Below, piece by piece: positions 1 to 64,000 of a stretch of DNA of 64,000 nucleotides. Numbering within the stretch: the stretch's first letter is position 1; the number at the start of each line of letters is the position of its first letter. A program made the position numbers and the translations under genes. The notes under the pieces are model-generated. The model ran no database searches and had not been told where the DNA came from. It saw only the letters and a list, made by a program, of their open reading frames with translations. Source of the stretch: Membranipora membranacea (lineage: Eukaryota; Bryozoa; Gymnolaemata; Cheilostomatida; Membraniporidae); the NCBI GenBank assembly GCA_914767715.1, contig OU612066.1, positions 19,998,283-20,062,282 on the forward strand. The letters are read 5' to 3'.

Positions 1-1592
1 ACTACACACACTGGTGACTCACTAACTCAAAGTTCATCATACAATTGAATTGAAACTGACTGGCCTCAACCCTTGCACTTGGCTGTTGGTACTTAGAGAG
101 TCCAAGTCAACCAGTGAGTCAAGGTGTCCCTGCCATCAACTTACAGTAACAGCATAATTACTATACTCTACGACCATTGCATTGCTACCACTACTCTTCT
201 CTACTCCTGAGGAGTGGAATCTGATGATTCCGAGGAGATTTGATTCTCATGACATTTGATTTGTCTTTGTTAGAATTCTACCATGCAGAGTGGGTGTTAA
301 CTGCGGAATTACATGTGGAGTAAGAAGATTACAAATTAAGGCTTATTAACTTGGGATAATTGTAATTATGTTGAGGATAATAAATATACATAGTGTACCC
401 TTGGTGTTAGTTAGATGACTGCTGGGAAAAAGTGTGAGCATGGTAATGAGCTCTACAAAATTTATAGAAAAATACATCAGTGAAATAAGAGCCTTTATGT
501 GATTGGCTATTTGTTGGGCTCCTGACCAATGAGAGAGACAGCCCGCTTAAAGTTCCTTGCCTACAAAATCAAAACCTTATTTTTACTACACACCTTTATC
601 TTTACAAATCCTTTGCACCCAAGTGCAGTGTTCAACTAATTATTTTGCTTCAGATTCACAGAAAGCATTGTATACAACTCAAACTACCACATGCACTCTT
701 CCTAACACCAGAGTAGTTGATACTGGTCTAAGGTTAGTAAACTGGCTAAATCTGAACTCACTCTCTTAGCTTTTGTTTACTTACAATTGAATTAACAATA
801 CATAATATACAACACTTAACAATACATACATACATACAGTATACATATTTATTACTTACTACTATTTCTACTACCTATACATACATACTTCAAGCTAGAT
901 CAATTGACCCATTAATTTATACTTGCTTGTACTCCTTCCTTGTATGTACTGTTGGTGTAAACTTCAATTTTTTGTTAGTACTAGTTAATAATTATTTGTT
1001 ACAACATATCAATATTTATTATCAACCTGGCTAGACTCTAAGTTGAGTTATCTCAGACTCCTGAACACCAAACATCATCAAACTACTAATTATTAGACTA
1101 TACTACTAATATTAGGCTAATATCAATCATATTAGTTGACTCAGTAACTCTTTTATTCTTGTTAATGATGCTACTTTGTCTTACAATCCCAACCATTCAG
1201 GATTCAGTCTCAGTTACTTTATCAACAAGATGGGTGATTAGATAGAAATGTTCCCAGTCTGTTCAGTCCCAGCAACACCCAGTTCATATGGCCAATAAGC
1301 TTAGTTCAATAGTAGATCTGTTTAGCTTGGATACATGATGTAAATGCTTGGCCAGGTGATTGTTAGCTATCTGAACATCCTATGCATGCAGGAGAAAGTT
1401 AACAGGAGCCGACGATAACATTTATGTCAATCTTATTGCAGTAGTCCGCGACCATGTAAGACATGTAAGTCCCAGGGCCCATGTCCGCGGCATAGATAGA
1501 CCTAGGCGATTGTTTCTTCTTGACTTTATTGAACCTTAATTCAGCTAATCAATCAATGTATTCTCACATTTGTAGATTCCCACACTGCCAGT
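1..1592. other. Upstream region of the NCAPH2 gene
   Basis: I see no coding exon here. The DNA is AT-rich, with a short run of ACAT/ATAC repeats near 815-850. The part just before the NCAPH2 start probably holds its 5' UTR: a good splice acceptor (pyrimidine-rich, ending TTTGTAG) lies at 1575, 17 bases before the ATG. A fitting donor (ACAT|GTAAGT) ends an exon at 1464, inside a small locally GC-richer patch (1440-1500) that may be the promoter and first exon. The upstream exon is inference; the acceptor is seen directly. Confidence 0.4.
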
Positions 1593-4500
1593 ATGGAGGA
1601 AATGATAGAGAGGTTCCACCATCTGTTGAAGCCAATACGAGATCTTGAGCAGAATTGGTCCGTAGATTTAGCGGAGGAACTGACGCAAGCGCTGCAATCT
1701 CTCAGTGAACAGATGATCTCATTCGGTCAGAATGGAGATAAGATTATTGACTTCAGTAAAGCTGCTCTCATCATCCAGGGCTCCGCACATGTCTACTCTA
1801 AAAAGGTGAAGCTACTCAACATAAAACATGTGGACATGAATGTTATCTTGGACACCAAAAAGTCATGTCTCCATGTAAAAATGGACAATAGCCAATACTC
1901 ACCTAATCGTTCTATACAAAGAGTTTTGTTTTTGCTGGCATTATTTAAGTTTTATGGTTACCGCTATGTTGCCAATAATCGATGACACTGACTCTTTTCC
2001 TTTGTTTTCAGGTTGACTATCTCTACAAAACGGTATATGATATGAAGGATTGGATGGAGAAATTATGGTGAGTCTCTATCTACTTGCACTCCTGCTAGAT
2101 TTTGTAAATATTATGATACTGAAACTCTTGACCATAACAAACTCTTCACATAATATTAAGTACATTTTTGCTCCAGCTATTACAGTTCAATCGCAATGTA
2201 TTTAATCGATTGACAACAGATATGACTGTTGTCAATTGTGTCACACCTGTATTCTCAATCAAAGGCCTCAATTTTCTCATCTGACTGAAAGATCAAACAG
2301 TAATTTGTGGGTATAAAAGGCTAATAATTCATTGTTATTTTTTTAATTGGCGGGCATTTAAATATCATTGCTTGACAATTACAAAATATAAGCATCAATG
2401 AAAGGGTTAAAGGACATCTTTAGCACTTCTTATCGCATCTATATTCTATATAATTTATTTATAGGGAGGTAGAAAAGAAGAGCAGATCTGGACGTGTACG
2501 TAATGAAGGAGATCATCCAGACCTACACATTGAAGAAGATGAAGATGATGAGCTTGATCTTAGTTATATCAAGGTATTATTTTACCAAATACTTTTTATT
2601 TGACAAGTTTGCTTCTGGTGCACCATTGTATAATTTGGTTTTCAAAATAACACAAGATTAGGACACATCAAATCTGTTATCTGTAAATGGGTCTTTAAAA
2701 AAATGGACCAAATTACTTTGTGAAATGGAAATACAATTACTTTGTCAAGTGCTCAAAACTTATCAGGGCTGCTGGTTACATTTCCTTATAAACAATTTCA
2801 CAACCATGCTATGTGTTTGATAATGAAATGCTACTACCAGCAACCACTGTGGAGTAAGGGCACTTAAACTCAAAGCCCATGATAATCTGGTCAAGAATTT
2901 AATATGCAAATAATGTTTTCATATCTTGTTACAGGAAGATGATACATGGTTAGATGAAGCACAGATTCAAGATCAGATCGATGTGAGTATATCTGCTTAA
3001 TAATGTCCAACTTCCTGAATTTATAGTTTTTGTGTATTATGTCCAGGGCGTTATACACAGTCGGAAGATAGGCTACTTATTTGTCATGCACTACATGCCA
3101 GGGAGCTACCATTTCATAGACTCAGATACACTTATTAGTTATTATCAATTGCCCTTCGATCGCAGCCCTGTATTGTGATGTGCATTTGTAGAATTCACCC
3201 CCTGTATACGAGTAATCTCAAAAGTAAACTAAATTTGTTAATTTTAAAGTGTCATTTTTTTGGTATTCTTTCCCCTTCTGACACTCAGAGATGTAGTAGC
3301 TGATTGAATTTAACACTCTTTTTGTTCAACAGGGATCAGTACTGTTACCTCCTAAACCTATGAAACTAACAGATTCTCTAAATCTCAAGATTCCTCTCAA
3401 GAGGTAAGTTCTGAGCAATGTCCGCGTCATAGACAAAACACATCGTTGTCTACGGATGACTCTGTGAGAAGTAGAAGTACTAGCCTTTTATCCTAGAACG
3501 ACATATCTGCTTCTTGGAGACTATTCATTGGGGTCTAATGAGAAGTGCCAACCCTGATGTATTGATATCTGTAGGTGTTAGGGGCGACATTCGGTGTTGA
3601 CAGTAGTCAGTGTTGACAGTAGGTCTCGGTGTTGATAGTATGTTGACAGTTGACAGTAGGTGTTGACAGTAGGTGTTAGGTGTTCGACATTCCATTGTCA
3701 AACTCAGTGTAATCTGTGGTTTATGCTCTGACCTTTTGAGTTGCTGTCTTAAAGCATACAACGCTAGCACCACTAGATATAAATCCACTTGCAATTTGCC
3801 ATCACAGATATGAAATGTATTCAATAATCCAAATCCTAAATATAATAGCTCTGGCTCTGCACCACAGGGCGGTCAGCAGCCCCTAAATCCCAATGGCTGC
3901 AAAAATCTGAATTAAATTGAGAAGTTTTGTGTATAATCTCATAGAAAAGCGTGATTTTTTTTATTGAAGGCAAAAATATTGTTTTTGTTGATGATTTTTC
4001 AATTGACAGGACTGTTTATGTATTTAAATTAAAAGAAACAAGAGATAACTGCTTTAATTCTAGAAACAATTACTTTTTTACATCAACTTTTTCCAGCAAT
4101 ATGTTTATTTCGAGAGTATTTACACTTGGCCAATCATATTGGGTATGCCTGTTACTGAAACAAAATGGTGGAAAAGGGTTTGCAATTAAAATTTTCTAAT
4201 TTAATATTTTTTTAACATGTAAATTTAGAAAGAGCACATCATTACGCATCAGATATCGAAATAATATGATTTTTGTGGTTGTCTGCTACTTTAACAATAT
4301 CAACGCCACCATTCTTTCTCTCACTAGTTTGATTTTCTACCATTACTTTAGCTTCCTGTATTTTGTCTTAAAGTGCAACCAAGGTTTCAAACAACCTCTC
4401 ATTGATGGCCATTGATTAATAGCAGATTGCACCTTCTGCATGGGGAAAAAGACAAAATATAATTCGGATGATTATTCAGCCAGAATTCTTGTGAAACATT

Positions 4501-7500
4501 TCTTCCATCAGGCACTCAAACCCAGCTAAAAGAGAATACCACATAGCAGTTTCCTGTTCCTGTTATTATTTAGCCTGTGCTCTATAATTATTACAGCAAA
4601 GTCTTGGAACCTCCCCTAAACTGAAGTGTTACCCAGCTTAGAGTCAGCAACTACTTTGAGTTTTGCATCGCGTAATGCACAAAGCTGAAGCTGCCCAGCA
4701 CATTATTTGCTACCCATTAATGCATTGCTGCGAAACCTTGGTTGCCCTTTAAACAGAAAAAAAATCTGTTCCTTTAGCTACAAGTAATGATGGCTGTATA
4801 ATATTTATGGGACATTTATGGATATATATATGTGGAACATATTCATGTATATCATTCACCCAACTCCTGTTTTGCGTTATTACAGTATGAAAGGAGACAT
4901 AATCGGGTACATGAATGAGTTTCTGATTAACACTACTGATATAGAAGCTCTGCTGACAGGTTCTGACTCGATGCCAAAACGTGAGTTTCACACAATCTGC
5001 TCATATCGAGTTAAATTTGAGTTAGCTACATTTCAAGTAGCTCCCTTTTTGCTGGGAAATACTCAGGCAAGAAGGGAAAACTTAAAATTGACCCAAACTT
5101 GATTTACAACGTTATAAGCTCATCATATTTTCCGGCTTCTGCAAGACCCTAAAAAAAGCAGAAATCGAGCTAAGAAAATGTAGTAATTGCATCATTGTGA
5201 CTAATGTATTTAACTGAACCATACAAAAGCCATATCTGTATTGAGAAACTGTAACGACATTAAATATCATGTTTTTTTTTATAATTTCAGCATCAAAACC
5301 ACAGTGTGATGACATAGACATGGGGGCACCTGTAGATACTGGAGCACCTGCTGATGTTGACATGAATGATACATATGAGGCTGTCAATGATGACTATGTG
5401 GACCCTGCTGACAATATCAATGATATGCCGGCATCTAATAAGGTAAGTGGTGATCTCACAAGCATTGGACTCTGTATATAAGTTTTTTGATGCCATGCCT
5501 TGCGCTGTCCCAATGACTTTCATGTATGGGGTAGCCTGTCTTGACAAACTTTATAAGCGGGTGGGGGGCCAACAAACAAAGCTTGTCAAGACAGGCCAGG
5601 GACTGTGGATGCTAGCTATAATATGTGTGTAATGTAACCATCTTAGCATCGCGTCACATGTGATATGTCGAATTTTACAAGATTTATCAGAGCGCCCTAT
5701 ATTAACATTTTATTTCTCAGAGAATGAGACGAATGCAAAACTTACATACATACACACATCACTCTTGCTTATCGATGGTAATTCCACCCTTGAGATAATG
5801 ACCAGGTGTATGGTACCGGGGAAGGTAGCTGCATGTCGTCAGAAGAGCAATGCTTATTATGATGATTTTTCTAATCCCAGGACTCAATATAAACATCATA
5901 GCATCACATTACCCTTGCTGATCAGAGTTCTGTACATACATGGCTCATGTTGTATTTGTAGGATGGTAACTCCAGCTGTCAGACAGTAACACCAGTAAGA
6001 TCTGACAGGATGACAAGACAGTTAAGACCCCGTCATGTGACCACACAGAAAAAACAACCAGAGGTTAGTCTGATTTTATGATTTCCCTTGTTGATATTCC
6101 CGAGAAGGCTCTTTTTAATATCTTTTGCATTTTTTGTGTTTTTATCCTCAACCCAATCAGGTTATAGTCAACTGTTTAAATATTGCTGTAATTTGAATTC
6201 CGTTATTGCGATATACTCTGCGATATAAGAATGTCGCAATTCAGACCAATCACATAAAGCACATTATATAGCCTGTTAAAAAACTTCGCCATGCCTGTAA
6301 ATTTCCTGTTGCAGACAAAATTATCCAATATTGCATCTGTTTCCACAAAAAGAAACAAGAATAGAATGGTTGTCATCGTTATGCCTCGGACTATAGACTT
6401 TCCAATGATAGATTATGACGACATAACTCTGTGTTTATGTTTAGGTTTTAGTAGATCCGTGGTCACAGATACTAGACCCACACACTGCAGCAGGAAGAGC
6501 TACTAAATCTCTCAAACCAGGTAAGTTTGACAGCTTACTTAGCAATAACATCACTAGTCCAATGTTCCATTTAGTACCATTATCAACCACATTCCTGCCA
6601 GGAGTGAGCAGTTTGTGGAGTGCTACTACCAGCAACGCTGGCAGAGTTTCAGCACTGAAACAACTACAGCACAGCCCATTGTTTGTGTCATGTCCTTCTG
6701 ATTGCTTTACATCAACATGAAAAGTTCAAGAGTGATGCATCGGCCTATATTGTTATTCGATGTGTTGACTTATCTGTAAGCAAATATGCTCACTGTAATA
6801 AATGCAGATGGCGTGAAAAAAATCCTTTTACGACTTTGCTAGGTTCTCAATGTTTTGGGTGCCAGAACATTGAGGCTTTGTTGGGTAGACATTTGGGACT
6901 CAGCAGTCTGTCAAGCCAGCTTGTAATAAAATGGACAATACTAATTTCAATGAACAACTGGGGAGATATACATTGACAGATTGCATATCCCCCTTGCATT
7001 TTGTTTGAATCTATGTTTTCATTTTGTGTTACACCAAAAAAAGGATTTTCAAAGATAGATACATTGAAGACCTTTGAACAATGTGTTATTTTTTCAGGTA
7101 ACTGTCGACTTTTACCACCCTCATTGAGGAAGGGCACTAAGAGACGACAGAACGGGAAACGAGCAGCTGAAAAGAAACCTGATGATATCGCTACCTTCTG
7201 TAACAAAGAATGTGAGTGAATATCAATACTTATACATCTCAGTATATCACACTGACATTGAGTTCACCCTATTAGTATGTGTATCTCTGATATAGAGGAT
7301 CCACCTATAATGTGGTCACATCCTGGATGTATCCATGCTCTTTCTATCAGAGGAACACAAGCTAATTGTGTTATCTTGAATACAGCGTTGCATATAGGTG
7401 TAGTATTATCTTTCCATGTTCCATACATAAAGTTATTCTATACCCTTTATAACTCAATAGTACCATAACTCTACAGGCCCGTTGTTGGCTAGACATTAAA

Positions 7501-10500
7501 TAATGAGGAGCACATTACAACGTTGCTTATCATGTACAACTATATTTGTGTTCAAGCTTACAATGGGGTATTATGATAATGAAACATTCAATTTGATATG
7601 CAGTAGGTGTTGAATATAGTTATGGTTTTCTCATTGAAAGAGTTAATTTTGAAATACAATCCTGTTTAAATGTTTGCCTGATTCAGTGACCATCAAAGAG
7701 AAGAACGCATACCTTTGTTCTTAGTAACTTTGTACAGTGAGAGATCCTTTCCTGTGCATATCATAAACCAACGTATTCTGTATTTATTTAGATATTTGTT
7801 GTGCATACTAATGCTTGGCTAAATTATATTATCATTGATATTGTGGTAGTGCTGTCATATTTGAGTGTGCATTTCCTGCGCATACAATAAATATATAAAT
7901 ACATTATTTATTCAAACATTTATGGTGCGTACATATGTTTGCAAAATCATAATATTATTGATTTGTGGTAGTTTTGTCTCCGCATACACACTGAAATTTT
8001 ATATTTGAATAGACTAGTGCCTTTGTATTTTTATGGTGATAGGTTCTTTCCTGTTCATACCATAAACATATCAGTACTTTATTTATTTAAATGTTTATGG
8101 GAAATACTAAAGCTTGGCGAGATCACTTAGTTTGTGGTAATTTTCTGCCTACACATACACAATAAAATTATATATTGCAGATAACCCAAGTGTCACAAAC
8201 ACAGGGTCAAACTTGCTGTACCCAGAGTTTAAAACTTTGTTCTCGGACATTTTAAAGAAAAGAAATGAAGAGTTTAGAAAAATCAAGGTGAGTAAAATAC
8301 ATCAATGATTTGAACAGCCAAACAAGACTTGGTATTTTCATTCTCTCTTCTGTAGATTTATCAAGATCTAGAAACTTGCTTCATGAAATCAATGTAATCA
8401 ATACCTTTTCCATATGTTGTAATGAAAATCCTTTCTTTCCCCATGATTTCATTAGTTCATTATGCTATAAATGAACTCCCTCTGAGTTCATAAATACTGT
8501 TATATAATATGAAAATGAGCTGTAACTAAAGTTGTCCGCTCACAAAAGTAAGTTCAAGGAGAAGACAACTCGTATTTACTAGCATAAACATTTTCATGCA
8601 AGTTAAACCAATGAACTAAAGTTCATTGGTTGAACCTGGTTTGACTTGATATAAATATCGAAAATACTCATCGCAAAAGCCAGATGATGTAAAGTATGCT
8701 GGCCTGAGTGCTTGATTATTTTCCTTTCTCTCATTTTGGCCCATCATGTCATCTGTGCTTTCCTTTCCTTTCAGTTAAAAACAGCCAATATCGCAATCTG
8801 ATGGCTCTCTCAATGAGTGAGTGATACCTGCTAGGGAATCGCTCACTCATTGATGGAAATATATACATTCTGAGTGAGCTATTTGGAAGCAATTTTGTCT
8901 AATTGAATGACAAAGTGAGTGATCATTTTGAGTGATGTGATATTGATAACTTGCTTCCGTAAAGCATCGCACATTCAATTGAAAGACCCCCTGAGTAACT
9001 GCTATCATTTTGACGAAAGTGAAGTATTTTCATATCATTTTATGTTTTAGAAAGCCCGATTACCGTCATGTTCAGGTGATGAGGATATCGCTGACGCTGA
9101 CAGAGCTGATTATGATGATGATGATTGTGGGAACTTTCATGATGATAATAATAATGGTGATGGTGATGATGATGGTGTACCTTTCAGTCGGCTGCAAGGT
9201 GATCTTTACGCCAATATATGTCATAGCGTTGTATTCATCTGATAATACCATAAAAATGCAAATAAAGATTCTCGAATTTGATGTATAATAATGATAAAAT
9301 GAAGCCTGTTAATTGTTTAGAGAAAAACGCTAAACCCAGGATCATTCTGGGTAGTTAATGTAAAGATCCTGAATTTATATTTGGTTTGTAGTGGCTATCT
9401 AAACACAATTTGAACAGCACTTGAATGTTACTGATTGTTTTACACTCACAGTTCAGTTTATTTGGCAATATAAAATACTCCTAATATCGCTTAGTGGTCA
9501 TAGTTTTGTCATGCTCAGAAGTTCTGCCCATTGTTGCTCAAAAATAAGATAATGACATTGATATATACTTTAATTGTCAATCTATGATCATGTTTTTCAT
9601 GCAGTGACAGAAAAGTTAATTTGAAAATAAGGAAAGTGGAGACATAAAGAAAAAAATACACTAGTAATAAAGTGCTTTGATAATAGTTTTATTAAATGTT
9701 GATTTTTTATTCCGCAGACCCCGGAGACGTACCGTCCTACAAGGAGGGATCTGATGACTTACCCGAGGGATATTCTCAGTATTTAGCTGAGGTGGTGAAG
9801 CGAGAATACGAAGAGCTGGCAGCACACAACGATAAACTGTCAGAGATAGATAAACGAGTCAAGGCTTGGGAGGTCACCGTAAAAGGAGCTATAGATACTG
9901 CAGTGAGTTAAATCTACACATTTTACTATTTTCATCATGGAAATGAACACGATGCTTAACTTTCAATACTGACCAAAACTCCTCCCAAAGATGCTCCCAA
10001 AACTCCTCCCAAAGATGCTCCCAAAAATCCTCCCAAAGATGCTTCCAAAAATACTCTGGTTTCCTGACTAAACCCGCAGTGATATGCATCTTGTCTATTC
10101 AGTGCTGGCACAGTGGCTTATAAGTACCAACTAAAGGAGACCCCTTGAGTACTACACAGAATTAAAACTGATGGCACCCCTAACCCCCCCCCCCCCTCCC
10201 ACAAGTACTCCTGTTTCCAAACTGTAATTTTGGAGAGAGTTGAAATCATATCTGTTCAGTGCGTGATGGTTTGTAAGTTAAAAGTATAGAAGAGTCCCAG
10301 AGTATTTATATATTATCGGTACATGATTCCTGCAACTCTTATATTGTCTTCTGATCATCAAATTTTATTTGATTTATTACAAACTATAAGCTTGCAGTGA
10401 TATGCATCATGCTTGTTCATAGCTGGCTTGATTGTTTGCGAGTACAGAGCATAGTAGAGCCCCAGAATCTGTTGTTATTATTCGTACAGTAAGCATTATT

Positions 10501-11468
10501 ACCTCTGGTAGTTAATACCTTCTGATCACTGAATTTTTATATGATTTATTACAGGAAACTCGACCTTCCTTTGACATGCATCACTACAGTGACACTATAT
10601 TCAGTTCATTCAGTGGAGATGAGCCAAGGTTAGCTTTCGACCGAATACTGGAAGGAAAACCAAAGTTTGAGGCATTCAGAACTTTTGTATCAGCACTGAT
10701 ACTTGTAAGTTTAAAACTCATTTGGAAATACCCTGGAGTAGTAAATTTTAGCTATAGTCTAATTTAGCTAGTTTGGGATTGACTTAATATTAGCAGGCAC
10801 TTATCTTTAGCTATTCAAATTGGGGGCATATATGAAGTAAAGACAGTGAGCAAGTATAGGCTAGCTATGCAATTTCGTTATTTCAAGAATATGCCATTAC
10901 TTTTCTCCTCTACGATAGATATGTCTGGTGGTTATGGTGATCAATTTGTGAAATCAAAATGTGAAACACTTAAATTCGCTGGAGGGGTATTTTTTTGTAT
11001 GAACAACTCAGCAATATAAAGACCACAAAAATTGTTCTCTCTTTGATGTTGTTAGGACAACTCTTAAGTGTTCGTGTTACTATAAACCATGCGTTGTTTG
11101 CAAGCTTAGGTTTGAAGAGTGAAACTGAGTTGTACCACACCGAGTCCAGTATTACGATATTGAAGTTTGTGACACTGGCAGATAGAATCGGTACCTAACT
11201 TATTTTGGCAAGGTTACATTGAATTCAAAACCAGAGATAACGAAACATTATTGATTCATGGCATATATCTATAAGTGACACACAGTCATATTAAACGCTT
11301 ATCACATTGTCAGTTGGGATTTTACCTATTTATTACATTTTCACCTTACTTTTGTAGGCAAACCATGGAAACATAGATATAGTGCAAGATCAGAAAAAAG
11401 TTGAGTTATCTCTGCTACACAAGACTACATTGAGCGAGGTCATTGATGGTGGTGAGACACTCATGTGA
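1593..11468 (+). CDS. NCAPH2: Condensin-2 complex subunit H2 (kleisin beta), 15 coding exons, 578 aa
   Basis: The kleisin subunit of condensin II bridges the SMC2-SMC4 heads and binds the HEAT subunits D3 and G2; the complex acts in the nucleus in chromosome condensation. Coding exons joined by GT-AG sites with phase kept: 1593-1805, 2012-2067, 2465-2573, 2935-2982, 3333-3403, 4886-4980, 5291-5442, 5962-6063, 6445-6520, 7098-7211, 8181-8287, 9051-9198, 9718-9902, 10555-10704, 11358-11468 (1737 nt). The N-terminus matches the family closely (MEEMIERFHHLLKPIRDLEQ, then LIIQGSAHVYSKKVDYLY across the first splice), which fixes the start. A DPWSQILDP motif in exon 9 resembles the vertebrate DPW-SLDPF segment. 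Exon 12 encodes an Asp/Asn-rich acidic stretch. Exons 13-15 form the helical C-terminal kleisin region (W-x-x-x-V, FDxHxYxDxI, then ANHGNIDIV). Length is near the vertebrate protein (about 605 aa). A possible AATAAA lies at 11906. Confidence 0.95.
3594..3689. repeat. Short irregular tandem repeat, GTGTTGACAGTAG-like
   Basis: Within NCAPH2 intron 5 a unit close to GTGTTGACAGTAG recurs about six times with length variation, interspersed with GTGTTAG and GTGTTGATAG forms. It looks like a small degenerate minisatellite and has no coding value. Confidence 0.7.
5534..5597. repeat. Inverted repeat with GCCTGTCTTGACAA ends
   Basis: In NCAPH2 intron 7 the sequence GCCTGTCTTGACAA at 5534 is followed about 35 bases later by its reverse complement, ending near 5596. 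The same word occurs at 16397, and as a 21-bp palindrome at 41750, so it is probably the terminal repeat of a dispersed non-autonomous element. Confidence 0.6.
7748..8152. repeat. Three diverged tandem copies of a ~105-110 bp unit
   Basis: NCAPH2 intron 10 carries three related blocks beginning near 7750, 7868 and 8050. Each starts TTTCCTG(T/C)(G/T)CATA, runs through an ATTTATT-rich middle and a GCATAC/GCGTAC stretch, and ends near TTGTGGTA followed by a TT(T)TG/CTGTC-like segment. They are clearly related but well diverged. Units are spaced about 120-180 bp apart, so the array is imperfect. Confidence 0.6.
8606..8631. repeat. Short perfect hairpin
   Basis: Two 12-base arms (AACCAATGAACT and its reverse complement) flank two bases in NCAPH2 intron 11. 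The neighbourhood 8455-8640 holds further AGTTCAT/ATGAACT words in both orientations, suggesting the remains of a larger inverted-repeat element. Confidence 0.55.
8837..8911. repeat. Dispersed 75-bp repeat, copy 1
   Basis: The block starts AATCGCTCACTC and ends near a GAC. It has a full-length diverged counterpart of the same length at 17837-17911 (shared words AATCGCTCACTC, GAGTGA, CTATTTGG, TTCGTCTAA/TTTGTCTAA). Just upstream, CAATGAGTGAG (8811) pairs with CTCACTCATTG (8841), so this copy can also fold. It is probably part of an interspersed non-autonomous element. Confidence 0.6.
9973..10057. repeat. 24-bp minisatellite, about 3.5 units
   Basis: Units start at 9973, 9997, 10021 and 10045 (last one partial). 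Each begins CCAAAA(C/A)TCCTCCCAAAG. The first two units are identical and the third differs at two or three positions, so the array is young. It lies in NCAPH2 intron 13. On the minus strand it reads as a spurious Trp/Glu-rich peptide. Confidence 0.9.
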
Positions 11469-12446
11469 ATCAATAGCTATGTAAACACAATCTTTGGATA
11501 AACATTTTCTGCAGATTTTATTTCTTTAGATGTCAACAGTTGTTTATTGGTCTTTTGCGATTTAGGAAATGGAACACCGATATTTTATAACTGCATGTTG
11601 GTCACTATTTTGACAATTCATGGACTGGCTATTTATTGTAAAACATTCCTCTTTTTATATACAAGTTTTTTCCGGCCCTAACTGAATTGGCCTTTAGAGT
11701 TTGCATAAATAAGGGCAATGATTTATTGTATGTACATACGGGTCACTAATGAAAATTTAAAAATAACAAGCGACTGCATGTCTGCATAATATAATGCTTA
11801 TATCATTTTTTTTAGAGGACTTACATAAAAAAGAGTAAATAGTTTGTACTTCAATCTTTATTCTCACATAATGGAAAAGTGCACCGATTACAAATAGAAA
11901 AGCGCAATAAAATCAGATCAGCGATTAGAAAAGAACAGCATTTGATGTGTGATTATGTTGAGAAATGTCAAGTATGCATGGAACAACTTAATAACAGACA
12001 ACATAACAAAAGATAACTGTTCAGCAAGTGATACACATGAGTCAATTGCAAAATTTAGTCACTGCATCAAGTCCTTGAAGTCCTTGGCTTGTGCCGAAAT
12101 GGCGTTGTATAGGTTAAATAATCTTTGTTACGATGAACCATTTTCTTAACACGAGAAGATGACTTAAATAAATTCTTTGTGACTGGTAAATCACATAATA
12201 CTATTATGTTGAGTGAGTCAAAATTGAGTCTTACTCCTGGGTTGAGCACATAGGAAGTGGAAGCAAAGCCTCGAAAGAATTACGTATGTACTGACATTGG
12301 ATTATTGGTTGAGTGCTTTGGCAACTGCTATTCTGGCTGTTGGCTTGTCAGTGGTCCTTTTTAGTGGGTCACAAAAAACAACCACTTATCAGTAAGGTAT
12401 TGCGGAGGTGTCATGTCGTATCCAAACTTCTCAAGAAAGTCATGGG
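11469..12446. other. Convergent 3' ends of NCAPH2 and the ankyrin gene
   Basis: There are no coding exons. This should be the two 3' UTRs. A plus-strand AATAAA lies at 11906-11911 and a minus-strand AATAAA (TTTATT on +) at 11857-11862. If these are the signals used, the two transcripts overlap tail to tail by roughly 50-100 bases. Confidence 0.45.
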
Positions 12447-15400
12447 TTAATCTTTACTTCCAACAAGTAACTCGACTATCTCGTCATGTCCGAAGTCTCT
12501 AGCCAGGTCTATTATAGTTTGACCTCCTATTAGCTTGTAAGGGTCTGCTCTGGCCTGGAACAGCATTCTCACCACGTCTATATTACCTGAAATTCAATAT
12601 AAACATTATTGCTCTTTTTCTTCCTATTCAACCATGAGGAATTCTGCAGAAAGTTTCCTTTTATGTGATACAGCAATTGTGCAATATTTCACATTGGTAA
12701 AAGAGAACTGTTTTACAATGTTTGTTAGCCTGGGATTCAGGCCAACAATGGGGCCTTGTGTGTTTTATGGGTTATGGTGGATATTGTTTCTGTGGTATTA
12801 TCTATTCATGTATCACCATCGTGCATTTCTAAGTAGACTCATGTGCTTGTGTCTTGGTTTTGTTTTGATTAGCTGATGGGTTTTGGTTTGTTGGTGAGTG
12901 GCATAGATGACTCCAAATTGTTGGACTGAAACCCAGTCTAAGAGTTTGTTAGATAAGCTAATTTCTTTCGGCATTTCTGAAAGCAGCATGTGAAATGGAA
13001 GTATGGTGTTCACTATAATACAGTAATAAGAGATATTCTATATGTGACTCAGGTTATACTAAGTTCAGCAGTAAAGACCCTTACCGTGTAATACAGCGAG
13101 GTGAAGAGGAGTGGCGTTATCACATTGACTATTCTCTTTATTGACTTCAATGTCGGGCATATTGAGCAACACCCGCACTAGATTATAGTTTCCTAGATTC
13201 ACAGCTACATGTAACGGGGAGTTTCCTGTGTCACAAGGCATATTCACATCCATACATCCTGTCCACTGAAAAACATAATAGTTAAGTTTTATCAGGGAGT
13301 CTGGGACATACTCTGATTTAATTGGGTAGATGTTATAACAGTTTGGAGTTGTGTGCTTATAGCCAGTGACAAATGGCAATTTCAAAATTGATAAAACTTG
13401 CGCAATAAATCCTGCGCAACTGAAAGCTTTTCTAGCCAACAATTATGGGGGCTCCCAGCACACAAAGTTGACTTTAGTTTTTGGAGAAGAATAGAACAAT
13501 CCTCAATTTTAAAACTGTCATCTTCAAAATAAATTCTTCAAAACAAAGGTTTGACTAGACATAAAACTGAACCTTACTCTGAAGAACTGACCCAGCATCG
13601 GAGAAACGTTAACAGTAATTGAAAGCAATCTTCTCTTCAATTATGCCCTTAGATAGTGAAATTTTCTCCTCAGGTTTCGTTCAAACTGACCAAATCTTTT
13701 CTTCAACTTTAAAATACTCAATCTTCAATCCTCAGTAAAATAAGCAGGGAGCCCCATTATTGTGATTTTTTCATAGATTAAACATGAAATAAAACTTTTG
13801 GGGAGGATTTTCCTGTTGCCCACCTTTTTGAGTAAATACTGGACGACTTTTAGTTGGTTAGCTGCAGTAGCTATGTGTAGAAGAGTCTTCTGTCTGGAGT
13901 CGACATGACCTGCTGATATTTTACCGCTGTACAGAAAGTAATGCACGACTTCTGTATATCCGTTATTGACAGCATCTACTAATCTATTATAGTTGACCTC
14001 TGCCTTGTCTCTGTGTTTGGTTAAATGTTCTGTGGAAGTTACTGGCGTTGAGTCTGAAACCTGCTTGTAGAAGTCTATGACGGCCACCCATACATTGATG
14101 AGCATAAAAGACCTAGTGGCTAGAATCAGTTGGACATGATTTTTATCTTTTGTCGAAAGTTTTACATCGGATAGAATATTGCGATACTCCAAAGCTCTCT
14201 CTGACGTAAAGATATCCAAATAGTCTAGAAACAGATATACGCTAGCGGAGCCTGTCAACTTTTTAGGGTATTCCCTCAACAAAGCTGATAGCAGGTCCAT
14301 GATATCTTTAGTTCGAACTTTGCCTTTTTCTTGCCCTGCTCTGAATGCCAAGGTCATTTCGTCTAATAATATTGACACCTCAAGGCCAACTATCTCGGAT
14401 CTTCGTTCCATTCCAAATTCAGTAATCCAGAATTGAGCAAATCCCACAAAATTCGAGTCAGTACACCATGTTGTTAGATCCTTGAGGTTTTGATTGGATC
14501 TTTCTAACCAATCAGCTACAGTTGCTTCATCTATGAATTCTATTATGTCGGAGAAATCTGTCCTTATTGTTTCTGTAGAGGCTGACAATAGTGAGTCACC
14601 ACTGCTAAAATGGAAACTAGAGGTTATTACATGTTTTGGGATGTACAGGCTGGGCATGCATTATCTTCATGGATTTTATGATCCTAAACGTCATTAAAGG
14701 AATTATAAAGGAAATATTATAACTGAATTATAAAGAACAACACAAGTTTATCACAGGTTAGATTTGGTTACAATTCAGTGAACTTATACCAATGTGTATT
14801 GCCTTTTAATAAAACAGAGAAAGCAATGAAAGAAAAGCAATACACATTGGTATAAGTTCACTGAATTGTAACCAAATCAAGCCGGTGATAAACTTGTGTT
14901 GTTCCATATAATTCATTTATGTTGTGTAGTTACTGTCTCGAAAAGAAGTCTGAAACAGTACATTTCTGCACTCATTGCCCATATTTACATCGGAGTACAC
15001 CCATGTTAACTTGACTCACCTGCTACTCTCGGTTCTAAAGCCGAGTCCATTCATAAACTGACTTGATTCTCCGACTGCAGGAAGGGGTTTGGCTTTGGGG
15101 AATGGATGTAACTCCGTGACAGGAGAGGTTGCATTTTGCATTGCACCTTGAACTCTGCTGGCTGCATTGTAACCTCTAGGCTTCTTTCTCTTTTTCTTTC
15201 GCCTACCCAGGCCACTGTCTGCTGAGGATGGGGGTGTGGGTGTTTGACCATCTGGAGAATAACAATTGTATCATATTATAGCCTATATTTAGGGCAAACG
15301 TGGTTATCTTTACTCATACTTGTTTGCTATACTCTTTATGTGTTGAATTCAAATTGGCATAGATTGGAGTAAAAATTTTTGTTAATAGCTACCTGCTGAT

Positions 15401-16009
15401 CGGCTTATATGTTGGTTGCTGCTTTCAAGTTTTGAGGCGCTACCTGAGAGATCCAAAGACTCGAAAGGAGTGATCATCCCAGCCCGTCCATCATCACTCT
15501 CGCTGTCACTGTCTCTGCAAGAAAACAGAGATGACATATTATTATTCTTCCAGGGATGTGAGGTTATTAGAAGGAATGCTAGATGGCCATGGTGGAGGAG
15601 CAACTCCAAAAGTAAAAGTATACCAAACAAGAGATGGCGTTTATAGATCTCATCTCCATGTCCAGAATCTACAGAGCTGTTTGTTTTAAGCTTTCACAAC
15701 AATCCAGATGAAATTGTGAATTCATCCACATACCTGACTCCTGATGTACAAAGTCAGAAACTGTTTATATCTCAGAAAGCTTCTAATAAGAAAAATGTCT
15801 CACGAAGTTGAATTGAATAGGAAAAATTTGATTTTGGTACATCATTGTATCGTGTTGATTTAAATGTTGCCATTATAAACGTCCAACCTTTTGTATTGTA
15901 TTGTCAGGAAAGAGTCTCTCATAACTGTTATGAGAATGCATAATATTCACCTGTATGTTAAGCGAGAGACAACCACAAGCTCGCGCAGGTCTTTGACTCC
16001 TCTACTCAT
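12447..16009 (-). CDS. Ankyrin-repeat protein of unrecognised family, 6 exons, 503 aa
   Basis: Exons in transcript order: 16009-15951, 15514-15393, 15251-15020, 14601-13824, 13265-13085, 12586-12447 (1512 nt, phase kept at every junction). The start is MSRGVKDLREL. Exons 2-3 are polar and disordered, with acidic DSDSESDD and a basic GRRKKKRKKPRG stretch that could be a nuclear localisation signal. Exon 4 encodes a folded alpha-helical domain (roughly residues 150-330) rich in Trp, Phe and Leu with few charges in its core; I do not recognise it. The C-terminal ~125 residues contain about four ankyrin repeats, seen as TLLHIATAANQLKVVQYLL, SPLHVAVNLGNYNLVRVLL, TPLHLAVLHGNIDVVRMLF and a final DLARDFGHDEIVELL. 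Ankyrin repeats usually mediate protein binding; the partner is unknown. It diverges head to head from Vangl. Confidence 0.85.
14724..14915. repeat. Long hairpin element in intron 3 of the ankyrin gene
   Basis: Left arm 14724-14803 and right arm 14837-14915 are reverse complements over nearly their whole length, with a few mismatches (for example around 14755-14760). The loop is about 33 bases. The form is that of a foldback or MITE-type element. A transcript reading through would form a roughly 80-bp stem. Confidence 0.85.
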
Positions 16010-16187
16010 GCTGTATCATCAAGCTCTCAAGACCACGTCAACACCGCCATTGTGACTGTCAGACAATAATAGATGTTTAATTCCAGATAAAACAGTTGCC
16101 ATGTGAAAGACACCTGATAACTAAAATGATAAAGGTCATAGGTGACAAAAAAGATCTGAGTTAAAGAATCATCTCCTTGCTGAAACC

Positions 16188-16220
16188 AAGGAGTAACAGG
16201 GGAGTCCCCTGTTACTCCTT
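16188..16220. repeat. Perfect 16-bp-arm hairpin
   Basis: Arms AAGGAGTAACAGGGGA and its reverse complement are separated by one base. A direct repeat CTCCTTGCTGAAACCA occurs on both sides (about 16173 and 16216). The CCCTGTTACTCCT word also recurs at 43501, outside this locus. Confidence 0.75.
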
Positions 16221-17159
16221 GCTGAAACCAGTCTTTCAAAACTCCCTGCTTAGACTCTCTCCTCAAAACCATAGTTTCACTACAGGTTTGAATGAAGATA
16301 GAGCTATATCTGGGTCTCAGGGGCCTACAAGCATGTCATCTGGAGGTTTCAAGCAGCTAGTACATATGCATGGAGTGGTTATTATAGGTTGTTGGAGCCT
16401 GTCTTGACAAAGTACAAAAAGCCATGTATTGTAAGTCCAAGGGGCACATGAGGCTAGGGTTGTTGATCAGTTGATTACATTGAAATGAGGCAAAGTGAAT
16501 GCTGTTCAGGAGGGTCATTGTATAAGCAATATATAACACCCTTTTGAGCTTTGACGATTCTGATGGTTAAGTTTTTGAACCGTGGTAACTCACTTTTATT
16601 ACTTTTGGAGGTTCACTTACCATAAAACAATTTTCTGCTGCCTATCAACCAAATGCTAACACCAGAGGGCGTTATTTTGAGAAGGCTGTTCAGCACTGAC
16701 TAAAATATTCTATCCAAAAAAGATATTAAATAATGTCAAATAAGAAATGTTGAGATATTAAATCCTCAATACACAGACTAAACAGGATGGTTTGATGTAT
16801 TAAAAATATCAGAGTTAATCAATTCAATAGCTATGATGAAAATATTGTGAAATTTTGTAAAGTTCTTCAAGATATTTATTATTATATTGAAAATTATTTG
16901 GGTCATTACATGGGAGACAACTTTACTCATTTACCCATTGTTTTCAATTTTTGAAGAGAGAAAGAAGAAAGCACCTGCCAACACCTGCTCAAATTTATTT
17001 TCATCGCTGAGCAATAGAGTGTGTTGGGGTTGAATATCAGTTGTTGAGTTACATATCCTGAGGTAACTGCAGCAAAGAAATACTCAACATAGAGTGAACC
17101 TAGAGAAGGCTTAGCTTGATTGAGTTGCTTGACAGGTAGTGAGGTAGGTGAGGAGATAA

Positions 17160-17181
17160 GATATATATATATATATATATA
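17160..17181. repeat. AT dinucleotide microsatellite
   Basis: Uninterrupted AT repeats, about 11 units, upstream of Vangl. Confidence 0.9.
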
Positions 17182-17836
17182 TTTAATTTTATATTATATA
17201 TTGAAATGAAATGATATACATAACATAGCTTGCTGATGGATGCTGGGCAGAGTGACTCACTCACAGCAGCCACTTGACTTACATGAGATTGCAGACAATA
17301 CTATCAATATCATCAACACTGGGAACACTGACAACATAATTACTGATTCTTCCAAGTCTCTCCACTTACTATACACACACTCACACTGCAGCCTGTGATC
17401 TTCACTGCTGTGATCTTTCCATAAATTCTGCTCTACCTACTACTACTAGGCTATGTAGAGAGGATAATCTAATGTAACATGCGGGGAGAGGAGACACAGC
17501 TGAGCTAGTGGTAGTTAGTTAGGTTATGAGCCTTTTTTGAGAAAGAAGTCATACTGAGGATTGTAGTCATGTCATATTACACCCCCCCCCCCCCGCTGTT
17601 ACTGCGGGCGTAATTATTGCAGGGGACTTTGTCTGGATATCACAGCTTACTTATGAGCATCTGGAGCACACACAGGCACACCAAATTCTCCTTGTCATTT
17701 AAAAAAATAATTTTGGGATTGGGATATTTGGGGGTCCTTCAATTAAAAAACTCTTAAGATCACTATATGATTGCATACTGCTGAGCAGGGAGTATGTGCT
17801 GGGTGCGCGAGATCTGCTAGGACTGTCTTGCTCCCA

Positions 17837-17911
17837 AATCGCTCACTCGCTGGCGGAATCAATCGCATTATGAGTGAACTATTTGGGAATGAATTCGTCT
17901 AACAGAAAGAC
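17837..17911. repeat. Dispersed 75-bp repeat, copy 2
   Basis: Same length and order of conserved words as the block at 8837-8911, in the same orientation but diverged. In both copies a CTGCTAG word lies a little upstream. Confidence 0.55.
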
Positions 17912-18076
17912 CAAATGATGCCTAGGATGAGGCCAGCCATATAGTTTTTCATAGAAAGAGTACTGGTAGCAAAAATCACTCGTTCTCGTCAATCCATGTA
18001 GTAGTGGTAAGATGAAATACACCATGTATTGAGATGATATTGGAATACTATTCAAATTAATATGCCCATTTGAGGG

Positions 18077-18172
18077 CATAGGCATCTGGAGTTACAAGTA
18101 TGCATAATTTGCCCATGTCCATGATACTGGACATGGGCAAATTATGCATACTTGTAACTCCAGATGCCTATG
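18077..18172. repeat. Near-perfect 45-bp-arm hairpin upstream of Vangl
   Basis: Arms 18077-18121 and 18128-18172 are exact reverse complements around a six-base loop. It lies about 160 bases before the Vangl start codon. Such perfect arms imply recent formation or gene conversion between arms. Confidence 0.9.
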
Positions 18173-18329
18173 TTTGAGGGCTTGTCTTAGGGATTCATGG
18201 TTTGCTGTAGGAGTCTTTATGACAGTCTATATCTTTAGGATGTCAACGCTATTGCAACTATACCGAATATATATTTTATCTGCTGCTATAGAATTTGCGA
18301 ATATCTTTGTTTATTGTTTGACAGAAATT

Positions 18330-21300
18330 ATGGATGGTTCAGAATCCATGAGGTCTGGTCGTAGTGAGCGAAGTCACAGAAGCCATCATAGTCATCATAG
18401 ACATCATAATCACAGTACTAGAGAACACAGTGATTCACATAGACATCACAGAAAACACAGACATAGAAATGGTGGCCATGATTCATCACGACTCCCAGAT
18501 GAGAATAGATCTGTGTCTATTAGACTTCCCACAAACGATGATACTCAACACCTCACAAAACATGATCAAGTCGAGGTACAGATATTACCCCAGGTTGGTT
18601 TTTGGAACACTCATTATTTGTACTGCATGTAATTAACAATGATTTATTCTGAATTTCTGACATTAATCTTTAATCCCCACCAAACAGTTACATGTATGTT
18701 TGAAATGCAGCATTTTGTTGGTATTGGAACATGCAGGGTGGTCTATTGGATATTGAGGTGTCATAAAGTGATAATCTTTTGACATGTTTATTGTTGCCTT
18801 TGAAAGCTATCAATGACTGTGATGGTTTTATTGAATGGCTTTGCAGTGTAACCCTGGCTAGACCCACAATCGATAGAACTATGGCACACAGCTGCTTGCC
18901 CGATCATAAGCCCAGTAAATCTTCTTTCCCACATTAGTTTATGATCCGTAAATTTGTTAGCAAAACCAGCAGGCCACTATTATATACTTGTTGTGGGAAG
19001 TTTTGTAGTATCGATACTTTTGCCTTTAGTTTTTAGTTCCTAACCAAACATTGTGGACTGCAGTTCAAATAGCAGATGTTTTCTTTTAATCTATAACTGA
19101 GCTAAAAAGGCCCTTCTCTAAAAGAACAACGTTCTATCATCTTTGATCAAGATGAATTTGAATTGGCTATTTGTCGGATATAAGAAGCCTTTTGTTGTAA
19201 ATAATTCGCTGAGTTTCCAGTGTGATTTTCTTTGCTGATAACAGTCTTTGATTATGGCCATTTATTGAGGTTATATCGCTGATTAATTTGAACACTTTAT
19301 AGTCGATGCTCTTAATTTAACGCTGAGCAGATTTCAAGCTGAGTCTGAAATGGCAAATAACTTTACCTGTGGCAATCAGTACCTTTTCATTTACTCCAGT
19401 GTGTAAAATTAATCACCAGTGCTTACTCGTAAACCACTAATGAGTCATAATACATAGACCCGCCCAGCTGCCTGCCTGGGGCATCAATCTTAGGCTCCAA
19501 CCATAGACTTAATATACTAGTATATTAAGTCTATGGCTCCAAAGTTCTCCATAATGTGGCATGTTTGTGTTTGTCTCTGCATGAGACTTTTAACATTGAA
19601 AATGAATCAAATATCAAGCTTCATGTTGTTGAAACGTTTTGCCCAGCTCATTCAATCACCGATATAACACTACTGCAAGAAAGGCAGCAATTTACTAATA
19701 ACTGCAACAGTTACAGCATTCAAAATTTTGATTGAACCAAGATGGTATTGTTATGTAATTGTAACTATGACAAGGCCTACATAGAAAAGAGTAGAAAATC
19801 AAAAAACTATGATATATCAAATGCTTTCCTATTGCATTATGATACATCTAATGCAGTATGTTTCCTGATGGCTCAGCTATCACTGAGATGTGAAGTGTAA
19901 CGAGTTGTTTTTTCTTATGTTTACAGGATGACAACTGGCCCGACAACACCACAGCTGTCACCAGTGAGACCGGCTGGAGCGATGCCGACGATATCAAAAT
20001 GTCCACCAGTGAAGCCATGGAGAACTCAGTCGGCCTAACATGCTCGCGGTATACCGGTGCAGTGTTTACTGGATTCCTGGCAACCCTGGCTTTCCTTTCA
20101 CCTATAGCAATGGTTACGGTGCCGCAAGCCGTACCAAGTATCGAAGCTAAACTCAGTGACTCCTCGTGCGATACGGACTGTGAGGGCTATTTGATCAGCT
20201 TTGCGTTTAAACTGCTCATACTCATCATAGGCAGTTGGGCGCTGTTTGTGAGGCGACCAAAGGCCAACTTGCCGAGAGTCTTTGCATTCCGAGCTTTAGT
20301 AATATTCTTACTGTTTCTGCTTAGCTTTGCCTATTGGCTATTCTACTCATATAGAATTCTATCTAACACTACAACTGATGGAAAAATCAGCAGCAGCTAC
20401 ACGGCGGTCGTCTTGTTTTCGTCGAGTATGGTCGACGCTCTCATATTCGTACACTATATCGCCGTAATTCTGGTGGAGATTAGGCAGCTACAGACAATGT
20501 ATTGTGTCAAAATTATTCGGTCACCTGACGGCGAGACTAAAACTTACAACATCGGGGATATGAGTATCCAGCGGGCATCGGTGTGCTGTCTGGAGTGGTA
20601 CTACAGAGATTTCAGCGTATACAACCCCTACCTGGAGAACGCTATCCATCGTAAATCTAACAAAGCCACTCAGGTAAGGGTATTATATATTGATATGAAT
20701 TTATAAAAATACATAGCATGGCTATTTGTGGAGATATGCCATCAGAATAAAGCTTTGTGTCAGGATCTTACTTAATAAAGCTGTAAATATGTCAGCTATT
20801 CTAGATTCTGAACTTGTGGGCCAATCAAAGATGAGAAATTCAGTCCAGCAACCATGCATGAATAGCATAATGCTTGCTCAGGGTCAGATATGTACCCCTC
20901 ATCCATAAAATATATATCAGTGGTATTAAAGATCCGATTTTGGGCCACTAGCGGTGTCTATTTTCGGCTCACTTTTTTGCCTGAAGGCATGACTTGTATT
21001 TACTATGTGTTACAATCATTTCTGTGGGTCCCATCTTAAAACCCAAGCTTATTTTGTTCCCAGCATCTCAGCAGGGGTTGCTTTGAGGTCTCTTAGGGAC
21101 TGCCCGAGTCTAGGCACGATTACCCTTACTGCCACAAACAATTTTGTCATCAAAATCTCGCTTTCTCTCTGAATGCAGAATCAATAATTTGGCTCAAGTT
21201 TTGAGTGGCTTCACACATGTTTGTTTATTGACTGAGTGAGCAGTTACTATTTACCACCATCCACTAAGTAACAGCCACTCTTCTCAATTTATTATTCCGC

Positions 21301-24300
21301 CCACAAAACCAAGCGTGATAAATGAATTGAAGTTTAGGCTGTTTGTCCTTTTGTTAATTCGGAGGCGCTAAACTCATTCATAGATCAAAGCAAATAGCCT
21401 CTTTGTTATCTGCTAGCTTGAAGTGTATGATTAGTTAACATGCTTGTACGAAAATTAGTCTGCACTGAGAATTTATAACCTTCAATCCCCCACTACACTG
21501 GAGGCAAGATGGGATTTTCTGGGTTTTAATTATAAGCTAGCATGAAAAGCTGGCTATCAATGTCTCCTTTGAGTAAAACTACAGCAAGGCCGAATTTGAT
21601 TAAAATTTATCAACAAATCTCCTACAATCTCATGATTTTGTGCCTAGTAGTCTGTACAGGCTGTTTTTGTGTATAAGTTGCAATTTTGAATGTTAGTTAT
21701 AAACTTGAACCAAATCCTAAGTTCTTTTTTTATTATCAGTTTCAAATGACAATCTGCATCGCAATGCCCTCCAATCCATGTTAGCTATTATGCCTATTGT
21801 TTAATGCCACTTGGTCAGAGATTTAGAAGACAATGCATCATTCTCACTGCTTCACCCTCGCTGCCCCTAGAGAGTGATACTCACTTACATTTCACTTACA
21901 TTACTTTGTGATGTTGACCTGTTCATGTTTTGTTACAGTCCAACATGTCAGCTACTAAGTTCAAAGTATACGATGTGGACGGGCCGCTGGGAGGCCCAGC
22001 CGGTGGAGATGGTGTTGATCAGAAATCAAAGGCTATATTTGCTGCTGCCGCCAGAAGACGCGATGCCGGCCATAATGAGAGGTGAACCTTAGTGACCTCA
22101 TATTAGCCGTGTACCCAAATCCTTGCATATAACAATCACTCATGGGTCTGGTCTTGCATACAACTAATTTAAGAAATAGGTTGCCTAATATGAGAATGTC
22201 ATCCTGTTCAACACTTTGGGTTTCTCATTTCTTAACTCATTAGTTCTGTAGCCTTGTCAACACTTGAGTAGAGTGAAATAATGAGGGAATATCTAAAGTA
22301 CAGCTTATGCAGTCTGCTTGCAGCAAGCTTTCCCTCAGTCAGCGCTACCTACTAGTTACACTGGCCATAATACGATTGTCACAACAAACATCTGCTTTTT
22401 TTGAGTTTTCACCCCTGAACAAATAGTGTAAATGTAGTCGAGGGTGCATGCCTGCCTCCACCTATTCCATCCATATAGACAAGGTACATCAAGTCTGACT
22501 AGGACAAGAAAGATGAGTAGATCATAGCCCTAACAGTTCACATAAGAAACACTCTGGTATGGCTCAAGTGATGTACAAGCTAGTCGTTGTGTTTTACAAA
22601 GTTGAGAGTTGAGAGTAATTATTCATTTTGGGAATTTGATCTGTTGATGTAGGTACTACGAGGAGCAGGAATACGAGAGGAGAGTGGCTAAGAGAAGAAC
22701 CAGACTAATCACAGCAGCTGAAGAATCATTTACTCATATCAAACGTCTCCGTGAGGAAGCAGGTAAGATCAAACTTTAAACTGTCTGCTCCATGTGGAGG
22801 GTTCTCGAGCTGTTTAGTGGGGGGTAGGGCACAAGAGACACGCCATGTCTCGGTGGGTGGGGTCGCCAGTGAAGCACAAGCAGCTGTTTTTCACTCTCAT
22901 TTGAACACCTTTGTCAGCTTGACTAGCAGATAATAATGGAGAAAACGAAAGTCCGAATGTCATTTGGAATTCTATCACACATTTCACACATTGGGGGCCA
23001 AAAAGTGAGGCTTCGTTTTTAAGTCAGACAAAATATGACATTTCACTGCTTTGCTTTCAGAATAGACATTTCTTATCGGTAGCTTTAGGACTTACTAACA
23101 TCAAATTTTGAGGGTCCTTAACTCGGGCACTCAAAACCTCTCTCAACCAGTCAATACCAATATTGTCTCTGGAAGGAGGCAAATCTGACAAGTGTTCCAC
23201 TATAAATATGTATATGTGATGGTGCAGTTGATGCTTCATGTCATATGTAATGGGAATTTATTGATGTGGTAAACTTAAATATACCTCGTCCTTCCTTTTA
23301 TTTGTGAAAGGCTTTCAGCTCGTTGACTGTACTGTTGACTGTACTTTGAGCGCTTTCCGGCACTCTTGTTTCTGCCTCTACGCCGATGGTTAAGTTAGGT
23401 CATTGTTATTGTAAATTTTAATTCCACACTGATGGATAATATAAGTAAATCCCCTTCAAGATCTTAATTAATGGCTGTTAAATCACTTCTGATTATCCAT
23501 AGACAACATGCACTCTAACATTTAGATATGAGTGTATTGTATTAGTTAAACGGCAGACCGATGTACAGGGAGTAGTTGCTCTTTTTCACCCAAGGCAATC
23601 ATTCTAAAAGGGTGGATTGATCAATATCGACATCATAGACAATCATGATGTCCACAGTGCTATGGGTATTTTAATTTTTCATGATCTTACACATGATGTA
23701 GGAGCTCCTTTGTCTTCCAATTGGTTTAATTGGTGTGACAGTCCCTCCTCGGTACATGGCTTAGTGCTGTCAAATGGTATTGGTCAGTATTAGTAAAAAA
23801 GGGACATCCTAATCACTTGGCGATATAGGCAGTGTTGTTGATGATCAGTAAAAACCATAGTTACAGTGTAATTTATTGCCTTCCTTATCCATACACGCAT
23901 CTAATGTTATATGATCTGGTGTAAACATCTGCAAGCATCTCAGAATTTTATCTCTACAGTACATAGGTAGATATCTAGTTGCAGCTCATAGAAAACACAT
24001 TATTTGTATAATAGAATGAGGCGGTTGACATCACCCCCTTGTTTGATGTGTCTCGTTCACCCTGAGGGATCATTTTTTGAAACTGATCCCAAACAATTTC
24101 AGGCATGCTTCGAATGGCTTCGGTTTTTGCTAGAAGAAACAAGTTAGTTTTCGAACGTAACCACTGTAGGTAGACTTAGTCCGGCTTGTAATAGAGACCG
24201 TCTGAACCTAATCCTCTATCATCACAAGCCAGTCGGCGTAAGATAATTACCACCTCAAGTTGTGTGGCTAGCTACTGATCAAATTTAGCTAAATACTAGG

Positions 24301-25925
24301 TAGGGTAATGGATAATTGCTATTATGAAGTAGATATTTCTTTTATCTCAGATAGGGTTTTATGGCACCTGTGATCTAATTATCAGTTTCTGTGCGACATC
24401 TCAGTCTTGAAGACTAGAGGCTTGGGTACAATAGTCAGTATGATTGGTAGCAATGTAGCAACAACCCTCTTTTAAAAGGAGATCAAGTATTTTATCGCTT
24501 GACCTGCCCGCAAACAGATAGCAAACTGGCGCAGAAATTGCGGCCTTGCCAATAAGGCAACAAATTTTGCCGCCCATGCTTTGGGATGTGGCATGTGATA
24601 AGAACATCTGATTTTAATCAACCAATTTAATCTTGAAACTGCTACCTGTGCAACTTCTCCTTTCTTGCTTCGCTCAGTCGACTTACAAACTTAACTACTC
24701 GACTATTCAGGTTCTAGCATGAAGAATAATGCAAACATTATTAAATCATGGTTGGGTTGTGGTAAACCAAACACTTCATCGCTATAAATTGATGTAGATC
24801 CATCCATTAGGTAATCTGCCATCTCCTGACAGAAAATGGTCATCAGCGTTTAAATTATCACTGTTTTTTGCTATCGATGCATGAGAATTTATTCACAATT
24901 TTTAAATGTGAAAATTTCTCATGATTGATGATGACATCAGTGTTCCTTGGCAGTATTATACAAAGCTTTGCCAAATAAAATAAAGATTTTATGATATGAT
25001 ATGTTTGATTGTAGGACCGGCCATACCGATGGACTCACAGGAGGCGGCTCAGGCTATTTTCCCTTCTATGGCTCGAGCTCTACAGAAGTTCCTGAGAATA
25101 ACGAGACAGCAGCCTGCCTATCCTATGGATATCATACTAGACCACCTGTCCAGGTGTGTCAGCCATGACATGTCACCTAAAGCCTTCCTAGAGGAATTCC
25201 TCACACCAGGTATATAACACATATTCTGAGTGCAGGTAATGGTACTGTCTAGAATTTATTTGACAGTCAACCATAGCTTGCATTGATCAATTTAATACCA
25301 GGGATTCACGGGAAAACCCATAGCCTTAAAAATGAAAAGCCTTCCTAGAGGAATTTCTCACACCAGGAGAAATTATATTTAAATACATAAAATATAATGC
25401 ATTTAATATATCTGACTACTTCAAGTTGACTTGAAGACCACCATAGCTTCTTCAAGAAAGATCCTCCAGTTTGCCTTTAATGCTTCGGGTTACTGATTTA
25501 ATCCCAGAGAGAGGGGGAAAGTAATACCTTGTTACATGGTACATGGTGCTTTACAGTGACTTTAGCAAAAGGAATGGGCAGTCCACTGTTGCGTGTTGTT
25601 TTGTACGGAGTTTAATGTATGGTGAGCCGTAATGTAAGACTGTGAACTTTAATATCCTTCCCAACAATCTAACTTTGTGATGATTTTTATAGGAATTGTG
25701 ATCAACCACCCTAAGCAGAGCCAGGATGCCGAGGCTTGGTCCCTGGTCAGTGACAGCTTCATATCCCGAGGTATCGATGCTGGCACTCAGTTTGTACTGA
25801 AAAAGTCTGATATATCACTGCTCTGCGTTGTCAAGAGGATGCCATACTTCAATATATCTGAGCATGTACTCGAATCAAAAGACAATAGATTTGTGCTGAG
25901 GTTAAACTCGGAGACCTCCGTATAA
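18330..25925 (+). CDS. VANGL: Vang-like (Van Gogh/Strabismus) planar cell polarity protein, 6 coding exons, 563 aa
   Basis: This core planar-cell-polarity membrane protein recruits Prickle and opposes Frizzled-Dishevelled at cell junctions. Exons: 18330-18593, 19927-20673, 21939-22081, 22653-22762, 25015-25209, 25693-25925 (1692 nt, phases consistent). Four hydrophobic segments at about residues 131-154, 176-196, 206-230 and 246-272 match the four-pass topology. Both termini would be cytosolic. The tail carries the conserved C-terminal domain (for example [29 protein letters not shown]) and ends in ETSV, the PDZ-binding motif. The N-terminal ~60 residues are rich in Ser, Arg and His, more His-rich than I expect. 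A Ser/Thr cluster ([18 protein letters not shown]) precedes TM1, where family members are phosphorylated. Vertebrate proteins are about 520 aa. An AATAAA at 26653 fits the 3' end. Confidence 0.97.
19501..19536. repeat. 36-bp perfect palindrome in Vangl intron 1
   Basis: The sequence is self-complementary over 36 bases with CTAG at the centre and no loop. The word CTCCAA occurs on both sides (19495 and 19536), which may be a target-site duplication of a miniature foldback insertion. Confidence 0.85.
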
Positions 25926-27367
25926 AAAAGAAACAATCTCAGTTAGGTAATTTTGTGTCTTGCTGGTATGTATGTATAAGGTCTTGAATCGCAAGCGGCG
26001 ATAAGGTGTGGACTCCTACTCAAAAACAGGCTTACAAGTTTTTAATTATGAATTTCTATCCATTAGAACTACTTACACTCTTTTTGGTATTATCCAATCC
26101 TCTTCACTTCTCTTTACTATGCATGAAAAATCTCTGGGTATTTAAAAATTAAAGTTACCCTCTCTCTGACAATATTACACAAAGAGGAGACAACTCTGGT
26201 TTGTATTATGATCTAAGACTAAACTAAATTATTGGACAATATTTGTCTATCCTTTACTACTTCTCTCCAAACGCACTTTAGCTAGTAACTGTATTCCTAC
26301 ATACTATCGCTGTAATAGTATCTCTTATAGCAAGATGAGTTGGACGGCTTAATTATTAATTTTTTAACTTGTTTTTATAGAATTTTAGACCTGATTAAAC
26401 ATTCTTTTTTTTGTACTACGTTTACACAACTTCTGTTCAACTTCATGTATTTTGGATTTTTTGTCTGTACTTGGAGATATTGGTTAATTATTACTGGCAC
26501 TCTGTATTGCCCTATAGTATGTGCTTTCTCTTTTTTCTGTATAAATATTGATAGCAATTCAATCTTCACAGAAGAATACTATCCACATCAAACAAATTGC
26601 ATTTTTATCTTGTTCAATGTACATTATAATTTGTATTGTATATAGAAAAGAAAATAAATATACAAGTTCACCATGTAAATTTAGATTTGTTTGATAAATT
26701 TGCCAGTATCTGTACAAATATGCCAAAGAAATAAATTATAGCTATAGAGTAATGTACAATAATAATACTAATCACCTTAACCGAAAGTTGTAAGACTCTA
26801 TGGGCCAAAAAATATGCATGATAACTTTTGAAAAATCTTATACCCGATCAATTTTTAACCGAGACTAACTCGGCAGCATTGAACTATGTACACTGGGATT
26901 ATTTACAAGGTTAACATTGCATTTTATAAAATAATATCCATGTAAAATAGAAAACATACAACGCTTACAAACTTATGAGTTTACAATAAAAAATAGGGGG
27001 GTGTGTTCATTCTAACCTTAATAATTCTTCAATGAATAGAGCAATGAAATGGAATATGCAGAGTTGTGAGTGGATATGTGGCCAGAGAATAACGTGAAGT
27101 CAATGTGCACTAGAAACTCTATTTAGCAACATTGTGATCCTAAATCTACAAGTTCAATATTGTGAGAGAACAGACTTAGTATCAGGACCTAATTCTAAGA
27201 GAGGGCAGCCGTGATACCAATCATGACCAATCCATAGCTCTGAGGCTACACAGTAATCAACTTTTATCACATTATTCTCTGACCTCGCATCGCTTCATTT
27301 CAAAAATATCAAAAAATATAAACCAGTTAAGTTATAGCAGCAGGTGTCGCTGTACGTACAGTCAATA
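25926..27367. other. Vangl 3' UTR and spacer to the zinc-finger gene
   Basis: The Vangl 3' UTR likely runs to an AATAAA at 26653-26658, about 730 bases after the stop. A second AATAAA lies near 26730. The rest is AT-rich with no coding exon I can support. The zinc-finger gene ends tail to tail at 27368, but a strong donor at its last codons may mean a further minus-strand exon in this interval. Confidence 0.5.
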
Positions 27368-30300
27368 TCACCTTACCGAGTTCTCAGTTATGACTTTATG
27401 TATTAATTTGGGTAGAGTTTGTATTCCTTCCTTATCTATCTGTTGTAATGAGAGGGATGGCAGCACTAGTTTCAGCAGTATTACCAGCTTGCGCTGAAGA
27501 GATCTGACCGTGTTTTTACCCGCACGACACAGTCTGACCTCGATCTTATTCTTTGGCTCTCTGCCCGAATCAGACAAACTGTGCATGCATCGAGTTGATG
27601 AGTCCTGATTCTCAAGGCTGGTGATGATGTACTCTAACAGTCCATCGATATCCTCAGTTTCAGGGCAAAAGTTACCACCACACCGTAAATCAGGGAACAA
27701 TGAGTGAACGAGATCTAAGGCTCTGCGACGCAGGTAACACAAGTATAATTGATTCTGTTTAAATCTGGCTCTATAAGGCGCACTCTGATCAGTTCTGCCT
27801 GAGAATTGTGAGATAAGTTCTGATTTGTAAAACAGGGAGCTGTCATCAACCGGTGCTGGCATTTCAGGCTCAGACTCAACTTGCTTACCGATTCTACGCA
27901 TAAAGCTCTTTGGCCCAATTCTTGGTTTTTTAGCTTTAGCTTTCCGGGCAGCTTTTTCAAGTTCTTTTTGTTTTTTCATCATTTTCTCCATCATCTCAGC
28001 CTTAGTGGGAGCGTGTATTCTGCGATCATGTGTGACTGGTACAGGCTTCTGCATGTGTTTGGGAGCAGCGCTTGATGGATGGCTCGGAGTTTGAGATGGG
28101 TAGGCAGGAGTTGGCGGTGCGTACATTGGTGTCTCTGGTCTGTATGCAGGTGTGGCGGGTACCGTGTATGCTGGAGTTGCAGACGGATGCTCTGGTGTAC
28201 TTGGTGCTGTAGGATAGGCCGGTGTTGGCGGCACTTGACTAGGTGTAGGGAAGGAGGGATAGTTTGGCGTTCTAGCACTCTGCCTGCGAGGAGGCCTGCC
28301 ACTTGGTTTACGTACTTTCGGCGCTTTCTTCACCTTATTACCAGTAGCCTGTTTCAGAAGAGCACGAGGTATAGATAAGCACATGGATGGGGAGTCTAAA
28401 TCTAGGTGGCTACCCACTTCATTGCTTGGTTTATGTACTTCTCTCGGCATATCACCGTTAGCCTTATGTGCGGGACTAACATGATTAGGAGTTGTCTTCT
28501 TTGCGTATTCAGGAGAGGTTTTAATCTGTCTGCTGGCCCGCTTGCTAGGTACTTTTGGAGATTCAATTTCTTTGATGATATCTTCTGCTCTTTTGATCTT
28601 CTTTGTGATAGGTGGGGACAACACCAGCTCATGATTGGCTGCGGGACTGGTGGTGTTCGATGGTATGTGTTGAGGTGTTTTACTATTACTTCTTCGTTTG
28701 GGTTTACGGTTTGGTGAGGACAAGATAGGCTCTGGCTCTGCTTGGGGAGTTGGTGAAGGTATGGATGAGACCTCTTCACTCTCATGGCCGACATCATTGA
28801 TGACCGGCATTCTCTCTGGCGACTGAGACACAGCTTTGATGGGTGAAAGTTGTTTAATAGGTGATGCTGCTTTTACAGGAGAGAGTGGCTTTACATTTAC
28901 AGGAGACATCAGCAGTTTAGTAGGGGATGCATATGGTGGTTGAGCAGGTGTCATAGCAACAGCATAAGGTATGCTTGGACCTCTCTCCATCGTATCTCCA
29001 AGTACCGGTGCTGCCTCTGGTATTGGGTCTTGAGGCTCCTCATCAGTGAATCCGCTGACATCAGACATCTCCGAGTCATACTCTTCACTATAATCACTAC
29101 TTCCTGTTGACTCCTCCATCACGTCGCTGTCTGTTCGTAATGGTACTGGATTTTTAGCTCTCTGCATGGCATCCGCAAATGGATTAGACGACAACTTAGT
29201 ATCAGCAGGCTCTGCATATTGTTCAAAAGCAGCTTTCTTCTTCTGCTGTGATTCTTTTGTCGCCAACATCCGTCTGATCTTGATTTTACTACCAAACACA
29301 GGCTCTTGACTGACTTCACCATTGCGTTGAGTGGGAGGAATAGAACTAGTAGCTGTGAATGGTCGATTTATGCTGAGAGATCCTGAATTACCAAAGCTTG
29401 TTGAGCCGAATTTGGGTGCAGTAGGTTTACCAAATGTCCTGTTTGGTGCAGCTCCAAAGCTAGGAGCTGGTGGCTTAGGAGGAACAAAGGTGGGCTGTCC
29501 AAATGTAGAAGCCACTGATTTCGGAGGTACATAAGGCTGCTGGCCAAATGCTGGGGCACTGCTTCCGAACCCTGATGGCTTTGTTTGAGTTCCGAAAGTT
29601 GATGAGTGACCAAATGTTGACTTAGCTGGAAAGTGTGGAGTTTTGAAAACGCTTCCATTTAGGTTTCCACTGGCAGAAGGCCAACTAGAGCCAAGCTGTT
29701 TAGATCCAAATGCTGATGAGTTGCTTTGAAATGTTGGAAAGTTATTGTTTGTTGCTGGTTTCGTATTGAACAGAGTTGTAGTAGAGTTTGTCATAAAGTT
29801 TGAAGAAGTCGGGAGAGCTGGTTTTGGAGGTTCTAACTTCATGGCGCCTAATCCGCCGCTGGGGTGTGGCGAGAAACTACCAGGTGTATGAGAAGGCGAA
29901 CCAAATGTTGCTTTGGCATGAGCGAGTATATTACTCAAACCACCTGCATGTCCAAATGCGCTAGGTTTAGCAAAGTTTGTCTTGGATAAAAAGTCTGTTG
30001 AGTCTAGACTCGGCTGAGTTTTTGAGCTTCCCCATTGCATGGTGTGTCCAAACTCTAGGCGTGGTTTCATTAGCAGTCCTGAGTCTAGGTTAATCTTGGG
30101 TTGCGTTGTAGTAATTGTGCTGTCATTATGGCGTATAACTAGCGTAGGCATTTTCAGAATAGCGCTGCCATTACGTAACAAGTCTTCTTCATCCATATCA
30201 GAGTTGCCTTTCCCTGCAACAAGAGCACACAAAATTAAATCATTCCAATTTCACAACGATGATTTATTTAGATGATTTTGTGGTAAACCTCCAACGGTGA

Positions 30301-33300
30301 AGCTCGGGTCGCTCATATTTTCAAACCATCTGTATTTAAATTTTATTCAATAAGAGCAGAGCTCCAATTTTCTCTCTGAAAGTTAACTTTATCGCATGGA
30401 GGATTACATATTTTAAATATTTGTGACCAGTCTAACTACCAAATAACATATTTGATCAGATTTCTTATGTAGAAAATCAGATGAAATTTTGACGATATCT
30501 TTCTTACTATACACCACAGCCAGCCCTTAAAAGCGTTCGGGATGGCGATCGCCATCCCGAACGCTTTTAAGGGCTGGATGTGCTATACACTAGGTCTTAT
30601 TTGACCGCCCTATTTAAAGGGACCCTTAAGACCAGGTGGCTTCTGTGGGGTAGTACCCTATACCATTGCCCGCCGTGGCCGGCTACTCTTAATCGAAGAG
30701 GCAGAGGGGATCTTTTTACTGTGTGCAAGCACGCGGTAGACCTCTTGTATTTATGGCCTGATCCGTTATCAGATATTTACCTGAGTCACTAGCATGAGAG
30801 CCAGGGTTGAGGTCGTCTGTACCACCGGCGCCTTGGTCGTATTGCATATCCATACTCATCTAAAAATATGAAATATTGTTGTTACGATAACTTGAGAAAA
30901 AAAAGGGTGTATGTGTGTACATTTACGTGTATGAGTGTATGAGTGTATTGGTACATTCATATTTATCATTTGAGGTGGGAAACATCAAGGATAGTGCTTG
31001 AATGTTTACAACATTTAAATGTAACTAATATTTGTGTCCGGAATTATAGTAGTTCATATAAAATGTAAAAAAAACTGCAATTCCTCTTCTCTGCCCTTGC
31101 TTTCTTAGGTCTAAAAATCAGTAGCTCAACTCGGAGATGAGCTAAGTAATTAAGGTCCTTGATTGTGGAAATTGGAAGCAGTTATCACCACATTGAATAG
31201 ATTTTAGTATCAACAGATTAATTGGTCTGTTTTTATTTAATTTAAGCTATCACTAGAATCACAAATGATTTGTAACAATTTCACAAAGCACAGACTTATT
31301 GCTGCGTCCTAAGATAGCTTATAGAATCTGTCTGAAAAATCTGACCAATAAAAATTGCAGTATAAATGCAGCTTTGTAAGTATATGGATATGATATTTGC
31401 CACTGAAATGCTTCTGGAAAAAGTCAGTGGGTACCATTAACATTCTCAACAGAACAGATGAGGCTCCTAGTACCTCATTTTTGGCTTCAGCTTTTTTCAA
31501 ATTCAAACTTGTAGCAGCTGCAGAAAAAAATCATGTGTATTTAATAAGGATGGTGAAATAAATTGACTAACCTTTCGCTTAAATTTGATCTTTAGGCCTT
31601 CACCTTCTTTCACACAAAACACATCATCTCTTGTCTCTGTAATATTTTTGCTGAAATGTCTCCTTATCCGTTCATGGGGTATCACTGTGAGAATAAAAGG
31701 TGAGTTGTGACATGCAATGTGAAAAACTCAATACTACCATTACAGAAGGGAAATAGATTTTCCTCATTGCTTCAAAAATCTTCAATGTTTTTTTAAACTT
31801 ATTTTATAAAACTTGGACAATGCGCCAACACTCATTGAGTATTAAAAAGCCTGCGGAGTTTAAATTAAACATTATTTTGTAAAATCGCGCAGTGTAAATG
31901 GAAAAAAAGTTTCTACAGCTCCTTTTTTTCGAATTCAGGGTAATCTAGATCAAAGGTAGAGTGACCAAGCTCATGTCTTAGAAGGTATCGTGGTAGGTCT
32001 ACAATCAACAATAGTGAAAGGCACCACCCACCACCAATTTTGACACTCAGGCTATTTATAATGCAACATGAAGTTTGTTTCAGTTCAATTGTAATAGAAT
32101 ATAGAGTAGATAACTCCTTATTTCATCATCTTGGATACAGGAAGTTTGAAAAGGAAGTAATATTTTGATGATTTATCTGTTTTGGAAAGGCATTGCATAC
32201 TGAATTGGAGATAAAAGAAGAAAGCAATTTATAGACATAATAAAGGCAGATTAAGGGTGAGGAAATGACGGAACTTGATAATTTGGAGTGTCATTCTCCT
32301 AATTTCCCATCTAAAAATACAGGCAAAGCCAGGCGCCAACTGTCAGTCAGTTACTATGACAAAATGGTAGAGATATATATTATGTTTTCCGAAACACCGC
32401 CAACATGACATCCTATAGCAATTCCAGTAAACTCTCGCTAGAATCTTTAGCCATACCCTTCAGCTTGGACAAAGCAGGGTCATTTATTGATTATACAATT
32501 TACAAACTGTTAATTTTGTGTAAAAAACTCTTTGACTGTGTACGTTCCCTTAATATGTCTGATGCAATATCAAGATTTTCATGGTGTGCATCAATTTACT
32601 TGAATTCCTTGTGGTTGCAGCGACATTAACACTCAAATAGCAGTTTTCGAAATCAACAGTCTAATTTCTTGTCTGTTGATGATTTCCACCAATTCAAAAA
32701 ACAAAATATTGCCTGGGCTCTTACCACTGGTGTCCTCATGAATAAGGAGCACGTGCATCTTAGCCTCATATAGGTGAAGAAAACTGGCAGAGCAATATGT
32801 ACATTCATGATCACCCTCAAAGTGAGCATGAGAGCCATGATGACGCTTCAGCAGTGCCCTCGATTTGAACTCCTCATCGCAAACTGTACATGTGTATGGG
32901 TCTGCATTTCGTCTATGCCTTCTGCTGTGCTGTTGCAGCTCATTGATGCGTCTAAATGACTGTGGAATAAGAACATCCTATAGTTTAAAGTGGCAGATAA
33001 ATATTTCTGGTAAGCTACATGCTGATCACCTCTTACTTGCTCACTTCAGCCATGAAATTATTTATGATTTAACAACAGGCAAAATGTCTGCAAGGAGACA
33101 TTAAACTTACAACACATCTCATTGCGTCTTTGCATAGTGCTCTTGAATGAGCTCGGCAATCTCCATGTTCAGCAGCAAGAGTTGATGGTAAAGATATAAA
33201 ACGTAGTCCAATAGCAGTTTGCATCTTACAAACACCAAACTGATGTGAAACCAAAAAAGGAACTGTATACTATCGGTTCTCTCTAAGACCTTCAACATTT

Positions 33301-33580
33301 AGGGGCAACAGAAATAATTTGAATGATTGACATCACTCACCTTTAGACAGCGCCTACAAACATACGGCCTGTGGGTATTGTGGACTCTGAATTTGTGATA
33401 TTTGAGTAGGATACGTGTCTTGAATTCTTCCGGACAGGAGTCACAAGCATAGGAGGCTATTGGAGCGCTTGGTATTGGGGCACTTGGTACTGGTGCATGC
33501 TGCCAAGGTAAACTCGCCCCAGGAAACGAATGCCATGGCTGTGCCCCGGGAACAGATTGCCAGGGTACTCCGAATGACAT
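27368..33580 (-). CDS. C2H2 zinc-finger protein with FG-rich disordered region, 5 coding exons, about 1170 aa
   Basis: Exons in transcript order: 33580-33341, 32959-32725, 31684-31572, 30859-30781, 30213-27368, phases consistent. The N-terminus is Pro/Ala-rich, followed by four C2H2 fingers (about residues 47-155). Finger 1 has YACDSC with H-x4-H. Finger 2 is split by an intron (YVCRRC, then HSRRH). Finger 3 has YTCTVC with H-x3-H. Finger 4 has HECTYC with H-x4-H. A short basic region follows (FSKNITETRDD, KFKRK). The long last exon holds about 14 Phe-Gly motifs (roughly residues 275-500), acidic DYSEEYDSEMSD, repeated SPVK/SPIK sites (about 655-695), TPAYP-type repeats (870-950), a Lys-rich helix, and a helical C-terminal domain of about 150 residues that I do not recognise. 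DNA or RNA binding in the nucleus is inferred from the fingers. The final codons GTAAGG are also a good splice donor, so the C-terminus may continue. Confidence 0.85.
30520..30577. repeat. 58-bp perfect palindrome in an intron of the zinc-finger gene
   Basis: Positions 30520-30577 are completely self-complementary, centred on GCGATCGC, with no loop. The arms are much more GC-rich than the surroundings. An eight-base direct repeat, CTATACAC, lies on both sides at 30507-30514 and 30583-30590. Confidence 0.95.
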
Positions 33581-35936
33581 GCTGTCAACCTTGTATGTAA
33601 CTGTAGAGCGATTTTGTATCCATCTGTAAGAAGATAGGTAGGTATATATATATATATATATAGATATATCTTAGTGTGTAGATGGCTTATGATACCGGCC
33701 ATGTAACGAATGTATGTAAAAGTAGCAATGTAATAAGCTAAACATGCTCAGACTTAGATTAAATTTCCCCTTTTAAGTCTATGTATTAGATCTATAAACT
33801 TATACCAGGTGCAAATTATATGAGTGATTAATGCACAAAACATGAAACACAAGCAAAATAATACTGTACATTGAAATTACTTAGTTGACAACATCATATA
33901 TATTCATCATTGCCAAATCTATATCTACATCTTAAGACAAGTCAACCTCAAGCATTATTGAGTGCATTGAGGGGTGACCTATGACATTTGGATCAAATCA
34001 TTGAATCCTCTCTAGATTGAGGGAAGTATCTGTTTTCATCTACCCTTGGTTGGTGAGCCAGTGAGTAATTGTCATATATATTAATTATATATATATGTAT
34101 TACAAACTACTACTACTCTACATACTAATAAGGGGCACTTGCAAGAACCTGCCACTCTACATTAATGCCTTTTACAACCTTTCTTTACTCACCAACATCA
34201 CCATAAAGTGTAAGATGGATGTATTTGTTGCCCTCACGGATGAGTTAGCTGTCAATGGTCATTTGTGATATCCTTATTGGCAGTTATTAACCGCTGGAAA
34301 ATTTAACTGTAGAAAGGATGCCATTTTGGATACAGTCCGGATATGGCGTTTTTGCACTTTTCCTACGCAAGGACATGGCCCCATCACACCTACGCAAAGA
34401 CAAAAATGGCAGAACAACTCAAATGAGTATGTTGGCAATCATTGACTAATGTACTTCACAATACCACTTAACCGTCCAGACTCTAATAGCCTTCCCTCAC
34501 TTCTAGGTGTACTCATGTTCCCTGTTCTTTCATGGAATCTGAATATTTGTTACACCTTTTAATTTAGAAGTTGTCCCATCATGGGCACTACTGTCAACAA
34601 TCATTTTTGTTGTTGTATGATTCAGGTTGACCAACAACCAATTGAGGGTCAAGTGATAACAGGCTGATCTGAATCATGAAAAACAATAATAATTGACAGT
34701 TGCTTCCATCCTTCCATGGTATGTCAACTTCAAACTAAATTATCAATATTACGGACATACATCATTTCTGGTCTCCTTTGGCCACACCTTCACCAATGAG
34801 GGAGTTCATTGCCTCCACATAACACAGCCCTTTCATAAAAACAATAGCCGCAGACCTGACATGAGAAGTCAGCAGTGAATCTCTGATTCGAGAGGTAGTG
34901 AAACAGCGCTTGCATTTACGCCAAACTATGGTTTGGTATTATCGCCAGTGACACCATTACCATTTGATACACCAAATCCTGTTGCTTAGTGCATACTACT
35001 GATTTCAAGGCATAATCATACTCCTTATAGATTGTCTAGACAAGTTTTATGCTTGGACAGTGATATTACAACTTGGAGTGTGTCAATATACAGTCTTCCA
35101 GTTGTTTCCAATTTTGTATTTCACCAGTTTGGTCAACACTGTACAGTTAATTATTTACTTGATCATCGGCAAAAGAGTTGTTCTAATTATTTGTCGGAAA
35201 AATCGAGGCACGTAAACAACAATAACGAATCACAGAGAGAAATTATGTTCACACTTGAAAAAAACACATTCAATGATACTAAACTTTTAAAATATGATCC
35301 AACACTATATGTGTAGTTAAACACAGCACGAGCAGGTCCCTAGAATTTGATCAAGCAAAGGGTACCTTTATTTTGGCAAATGGGTGCTAGATACTTATAA
35401 TCAGATATTATTCCCCAATACTCCTTAGGTAAACATTATCAGTTACATGCTGTTGGTTCATCAGTTATGTACATAGGATCAAGCTTGGCATACCCCTTTC
35501 AATACGCTATCATACGAAAAACATTAGCTTATTGAAAGAAGGCAACTTCCAAAATCGAAAATCCAACAAATTTTTTCATGTGAAAACTAATTTCTGGTAG
35601 ACAAAAAATGTGATATTCAATGAAAAGTAATAAAAAAAGCTAATATCAGATTAACTATTTAAACAGAGATTGGATTATCTTGCACAATTTTAGTCAATAA
35701 GCTGCGGTAAAGAAGAAGCACAACATCACTGCCGTGCCCGTGTATGAGAACCATAGGCTGATATTGTATTTAATCAGTCAGTTTTGTTTGCAATAATGCA
35801 TGTACATATAAGTATTCATATGATTATATTGTTGCATGCTATAAAGCAAGCAGATACAGTCAGTTTTCTGAAGCCTCAGTCACCTTGCCGATGAGGTGAC
35901 CTAGCTTTTTTAGTTAGAAGTGTCAGTTTTCACATT
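33581..35936. other. Spacer between the zinc-finger gene and the SERBP1-like gene
   Basis: Just upstream of the zinc-finger start codon are acceptor-like sites on the minus strand, so its 5' UTR is probably spliced. A TA-rich microsatellite lies at 33643-33666 and a second TA-rich patch at 34075-34102. The interval near 35937 should be the SERBP1-like 3' UTR, with minus-strand signals ATTAAA at 35769-35774 and AATAAA at 35367-35372. I see no other supported coding sequence. Confidence 0.5.
33643..33666. repeat. TA dinucleotide microsatellite
   Basis: About ten TA units with one interruption, just upstream of the zinc-finger gene start. Confidence 0.85.
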
Positions 35937-38900
35937 TCATTTTTTAGAGCCAAGAGAAGGGAACTCCATCTCGTTGTCGACTCGAGGGGCCGAGCTCCCA
36001 CCAGAGAATCCACGGCTGTTACCCCGGAATCCCCCACGGAATCCTCCTCCACGGCCGCTGCCACCACGATCTCCTCGACTGCCGCCTCCACCACCACGTC
36101 TCTCATCACGTCGTGGTCTGTCACTGTTGAATCTTCCTCCTCGCTCTCCTCCTCGTCCCCCACGCCCACGACCTCCAGGCCCACCACGGGGGCTACTCTC
36201 AGAGGCAAACTCTATCTTAATATTCAGCTTATCAAGGGCAGATCTGGTTCCTTCAGCCTGCAAATTTGAAGAAAAGACAATGAAGACAATGAAGCTATGA
36301 ATCGGATTACGAACAAACTAAGTCTATATTAAAAGAAACGACATGATGTAGTGGTATGCAAACTACCTGAAGTCGGATCCACGTTTAAAAATTTTTTTTT
36401 TTGAGAATTCAGAGTTGTGTGGTATAATGATAGGAAGATGTAGTTTTACTATTATTTTCCGTAATGATATTTCAGAGCAAACATTTTTTGTCTATGCTAA
36501 TGCCATGATAGTGGGGATTTGCAGCACCATTAGTCATTGTGATCTTAAAAAGGCTGATTCTTTATAGCCTGGGACTTTCCACAACTGTCATGATGTAGCA
36601 TTGATGATTTCAGTGGAAACTTGGCCAGATTACCAACAAAAAGACTAAGTTCGAAAATTCTGGTAAAAAAACGAGATGGAAAAAAGCTAACTCATCAGCA
36701 CTGCATTCTACACCATTGTGCAGGTAATACACAACATCATCCTAACATCAGCAATCAAGCTCTCTTTCACTAGTCAGCAGGGAACCCCTGAAGTACCTCG
36801 CAGACTATTACACAAATATCCAATGGAACACCATTGAAACGACAAGGTCTTTGTTTACTTTGTTATCACTCATAACACCTGATTAGTTTATCTTAATCCA
36901 TCAGTTCGACTTTGAGATAAAGCCAAGGCAGTGTGGTAGCGAACAGAGAAGGCTTTCCCAACAGCATAATGTTTTTGGAAACCCAAGATGAAAACTAGGA
37001 AATGATCTAGCCCATGAATCAATGCCTGCATCATCTTTTAAATGTCCATGTAAGCATGCATCAGTCAGACAAGGGCTTGGAAAACCGATAAAGTATCAAT
37101 AACTGTCGAACAAGCTTAGGTGAAGCGAAACACCTACATTAAAAGTATCATAGCTGAAAATTCAACAATCTCCTCCTCATGATACATTATTATTGATGCT
37201 CATTTACCAAGATAGTGTGTGAACAAGGCAACTTTAAGCACTTGCCAAAGAGTTAACAGCATCAGTCAACCACTTGATTTCGACTTTGATGAAATTGATT
37301 ACAAAAAGGAGTTGCTTTCCCTTGGTCTGTTGCAAGATTCTTAGTCACAGCTGACTAAGACAATGCTGACTAAGATGACAATGTTGCTTTGCTGTGTCAA
37401 CATATATAAATACTCATGATGGGAATTCAAGGGTTCAAGGAAACACCGCCCTTAGTATAGATAGAATATATAGCTCAATAAACACTCCTGATTGGTTATA
37501 TCACAAGCATTGATTGATGATAATGGAATCATGGAATAGGTGCAGAATGTAAAAGCTAGATCATCTTAGGACATTATGTACCATACTATCCTTATCATCA
37601 TCCAATGTCAATATTGAGAAAAGCCCAGATCCAAGACTTTGGGAAGAACATATTTTGCATGACGCACAATGACAGAGCAACAGACAAATGGAAAATCCTA
37701 ACTACCTAGAAAAATTGAAGAGCTCGTAGAATTCCCAGACCTGAAAAAAATATACAGCAAAATATTCTTCTCTGGCCTTTCAGCATTGTTTCTATGACCC
37801 AAACAATAGAGTAAAACGTTTTCAACTGGTCATTCACATCCCTATTTTTCCACCCTTCCTCCTAAAACACCTACTATTCAGCCCCCCCCCATCATGTAGG
37901 CCTACACACCTTATGGCTCATCTCATCAGCCTCCTCTTCGAAGCTCTCATCAGTACTCTCTGTTCGTTTCCTCGGCTCAAGAGCGACAGTCTTCTTCCAT
38001 TGGGTCTGATCCTCACCCTCGCCGGCTCTCCTCAACTTGAATTGTACAGGCTTAGCCTTGGCTCCTCTCTGGGCTGCCTTCCACTCATCCAGTGTCATCT
38101 CCTGGACCTCAGGCTCTGCTGGCTCGGCAGACTCACCCTCACTGTTATTAAAAGGAAGCATATCTATTAGGGGTGTATATTATTACTATTTGTTGTGAGA
38201 CCTGGTGTGACAAGATTAGTATGACTGCGATTTGTAATTGGACCAACGGTGAGGTTAACCAGCAATGCTATTATATGGTGGTGGATACATAACATGGCTG
38301 TTTAGTCTCCAAATCCATATGCCATAAGGCATACAAAGAATGTATTTAGACCCAAGGGTACAAATGAAGAGACTACAAAGTTTAACTGTGGGAAAATCAT
38401 TGATTATCAAGTGTCATGGTAACTTTGGCTTTCTAATCCTATTTTCCTTACACTGCCCTTCAGATAGTAAAAGGATAAATAATAATATACCCAGTCTAGT
38501 TCCATTACAATGATGCAATACTGCTCAACCAAAACAATTTTGGCCTTTAGGGTTAGTCAATGCAATGGAACTTGTGTGTATTTACAGCCTACAAAGACAT
38601 ACAAGAGCTAGTAGCAAAAGGTGGGTTTTTGAATCAACCACACACTTCTTTGTGTCTATCAATTATTTTTGTCCCAGCAATATGCATCCGCCCCTTCACA
38701 GTGGAAAGCAAACTAGCAATGGAATGTCTATTAGCCTAACCTGACCACATGAAAGGCTGGGCATTGAGGTAGTGCATATTTAGTATGTCTTAAAATATCC
38801 ATAAAATATAAGGCTTTGTTCTTAACCTTATTCCAATATGAGCAGTTTCATGACTAATGGAACACAAATACACTAAATAAAGGGCTTCCCGCTGCAACAG

Positions 38901-41361
38901 TCATACTGGCCAACTAATTATGACAGGTAGTGTTGGCAGGAGAGACTGATGATGATATCGTGATAAAGAGTGAGACAAAGCAATCGCACTGTTATCTTCA
39001 CATTGTGATGGTTCTTATGTCGATATTCCCTTCTATGCACAATATTACGTTGTGGGAGAATGAAACCATTAGATGCTAGTGATACCCCTTCTACTATTGG
39101 GAAGGCTAACTAAAGCAAGCAGACAAATAGAACTGCAGCACTCACTATCAACTCCCACTATTATGCTGGACATAACTCAACCACTTAAATGTTCTACCAG
39201 CATGCAACATTTACTGGAATTAGAATTTGTCTCCCTGATGATCGCTATTGCGCTTCAAATTTCTATATGTTAATCTATCCAGCACAATCAGATTTCGGAC
39301 ACCACAACTCGACCGACATCGTTAATCATTTTAGACTACAACAGCAATTGGTACTTACGCTGTATTCTCGTCCTCATTGATTGTCTCATTGTGAGTCTCT
39401 CCCTCATCTTTCCTAACCGTAGATTCGTCTCCGGCCTGAGTAGTCGAGTTATCCAGCTGTGAGCCGATCTCATCTCCCCAGTTATGTCCACCTGATCCGT
39501 CCTTCTTCTCAAAAGGTTTAACTCCAGTCCTGTCAGAGCCACTGTGCCTGTCAAAACTACGACCACCTCCTCGGCCACCACCACCACGGCCGCGTCCACC
39601 TCGAAATCCTCCTCCTGATCCTCCTCGTCTCATCCCTCGGCCACCACTTTAAATATATATGATTCAGTTCAACAAATCCAGTTAATCTTTTTGCTCAAAT
39701 GAATTGGTGATGAGCTTAGCTTTAGAATGAAGTTTGTGTAGACTATGAATCATAAAAGCGTTACCCATCAGAAAAAAACAAATTCTTTAAGCAGGATTCT
39801 GTTGACAAACTCAACTCAACGTGTTACGATTTGACATCTAAAAACCCTTCATAACATGCTGGGTGCAGAGGCTTTACTCACTCAAAGTTTCCAAATCGCT
39901 GCTCTTGGGGAGGCTTCTCAAAGTCATCGCTTCGATTCTTTTGATCATTCTGCCTCATACGAGGAGGTCTGTTATCTGAAGGAAAGGTAAGACCATTAGA
40001 AAAGAAGCATTGTGTTTTTTTTAAATGGGTGAAGTTTTTGCCTAAAGCCAATTATAATGACTGCAGATGTGGATAGCTGCATGCACCAACAAATATTATC
40101 AATCTGAGACTATGATAAGTACCATAGTGCACATCCAGTTGTCCATTTATGTTAACGCCTGTCTTCACAGACACTGATTGCAGTTGCATTTATAGGGCAA
40201 ATCAACTTTATAACATTAATTAAGCCTAATCTTAACCAGGATTGTTGGTGTAATAATAGTGAAGAGGATTAAGATCACACAGTACTACCCACATAACTAC
40301 TTAGGCTGACAACATCAACAAATAAGTACCTTTAGTTTAGTCAAGTCAGACCAGTAAAAGCTGTTAGTGTTGGGACTGCAACATGCTAGTTGCAAGTCAT
40401 ACTCATAGTAATACTCTACATACTACTGCAACTTACTAACTAATACTTTGAAAACACAGTGAGCACCCTTATATGTTAATTCGATGGTAGTAATTTCAGA
40501 CAGCAACGATGAATTGCGTCAATCATCAGTATTATAATAATATTATTATTACGTTTGTCGTTACTCAGCAGGCAAACCTTCACGAAGTCAACTCACCACC
40601 AAGTCACCTTCATCATTCATTCATTCTTCATGCACTCTCAGTCAGTGTGTTTGCAAGCCAGCAAGAAGAGGAAATGTGAGACTCACTGACTGAGAAAGCA
40701 TGATGATGATGTTTTGGATGATGAATGATGATGATGAGATCCCAACTCTTTTCATGCACTCCTCCTCTTCCCCAAGCCACCAGAAATGTGAGTGGTAGGG
40801 AGCCCAACAATGTACAACAAGAATGCACAGCACAGTGAATGACTGAGTGATCTCACTAATCTCTTTTTTTCATTCAATTTCATGCACTCCTCCCCAAGCC
40901 AACAGTGAGAAAGGTAGGCCTAGGGAGCCTAATCACTGTGCATTCGTGTGCATTTGCATTCAGTGATGATGATTCAAGTCATTGATTTATCTGATTGATT
41001 ATTATTATGATGATTGATGTTCTTCACTGTGACTTCACTTTAGTTCTGCTTACTCACCATTAGCAGGCCTATCTCCTCTGGCACTGCCAAACCTGTTACC
41101 ACCAGATTTCTGAATGTTTGCAGTGTTTGCATCATCTACTTTCTGACTCTGGCTCTGTGGCGGCTTCTTGGCTCTGCTGTTTTTGTCATTTCTACTCTTG
41201 GCATTCTTTGTTGCAGGTTGTGGCTCTACAGTTGCCTTCTTTTTGTCTTGCTTAGCCTCTTCCTGCTTTAGCATCTCATAGAGGTCCACCTCTTCATCAC
41301 TACTGTCATCACCCAGTGATAACTGGAACCTATTCTTAGTTGCAACACTGTAGTCTCCCAT
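35937..41361 (-). CDS. SERBP1: SERBP1/HABP4-family RNA-binding protein, 5 exons, 412 aa
   Basis: Family members (SERBP1, HABP4; yeast Stm1 is related) bind mRNA and clamp the mRNA channel of idle ribosomes; they are found in cytoplasm and nucleus. Exons in transcript order: 41361-41058, 39975-39882, 39646-39359, 38141-37910, 36257-35937 (1239 nt, phases consistent). The N-terminus MGDYSVATKNRFQLSLGDD, then a DLYEMLK motif, fits the family Stm1-like start. Exon 3 begins with an RGG-rich segment (FRGGRGRGGGGRGG) followed by FDRHSGSDRTGVKPFEKKDG and GGHNWGD, the core family signature. Exon 4 carries MTLDEWKAAQ and QWKKTVAL, diagnostic of the domain. Exon 5 is a second RGG box ending in a conserved EFPSLG-type tail. 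Human SERBP1 is about 408 aa, so this looks complete. Whether it equals SERBP1 or HABP4 cannot be decided, since the two probably split within vertebrates. Confidence 0.92.
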
Positions 41362-43538
41362 TGCATACAAGGGGGGTGCAGATGCAAGAGATTAAAATTT
41401 TATATTTCCATGGCAAGCATTCACTACTCTAAATTCCCAGTCAGATCTTTCCCAGTGCAACATGGGGTTCATGATACATAAAATTACAGCTTCGTTTGAC
41501 ATTGATATCATATGCAATATTTGGCAATTTGAAAAATTTTCATGATATATTTTAACTCATTTAAAAATTGATGATATAATATTATAAAACAGATTCGTCA
41601 GTTTTGATTATAGTGAATTCTATTATGAAGCACCCTCAAAGTTGTTTTTATTTATAATCAATAGTTCGAATCCCTACATAATAGGTTTTCCCGCAATTGT
41701 TAAGGTTTTCTTGACACATATCTTTATAGTATATAGTGAGCAGGCAGTGGCCTGTCTTGTCAAGACAGGCTAATAAGTCTACATTATACCAGGTACCCTG
41801 ATTATACTGGCTGGCTTTTTTGAAGAGATAAATGCGTAAAATTATGGATCGAACCAATATAAGTTCCTGTCAACTTGAATGACACCCTGTAGATGTACAT
41901 CTAAATTTGGACGTACGTTTTTGAGGTCAGGGGCGTTATGTCTGCAGAGCTAGGAGTGCACTTAGTTAGTTCCATTAACTCCTTAGTTCCATATTGATAT
42001 AGCTATGTAAAACATTTATCACGAATCCATTGTCAGCATTGGTTAATCATAGGCAAACTGATCTGTGGATAAATTAATCTGTGAAACTTCACAAATTTCT
42101 TTTGCTTTTGCTCCGAGATATCATTGTCGCTTTGCAGTTGCCTTCAAAAACAATACTGATTGTCTGCTCCGTATTTCTGATGTCTCTTTTAATTGTTCAA
42201 ATTCACAGCCTACTGGCTCTTGGTCAACAAGTTGATGTGATGACTTTCACGGTATGGTAGGCCCGAATTGCTTAATTAAGACTAACTCTCATGAAAATAA
42301 CAATTTAATCAATCGATCAATCGATTTAAATCAAGAGTGCTTTGGGCCTCAGTTGATCTTTAACCTGGGCAATCTGTTTAACACTGTTTCAATTTTCAAT
42401 GTATAAAAATTTATTTTCCTTCAAAATCGAATCCAATGTGATAAATATTAGCCACCATATCAGATCAAGCAACAACTATCTACTCTGGTTTTAGCATGAA
42501 TAAGAAGGGTGAGTATTTGACACTACTACAACGTAACTCTATTCTGAAAGAGTGCAAACAACCCAAAATTAGGTCAAATCGTTGTAAAGGTTTTGCTATG
42601 TGAAGATGCATGTTAATGCCGAAGAGAAATTATTACTTGTCAATCAATTTTGCGAACAGTGAACTAGACAGAGGTAAGGTTCGAGGTTGTATTATAGAGA
42701 TAAAAAACAAATGGTAACAATTTAGATAAAAAAACAGAACTTGTTCATTCATAACATTTCAAAAACAAATAAACAAACAAACAAATAATGATTGAAACAC
42801 TATTGCAAGAAAATTAGTTTAAGTATCTTCATTTATTGGCAAGAAGAGACTGGGACAATCTTAAGTGGACTCCTATATACTTTCATGGATCATTGTATAA
42901 TGTGCGGGGTGGGGGGGGGGGGCGAACAACAATAATGTTTAGTTGCTATGTAAAATAACATACAAGGTTATGAGGTTAATTCACCGATATGTCTGGTAGC
43001 AAGTTATCAACAGAACTGGAAATAGCACTGTCTGTTCAGTTTCTGTTTGTGATTTTCAGTTTCTGTTTGATATTCTTAGAGGCTAGTATGCCAGCACATT
43101 TCTGTTGAGCAATTCAATGTTGAGCACTTGTTGCACCCGATAAGTGAAGTTTTGGTCGTTAGATTCCAAGCTATCATCATAGAGCATGACTATGTGGATT
43201 ATGACATCGAAGATGTTACGTAGCACGATTTTGTCAGCATTCAACTCTCAGGCTCCATACACTGCTATCCAATAAAAAAGGATGTTAGTCAGGTGTGTTT
43301 GTACAGTGATACTGATAACAAATAATTTGTAAGTGGATGAGAAAGTTTACACAAGATCAGCTGACTCTTAGTCATTGCTATGCTTTACCAACAATAGGAT
43401 GCAGAATAATCTAAGACATTCACTTTTGTGAGCTTTGTCCGCAATACAGTAAGTAAAATAAAGCAGTAACAGTGAACAGGAGAGATAACTACTTATATTT
43501 CCCCTGTTACTCCTCGGTATAATGATTGGCTTACTTAC
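41362..43538. other. Upstream region of the SERBP1-like gene and spacer
   Basis: I find no coding sequence. It should contain the SERBP1-like promoter near 41.4 kb. A 21-bp palindrome (GCCTGTCTTG, then CAAGACAGGC, around one central T) lies at 41750-41770, a G homopolymer near 42906-42922, and a motif near 43105-43140 (TTGAGCAATTCAATGTTGAG) that recurs upstream of the other duplicated genes at 48595 and 63305. Confidence 0.5.
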
Positions 43539-43548
43539 CGGTTTCAGT

Positions 43549-43833
43549 TTACTTGAGATGTTGTAGAACTAACAGTCCGACTCTGGCCGGAGAGGCTCCA
43601 CATATCCAGGTTCTGATGGAGCCCAGCAGCGACTCAGTAGTTTCACTTGCCGCTTCATTCTCTATGAAAAACTTGCTGTTGATAATGTCACTTGTCCTTC
43701 TCACCTTGTCAGCTATATCTCTGCATACCTGTGCCTGATCTCGAGAGGTGGTTACAATGATATCATCCTGGATCAAAGCTGTTGGAATGATATTGTGCGT
43801 GCTGACGGCTGTTGATTGCTCTCTTCTCCCCAT
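43549..43833 (-). CDS. Small tandem-family protein with BH3-like segment, copy 1 (94 aa)
   Basis: A single-exon reading frame from an ATG (MGRREQSTAV) to a TAA that follows a terminal VLQHLK. Four related frames lie downstream. The shared core is SRDQAQVCRDIADKVRRTSD followed by IINSKFF, which aligns with the better BH3-like segments of copies 3 and 4; here the usual Gly of the BH3 Gly-Asp pair is Ser. The C-terminal third is a predicted amphipathic stretch (SLLGSIRTW, ARVGLLVLQHLK). There is no signal peptide or membrane anchor. Ten bases after the stop is a good donor (CCG|GTAAGT), so the stop may be followed by a 3'-UTR intron. Function is unknown; a Bcl-2-regulator role is only an inference from the motif. 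Conservation of start, stop and core across copies supports it as a real gene. Confidence 0.5.
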   Translation of the reverse strand: MGRREQSTAVSTHNIIPTALIQDDIIVTTSRDQAQVCRDIADKVRRTSDIINSKFFIENEAASETTESLLGSIRTWICGASPARVGLLVLQHLK

Positions 43834-44679
43834 GGTGTCTTAGTGCAAAGGATCTCTTATACATTTAATTGTATTTGTATGTTTAAACTGTCCTGCCAAG
43901 TTTGCACGATGCTTTGATTTGTGTTGGTGTACAGCTGGTGAATGCTAGAATGATTTGAATTCCAAATTATTTCTTACTTATAGCCAAGCTCGGATGAGTG
44001 CCTGTACTTTCCACCACATTTATATTATTAGTCATGGTAGCTTATCATTTTCATCACTATATGGCGTGAGTAATCATTTGATCAAATTAAAAGCCAGTTG
44101 ATGGGAATCCCATTCACCAATATGTGACAATTCAATTAGGGATTTTCCTCCCAGGTCATTGCGAGAAGTTAAGCTGATAATTGGTTGTATATTATTGTTA
44201 TTATCTGTCATTCCATGATAGATAAATAATATTTTAAATTACAATGACTCGTTGACCTGGCATTGAACCAAGATAAAAACTTTAAGAGATAAAAATTAAG
44301 CTATGCTCGTGGAAGATAAATATAAATTTCTGGAAGTGCTTCCATTTCCCCAACCATGACTGATTAGAAAACCTTACATGGCAGTTGGTATTTTTAGCTT
44401 GAACCCATTGTTGCACCATTTGTAGGGTACAGAAAATTCTAGAAGGAATTCAGTTATTCAAATGGTAGTCTAGGGATCCAGTACGTGCGGATTAATGTAT
44501 GGTCATACAATTGATAAAAGGAGGCAAAGGAAAGCACTGAGCGCAAAGGGGATAGAGGGAAAGGGGTTGTGTGACTAGTGAATGAATATGCATGCGTTGG
44601 TTTAAATTTAATTAAAGACTGTTCAATTTTTCGTTTATTTTCTAGAGTGTATCGGGTTTAGGTAACAGCAAAGGAGTAG

Positions 44680-44890
44680 GAGGTGGCTCAGCTGGTTAGA
44701 GCGCCTGTCTTCAGCAGGCAAGTGTTGAAGGTTGTGGTTTCCAATACCAATGCAGTCCACTGACTACAGGGACTGGTTGGACACCCAAGTGTGCTCTGAC
44801 ATGTCTTCAAACTGGATCAAATTTGCACGGACAATGTGGCCACGCCCACTATATCGCTGCCTATTCTTCGGAATGTGGTGAGTGACTGAA
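44680..44890 (+). mobile_element. tRNA-derived SINE-like element
   Basis: The 5' part resembles a tRNA. An A-box-like GGTGGCTCAGCTGGTTAGAG starts at 44682. It is followed by an anticodon-arm-like GCCTG-TCTTCAG-CAGGC, then a degenerate B box near 44729-44749 (GGTTGTGGTTTCCAATACC; the canonical GGTTCGA core is altered). A non-tRNA body of about 130 bases follows. The altered B box and missing acceptor pairing argue against a functional tRNA gene. Boundaries are approximate. Confidence 0.6.
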
Positions 44891-45194
44891 CATTGTGTTT
44901 ATTAACCAACATTTTAACCAACAAAGAATTCAGATAAGTCATGTGTCGGCCATATCTCAACATTATCAGCAGATTGATTCTTTTTTTCTCATGTCAATTT
45001 TTGCTCCATAATCAATCAACCAGCTGTAACTTCATCATTTAATTCAGGTATTTATTTGTACAACACATCAAAACATACCAGTAAAAAGTCATCATTTTTG
45101 AATAAAAATAATTCTAAGTAAAGTATTTTGGCGAAGAATATGACTCCGACATTCTGGTGAATACCGATTCACCCCAGCTGTGACAAATTAAATC

Positions 45195-45799
45195 TTAGTG
45201 ATTGTTAGTCACTGGCTTCAAGATTGGCCTCCAAACGCAACTGTTGATCTCTAGATCGTGGGGATGATCAGCCTTCAAAACAGGATAAGTAGTAGTCTCT
45301 AAATCATTTAAATGAATCTGACTCCCAAATGGTGTCAAAAGAGACTTTACTAGGGGAGAGTCCAGCCATAATATCTCAGGCAATTTTTAGTGGTAACGAA
45401 GAAATTTCCTTCAATTTTCCCCGCACTATGTCACAGTGGCCTTGATAAGTTCCCGTTAGTTTTCAACGTTATATCATCTTTTGGCACCAACAAATTGTGC
45501 CAGTCAAAACCAATGTTGTACTGGAAAGTAACCAGCTTCCTAGAGTGGAAATCCTTTGGCTTAAATGGTCTTTTGGGGGCAAAGTTTACTGAGTAAGACA
45601 ACCGGACCAGCCAATTTGAGGTGGTGAAAGTTTCAAAATTTTCGAACAGATATTCTGTTAGATGAACAACCTTGTCTGTTGAATCATCGATAGGCACCAT
45701 AGACATGATGCCATAGTCAGCCACTTCTGTTTGAAAGCTCAAGTGTATGTTGTTTCGATGAAATATCTTGATCTTTCCTGTAAATGTCGACTTAGACAC
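45195..45799 (-). other. Unassigned open frames, possible degraded insertion
   Basis: A minus-strand frame open for about 120 codons (45799 down to 45431, no ATG at its start) has protein-like composition (for example NFETFTTSNWLVRLSYSVNF, FQYNIGFDWHNLLVPKDD). After its stop, a second frame runs from about 45383 to 45195 and contains NSCVWRPILKP. Together they could be the two pieces of one broken coding sequence. I do not recognise the family. They lie in the 2-kb stretch absent from the neighbouring duplicate, so a mobile element or processed pseudogene is plausible. Confidence 0.25.
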
Positions 45800-47934
45800 A
45801 ATATTCGATTTTTATAAATTGTCAAATTTGACATAAAAATACAGGCACTCTGGTTTGTAGTGCAGTACCAATAGGTGGCAATTGCCCATCTAGCGAGAGG
45901 AACATGGCTCAGTATCATGGTGTACAAAACACATCCCAAGTGGGTTTGTTGGGTGAAGAAAAGAAATAATTTTTTTGTCTTTTTATTCAGTGGCACAATT
46001 GACCACTTGTATCCCCTCAAATTGAGACAAGGACTGTGTGCATGTGTTTAACTTTATAATTTCATCACTGTGAAACAGGCATTGTCGGAAACTTGTTTGT
46101 CAAATAACATGATCATGTACCTTATATCGAAACTTTTGATCTCACAAGGAGATGAGCCGCAAATTATGATTCAACTATGACATTAAGCGATCGGGATTTA
46201 TGATCAAGAGTCATGACGAATGTTCCGAATGAAAAGCTCCCAATTGCAAAACTGAGCAGGGTATTTGCATTATACCTTTAAATCACTGCATGTATTCAAC
46301 GGGAATCATTTCAAAGCATATGACTAGAGATTGATGTAACCTTATATTTCAATTGTACCATCCTGAAAATCAATTACAAGCGTTGGTGTTATACCTAAGG
46401 AGACATGTCTCAAACTGCTGGCTCAATGCTACACAACACAAAGAATATTGCACTTCTCAACCTTCCCAAATGCAAATCGTAATAATCTAGTTAGAACTGG
46501 AAGATAATAGAGTAAATCACATTTTGATATCATAATTGTCCTGATCTCAGGAAACTGCATTGTGGGATACTTATTAGCATTCCCGATTCAACGGGTCATC
46601 ACGTTGATTGATGTATGTAGACAGCGCTTGTGTCTAGTTGAATTATCTGCTGATGGAATGGTGGGAGAAATTTGGTTTGCTTACAGTAGGTGCGCTCACA
46701 TGGTGATCAAGTCTCATATATCTATGTTTCTCATACCTACGAAAGATAGTAAAACAGAGCAGAACTGACTATATTATAAGTTCAATGTCTTTTGCCAGTC
46801 TAATGCAGGAGTTTTTTCAGCTCAATGCATCAATCGTCAGTTCATTGGCTTGTATGAATTCCAGACTGAATTTTGGGAAACCTGTGTAATAATTTAACCA
46901 AAGCATCATATATGGTTAATTGATCGATCGCCAATCATTGTTCAAAATGTTTTTTGTCAACAAGTCAAATCCAGGGAGCAAATATCAGTGTGTTTAATTG
47001 GCAGAGAGCCACAAACCTCAACATGTCAGGCATGCTGGACTATTGACATGTACCCTGATTGTGTGGAAAAGAGGATTTCAGTCCCAGTTCTGCGCAAGCT
47101 GGGATCCCACTAACCTTTGTGGTGACTGGTGATGTTACTGTTATTGTTCCACCATGATGGTGTGTAGTAAATACTAATGTAGGAAACTCCCTTACGAATG
47201 AGGAAGAAAAATTACCTGCTTCAATTTAGGAAGAAAAGATTGGAAATTTATATTGAAACCAGTACATCCTAGTGGCAACAGGAATATCCCTTCAACAATT
47301 TTATTTCAAAATGTTTGATAGAGTAAAATCTAGATATATATTAGTCTGAGCCCTCCAGTCTTTTACCCCCCCCCCCCTCCCCTGTTAGGTTTTTTGTATA
47401 GGTAGTTTTTGTTTGTATATAATTGATATTCAATATTAGCGCTGGTTATACTGCTTCTTGTAGTTCTTTTCAGGTATTTTATTGGGTTTCTTATTTACAT
47501 CAGAGAAAGTTTCCTTCTTTGCTACCAATTATTACTGAGGCCATGTAGTTAAACATTACACACCCTTGATCTGTTGTTTGCCCTGTCTAACTCTTTTGTC
47601 TAACTGGTCTTAGAGTGTGTCGTCTGTCCATCTTGTTTGTTTCACAGTTGATACATAGTTTTGCCGTTGGCATGATTGTCATAGGGCATGGCCCAACTAC
47701 TACGGCTTATGAGGCGCAATAGTCTTTCATTCTAAAGAAAAAAGCAACCGCTGCATACCTATTTGCTTGCCTTTCATCGGGAGTCATCTAGTTTTACAAA
47801 ATGAGCAGTGAACTCTGAATAGTATCAAATCATTTTATAAAAAATGATTTTTCATTCAGCGACAGCTAATCTAAGATATCATGTATATCCCATTTTTTAA
47901 GTGCATGGCTGTTTCTCATCATAATAGTATATTG

Positions 47935-49330
47935 CAATGGTTGATAGTTGATTATGACTTTTTGTTTTTTAAAAGCTAAATTTTTCATAAACTTTTTCAT
48001 TCCCATATTTTTCATCATGAAATCATTTTGCAAAAATATTGAGCAAACTATAATTCAGTCGACCTTATGCATTGTGAGCTACTCATTTACTAATTGAGTT
48101 TTCTCACCAGGTGTTCACTGGTTGCATGTAACAATTTGCAGTGCGTTATTGTTTTAATTTTTTCAACACTTATCTGCTTTATTTTTTCGCTAAGGTTTCA
48201 TATAATAAAATTGGAGACCTTTTAATTATTTGGCCTCGAAATGATCAAGAACAAAAAAATCAGTGATAATTAAGAGTAAGTCATGAACGGCCAAACTATG
48301 GTAAAAGTGGTTAAGAAATATACATTATGAATAAATAAATAATAAAATGTAACATGTACCATTTAAAAAAAGAGAATGATAATTAAAAAATTGCACTATC
48401 TTTTGGCACATTGCTGCTGCCGTCTCAGTGTAAGAAAGAAAGTAAAGCTGTACAGAGTGATTATCATGTCTTTAGTTTTCTATTATAATACAATATCACA
48501 CAGTGGTGAGAATTCCACTTCTCGTTTATCTACATGTGTGTATCTCAGCTTCTCTATAAGTAGCTGAGAGTCTTGTATGTCATTGCGGAATTCTGCTGAG
48601 CAATTCAATATTGAGCACTCATTGCATCTATTAGTTGATGCTGATGATACAAGTAATGGTTTGCGTATAGATTTGTAGATATCCGTCTTCAGAATGTTTG
48701 CCTGGATTTATATTTGTATGGCATCTCTCAATATCTATTACTGCTATCAAAGACAGAAAGGATACATTAAAATATAAAATAAATAATATTAAAACAATAA
48801 TAGATCATATTTCAGCCATAAACTTGAGTTATTCGTTTGTTGATATTTGAATAAAAATATTCACAAGGTCAGTTGACCCTTGGCCTGTCTGATGAGAATA
48901 ATCGCGTATATTTACGTAGTTTTGCCCATGTGACAAAACCTGAATAATGATATTATGTGAACTCACCAATTTCAGTTTACTTAAGGTGTTGCAGAACCAT
49001 CAGGCCGACTCTGGCTGCAGAACCTCCGGTCAGCCAGGTTTTGATGAAGGCGAGTAGAGGTGTTTCTGTCTTTTCACTCTTTGTAAAGAACTCAGTGTTG
49101 ATAAAGGCACTGGTTATTCTTAGTTTTTCAGCTATCTCTTTGCATACCTGCGTCTGATCTCTAGACACCGTAGGCATGTCATTGTGCCCGATCACAAGCA
49201 CCTGCGGCATGGTGTCATGCATTCTGACAACTGTTGATTGTTCGGTCTTCCCCATATCTTAATTCAACTTGTATGGTAAAGTTTGCTAAATCGTCCTGCA
49301 AAATTTGCAACCTTTCTTTGATATGTGTTT
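47935..49330. repeat. Segmental duplicate carrying family copy 2 (matches 62595-64000)
   Basis: The block aligns, with divergence, to the last 1.4 kb of the window. Shared landmarks in order: GACTTTTT-GTTTTTTAAAAGCTAA (47955 and 62623), AAAATATTGAGC (48035 and 62702), GAGTTTTCTCA (48098 and 62797), TCTTTTGGCACA(T/A)TGCTGCTGC (48400 and 63091), AAGCTGTACAGAGTGATT (48444 and 63134), CAATATTGAGCA (48606 and 63311), then the coding copy and its flanks. The duplication therefore includes at least 1 kb downstream of each gene. Confidence 0.8.
48977..49255 (-). CDS. Small tandem-family protein with BH3-like segment, copy 2 (92 aa)
   Basis: Start MGKTEQSTVVRM, stop TAA after VLQHLK. Most similar to copy 5 at 63.8 kb (same length, shared MPQVLVxG, DMPTVSRDQ, IAEKLRIT, KTWLxGGSAARVGLMVLQHL). 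The BH3-like core is VCKEIAEKLRITSAFINTEF, where the Gly-Asp pair reads Ser-Ala, so the motif is degenerate. A strong donor (TTG|GTGAGT) lies about ten bases after the stop. No introns, signal peptide or membrane segment are visible. Because copies 2 and 5 differ at many positions yet both stay open from ATG to stop, selection on the protein is likely. Function unknown. Confidence 0.55.
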   Translation of the reverse strand: MGKTEQSTVVRMHDTMPQVLVIGHNDMPTVSRDQTQVCKEIAEKLRITSAFINTEFFTKSEKTETPLLAFIKTWLTGGSAARVGLMVLQHLK

Positions 49331-50669
49331 TGATTTAGCTGGTGACTGCTATATTGATTTAGCAAACTTGATTTTTCTCTTTTTATAGTGTAAGAATTAT
49401 GAGTATTTGTTTTTTCCACTCTTTCATCTATGATATTGGCCATATGTCATGATGTTTTATCATTTGAATCATTTACTATGGTGCAAGCAAGGAAGTCGGT
49501 GCAAGTGTACTACTATTTATATGACTAAGCCACTTCCTATTTAAAGCTTAGTTTATGGGATTTCAACTCACCTGGATTCTACAATGAGGAAATCACCTCT
49601 CAACGCATAATTGCTAGAAGTTTCTACTATCTATTGTCTATTGGTCAGTCAATGATACATAAATATTTTATAATTTACAATGACTCCTTTACCTGGCAGA
49701 GTGCCAGCAGTATGAAGCCAGGAAATCCTCAATCTTGGCAAATTCAAACAATTACAACTTTTCTTGTGGAAGAAAATTAGACCCTAATAGATTTTATGGG
49801 AAGTTGTTCCTCTTCCACTGTGATGACTGATAGAATACCATACATGATTGGCAGTATTGTTTGTATGAACTAAGAGTTTCATAAATGAAGGCGTGAATGG
49901 TTCTAGCACATTTTCATCTTAAAATTCTTCAAAGGCTCATTTTAAAACGTCAGATATTGAGTATTAAATATTGCAAATTGTTGGCAAAGGCTAACACAGT
50001 GTGTAATAATTAATAGTAAACAGAGGAATGACAACGACAAAGAAAAGCCACGTCTGGCTTGTAGTCTCATGAATTCAAAGAAAAGAGCATATCAAATATA
50101 AATAATATCATTGAGTCATGCACGCTCGCTCGGTTTGAGAGCACAGAAGAGTGCGAAGAATTAATCTTTGGCTGTTCTCGTATTCTCGTTCATGCTCTAC
50201 ACTCTTAAGGAGATGATTTACAGCACGTTTGTGGATTTGAGGCATCATGCAATCCTTTTTAGAACCAACCTCCGCCCTGGCCAGCCCCAACACGCCCCAT
50301 TCCCTTTTCATTGATCGATAAGCCATAAACGTTAGGCAAAGTTGAAAAAGCCTGGTGAGTCAGTTTGGCAGAGTAGCATGACTCAATTGTGAACAATTTT
50401 AAATCCAGTTTGCTCATTGACAACATTCATGTGGAACTTTTTTAATAACAATAATTCAAATATCAAAATCCAGGGAGCAAAGCAACTGTGGCTATAATTG
50501 GCAGACAGCCAAATCATTTGCGTGTAACTTGCAGCTGTTGGCTATATACGCATATCCTGGTTTGTGGAAGAGATGATTCCAGTTCTAATTCTGTTCAGTC
50601 TGGAATCCCAATACATTGATGGTGACTGCTGATGTTACCTGTGGCTTTTTGAGTATGCTAGGACGCATC

Positions 50670-50699
50670 GTGATGATGATGATGATGATGATGATGATG
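50670..50699. repeat. GAT/ATG trinucleotide microsatellite
   Basis: Ten uninterrupted trinucleotide units. Confidence 0.9.
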
Positions 50700-53067
50700 T
50701 GATGAAGAAAAATATACTTCAATATAAAGAAGAGGTAGGAAGTAATTGAAAAGGTGAGTGAAATCTGTCTTGCTGGTTCAACCAACGTTTGCTTGATCAT
50801 ATTGAGAGCTGTTATTCCTCAATCGCTGTTCGCAACTTAAGTCAGGTGTTTAAGCAAGTGGTGTTGCCAATCATCCCCCTCAAGCCCGAGCTGAGAGATG
50901 GCAAAGTTTGCCTTCATCACTAGTTTTTCGAATCGAGAGGGCTCACCTAGACAACCTTTTAGGTGAATCAGATTTTGCTTTTCTTAAAAAAATGCAGAAC
51001 CACCATTATTATAAATGTACTGAACATCCTCAGGAGTAGCCTTCTCTTGCCACATGAATGGACGACTCCAATTTAGTGTGGAAGAATGCACATTGATGAT
51101 TGTATCATAGAGTTTGGGGCATATTCTACACAATGTCTTACTATGTCCGACCTTCTCTGTTCACCCTTAAAATGATGGTATAGGCAGGTACTCAGCCCGT
51201 TTATACAGAACGACGGACAGCTGTGCAGCTGTTTGCTACGCAAATCATAATTATTCCAGCAACAATATTCTATCAAACTTTCACCATTAGCCTGACGCAG
51301 CAGCGTCAAAAATCTTAATCCAATTTTGTTTCTCTGTGGTAGTAAGCAGCTTTGCTCAATCCAATAAAAAGAGTTCATCGCTCAATCCTTCATACATTCA
51401 TGTCAAGTGGTCATGTTGAAACTGGTCTTACTGACCACATCCCTGTCAAAGATATTGTTCTTAGTTATTTTGTGATATTATTTGTACATACTTGCACACG
51501 CTTTTGAAGCTCCGTCTACATTTAGGAACAGATTATGTACTCTTTAAAGTACTTTAATGTTTTATAGCGGATGTTTTGAATCGATGCACTCATTTTCTGT
51601 AGTCTGAGCCTCCAGACTCTTGCCCCTCCTTTCCCTGCCCGACACCTCCCTCCCCTGATAATTATTTTGTAACTGAATTGAGTTATTGATAATATTAAAT
51701 AATGGTTGTTATAGGTAGAGAGGTCGACATGTGACATAGACAAAGGTGTTTCAGGAGGATAACCTATGATTTTGTAGGAATTATAATCTTTATGGTAAAA
51801 TTTAGAAAACTCCACAGAAGAAATATGACTGAGAAGTCATGAGTCACTCTGGTTGTCTATACAGAAATAATCAGCACAAGGGAGTCATACTATCAAGTTG
51901 AGTCATGAACATGGTGACCGGTATCTATTTCTAAAAATTATTTTGAGATTAGTTGTTCGGACACTACAAAATAACATTATTCAGTTTCTGTTTCAGGAAA
52001 AATATATAACTAATGGAGAGATAAGGGTCTATTTTTAAGCTTATCTGCCCTCAAATATTTTCCACTATTTTCATTCCTGATCACACCTATGCCTGTCATG
52101 AATCCGATGCTCACGGCTTGCTAACACACAGGTTAACGAGGAAGAAGATTTAGCTAATATATATAGGAGGAAAAACCGTAGTGAAACCACCAGATTACTT
52201 AAAAATTGCAATCAACCTTGCGGGCAAAACTGCGACAGGGAACTCCTTTTGTTTTAGAGGTATAGAGTCATAGTGTAAAATTTTATTCAATAACAGTGAG
52301 TAGTGAGAGGGAGGCTTCAGCCAATGAAAGTTTTCCTGGCTATTGTTTTTAAACTATTATTATCAAGTTCTTGGTTACGGAAAACCCTTGTTGACAATGA
52401 GTAATGCCATTGTGACCATGATGTGTCATCAAAATTAAAGTGTTTTCACCTAACGGTATCAATGAGTAAGGCCATTGTGAACATATGTATGCATGTTGAG
52501 TATAATTCTTGCATGGTTTTTGTCACACATTTAAAATTTAAATTGCTATGCATCTTAGATTTTCCAAAGGTTTCAAACCTTTAAAAAGGTAGGCAAGCAG
52601 TGTTATGCACCGATGATTTTTAGCATGATAGAGAATTCAAATACCAGTTTTAGCAGGTTTTAGATGCTCATGACGATGGTAAATTGGTCAACCAGGGAGT
52701 TTGGGACCGAACTCCCTGGGTCAACGGCCGTTGTCTTTGGAGTTGTCCATTGCCGCTAGCTGATATCTAGCGCTAAGTGAAATACTGCGCTGTAGTAGCG
52801 TGATGCATGCAGCGGCCCCACTTGCAGTGAAGGTGGTCAGGGGTGGGAGGGAGACACATAGCGCTTATGATTACAAGATAGCAGCCTAAGTGTTCAGATG
52901 AACACGAGTGTGTATTTGTGGCATTGAATCATCAATATTCATTTAAAATGATCTTTTGGTCGTGTAATGCCTCAAGCAGGCACTTGCAGCCATCACAGCA
53001 CTTAGACTTATTGTATTGATGCGATCAAGCTTAAGCTATGCAACTATAGACTAGTCCGACATGATTG

Positions 53068-53386
53068 CACTTAGGTTCCATGGGTCGATTTTGTGGTTCA
53101 CTCCAATTTCGAATGGTTAGAATCCATGATGGGAAAAACATGAAAAGAATCTGCCGCGTCCGGGACTTGAACCCCAGACTCCCGTGTGCAATCCCTTTGA
53201 AGGCATTGTATGCAAGCGCGCTAACCATTCAGCCCCGACCACACTTACGACATGGGTCGAATAAACACGGTATGCATATTCGTGTCCAAAAAGTCAATCG
53301 TCACAATCGGAATTTGACTTTAATGCCATTTCCATGGGAAGATTACTCCCGAAATCCTTACATAATTGATCCATGGAACCATAGTG
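53068..53386 (-). mobile_element. Non-autonomous CACTA-ended element with tRNA-like core, copy A
   Basis: The ends are inverted repeats: CACTTAGGTTCCATGG on the left and its near complement CCATGGAACCATAGTG on the right. Inside, on the minus strand, is a tRNA-like segment with an A-box-like GGCTGAATGGTTAGCG and a B-box-like GGGGTTCAAGTCCC. The same ~320-bp element occurs inverted at 55992-56330. CACTA termini are typical of the CACTA/EnSpm (CMC) superfamily of DNA transposons. I see no transposase. The three bases flanking this copy do not match cleanly, so its target duplication is uncertain. Confidence 0.75.
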
Positions 53387-54345
53387 ATTGAGTTTTGAAA
53401 AGTATTTTTATTCCACACATTAGAAACCCATGTCTTCATTTGTTTTTGTTAGTCCATACGTATTCAATATCCCTGATATTGTGATACACCCTTATACGTA
53501 GCCTAAACCTATAGTTCTATGAATTGACACAATGCAAACAACAAAAACACACAATTCAGACTATTCTTCGCAGCTATAGAACTTTGTTTGGCCAGCTTTC
53601 ACCAACCCTACTTAAACAGAACGAGTATGTGGAAGTTTATAGCCCCTATGTATTGTTTATTGGTACCATAGAATAACATGAACAAATTGAAGACTTAAAC
53701 AATAAAAATATCTCCATGTAAAACAAAAGACAACAGTAACAATAGTAGTTGTATCGGAGGTGAACAAAAAATCAACAGGATAACGGTTTTGTAAAACTTT
53801 ACACAAAAAAATTAATAACACTATAAATATGATTAAAAGGCTGTTGCACCATTTTGATTGCAGAAACAGTTATTGGCACACACATTCCTTATACTGGCTG
53901 AGACAATATAAACTATAAAATATTAGCTCAAAAATAGGAAAAGCTGGGTTCTCAGAGAGAAGCAAAAAGATAAATTTTTGGAGTGGATACTTTTGCTGGA
54001 GATATATAAATAATAAATATATAACTGTCTTTATATAACTCTGATCCTTTTTACATCGTTGCTCATCGTTCATTATGTAAATATGTCGAAACACTCGAGA
54101 TCAATGTGGAAGTATGGGATTAATGACTAGAATCCGTAGCTCCATCAGAATCAGTCATCCAATCAGTTGTATCATACTGAAAAAATACGATGAAGATATG
54201 GTTAGGTTTTTTAGACTTGAGATTGATTTTCATAGGTGATCTTGCTTTGCATCCCAGGAAAAACTTGTCTTTTAAAATTTTGAGCAGCGTTTTTGTGAAC
54301 AAAGTTTGAAGATATTGTCTTACTCTACTCACCTTTTTTTTCAAT

Positions 54346-54665
54346 TCATTTGAGATGTCGTAGCATCATCAGACTGAATGTAGCTGGAGAAGCTCCAGAA
54401 GTTCCAGACAACAGGATGTGACCTGCTCCAGCAGTGATTCTGTAGGTTTGTGTTGTGTTATACTTTCAGAGAGAACCTCTCGGTCTACAATGTCACCAAT
54501 CTCCCTCAGTCTTCCAGCTACTTCTCTATAACCGTCCACCTGATCAGGTGAATGGAGTTGGTTGTCGTACGGAGGATCCATGTTGATATTGAGAGGTAGT
54601 GCCATTGGTCTGATTTCCTGCAGACAGCTTATTGCGGTTTGTTTATCTTCAAATCGCCTACCCAT
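54346..54665 (-). pseudogene. Small tandem-family gene, copy 3, frameshifted; strongest BH3-like motif
   Basis: Start MGRRFEDKQT. Residues 49-64 read VAGRLREIGDIVDREV, a very good match to the BH3 pattern (hydrophobic-x3-Leu-x2-Ile-Gly-Asp-x-hydrophobic-Asp/Asn-Arg) and close to the BAK-type Gly-Asp-x-Ile-Asn-Arg core. Compared with copy 4 a single base is missing at about 54410-54413 (ACAACAGG here, ACAACCAGG there). The frame therefore shifts after VTSCC and stops early at 54369. The original end (SLMMLRHLK then TGA at 54346-54348) survives in the other frame. A donor (AAG|GTGAGT) follows 12 bases after that old stop. The BH3-like part is still encoded upstream of the shift, so a truncated 98-aa product is possible. 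Sequencing error should be excluded. Confidence 0.5.
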
Positions 54666-55411
54666 ATTATATAATACTGTTTAGAAGTTTTACAGAGTGT
54701 TAAAATTTGACAGCTATGAGCTTTGTGATGTTCTCTTTTTGAGGTTTGAATTTGTTCTAAAGCTCAACCTCACCCACATTTTTTATATAGTAACAGTGTT
54801 CGCAGTTTGCGCTATCGGGAAAGTTTATTGTGTGGCTAAATTTTCCAGTGACTACCTCAGACACATTGTATTGAACGAGCATATCAAACTTTATCTCAGA
54901 TGACTTCCCTCCTACAATCACTGGTTAGTTGCCACCTTATCTCGTTTGTTATTTAACCATGACAAATGTTGGTACGTGGTCTCTGACTAATATTTACTAA
55001 TCCACAAGGTAAGGTAGGGATTTCCTGAAGCATTCTGCTTTACAATCTATATTATGATAGGCATACCAGAACATGACAGGTATTGTGTTTGAGAAGGTGT
55101 TTTTCTGGTGCCTGGATGAGCTGTTGGTATAGCATAATTCATTTGTAATACACACTGTTTGCTCTTTTGATTACGAATAATGTGCAATACTTAGAAAAAA
55201 GAAAATTTAAACTATTTGATTTGTAACATCTCAGGGTGTACAAGGAAAATCCATGTAGGTAGCCATTGTAAAACTGTTCTGACGAATAAACCTGGCCTAT
55301 ATACATGGGAATAACCTTTAGATTTCACCAAGAAATCATGTTGTTAGCAATAACATTTGCTTGAAGCTTCAAATTTAAAAATAAACCTCTCCCATCTATA
55401 AACTACCTAAC

Positions 55412-55568
55412 GCTGTAAATTGCATGGTCATCTCAAATCATTATGAATTTTCAAGCTATGCTTGTTATGCAGAGTAAGGTCTATGTAACCAATGAGGAGA
55501 CTACTCTGCATAAAAAGCACAGCTTGAAAATTTATAATTTATAATGACATGGCCATGTAATTTACAGC
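55412..55568. repeat. Imperfect foldback element
   Basis: Left arm 55412-55475 (GCTGTAAATT...) and right arm 55503-55568 (...AATTTACAGC) are complementary with several mismatches and small indels, around a loop of about 27 bases. Confidence 0.75.
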
Positions 55569-55991
55569 ACCAAATATTTTATCCACAGAATCATGATGGA
55601 GCATTGGAACTCACTTATATTGCATATTGAATTTTGTTGCCACTTTGCTATGGGTTTTATTCGTATTCAAACATAGATTGGACCTTTTCCTAGTGCTACA
55701 TGGTTGGATGCCATGGGTAAAACACTTCAGTAGAAGGGAACCACACACAGGGGCAGTAATAAAAGGAGTGATTACACCATCTAAAACCTGAAATCCTGTG
55801 ATTACAGTATTGGAGCAAAGTAGCTAGAATCAGGAATCCCCCTTGTTTTCCGCTTCAGTATATGCTGTGTCATTTACCACCATACATGACACACCAGAGT
55901 TTCTCTACATAACTCTAGTGTCTGAAGAGCACGTGATCATAGATTGTAGGAGTGGCACGACATCATTATCAATATATGTCTATGACACATT

Positions 55992-56330
55992 CACTATGGT
56001 CCCATGGATCGATTATGTAAGGATTTCGGTAGTAATCGCCCCATGGAAATGGCATTAAAGTCAAATTCCGATTGTGACGAATGACTTTTTGGACGCGAAT
56101 ATCCAAACCGTGTTTATTCGACGCATTTCCTAATTGGCGCCGTGGCTGAATGGTTAGCGGCGTTGCACACAATGCCTTCAAAGGAATTTAACGCGGGAGG
56201 CCGGGGTTCGAATCTCGGCCGCGGCCGATTCTTTTCATGTTTTTCCCATCATGGGAATGGTTAGAATCCACTGGATTCTAACCATTCGAAATTGGAGTGA
56301 ACCACAAAATCGACCCATGGAACCATAGTG
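55992..56330 (+). mobile_element. Non-autonomous CACTA-ended element with tRNA-like core, copy B
   Basis: This copy is inverted relative to 53068-53386. Ends are CACTATGGTCCCATGG and CCATGGAACCATAGTG, flanked on both sides by ATT, which fits the 3-bp target duplication of CACTA elements. The core at 56137-56222 looks like a class II tRNA: A-box-like GTGGCTGAATGGTTAGCGGC and B-box-like GGGGTTCGAATCTC. Near 56252-56288 an extra inverted repeat (GAATGGTTAGAATCCA/TGGATTCTAACCATTC) forms an internal hairpin absent from copy A. The tRNA-like core may act as an internal RNA polymerase III promoter. I do not call it a working tRNA gene. Confidence 0.75.
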
Positions 56331-56850
56331 ATTGACTTAGATATCAAGTTGTTTTATGCTTGTCCTAGGAATGACAAGACTTTATTGAGATACAATAATG
56401 ATACCCGAATGGAACTGGAAAGAAAAAGCTGACTGGACTTCCTCAAAAAGGCAAATATACCACCTCACATATGAAGTTTCGTCTTGTTATCAGATTATAT
56501 AGTTGTAGGTATTTTCCTTGTAAAGCTTTAGGTGTCCGTGCGGTATCCCCCTCTCTTATCAAATTTTTGCTTTATCATTCTCCCTGAAAACCTTATCAAA
56601 ATATAATAAGTGGAATACAAAATGATGCTAATGAGAAAAGGCCTGGGTTCTATTGGTTACATGTTGACCGAATCCGATGCTTGCCACATTCTACGATGTG
56701 GCAATAAAGGGAAATAAACTGATCCTCAGTTGAACACACAAATTCTACTCATTATCAGATAGTGAATATCAGCTGTCAGGGATATCCAACATGTCAGTTA
56801 TTTTGTTTCTAACTGTCACATGCCTCATCAACACAGTTTCCTTGAACCTT

Positions 56851-57014
56851 CATTCAGAATTTATAATATGGATAGTATTAAACTATCCATATTATAAATT
56901 CTGAATGAGCCCAGAAATAAATTGAAAACTCAATAGAATGTATGATAGTGACAGTACTATAATAGTACTGTCACTATTATACATTCTATTGAGTTTTCAA
57001 TTTATTTCTGGGCT
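56851..57014. repeat. Two adjacent long hairpins
   Basis: Hairpin 1: arms 56851-56876 and 56882-56907, exact complements, loop about five bases. Hairpin 2 follows at once: arms run from 56908 and end at 57014, about 52 bases each with only a small imperfection near TATGATAG/CTATTATA. The two stems together occupy 164 bases with almost no unpaired sequence. Confidence 0.9.
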
Positions 57015-58264
57015 AAAGTTATTTCCTAATTGATCTAAACTTTAAGTAGCTGATGTATTGCTGATGTTTCGCATAAATACATACATAATTTCATCACTAT
57101 CACCAATCACCAGCCCTAATGTCAGATGACCTTCTATAGGAAACCGTGCTACGGCATAAAAACCTTTGCTAAGCAAAGCTTACTTGCTCTGAATCTAAAA
57201 TACTTGATTCTGATGGTGAAGTACATTGCATCCTCTGAGGGAAAAATACTTAGAAATGAATGAACTACTAAAAATTCAGGGTCATCCCACATGTCTGATA
57301 GTCTTATTGTGACGTCTTAGCTGACAATTCAGTTATCCCTGGAAACTTATATCAGGCTATCAATGTCAGTAGAAAGACGAGCAGGCCAGGATGACACACA
57401 ATATGATGAGGTATCTAAATATGGCTAATCTTTGCAAATAATTGTCTTTGATGTTTTACATTAAAATTCATGCCGCTTTTCTTTTCTTGTTTGAGGTTAT
57501 AGTATTCATAAAAATCAAAGTTTCTGACATGTCCAGGTTATGTGGGGTTCAATTTCTTGAACACTCAGTGGCGCTCTCTTGACCTTCTCCAAAAGTTTGT
57601 ACTCTTTAGAAATCCAGTGTTTGATTCATTGAAGCTTATTGTAATCAGAATCGCATGATGCTTGATTCATTTTTCATTTACTGAAGTAAAACTACTTTAC
57701 ACTATTGCATAGCACTGATTTACTGCCTCAGGCTGTTGTCCTGAAACACTAAACTTGCAACTCTGCAAGTTATCAAAATCCCAAACTCCCTGTGCAGACA
57801 ATCAAATGATTGTATTTTTGAAAAATTATGAATCGTCTATTTTTATGACGTAGTAGCATAACTCCCAAAAGATTTATACCAAAAAATAAACAAGAGAAAA
57901 CTAAATTACATCAGTGATTTTTTTCCACCCTCACTTAAAAACTTACAATGAATGTAAATCTGCTATGACGATCAAGGGACATAATTTTTGCCATGAACCC
58001 TTACTCATTTTGATCCTTTGTAGGTGGCTCGCTGTGCCTAAAACACACAACAAACAAAAATCTACACTTCATGGTCATGCACAATAATGCAGTTGAAAAC
58101 TCTTAAAATCTATGATTGCCAGCCTCAAAAACAGAGTTGTGATGTAGAGAAACATGAAAACTTTGTCAAATAAATATTGATTATCAGATTTTATATGGCG
58201 CACTCAACCTGGTTTTTTGTTCCCGGCTGCCACAATGAGCCGAATCTCAATGTGATATTTGATT

Positions 58265-58642
58265 TACCGTAATCCCTCACCTATAAGTCACCGGACTTAT
58301 AAGTGAATCACCCCCCTCAGAAAAAATAAAAATGCTCCAGCTATAAGACACCCCACAGCTATAAGACACCCCACCGCTCTAAGACACTCACTACACTACA
58401 CTCACTACAAATGAACTAAGTAGTTTTGGGAAAAAAACTGCCCTCAGTGGCTTTCGAACTCACAACTCCATGTTTACAAATCGAACACTCTACCACTGAG
58501 CTATTCATCTTCGGTGATTGTAAGAGGTTTTGGTTCAAACTAAATATAATAATGCTTCAAATGATAGTCGCGTCTATATACTACTCTCTTATAGCCGCCT
58601 TCACTTATAAGTCACGCGATCTATAGGTGAGGGATTACGGTA
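58265..58642. mobile_element. 378-bp terminal-inverted-repeat element with tRNA-like core
   Basis: Ends TACCGTAATCCCTCACCTAT and its reverse complement at 58623-58642 form inverted repeats of about 21 bases. The outermost TA may be the target site, as in Tc1/mariner-type insertions. Further inside, ACTTATAAGT words repeat at both ends, and CTATAAGACACCCC is repeated in tandem. On the minus strand the middle (about 58435-58510) resembles a tRNA: A-box-like TAGCTCAGTGGTAGAG, an anticodon loop TTTGTAA (UGU, Thr-like), and B-box-like GAGTTCGAAAGCC. No acceptor-stem pairing is seen, so it is a tRNA relic. Confidence 0.8.
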
Positions 58643-61384
58643 TTTGTCCATACAGTATGATATAGATAGGCAGGTTATTTACCTATATTATACGTAGGGA
58701 AACTGTCGGGCGGGTGGCAAGAGTTTGAGGGGGGCTCAGATTAGATATGTAGAATACTATCAGGTTAATACATCATGCATTGGTAGGATTTGTAACTTTC
58801 CCAAGTTCAGAGGGGGATAGCATATGCTATTTGCTGCAACAGCTTTGGCACGGACACCTTGACAAAATGGTGAATCGGCCTTTGCTCGAGGCTAGCATAC
58901 AAAGCAGGGCTCTACATGACCAATGACCTGCCAGTGCCAATAACAGATCAATGATGCCTCTTACCTCGTAAACATATTTGTTTGGTGATGTGAAGTAGGA
59001 TAGCGGTCAAGTAACGCAATTTGTGCTGGACAGAGCTGCTGCAAATAGTTCTAGTTCATGCTGTGTAACTGCATATATCAAGCGGTCAAATGAATAGCTT
59101 AACATAATATCAAGTTAAGAAAAAATATTTTTCTAGAATTTATCATGACAAACATCACATCTGCTGCTGAAATTTACTGTTAGCAGTAAATTCACTTTGT
59201 AAACTTGTATACTACTATGAACTTTATTTCGCATAGGGTCATATGTCGTAAAAATTGGTATGGTATCCGAGGCGATAGCCTTCGATGAACTTGGGGCTGA
59301 AGGGGGGGGGGGGTCCAGCGTTGTAGTCATTAAAGTTTGGCAAAGACTGATAGAGAACAAGAGTTTACACACACTTTCCAAAAATTCTATCATAGTTTGC
59401 AACTGAGTAACAATTAGCTTCAGTTCTACCAACCGAATTCCTCCAAGGCAATGAATAGTCAGGCAGAAAAGGTTTTAAAACTTTTTTTTATGGTTCCCAG
59501 GCTAAACAGCTGTCCTGATAAAATCAATAACTCGATACCTGTAAGAAATAATCAGGATGAAACTTAGGATATTTCTCAGACATAACAACTTTCAAGTCTC
59601 ATGTGGAAAAATAAGTAGCTATTTTCAATTATTTAGTAAACACATTTTGAGCCAAGATGCTCAATCTACGCTAGGAGTGTGATATTATTTTATGAGAGCA
59701 ACCGGTACTGCAGAATACAAAATTTTATTATTGTCACTACATGAAAGTTTTAAGCACAGCAGAGGCTTTTCAGAGACATACATCTTAATTTGCCTATGTA
59801 TAATTACAGGAACATTTCCTGTAGTTTTCTTAATCAGACCTGATCTACCTTTGGCTCTAAATGTGAGTTTATTTCACCACAGCGTGGTTCCACACATTAC
59901 CTAGATTGCACTAGACAGAATATAACTCTGAAGTTATGTTATGATCATGAGTGTCATTGCGATGCCAAGCTGCATAATTTTCACATCATTGAATTAGCCG
60001 AACCACTATCTGTTAGGAGGAATTGTTTTCGTCACCATGAGGTGACAGCAGACCTTGCCTTGCCTCTAAGGTTATGCCTTTAGTAGGTATATCAATTGAA
60101 TGAATGAATTGGTGACCAAGGATTCACCTCTGACTTTGTTGAATTGTCCTTTAATAACCTAAACCATCAACAAAGTGCTGACGGTGTGGCAAATAAATAG
60201 CCATATTGCAACCCAAGTGGACCAAAGATTCCTAATGTTCTAACCCCTCTAGTGTTATGACTGAGTTATCTGTTGTTTAATTGGCTGAGCTGTACGCTGC
60301 CTCATATATGACCTCCAATTATAGGTGATGCTGTTTATCATGCTTTTAGAATTATTGATTTATTGTATTGCTCTCTCTAATGTTAAAACAAAAGTGAATA
60401 CATGTTTACAGCTCAATCGTGTGTACTTGTATTTTGCAGAGTTACTCATGAATTTGTATCCGTTTCAGCCTTATTAGCCAGTTAGTGTTACTGTATCATT
60501 GCCCTGCCATCATATATGAAGTACATGGGTTTGAAAATGATTATTTTTGTGTCTTGTAAAGCTGCAATTCACAGAAAAGTTGTTTATGGTGATATTTTTA
60601 TGTAGCCTGTGGTTTTCTCAAGAACAGATCTCCCAATTTTTACTCTGATAAGAACATCACTGTGATATTAATTGGATATAAACCTAGCTGTTTGCTTTGA
60701 TAACACTAATTTTTGCATGAATTGATTCGAAATTTGATTTAAAATTTGAAAAACATAATTTGAGTTCACTAACTCATCAGGATAGTCTCAAGCCTGCTTC
60801 ATTTATTCAAATGATATTATCAAAGCTTCAATAATAACCTGTTGATGGTTTCGGTTTATTTGTAAAGCTGCAAATGTTTCCAAAATAGAAAAAAGTAGAA
60901 ATTACACAAAAAATTGTCTAGGATGATAAATAGGACTTATACAGAGCTGAGGTTATTAATGTCCCTGTCCAAACATAAAAAGGAAAAGAGAGTTTGGAAT
61001 AAGGCACCATTAACATGAGATTACTTTGGAATTGGAAGAAACTTTGGCACCTTGTTCTAAAAATGAATAAAAAACTGATGCTGATGTTTATATGGCAGTT
61101 TTTAGAGCATACCACATCATTTTGCACATGAGACAATTATGGGAATATCTTAGTAAAATTGTTTTGCATGTTTCAGGCCACAAAAAGACGGTCATGTGAC
61201 AAGCCTAATTTTTATGCGGATCAGGGATAGCGCTACAGATTGGCAGGTTAATATACTCAGAAGTGACCACCTGGAGTTATATTGTCAGCTGTCAGTGCTC
61301 TTACTATTGTAGGTTCGAGCTATCATCGGTCACCCTCAAAAAGCAATGGAAGTGATCATCAGTCCGTAGTGTCTAAAACTCACT

Positions 61385-61426
61385 ACTTTTCAAATTCATT
61401 TGAGACTTTGCAACACCGTCAGACTG
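61385..61426 (-). pseudogene. 3'-end remnant of a small tandem-family gene
   Basis: On the minus strand a short stretch encodes a relic of the conserved C-terminus (SLTVLQSLK then TGA) followed by a flank (AATTTGAAAAG) like that after copy 3. No upstream coding part is attached, so this is a broken sixth copy or the end of a partial duplication, only about 250 bases beyond copy 4. Confidence 0.5.
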
Positions 61427-61672
61427 CTATGACTTGACAAGACTTTATTTGGAAAAACTATTTTTGGAGGTCTTATCCACATCAGAGATACTGCTAGAGA
61501 CTGTCAGTTTGGTAGACATAAAGGAGTGGGTACCTGGAGTAACAAAAAACATTCATGTTCATGAGATCAGCTGAAAGCGACTGTAGATTTTGACTAGTAC
61601 TAGCACCATGACAGATTTTCAGATCTTCGACGGTAATGTTAACCATTGCAGCATCTAATCCCACAAACAGAT

Positions 61673-61996
61673 TCACTTAAGATGTTGTAGCAACATCAGA
61701 CTGACTTCAGCTGGAGAAGCTCGTCTCAGAACTCCCTGAGTACCAGACAACCAGGATGTGACCTGCTCCAGCAGTGATTCTATAGGTTTGTGTTGTGCTA
61801 TACTCTCAAAGAGAACCTCTCTGTTTATAATGTCACCAATCTCCTTCAGTCTATCAGCTACTTCTCTGTAAACCTCCTCCTGATCAGGGGAGTTAACTGG
61901 GCTCTCGTTCTGTAACTCCAAACGGTTATCTAGAGGTAGAGCAATTGGCCTGTGTTCTTGTGCATCTCGAAGAGCTATATGCTCACATTTGCCCAT
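61673..61996 (-). CDS. Small tandem-family protein with BH3-like motif, copy 4 (107 aa)
   Basis: Start MGKCEHIALRDAQEHRPIAL, aligned with the copy 3 start and chosen for that reason; the frame stays open for about 24 codons further upstream without an ATG. Residues 46-61 read VADRLKEIGDIINREV. This has the Leu-x-x-Ile-Gly-Asp-x-Ile-Asn-Arg arrangement of BH3 motifs, very like BAK. After it come a helical stretch (PIESLLEQVTSWLSG) and the family C-terminus (RASPAEVSLMLLQHLK, TGA). There is no membrane anchor, and no BH1 or BH2 motif that I can see. In known BH3 proteins this helix inserts into the groove of Bcl-2 relatives; that role here is inference. Unlike the other copies it lacks the consensus donor just after the stop. 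Confidence 0.6.
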   Translation of the reverse strand: MGKCEHIALRDAQEHRPIALPLDNRLELQNESPVNSPDQEEVYREVADRLKEIGDIINREVLFESIAQHKPIESLLEQVTSWLSGTQGVLRRASPAEVSLMLLQHLK

Positions 61997-63701
61997 TTCG
62001 TTTCCAATTTGTGATCGCAGTTGGTGCAACTTATACCTGGTCGAGTTGTGAAGATTTAGTCGTTGCAATCTGGTATGAGCTTACTTCAGATGTTTGCTGT
62101 ATATGAGTTATGAATTTATCTGTTGCTATTCTACGATACATCTTATATATACAAGCGGCTACTGCACTCACCCAACCTTACATGACACCTCATTTGACCT
62201 ATTTGATACAATCGTTGTAAACATTCTTAGCTACGCTGCACTCAAATCAATCAATAGGGCACACTTCTTTGTTATTGTTTTGGTCATTTGGCCGAACAAC
62301 TTTGGAAATCCCCATCAATATGCGTTAAAAGTGGGCCTGCTATTATATTTGCAGTATTGTATTGGGGCACAGCCAAGGTTTTGAGTTATGACACTATCTA
62401 TTTTGGTAGAGTGTGCAAGATGCAAAATCAATATGATTTCATGATTTGCAAATCTATCATCAATCATCAAACAACTAAAAAAAATACCATACAAACAAGA
62501 CAATATTATATTTTACAATTTCTGTGATAAATTATTCCCTGTCAATAAGCTGATATGAAGCGGAATGAATGATGGACCCTGACCATCAAAATAGTCAATC
62601 GTTATGGTTGGTAGTAAATTCTGACTTTTTAATTCTTAAAAGCTAACATTTTTTATACACTTCTTCACGTCCATAGATTTCATCATTTAATCCTTTTTGC
62701 CAAAATATTGAGCGAATTTATCATTCATTACAGCCCCAATATAATCTGGTCGACCTCATCCTGGTGCATTTTGTGGCATACTCATTTACTGATTGAGTTT
62801 TCTCAAATGTTTTCTAGTAGCATGCAACAACTTCATCAGCAATGAGTTATGGTTTTAGTTTTTTTTTACTTATCTGGTTTATTTTTTCCATGAGTTTTTA
62901 TAACAAAATTTAAGTAATTGTAACTAATTGTTTACCTCAAAATGATCTGTAACCAAAAAAATCATTCAGCGATAATTAGTAGTAAGTCATGAAGGTGCCA
63001 AAATATGGGGAAGTAAAAAATTATACATCAATAAATTATAGAATGTAACATGTAACATTTAAAAAAACATAGTTTTTGAAAACATGCACAATCTTTTGGC
63101 ACAATGCTGCTGCGTATTGAGTTTCAAAAAAATAAAGCTGTACAGAGTGATTTTCATGTTTTTAGTGTTCTATAATAATAGAATATTTACAGCGATGAGG
63201 ATGCTTCACTACGAGAAACAAAAAATAAGCAATGGTGTTTGTAGTTTAGGTTGGCATGTTTATGTAGATATGTAGATTTTTTCGTCAATGCGAAATTTTG
63301 TTGAGCATTTCAATATTGAGCAGTCATTTCATCTATAAGTTGATCTGATGATGTCAGTAATGGTAGTTTAGGTTATAATGTCTGTGTATAAGATTGTGTA
63401 GATTTCCCATTCAGAATCAGAATTAGTGCCTAGATTAGCATTATAATATGGCACTCCGCTGTTAGTCCTCAACATATAACTGCCTATCAAAGAAAGAAAG
63501 GATACTTTAAAACATATAAATCACGTTTCAGCTTCATTCTATTGTCAACATGAATTATTGGTTGGCTGAAATTTAAACAAAAAATACAAGGTCAGCCGAC
63601 ACTTGACCTTTGCCCGGTTTTTTGAGATAAATCTGAGATATTTATTTATACAACTTTCGCCTATACGACATAAGCAGAATAATGATATTATGTGAACTCA
63701 C
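61997..63701. other. Spacer between family copies 4 and 5
   Basis: From about 62595 onward it is the diverged duplicate of 47935-49330. The first 600 bases (62.0-62.6 kb) show only AT-rich sequence with short frames and no family resemblance that I can support. Confidence 0.5.
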
Positions 63702-63712
63702 CTATATTCAGT

Positions 63713-63991
63713 TTACTTGAGATGCTGCAGAACCATCAGGCCGACTCTGGCTGCAGAACCTCCAATCAGCCAGGTTTTGATGGAGGCGAGTAGAGGTTTT
63801 CTCGTCGTTTCACACTTTGTAGAGAACTCAGTGTTGATAAATTGACCGGTGATTCTCAGTTTTTCAGCTATATCCTTGCATATCTGCTTCTGATCTCTAG
63901 ACACAGTAGGCATGTCATCACACCCTAACACAAGCACTTGCGGCATGATGTCATGCATTCTGACAACTGTTAATTGCTCAGTCTTAACCAT
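63713..63991 (-). CDS. Small tandem-family protein with BH3-like segment, copy 5 (92 aa)
   Basis: Start MVKTEQLTVV, stop TAA after VLQHLK. It is the closest paralogue of copy 2, and the surrounding 1.4 kb is duplicated with it. The core reads ICKDIAEKLRITGQFINTEF: Gly of the BH3 pair is present but Asp is Gln. A strong donor (ATAG|GTGAGT) lies about ten bases after the stop. The start codon is only nine bases from the window end, so the promoter and any 5' exon are outside view. Function unknown. Confidence 0.55.
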   Translation of the reverse strand: MVKTEQLTVVRMHDIMPQVLVLGCDDMPTVSRDQKQICKDIAEKLRITGQFINTEFSTKCETTRKPLLASIKTWLIGGSAARVGLMVLQHLK

Positions 63992-64000
63992 ATCTTAATC

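What the first reader, a model, noticed from the sequence alone, without database searches (positions are those of the whole stretch)
43549..63991. Tandem family of small proteins with a BH3-like helix
Five related minus-strand frames of about 92-107 codons (one frameshifted) and one remnant lie within 20 kb. All share an MG/MV start, an SxDQ segment, a helix of the form (I/V)A-x-(K/R)-(L/V)-(R/K)-x-x-(G/S)-x-x-(I/V)-(N/D), and an LxHLK end followed by a stop. In copies 3 and 4 the helix is a textbook BH3 core (LREIGDIVDRE, LKEIGDIINRE). In Bcl-2 biology such helices trigger or block mitochondrial apoptosis. A lineage-specific tandem expansion of BH3-only-like genes would be new to me. The homology of the five frames is seen in the sequence; the BH3 function is inference from a short motif.
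Basis: partly seen in the sequence, partly recalled or inferred. Interest (0 to 1): 0.9.

Follow-up and report, generated by a model that had tools for sequence, protein, structure and literature searches.

The report
Bryozoan tandem array of BH3-like genes
A moss animal carries a cluster of about 29 copies of a small gene whose proteins mostly contain a textbook copy of the helix that switches on cell death in animals, which points to an unusually enlarged set of death-trigger genes, although binding and function are untested.

Summary
The five window copies are the edge of an array of at least 29, all found at C2:20.042-20.274 Mb. Of these, 27 are intact open frames of 92-108 residues, one is frameshifted (window copy 3) and one holds two stops. 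Frames are under purifying selection (dN/dS about 0.5; neutral simulation). In 24 of 28 copies a TATA box sits 80-160 nt upstream. The full BH3 core is in 22 of 27 intact frames. In the window only copies 3 and 4 have it; copies 1, 2 and 5 are degenerate. Pfam's BID model is the nearest family but below cut-off. No Bcl-2 fold was detected. The genome encodes Bcl-2 proteins with BH1/BH2. Fourteen metagenome relatives exist, twelve outside the genome's main clade. Best reading: BH3-only-like death ligands expanded in tandem. Binding and expression are untested.

The parts
43549..43833 (-). copy c1, 94 aa, intact; BH3 core degenerate (VRRTSDIIN)
48977..49255 (-). copy c2, 92 aa, intact; BH3 core degenerate (LRITSAFIN, Asp lost)
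54369..54665 (-). copy c3, 98 aa as read; BH3 core intact, reading frame shifted by one base after it, so the conserved C-terminus is lost
61673..61996 (-). copy c4, 107 aa, intact; full BH3 core (VADRLKEIGDII)
   Evidence: Pfam BID 17.2 bits against cut-off 25
63713..63991 (-). copy c5, 92 aa, intact; BH3 core degenerate (LRITGQFIN, Asp lost)
49380..49387 (-). TATA-box-like TATAWAWR, 132 nt upstream of the c2 ATG
   Evidence: coordinates converted by hand
54782..54789 (-). TATA-box-like TATAWAWR, 124 nt upstream of the c3 ATG
   Evidence: coordinates converted by hand
62144..62151 (-). TATA-box-like TATAWAWR, 155 nt upstream of the c4 ATG, inside a promoter block shared with many copies
   Evidence: coordinates converted by hand
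43533..43539 (-). splice-donor-like GGTAAGT just after the c1 stop codon (probable 3'UTR intron)
48961..48967 (-). splice-donor-like GGTGAGT just after the c2 stop codon
54327..54333 (-). splice-donor-like GGTGAGT downstream of c3
63696..63702 (-). splice-donor-like GGTGAGT just after the c5 stop codon

Best explanation
Most have a TATA box of their own, and most encode a BH3-only-like protein: a fast-changing N-terminal tail of about 35 residues, a long BH3 helix, and a conserved C-terminal helical segment of about 45 residues. Shown: copy number, intact frames, purifying selection, a promoter block shared by many copies, BH3 core in most copies, no detectable Bcl-2 fold, and BH1/BH2-bearing Bcl-2 proteins in the same genome. 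Inferred: the BH3 helix docks in the groove of those Bcl-2 proteins and so promotes, or in the degenerate copies no longer promotes, mitochondrial cell death; the different promoters and N-terminal tails let different signals call on different copies.
For: 29 copies on one 232-kb stretch, 27 intact. Pooled over nine sister pairs, dN/dS is 0.48 (N-part) and 0.52 (C-part). Under a neutral simulation on a third-position tree a mean of 0.3 of 25 frames stay free of stops. The core pattern ([VILAMF]xxxLxx[IVLMF][GAS]Dx[IVLMFY], written by me from recall of the BH3 consensus) is in 22 of 27 intact genome frames and 12 of 14 metagenome relatives, against 137 of 54,000 shuffles and 1 of 245 other frames of 80 aa or more in the region (the call prints 2 of 246, but one of the two is a family copy that my filter missed). 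Pfam BID matches 32 of 38 members at E <= 10, best 3.1e-4; for c4 the match covers the BH3 segment. BID chains are 6 of the 12 PDB sequences found with the family profile, E 0.16-1.7. AlphaFold2 puts a continuous helix over the BH3 segment, pLDDT 83 in its best block of ten. TATAWAWR lies at -160 to -80 (range chosen after seeing the alignment) in 24 of 28 copies against 5.9% of random 100-nt windows. Bcl-2 proteins with INWGR and WINQHGGW motifs are encoded at C3 and C4, with a further group of matches on C7.
Against: The BID match is below Pfam's cut-off (17.2 against 25 bits for c4), and of the five window frames only c4 shows it. In PDB searches other helical proteins score like BID or better: a designed repeat and BACH1 above BID with the profile; a designed repeat and a bacterioferritin above BID with the 26-residue BH3 segment; bacterioferritin above BID with the c4 frame; and with the C-terminal 72 residues of one copy, bacterioferritin and LTV1 but no BID. 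So part of the score is generic amphipathic helix. Five of 27 intact copies lack the core, three of them in the window. The conserved part reaches some 45 residues beyond the BH3, which a bare BH3 ligand would not need. No transcript, binding or cell data were available. Copies are related, so their counts are not independent, and the low third-position divergence of the C-part (0.24 against 0.44 in the N-part) suggests gene conversion, which would also keep a motif uniform.
Confidence: 0.6

Rival explanations
1. The helix resembles BH3 only by convergence. The family is a small helical protein of another kind, for example a stress or immune effector whose amphipathic helix binds something else.
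For: Short motifs recur by chance; designed repeats, BACH1 and bacterioferritin score like BID or better in PDB searches. The conserved region runs well past the BH3, and the last 37 residues match nothing in the PDB. Five intact copies keep their frames without the core.
Against: The core positions (h1-h4, Gly, Asp) are kept together in 22 of 27 copies and in 12 of 14 metagenome relatives, and the BID model is the only Pfam family hit by most members (the next, SNF2_assoc, hits 11 of 38).
Confidence: 0.3
2. The family is a shortened multi-motif Bcl-2 or BID protein: BH3 plus the first helices of a Bcl-2 fold, possibly acting as a decoy or dominant inhibitor.
For: After the BH3 two to three further helices are predicted; the nearest Pfam model, BID, has a Bcl-2-like fold (recalled).
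Against: PF00452 is not among the families matched by the 38 members up to E 10 (HMMER's filters drop most very weak matches). hhalign gives probability 0.65% against two Bcl-2 proteins of the genome. No NWGR- or HGGW-like motif is seen in the alignment; pTM 0.26 and 0.35. The BID match of c4 covers profile positions 69-101 of 191.
Confidence: 0.08
3. The copies are decaying duplicates of one active gene, without function of their own.
For: Two of 29 copies are broken and five of the 27 intact ones have lost core residues.
Against: 27 of 29 frames intact, dN/dS about 0.5 between sister pairs, neutral simulation leaves 0.3 of 25 intact, promoter block shared by many copies.
Confidence: 0.02

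Closest known systems
BID (Pfam PF06393), BH3 segment
   Same: S-x-x-Q-E-x-(V/I)-x-R-x-(V/I)-A-x-x-L-x-x-(I/V)-G-D-x-(I/M), aligned
   Different: below the family cut-off; no BID fold found downstream; [quoted passage not shown]
BH3-only proteins of invertebrates (EGL-1, schistosome and Hydra BH3-only)
   Same: short proteins with one BH3 helix and no Bcl-2 fold
   Different: the table passage of PMC10192318 lists 4 in Hydra and 2 in C. elegans; here at least 22 intact core-bearing copies lie in one tandem array
multi-motif Bcl-2 proteins (PF00452)
   Same: carry a BH3 and occur in this genome
   Different: BH1 (NWGR) and BH2 (GGW) not seen here; no profile match

Membership tests
BH3-only proteins | BH3 core: four hydrophobic positions, invariant Leu and Asp, small residue before Asp (consensus recalled) | tested here: met
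   22 of 27 intact genome frames and 12 of 14 metagenome relatives; not met in c1, c2, c5, g20073105, L023, P0002, P0014
BH3-only proteins | no BH1/BH2 and no Bcl-2 fold | tested here: met
BH3-only proteins | largely unstructured outside the BH3 | tested here: inconclusive
   N-terminal part of low confidence, but helices predicted after the BH3 and conserved
BH3-only proteins | binds the groove of a pro-survival Bcl-2 protein and promotes death | not testable with these tools
   no complex prediction or assay available
BID (PF06393) | score above the Pfam gathering cut-off | tested here: not met
   c4 17.2 bits against 25; bits of the other members were not shown, best E 3.1e-4; a PF06393 search of the whole genome found nothing, but rang in no control either
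multi-motif Bcl-2 | BH1 and BH2 motifs, PF00452 match | tested here: not met

The most novel reading that the evidence does not exclude
A colonial animal has evolved the largest known set of BH3-only genes: at least 22 intact, mostly separately promoted death ligands with variable N-terminal tails and some core-dead members. They were enlarged independently in at least two lineages, beside its own enlarged Bcl-2 and caspase-like repertoires, so that different signals can kill particular tissues or polypides (recycling, infection or non-self contact) through one shared mitochondrial switch.
Probability: 0.28. Interest if true: 0.85.

Novelty: new variant of a known kind. Interest (0 to 1): 0.62.

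Why it matters
In the passages read, Hydra has four and C. elegans two BH3-only genes, and the lophotrochozoan ones named are from flatworms, with others called only potentially present (PMC8998228). A tandem, selected array with at least 22 intact core-bearing copies in a bryozoan would show that the trigger layer of the mitochondrial death pathway can expand like an immune gene family. It offers a natural panel of BH3 sequences, some with lost core residues, for testing binding specificity. It also offers a genetic entry to the polypide recycling of bryozoans.

Tried and rejected
Sponge origin was my first guess. A sponge-marker pattern found one site, reading CGSCYAFS, which looks like a cathepsin to me. 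A gutless annelid was considered and one paper search made, without result. A coding second exon: donor-like GTRAGT begins 12-31 nt after the start of the stop codon in 12 of the 26 copies examined, and a conserved block about 0.6-1.2 kb downstream of the stop holds no shared reading frame by eye; I read this as a 3'UTR intron. Other genes interleaved: among frames of 120 aa or more between 20.042 and 20.165 Mb I saw none that recurs apart from family frames and frames antisense to them, and one reverse-transcriptase-like frame at 20123788. Between 20.17 and 20.23 Mb there are other frames, among them two near-copies of a repeat-rich one at 20185512 and 20199560. C2:20.230-20.258 Mb was not read. 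A viral source: none of 63 pattern matches in viral contigs encodes a relative. N-myristoylation: Gly2 is kept in 26 of 27 intact genome frames and in 11 of 11 metagenome proteins taken of 14, but the Ser/Thr at residue 6 that I recall for the consensus is in only one genome frame, so I do not claim it. The novelty searches listed no title or abstract start describing a bryozoan BH3-only family; two searches showed 15 of 79 and 15 of 205 papers.
Full report
What was checked. The five frames are present at the stated places and are homologous. With family copies as queries, only these five places in the window match, so the sixth 'remnant' is not confirmed. Copy 3 is shifted by one base after the BH3 helix and has lost the shared C-terminus; copies 1, 2, 4 and 5 are open to the common LxHLK stop.

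Where it is. The window is G000:C2:19998283-20062282 in an assembly of 339,339,785 bases and 18 contigs. Contig lengths seen are C2 39,529,243, C3 35,043,895 and C4 34,998,303 and C7 28,508,536. The genome note of Membranipora membranacea lists chromosomes 2, 3, 4 and 7 as 39.53, 35.04, 35.00 and 28.51 Mb and a total of 339,374,674 bases in 21 scaffolds (PMC10290214, first of three parts of the text read). I take the organism to be this bryozoan; this is an inference from sizes, not a sequence comparison.

The array. Copy c4 finds 29 places, all on C2 between 20,041,834 and 20,274,081; c2 finds 26 places, all in the same stretch. From the coordinates, seven lie on the minus strand, then twelve on the plus, seven on the minus and three on the plus. 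Twenty-five frames inside the 200 kb read are intact, plus L022 and L023 outside it; c3 is frameshifted and L026 has two TGA codons. The search scores only its best candidates, so 29 is a lower bound. The stretch C2:20.230-20.258 Mb was not read.

Are they genes? Pooled over nine sister pairs dN/dS is 0.48 for the N-terminal part and 0.52 for the C-terminal part. On a third-position tree, neutral simulation leaves a mean of 0.3, at most 6, of 25 frames free of stops; the 25 were taken because they are intact, and 27 of all 29 are. Upstream, a block with a TATA box (TATATAAAAGG in one common form) and neighbouring sequence is shared by many of the 18 copies aligned. TATAWAWR lies at -160 to -80 in 24 of 28 copies examined (26 in the 200 kb read plus L022 and L023; L026 not examined; not in g20041834, g20061998, g20106487 and g20164844) against 5.9% of random windows; the range was chosen after seeing the alignment. 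A donor-like GTRAGT begins 12-31 nt after the start of the stop codon in 12 of 26 copies (for c3 counted from the homologous end). No transcript was seen, so an upstream coding exon cannot be excluded.

Is it BH3? The aligned core reads VADRLKEIGDII in the commonest form. The strict pattern is in 22 of 27 intact genome frames and in 12 of 14 metagenome relatives. It occurs in 137 of 54,000 shuffles of family proteins and in 2 of 246 frames that my filter classed as other, one of which is a family copy that the filter missed. Copies without it: c1, c2, c5, g20073105 (Asp to Ala) and L023 (Asp to Tyr). Pfam BID is hit by 32 of 38 aligned members at E <= 10, best 3.1e-4; c4 has 17.2 bits against a cut-off of 25. 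Of the five window frames only c4 hits it. Of the 12 PDB sequences found with the family profile at E <= 10, six are BID chains (E 0.16-1.7); above them stand a designed helical repeat (E 5.8e-5, no single significant stretch) and BACH1 (E 0.071). With the 26-residue BH3 segment alone six sequences are found, two of them BID; a designed repeat and a bacterioferritin rank first and second. With the 72-residue C-part of one copy, bacterioferritin and LTV1 are found and no BID; with the c4 frame, bacterioferritin and a BID BH3 construct. So the BH3 match recurs but is weak by score, and generic helix content adds to it.

Structure. AlphaFold2 with 38 sequences gives helices at 39-67, 70-84 and 95-106, mean pLDDT 62, pTM 0.26. 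With the C-terminal 72 residues and 27 sequences it gives helices at 2-32, 37-50, 52-57 and 60-71, pLDDT 69, pTM 0.35. Neither model is a confident fold. The fold search tool was off. hhalign against two Bcl-2 proteins of the same genome gives probability 0.65%.

Partners. PF00452 has 28 exon-level matches, ten marked over the cut-off alone or with neighbours, at about eight places. L050 and L051 carry BH4-like, BH1 (INWGR) and BH2 (WINQHGGW) segments (motif names recalled) and match PF00452. On C7 nine matches lie within 18.136-18.236 Mb, five with E below 1e-3 but only two over the cut-off, and two of the nine places hold stop codons; the one I read has SWGR and EHGGW. Caspase-like PF00656 gives 145 matches at E <= 1e-3, with 140 of 515 first-look candidates scored; many places hold stop codons, so this is not a gene count. 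These matches suggest, and do not show, a death system enlarged as a whole.

Relatives. Fourteen metagenome proteins were found. In a tree of 41 proteins (27 genome, 14 metagenome) P0002 pairs with c5 and P0014 with L023, probably the same or a very close species. The other twelve lie outside the clade of 24 genome copies and P0014 (support 87/82, under the star threshold), in several groups joined by open forks, so they are not shown to be one clade.

How it probably works. Shown: a selected gene array, mostly with TATA boxes, coding for short proteins with a BH3 helix. Inferred from the established Bcl-2 pathway: the helix occupies the groove of pro-survival Bcl-2 proteins. Inferred with less confidence: core-dead copies act as non-binding or altered members, and variable tails and promoters give different triggers. 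A biological use is suggested by the repeated polypide recycling of bryozoans, after which brown bodies are stored in the zooid (one passage of PMC7317743, which does not mention apoptosis).

Literature. [quoted passage not shown] among lophotrochozoans schistosomes are named and others called potentially present; the word stem 'bryozoa' does not occur in PMC8998228. PMC10192318 (passages) lists four Hydra BH3-only genes and two in C. elegans. Searches listed no paper on a bryozoan BH3-only family; of the last two I saw 15 of 79 and 15 of 205 entries. The library holds only open-licence papers.

Verdict. The BH3 reading is the best available (0.6) but rests on a short segment; the rival of a convergent helix is serious (0.3).

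Noticed in passing
G000:C1, C3, C5, C8, C9, C10, C11: Very many caspase-like PF00656 matches (145 at E <= 1e-3, 140 of 515 candidates scored), in groups along several chromosomes, many with internal stops.
   Followed up: no
G000:C7:18.136-18.236 Mb: Nine Bcl-2 (PF00452) exon matches in 100 kb, five with E < 1e-3 and two over the cut-off: a possible tandem cluster of Bcl-2 genes.
   Followed up: partly
L023:1498-1821 (+) against P0014: The genome copy reads IGYILN where the near-identical metagenome protein reads KGDIIN: the BH3 Asp may vary within or between populations.
   Followed up: no
L034:3105-3425 (-) against window 61673-61996 (-): Recent duplicate of c4 (93% identity) in which the BH3 Asp has become Ala.
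   Followed up: no
window 53124-53393 and 55985-56254: 270-nt inverted repeat, 87% complementary, on both sides of c3; perhaps a mobile element.
   Followed up: no
window 13728-14660 (-): FAM220 domain (1.1e-40) joined to ankyrin repeats in one open frame.
   Followed up: no
window 19894-20703 (+) and 1533-1982 (+): Strabismus/Van Gogh exon and condensin II CAP-H2 N-terminus.
   Followed up: no
G000:C2:20185512-20186252 and 20199560-20200336 (+): Two near-copies of a repeat-rich frame between the main part of the array and its three outlying copies.
   Followed up: no
family residue 2: Gly2 is kept in 26 of 27 intact genome frames although the tail around it changes fast; possible N-terminal modification or degron, untested.
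   Followed up: partly
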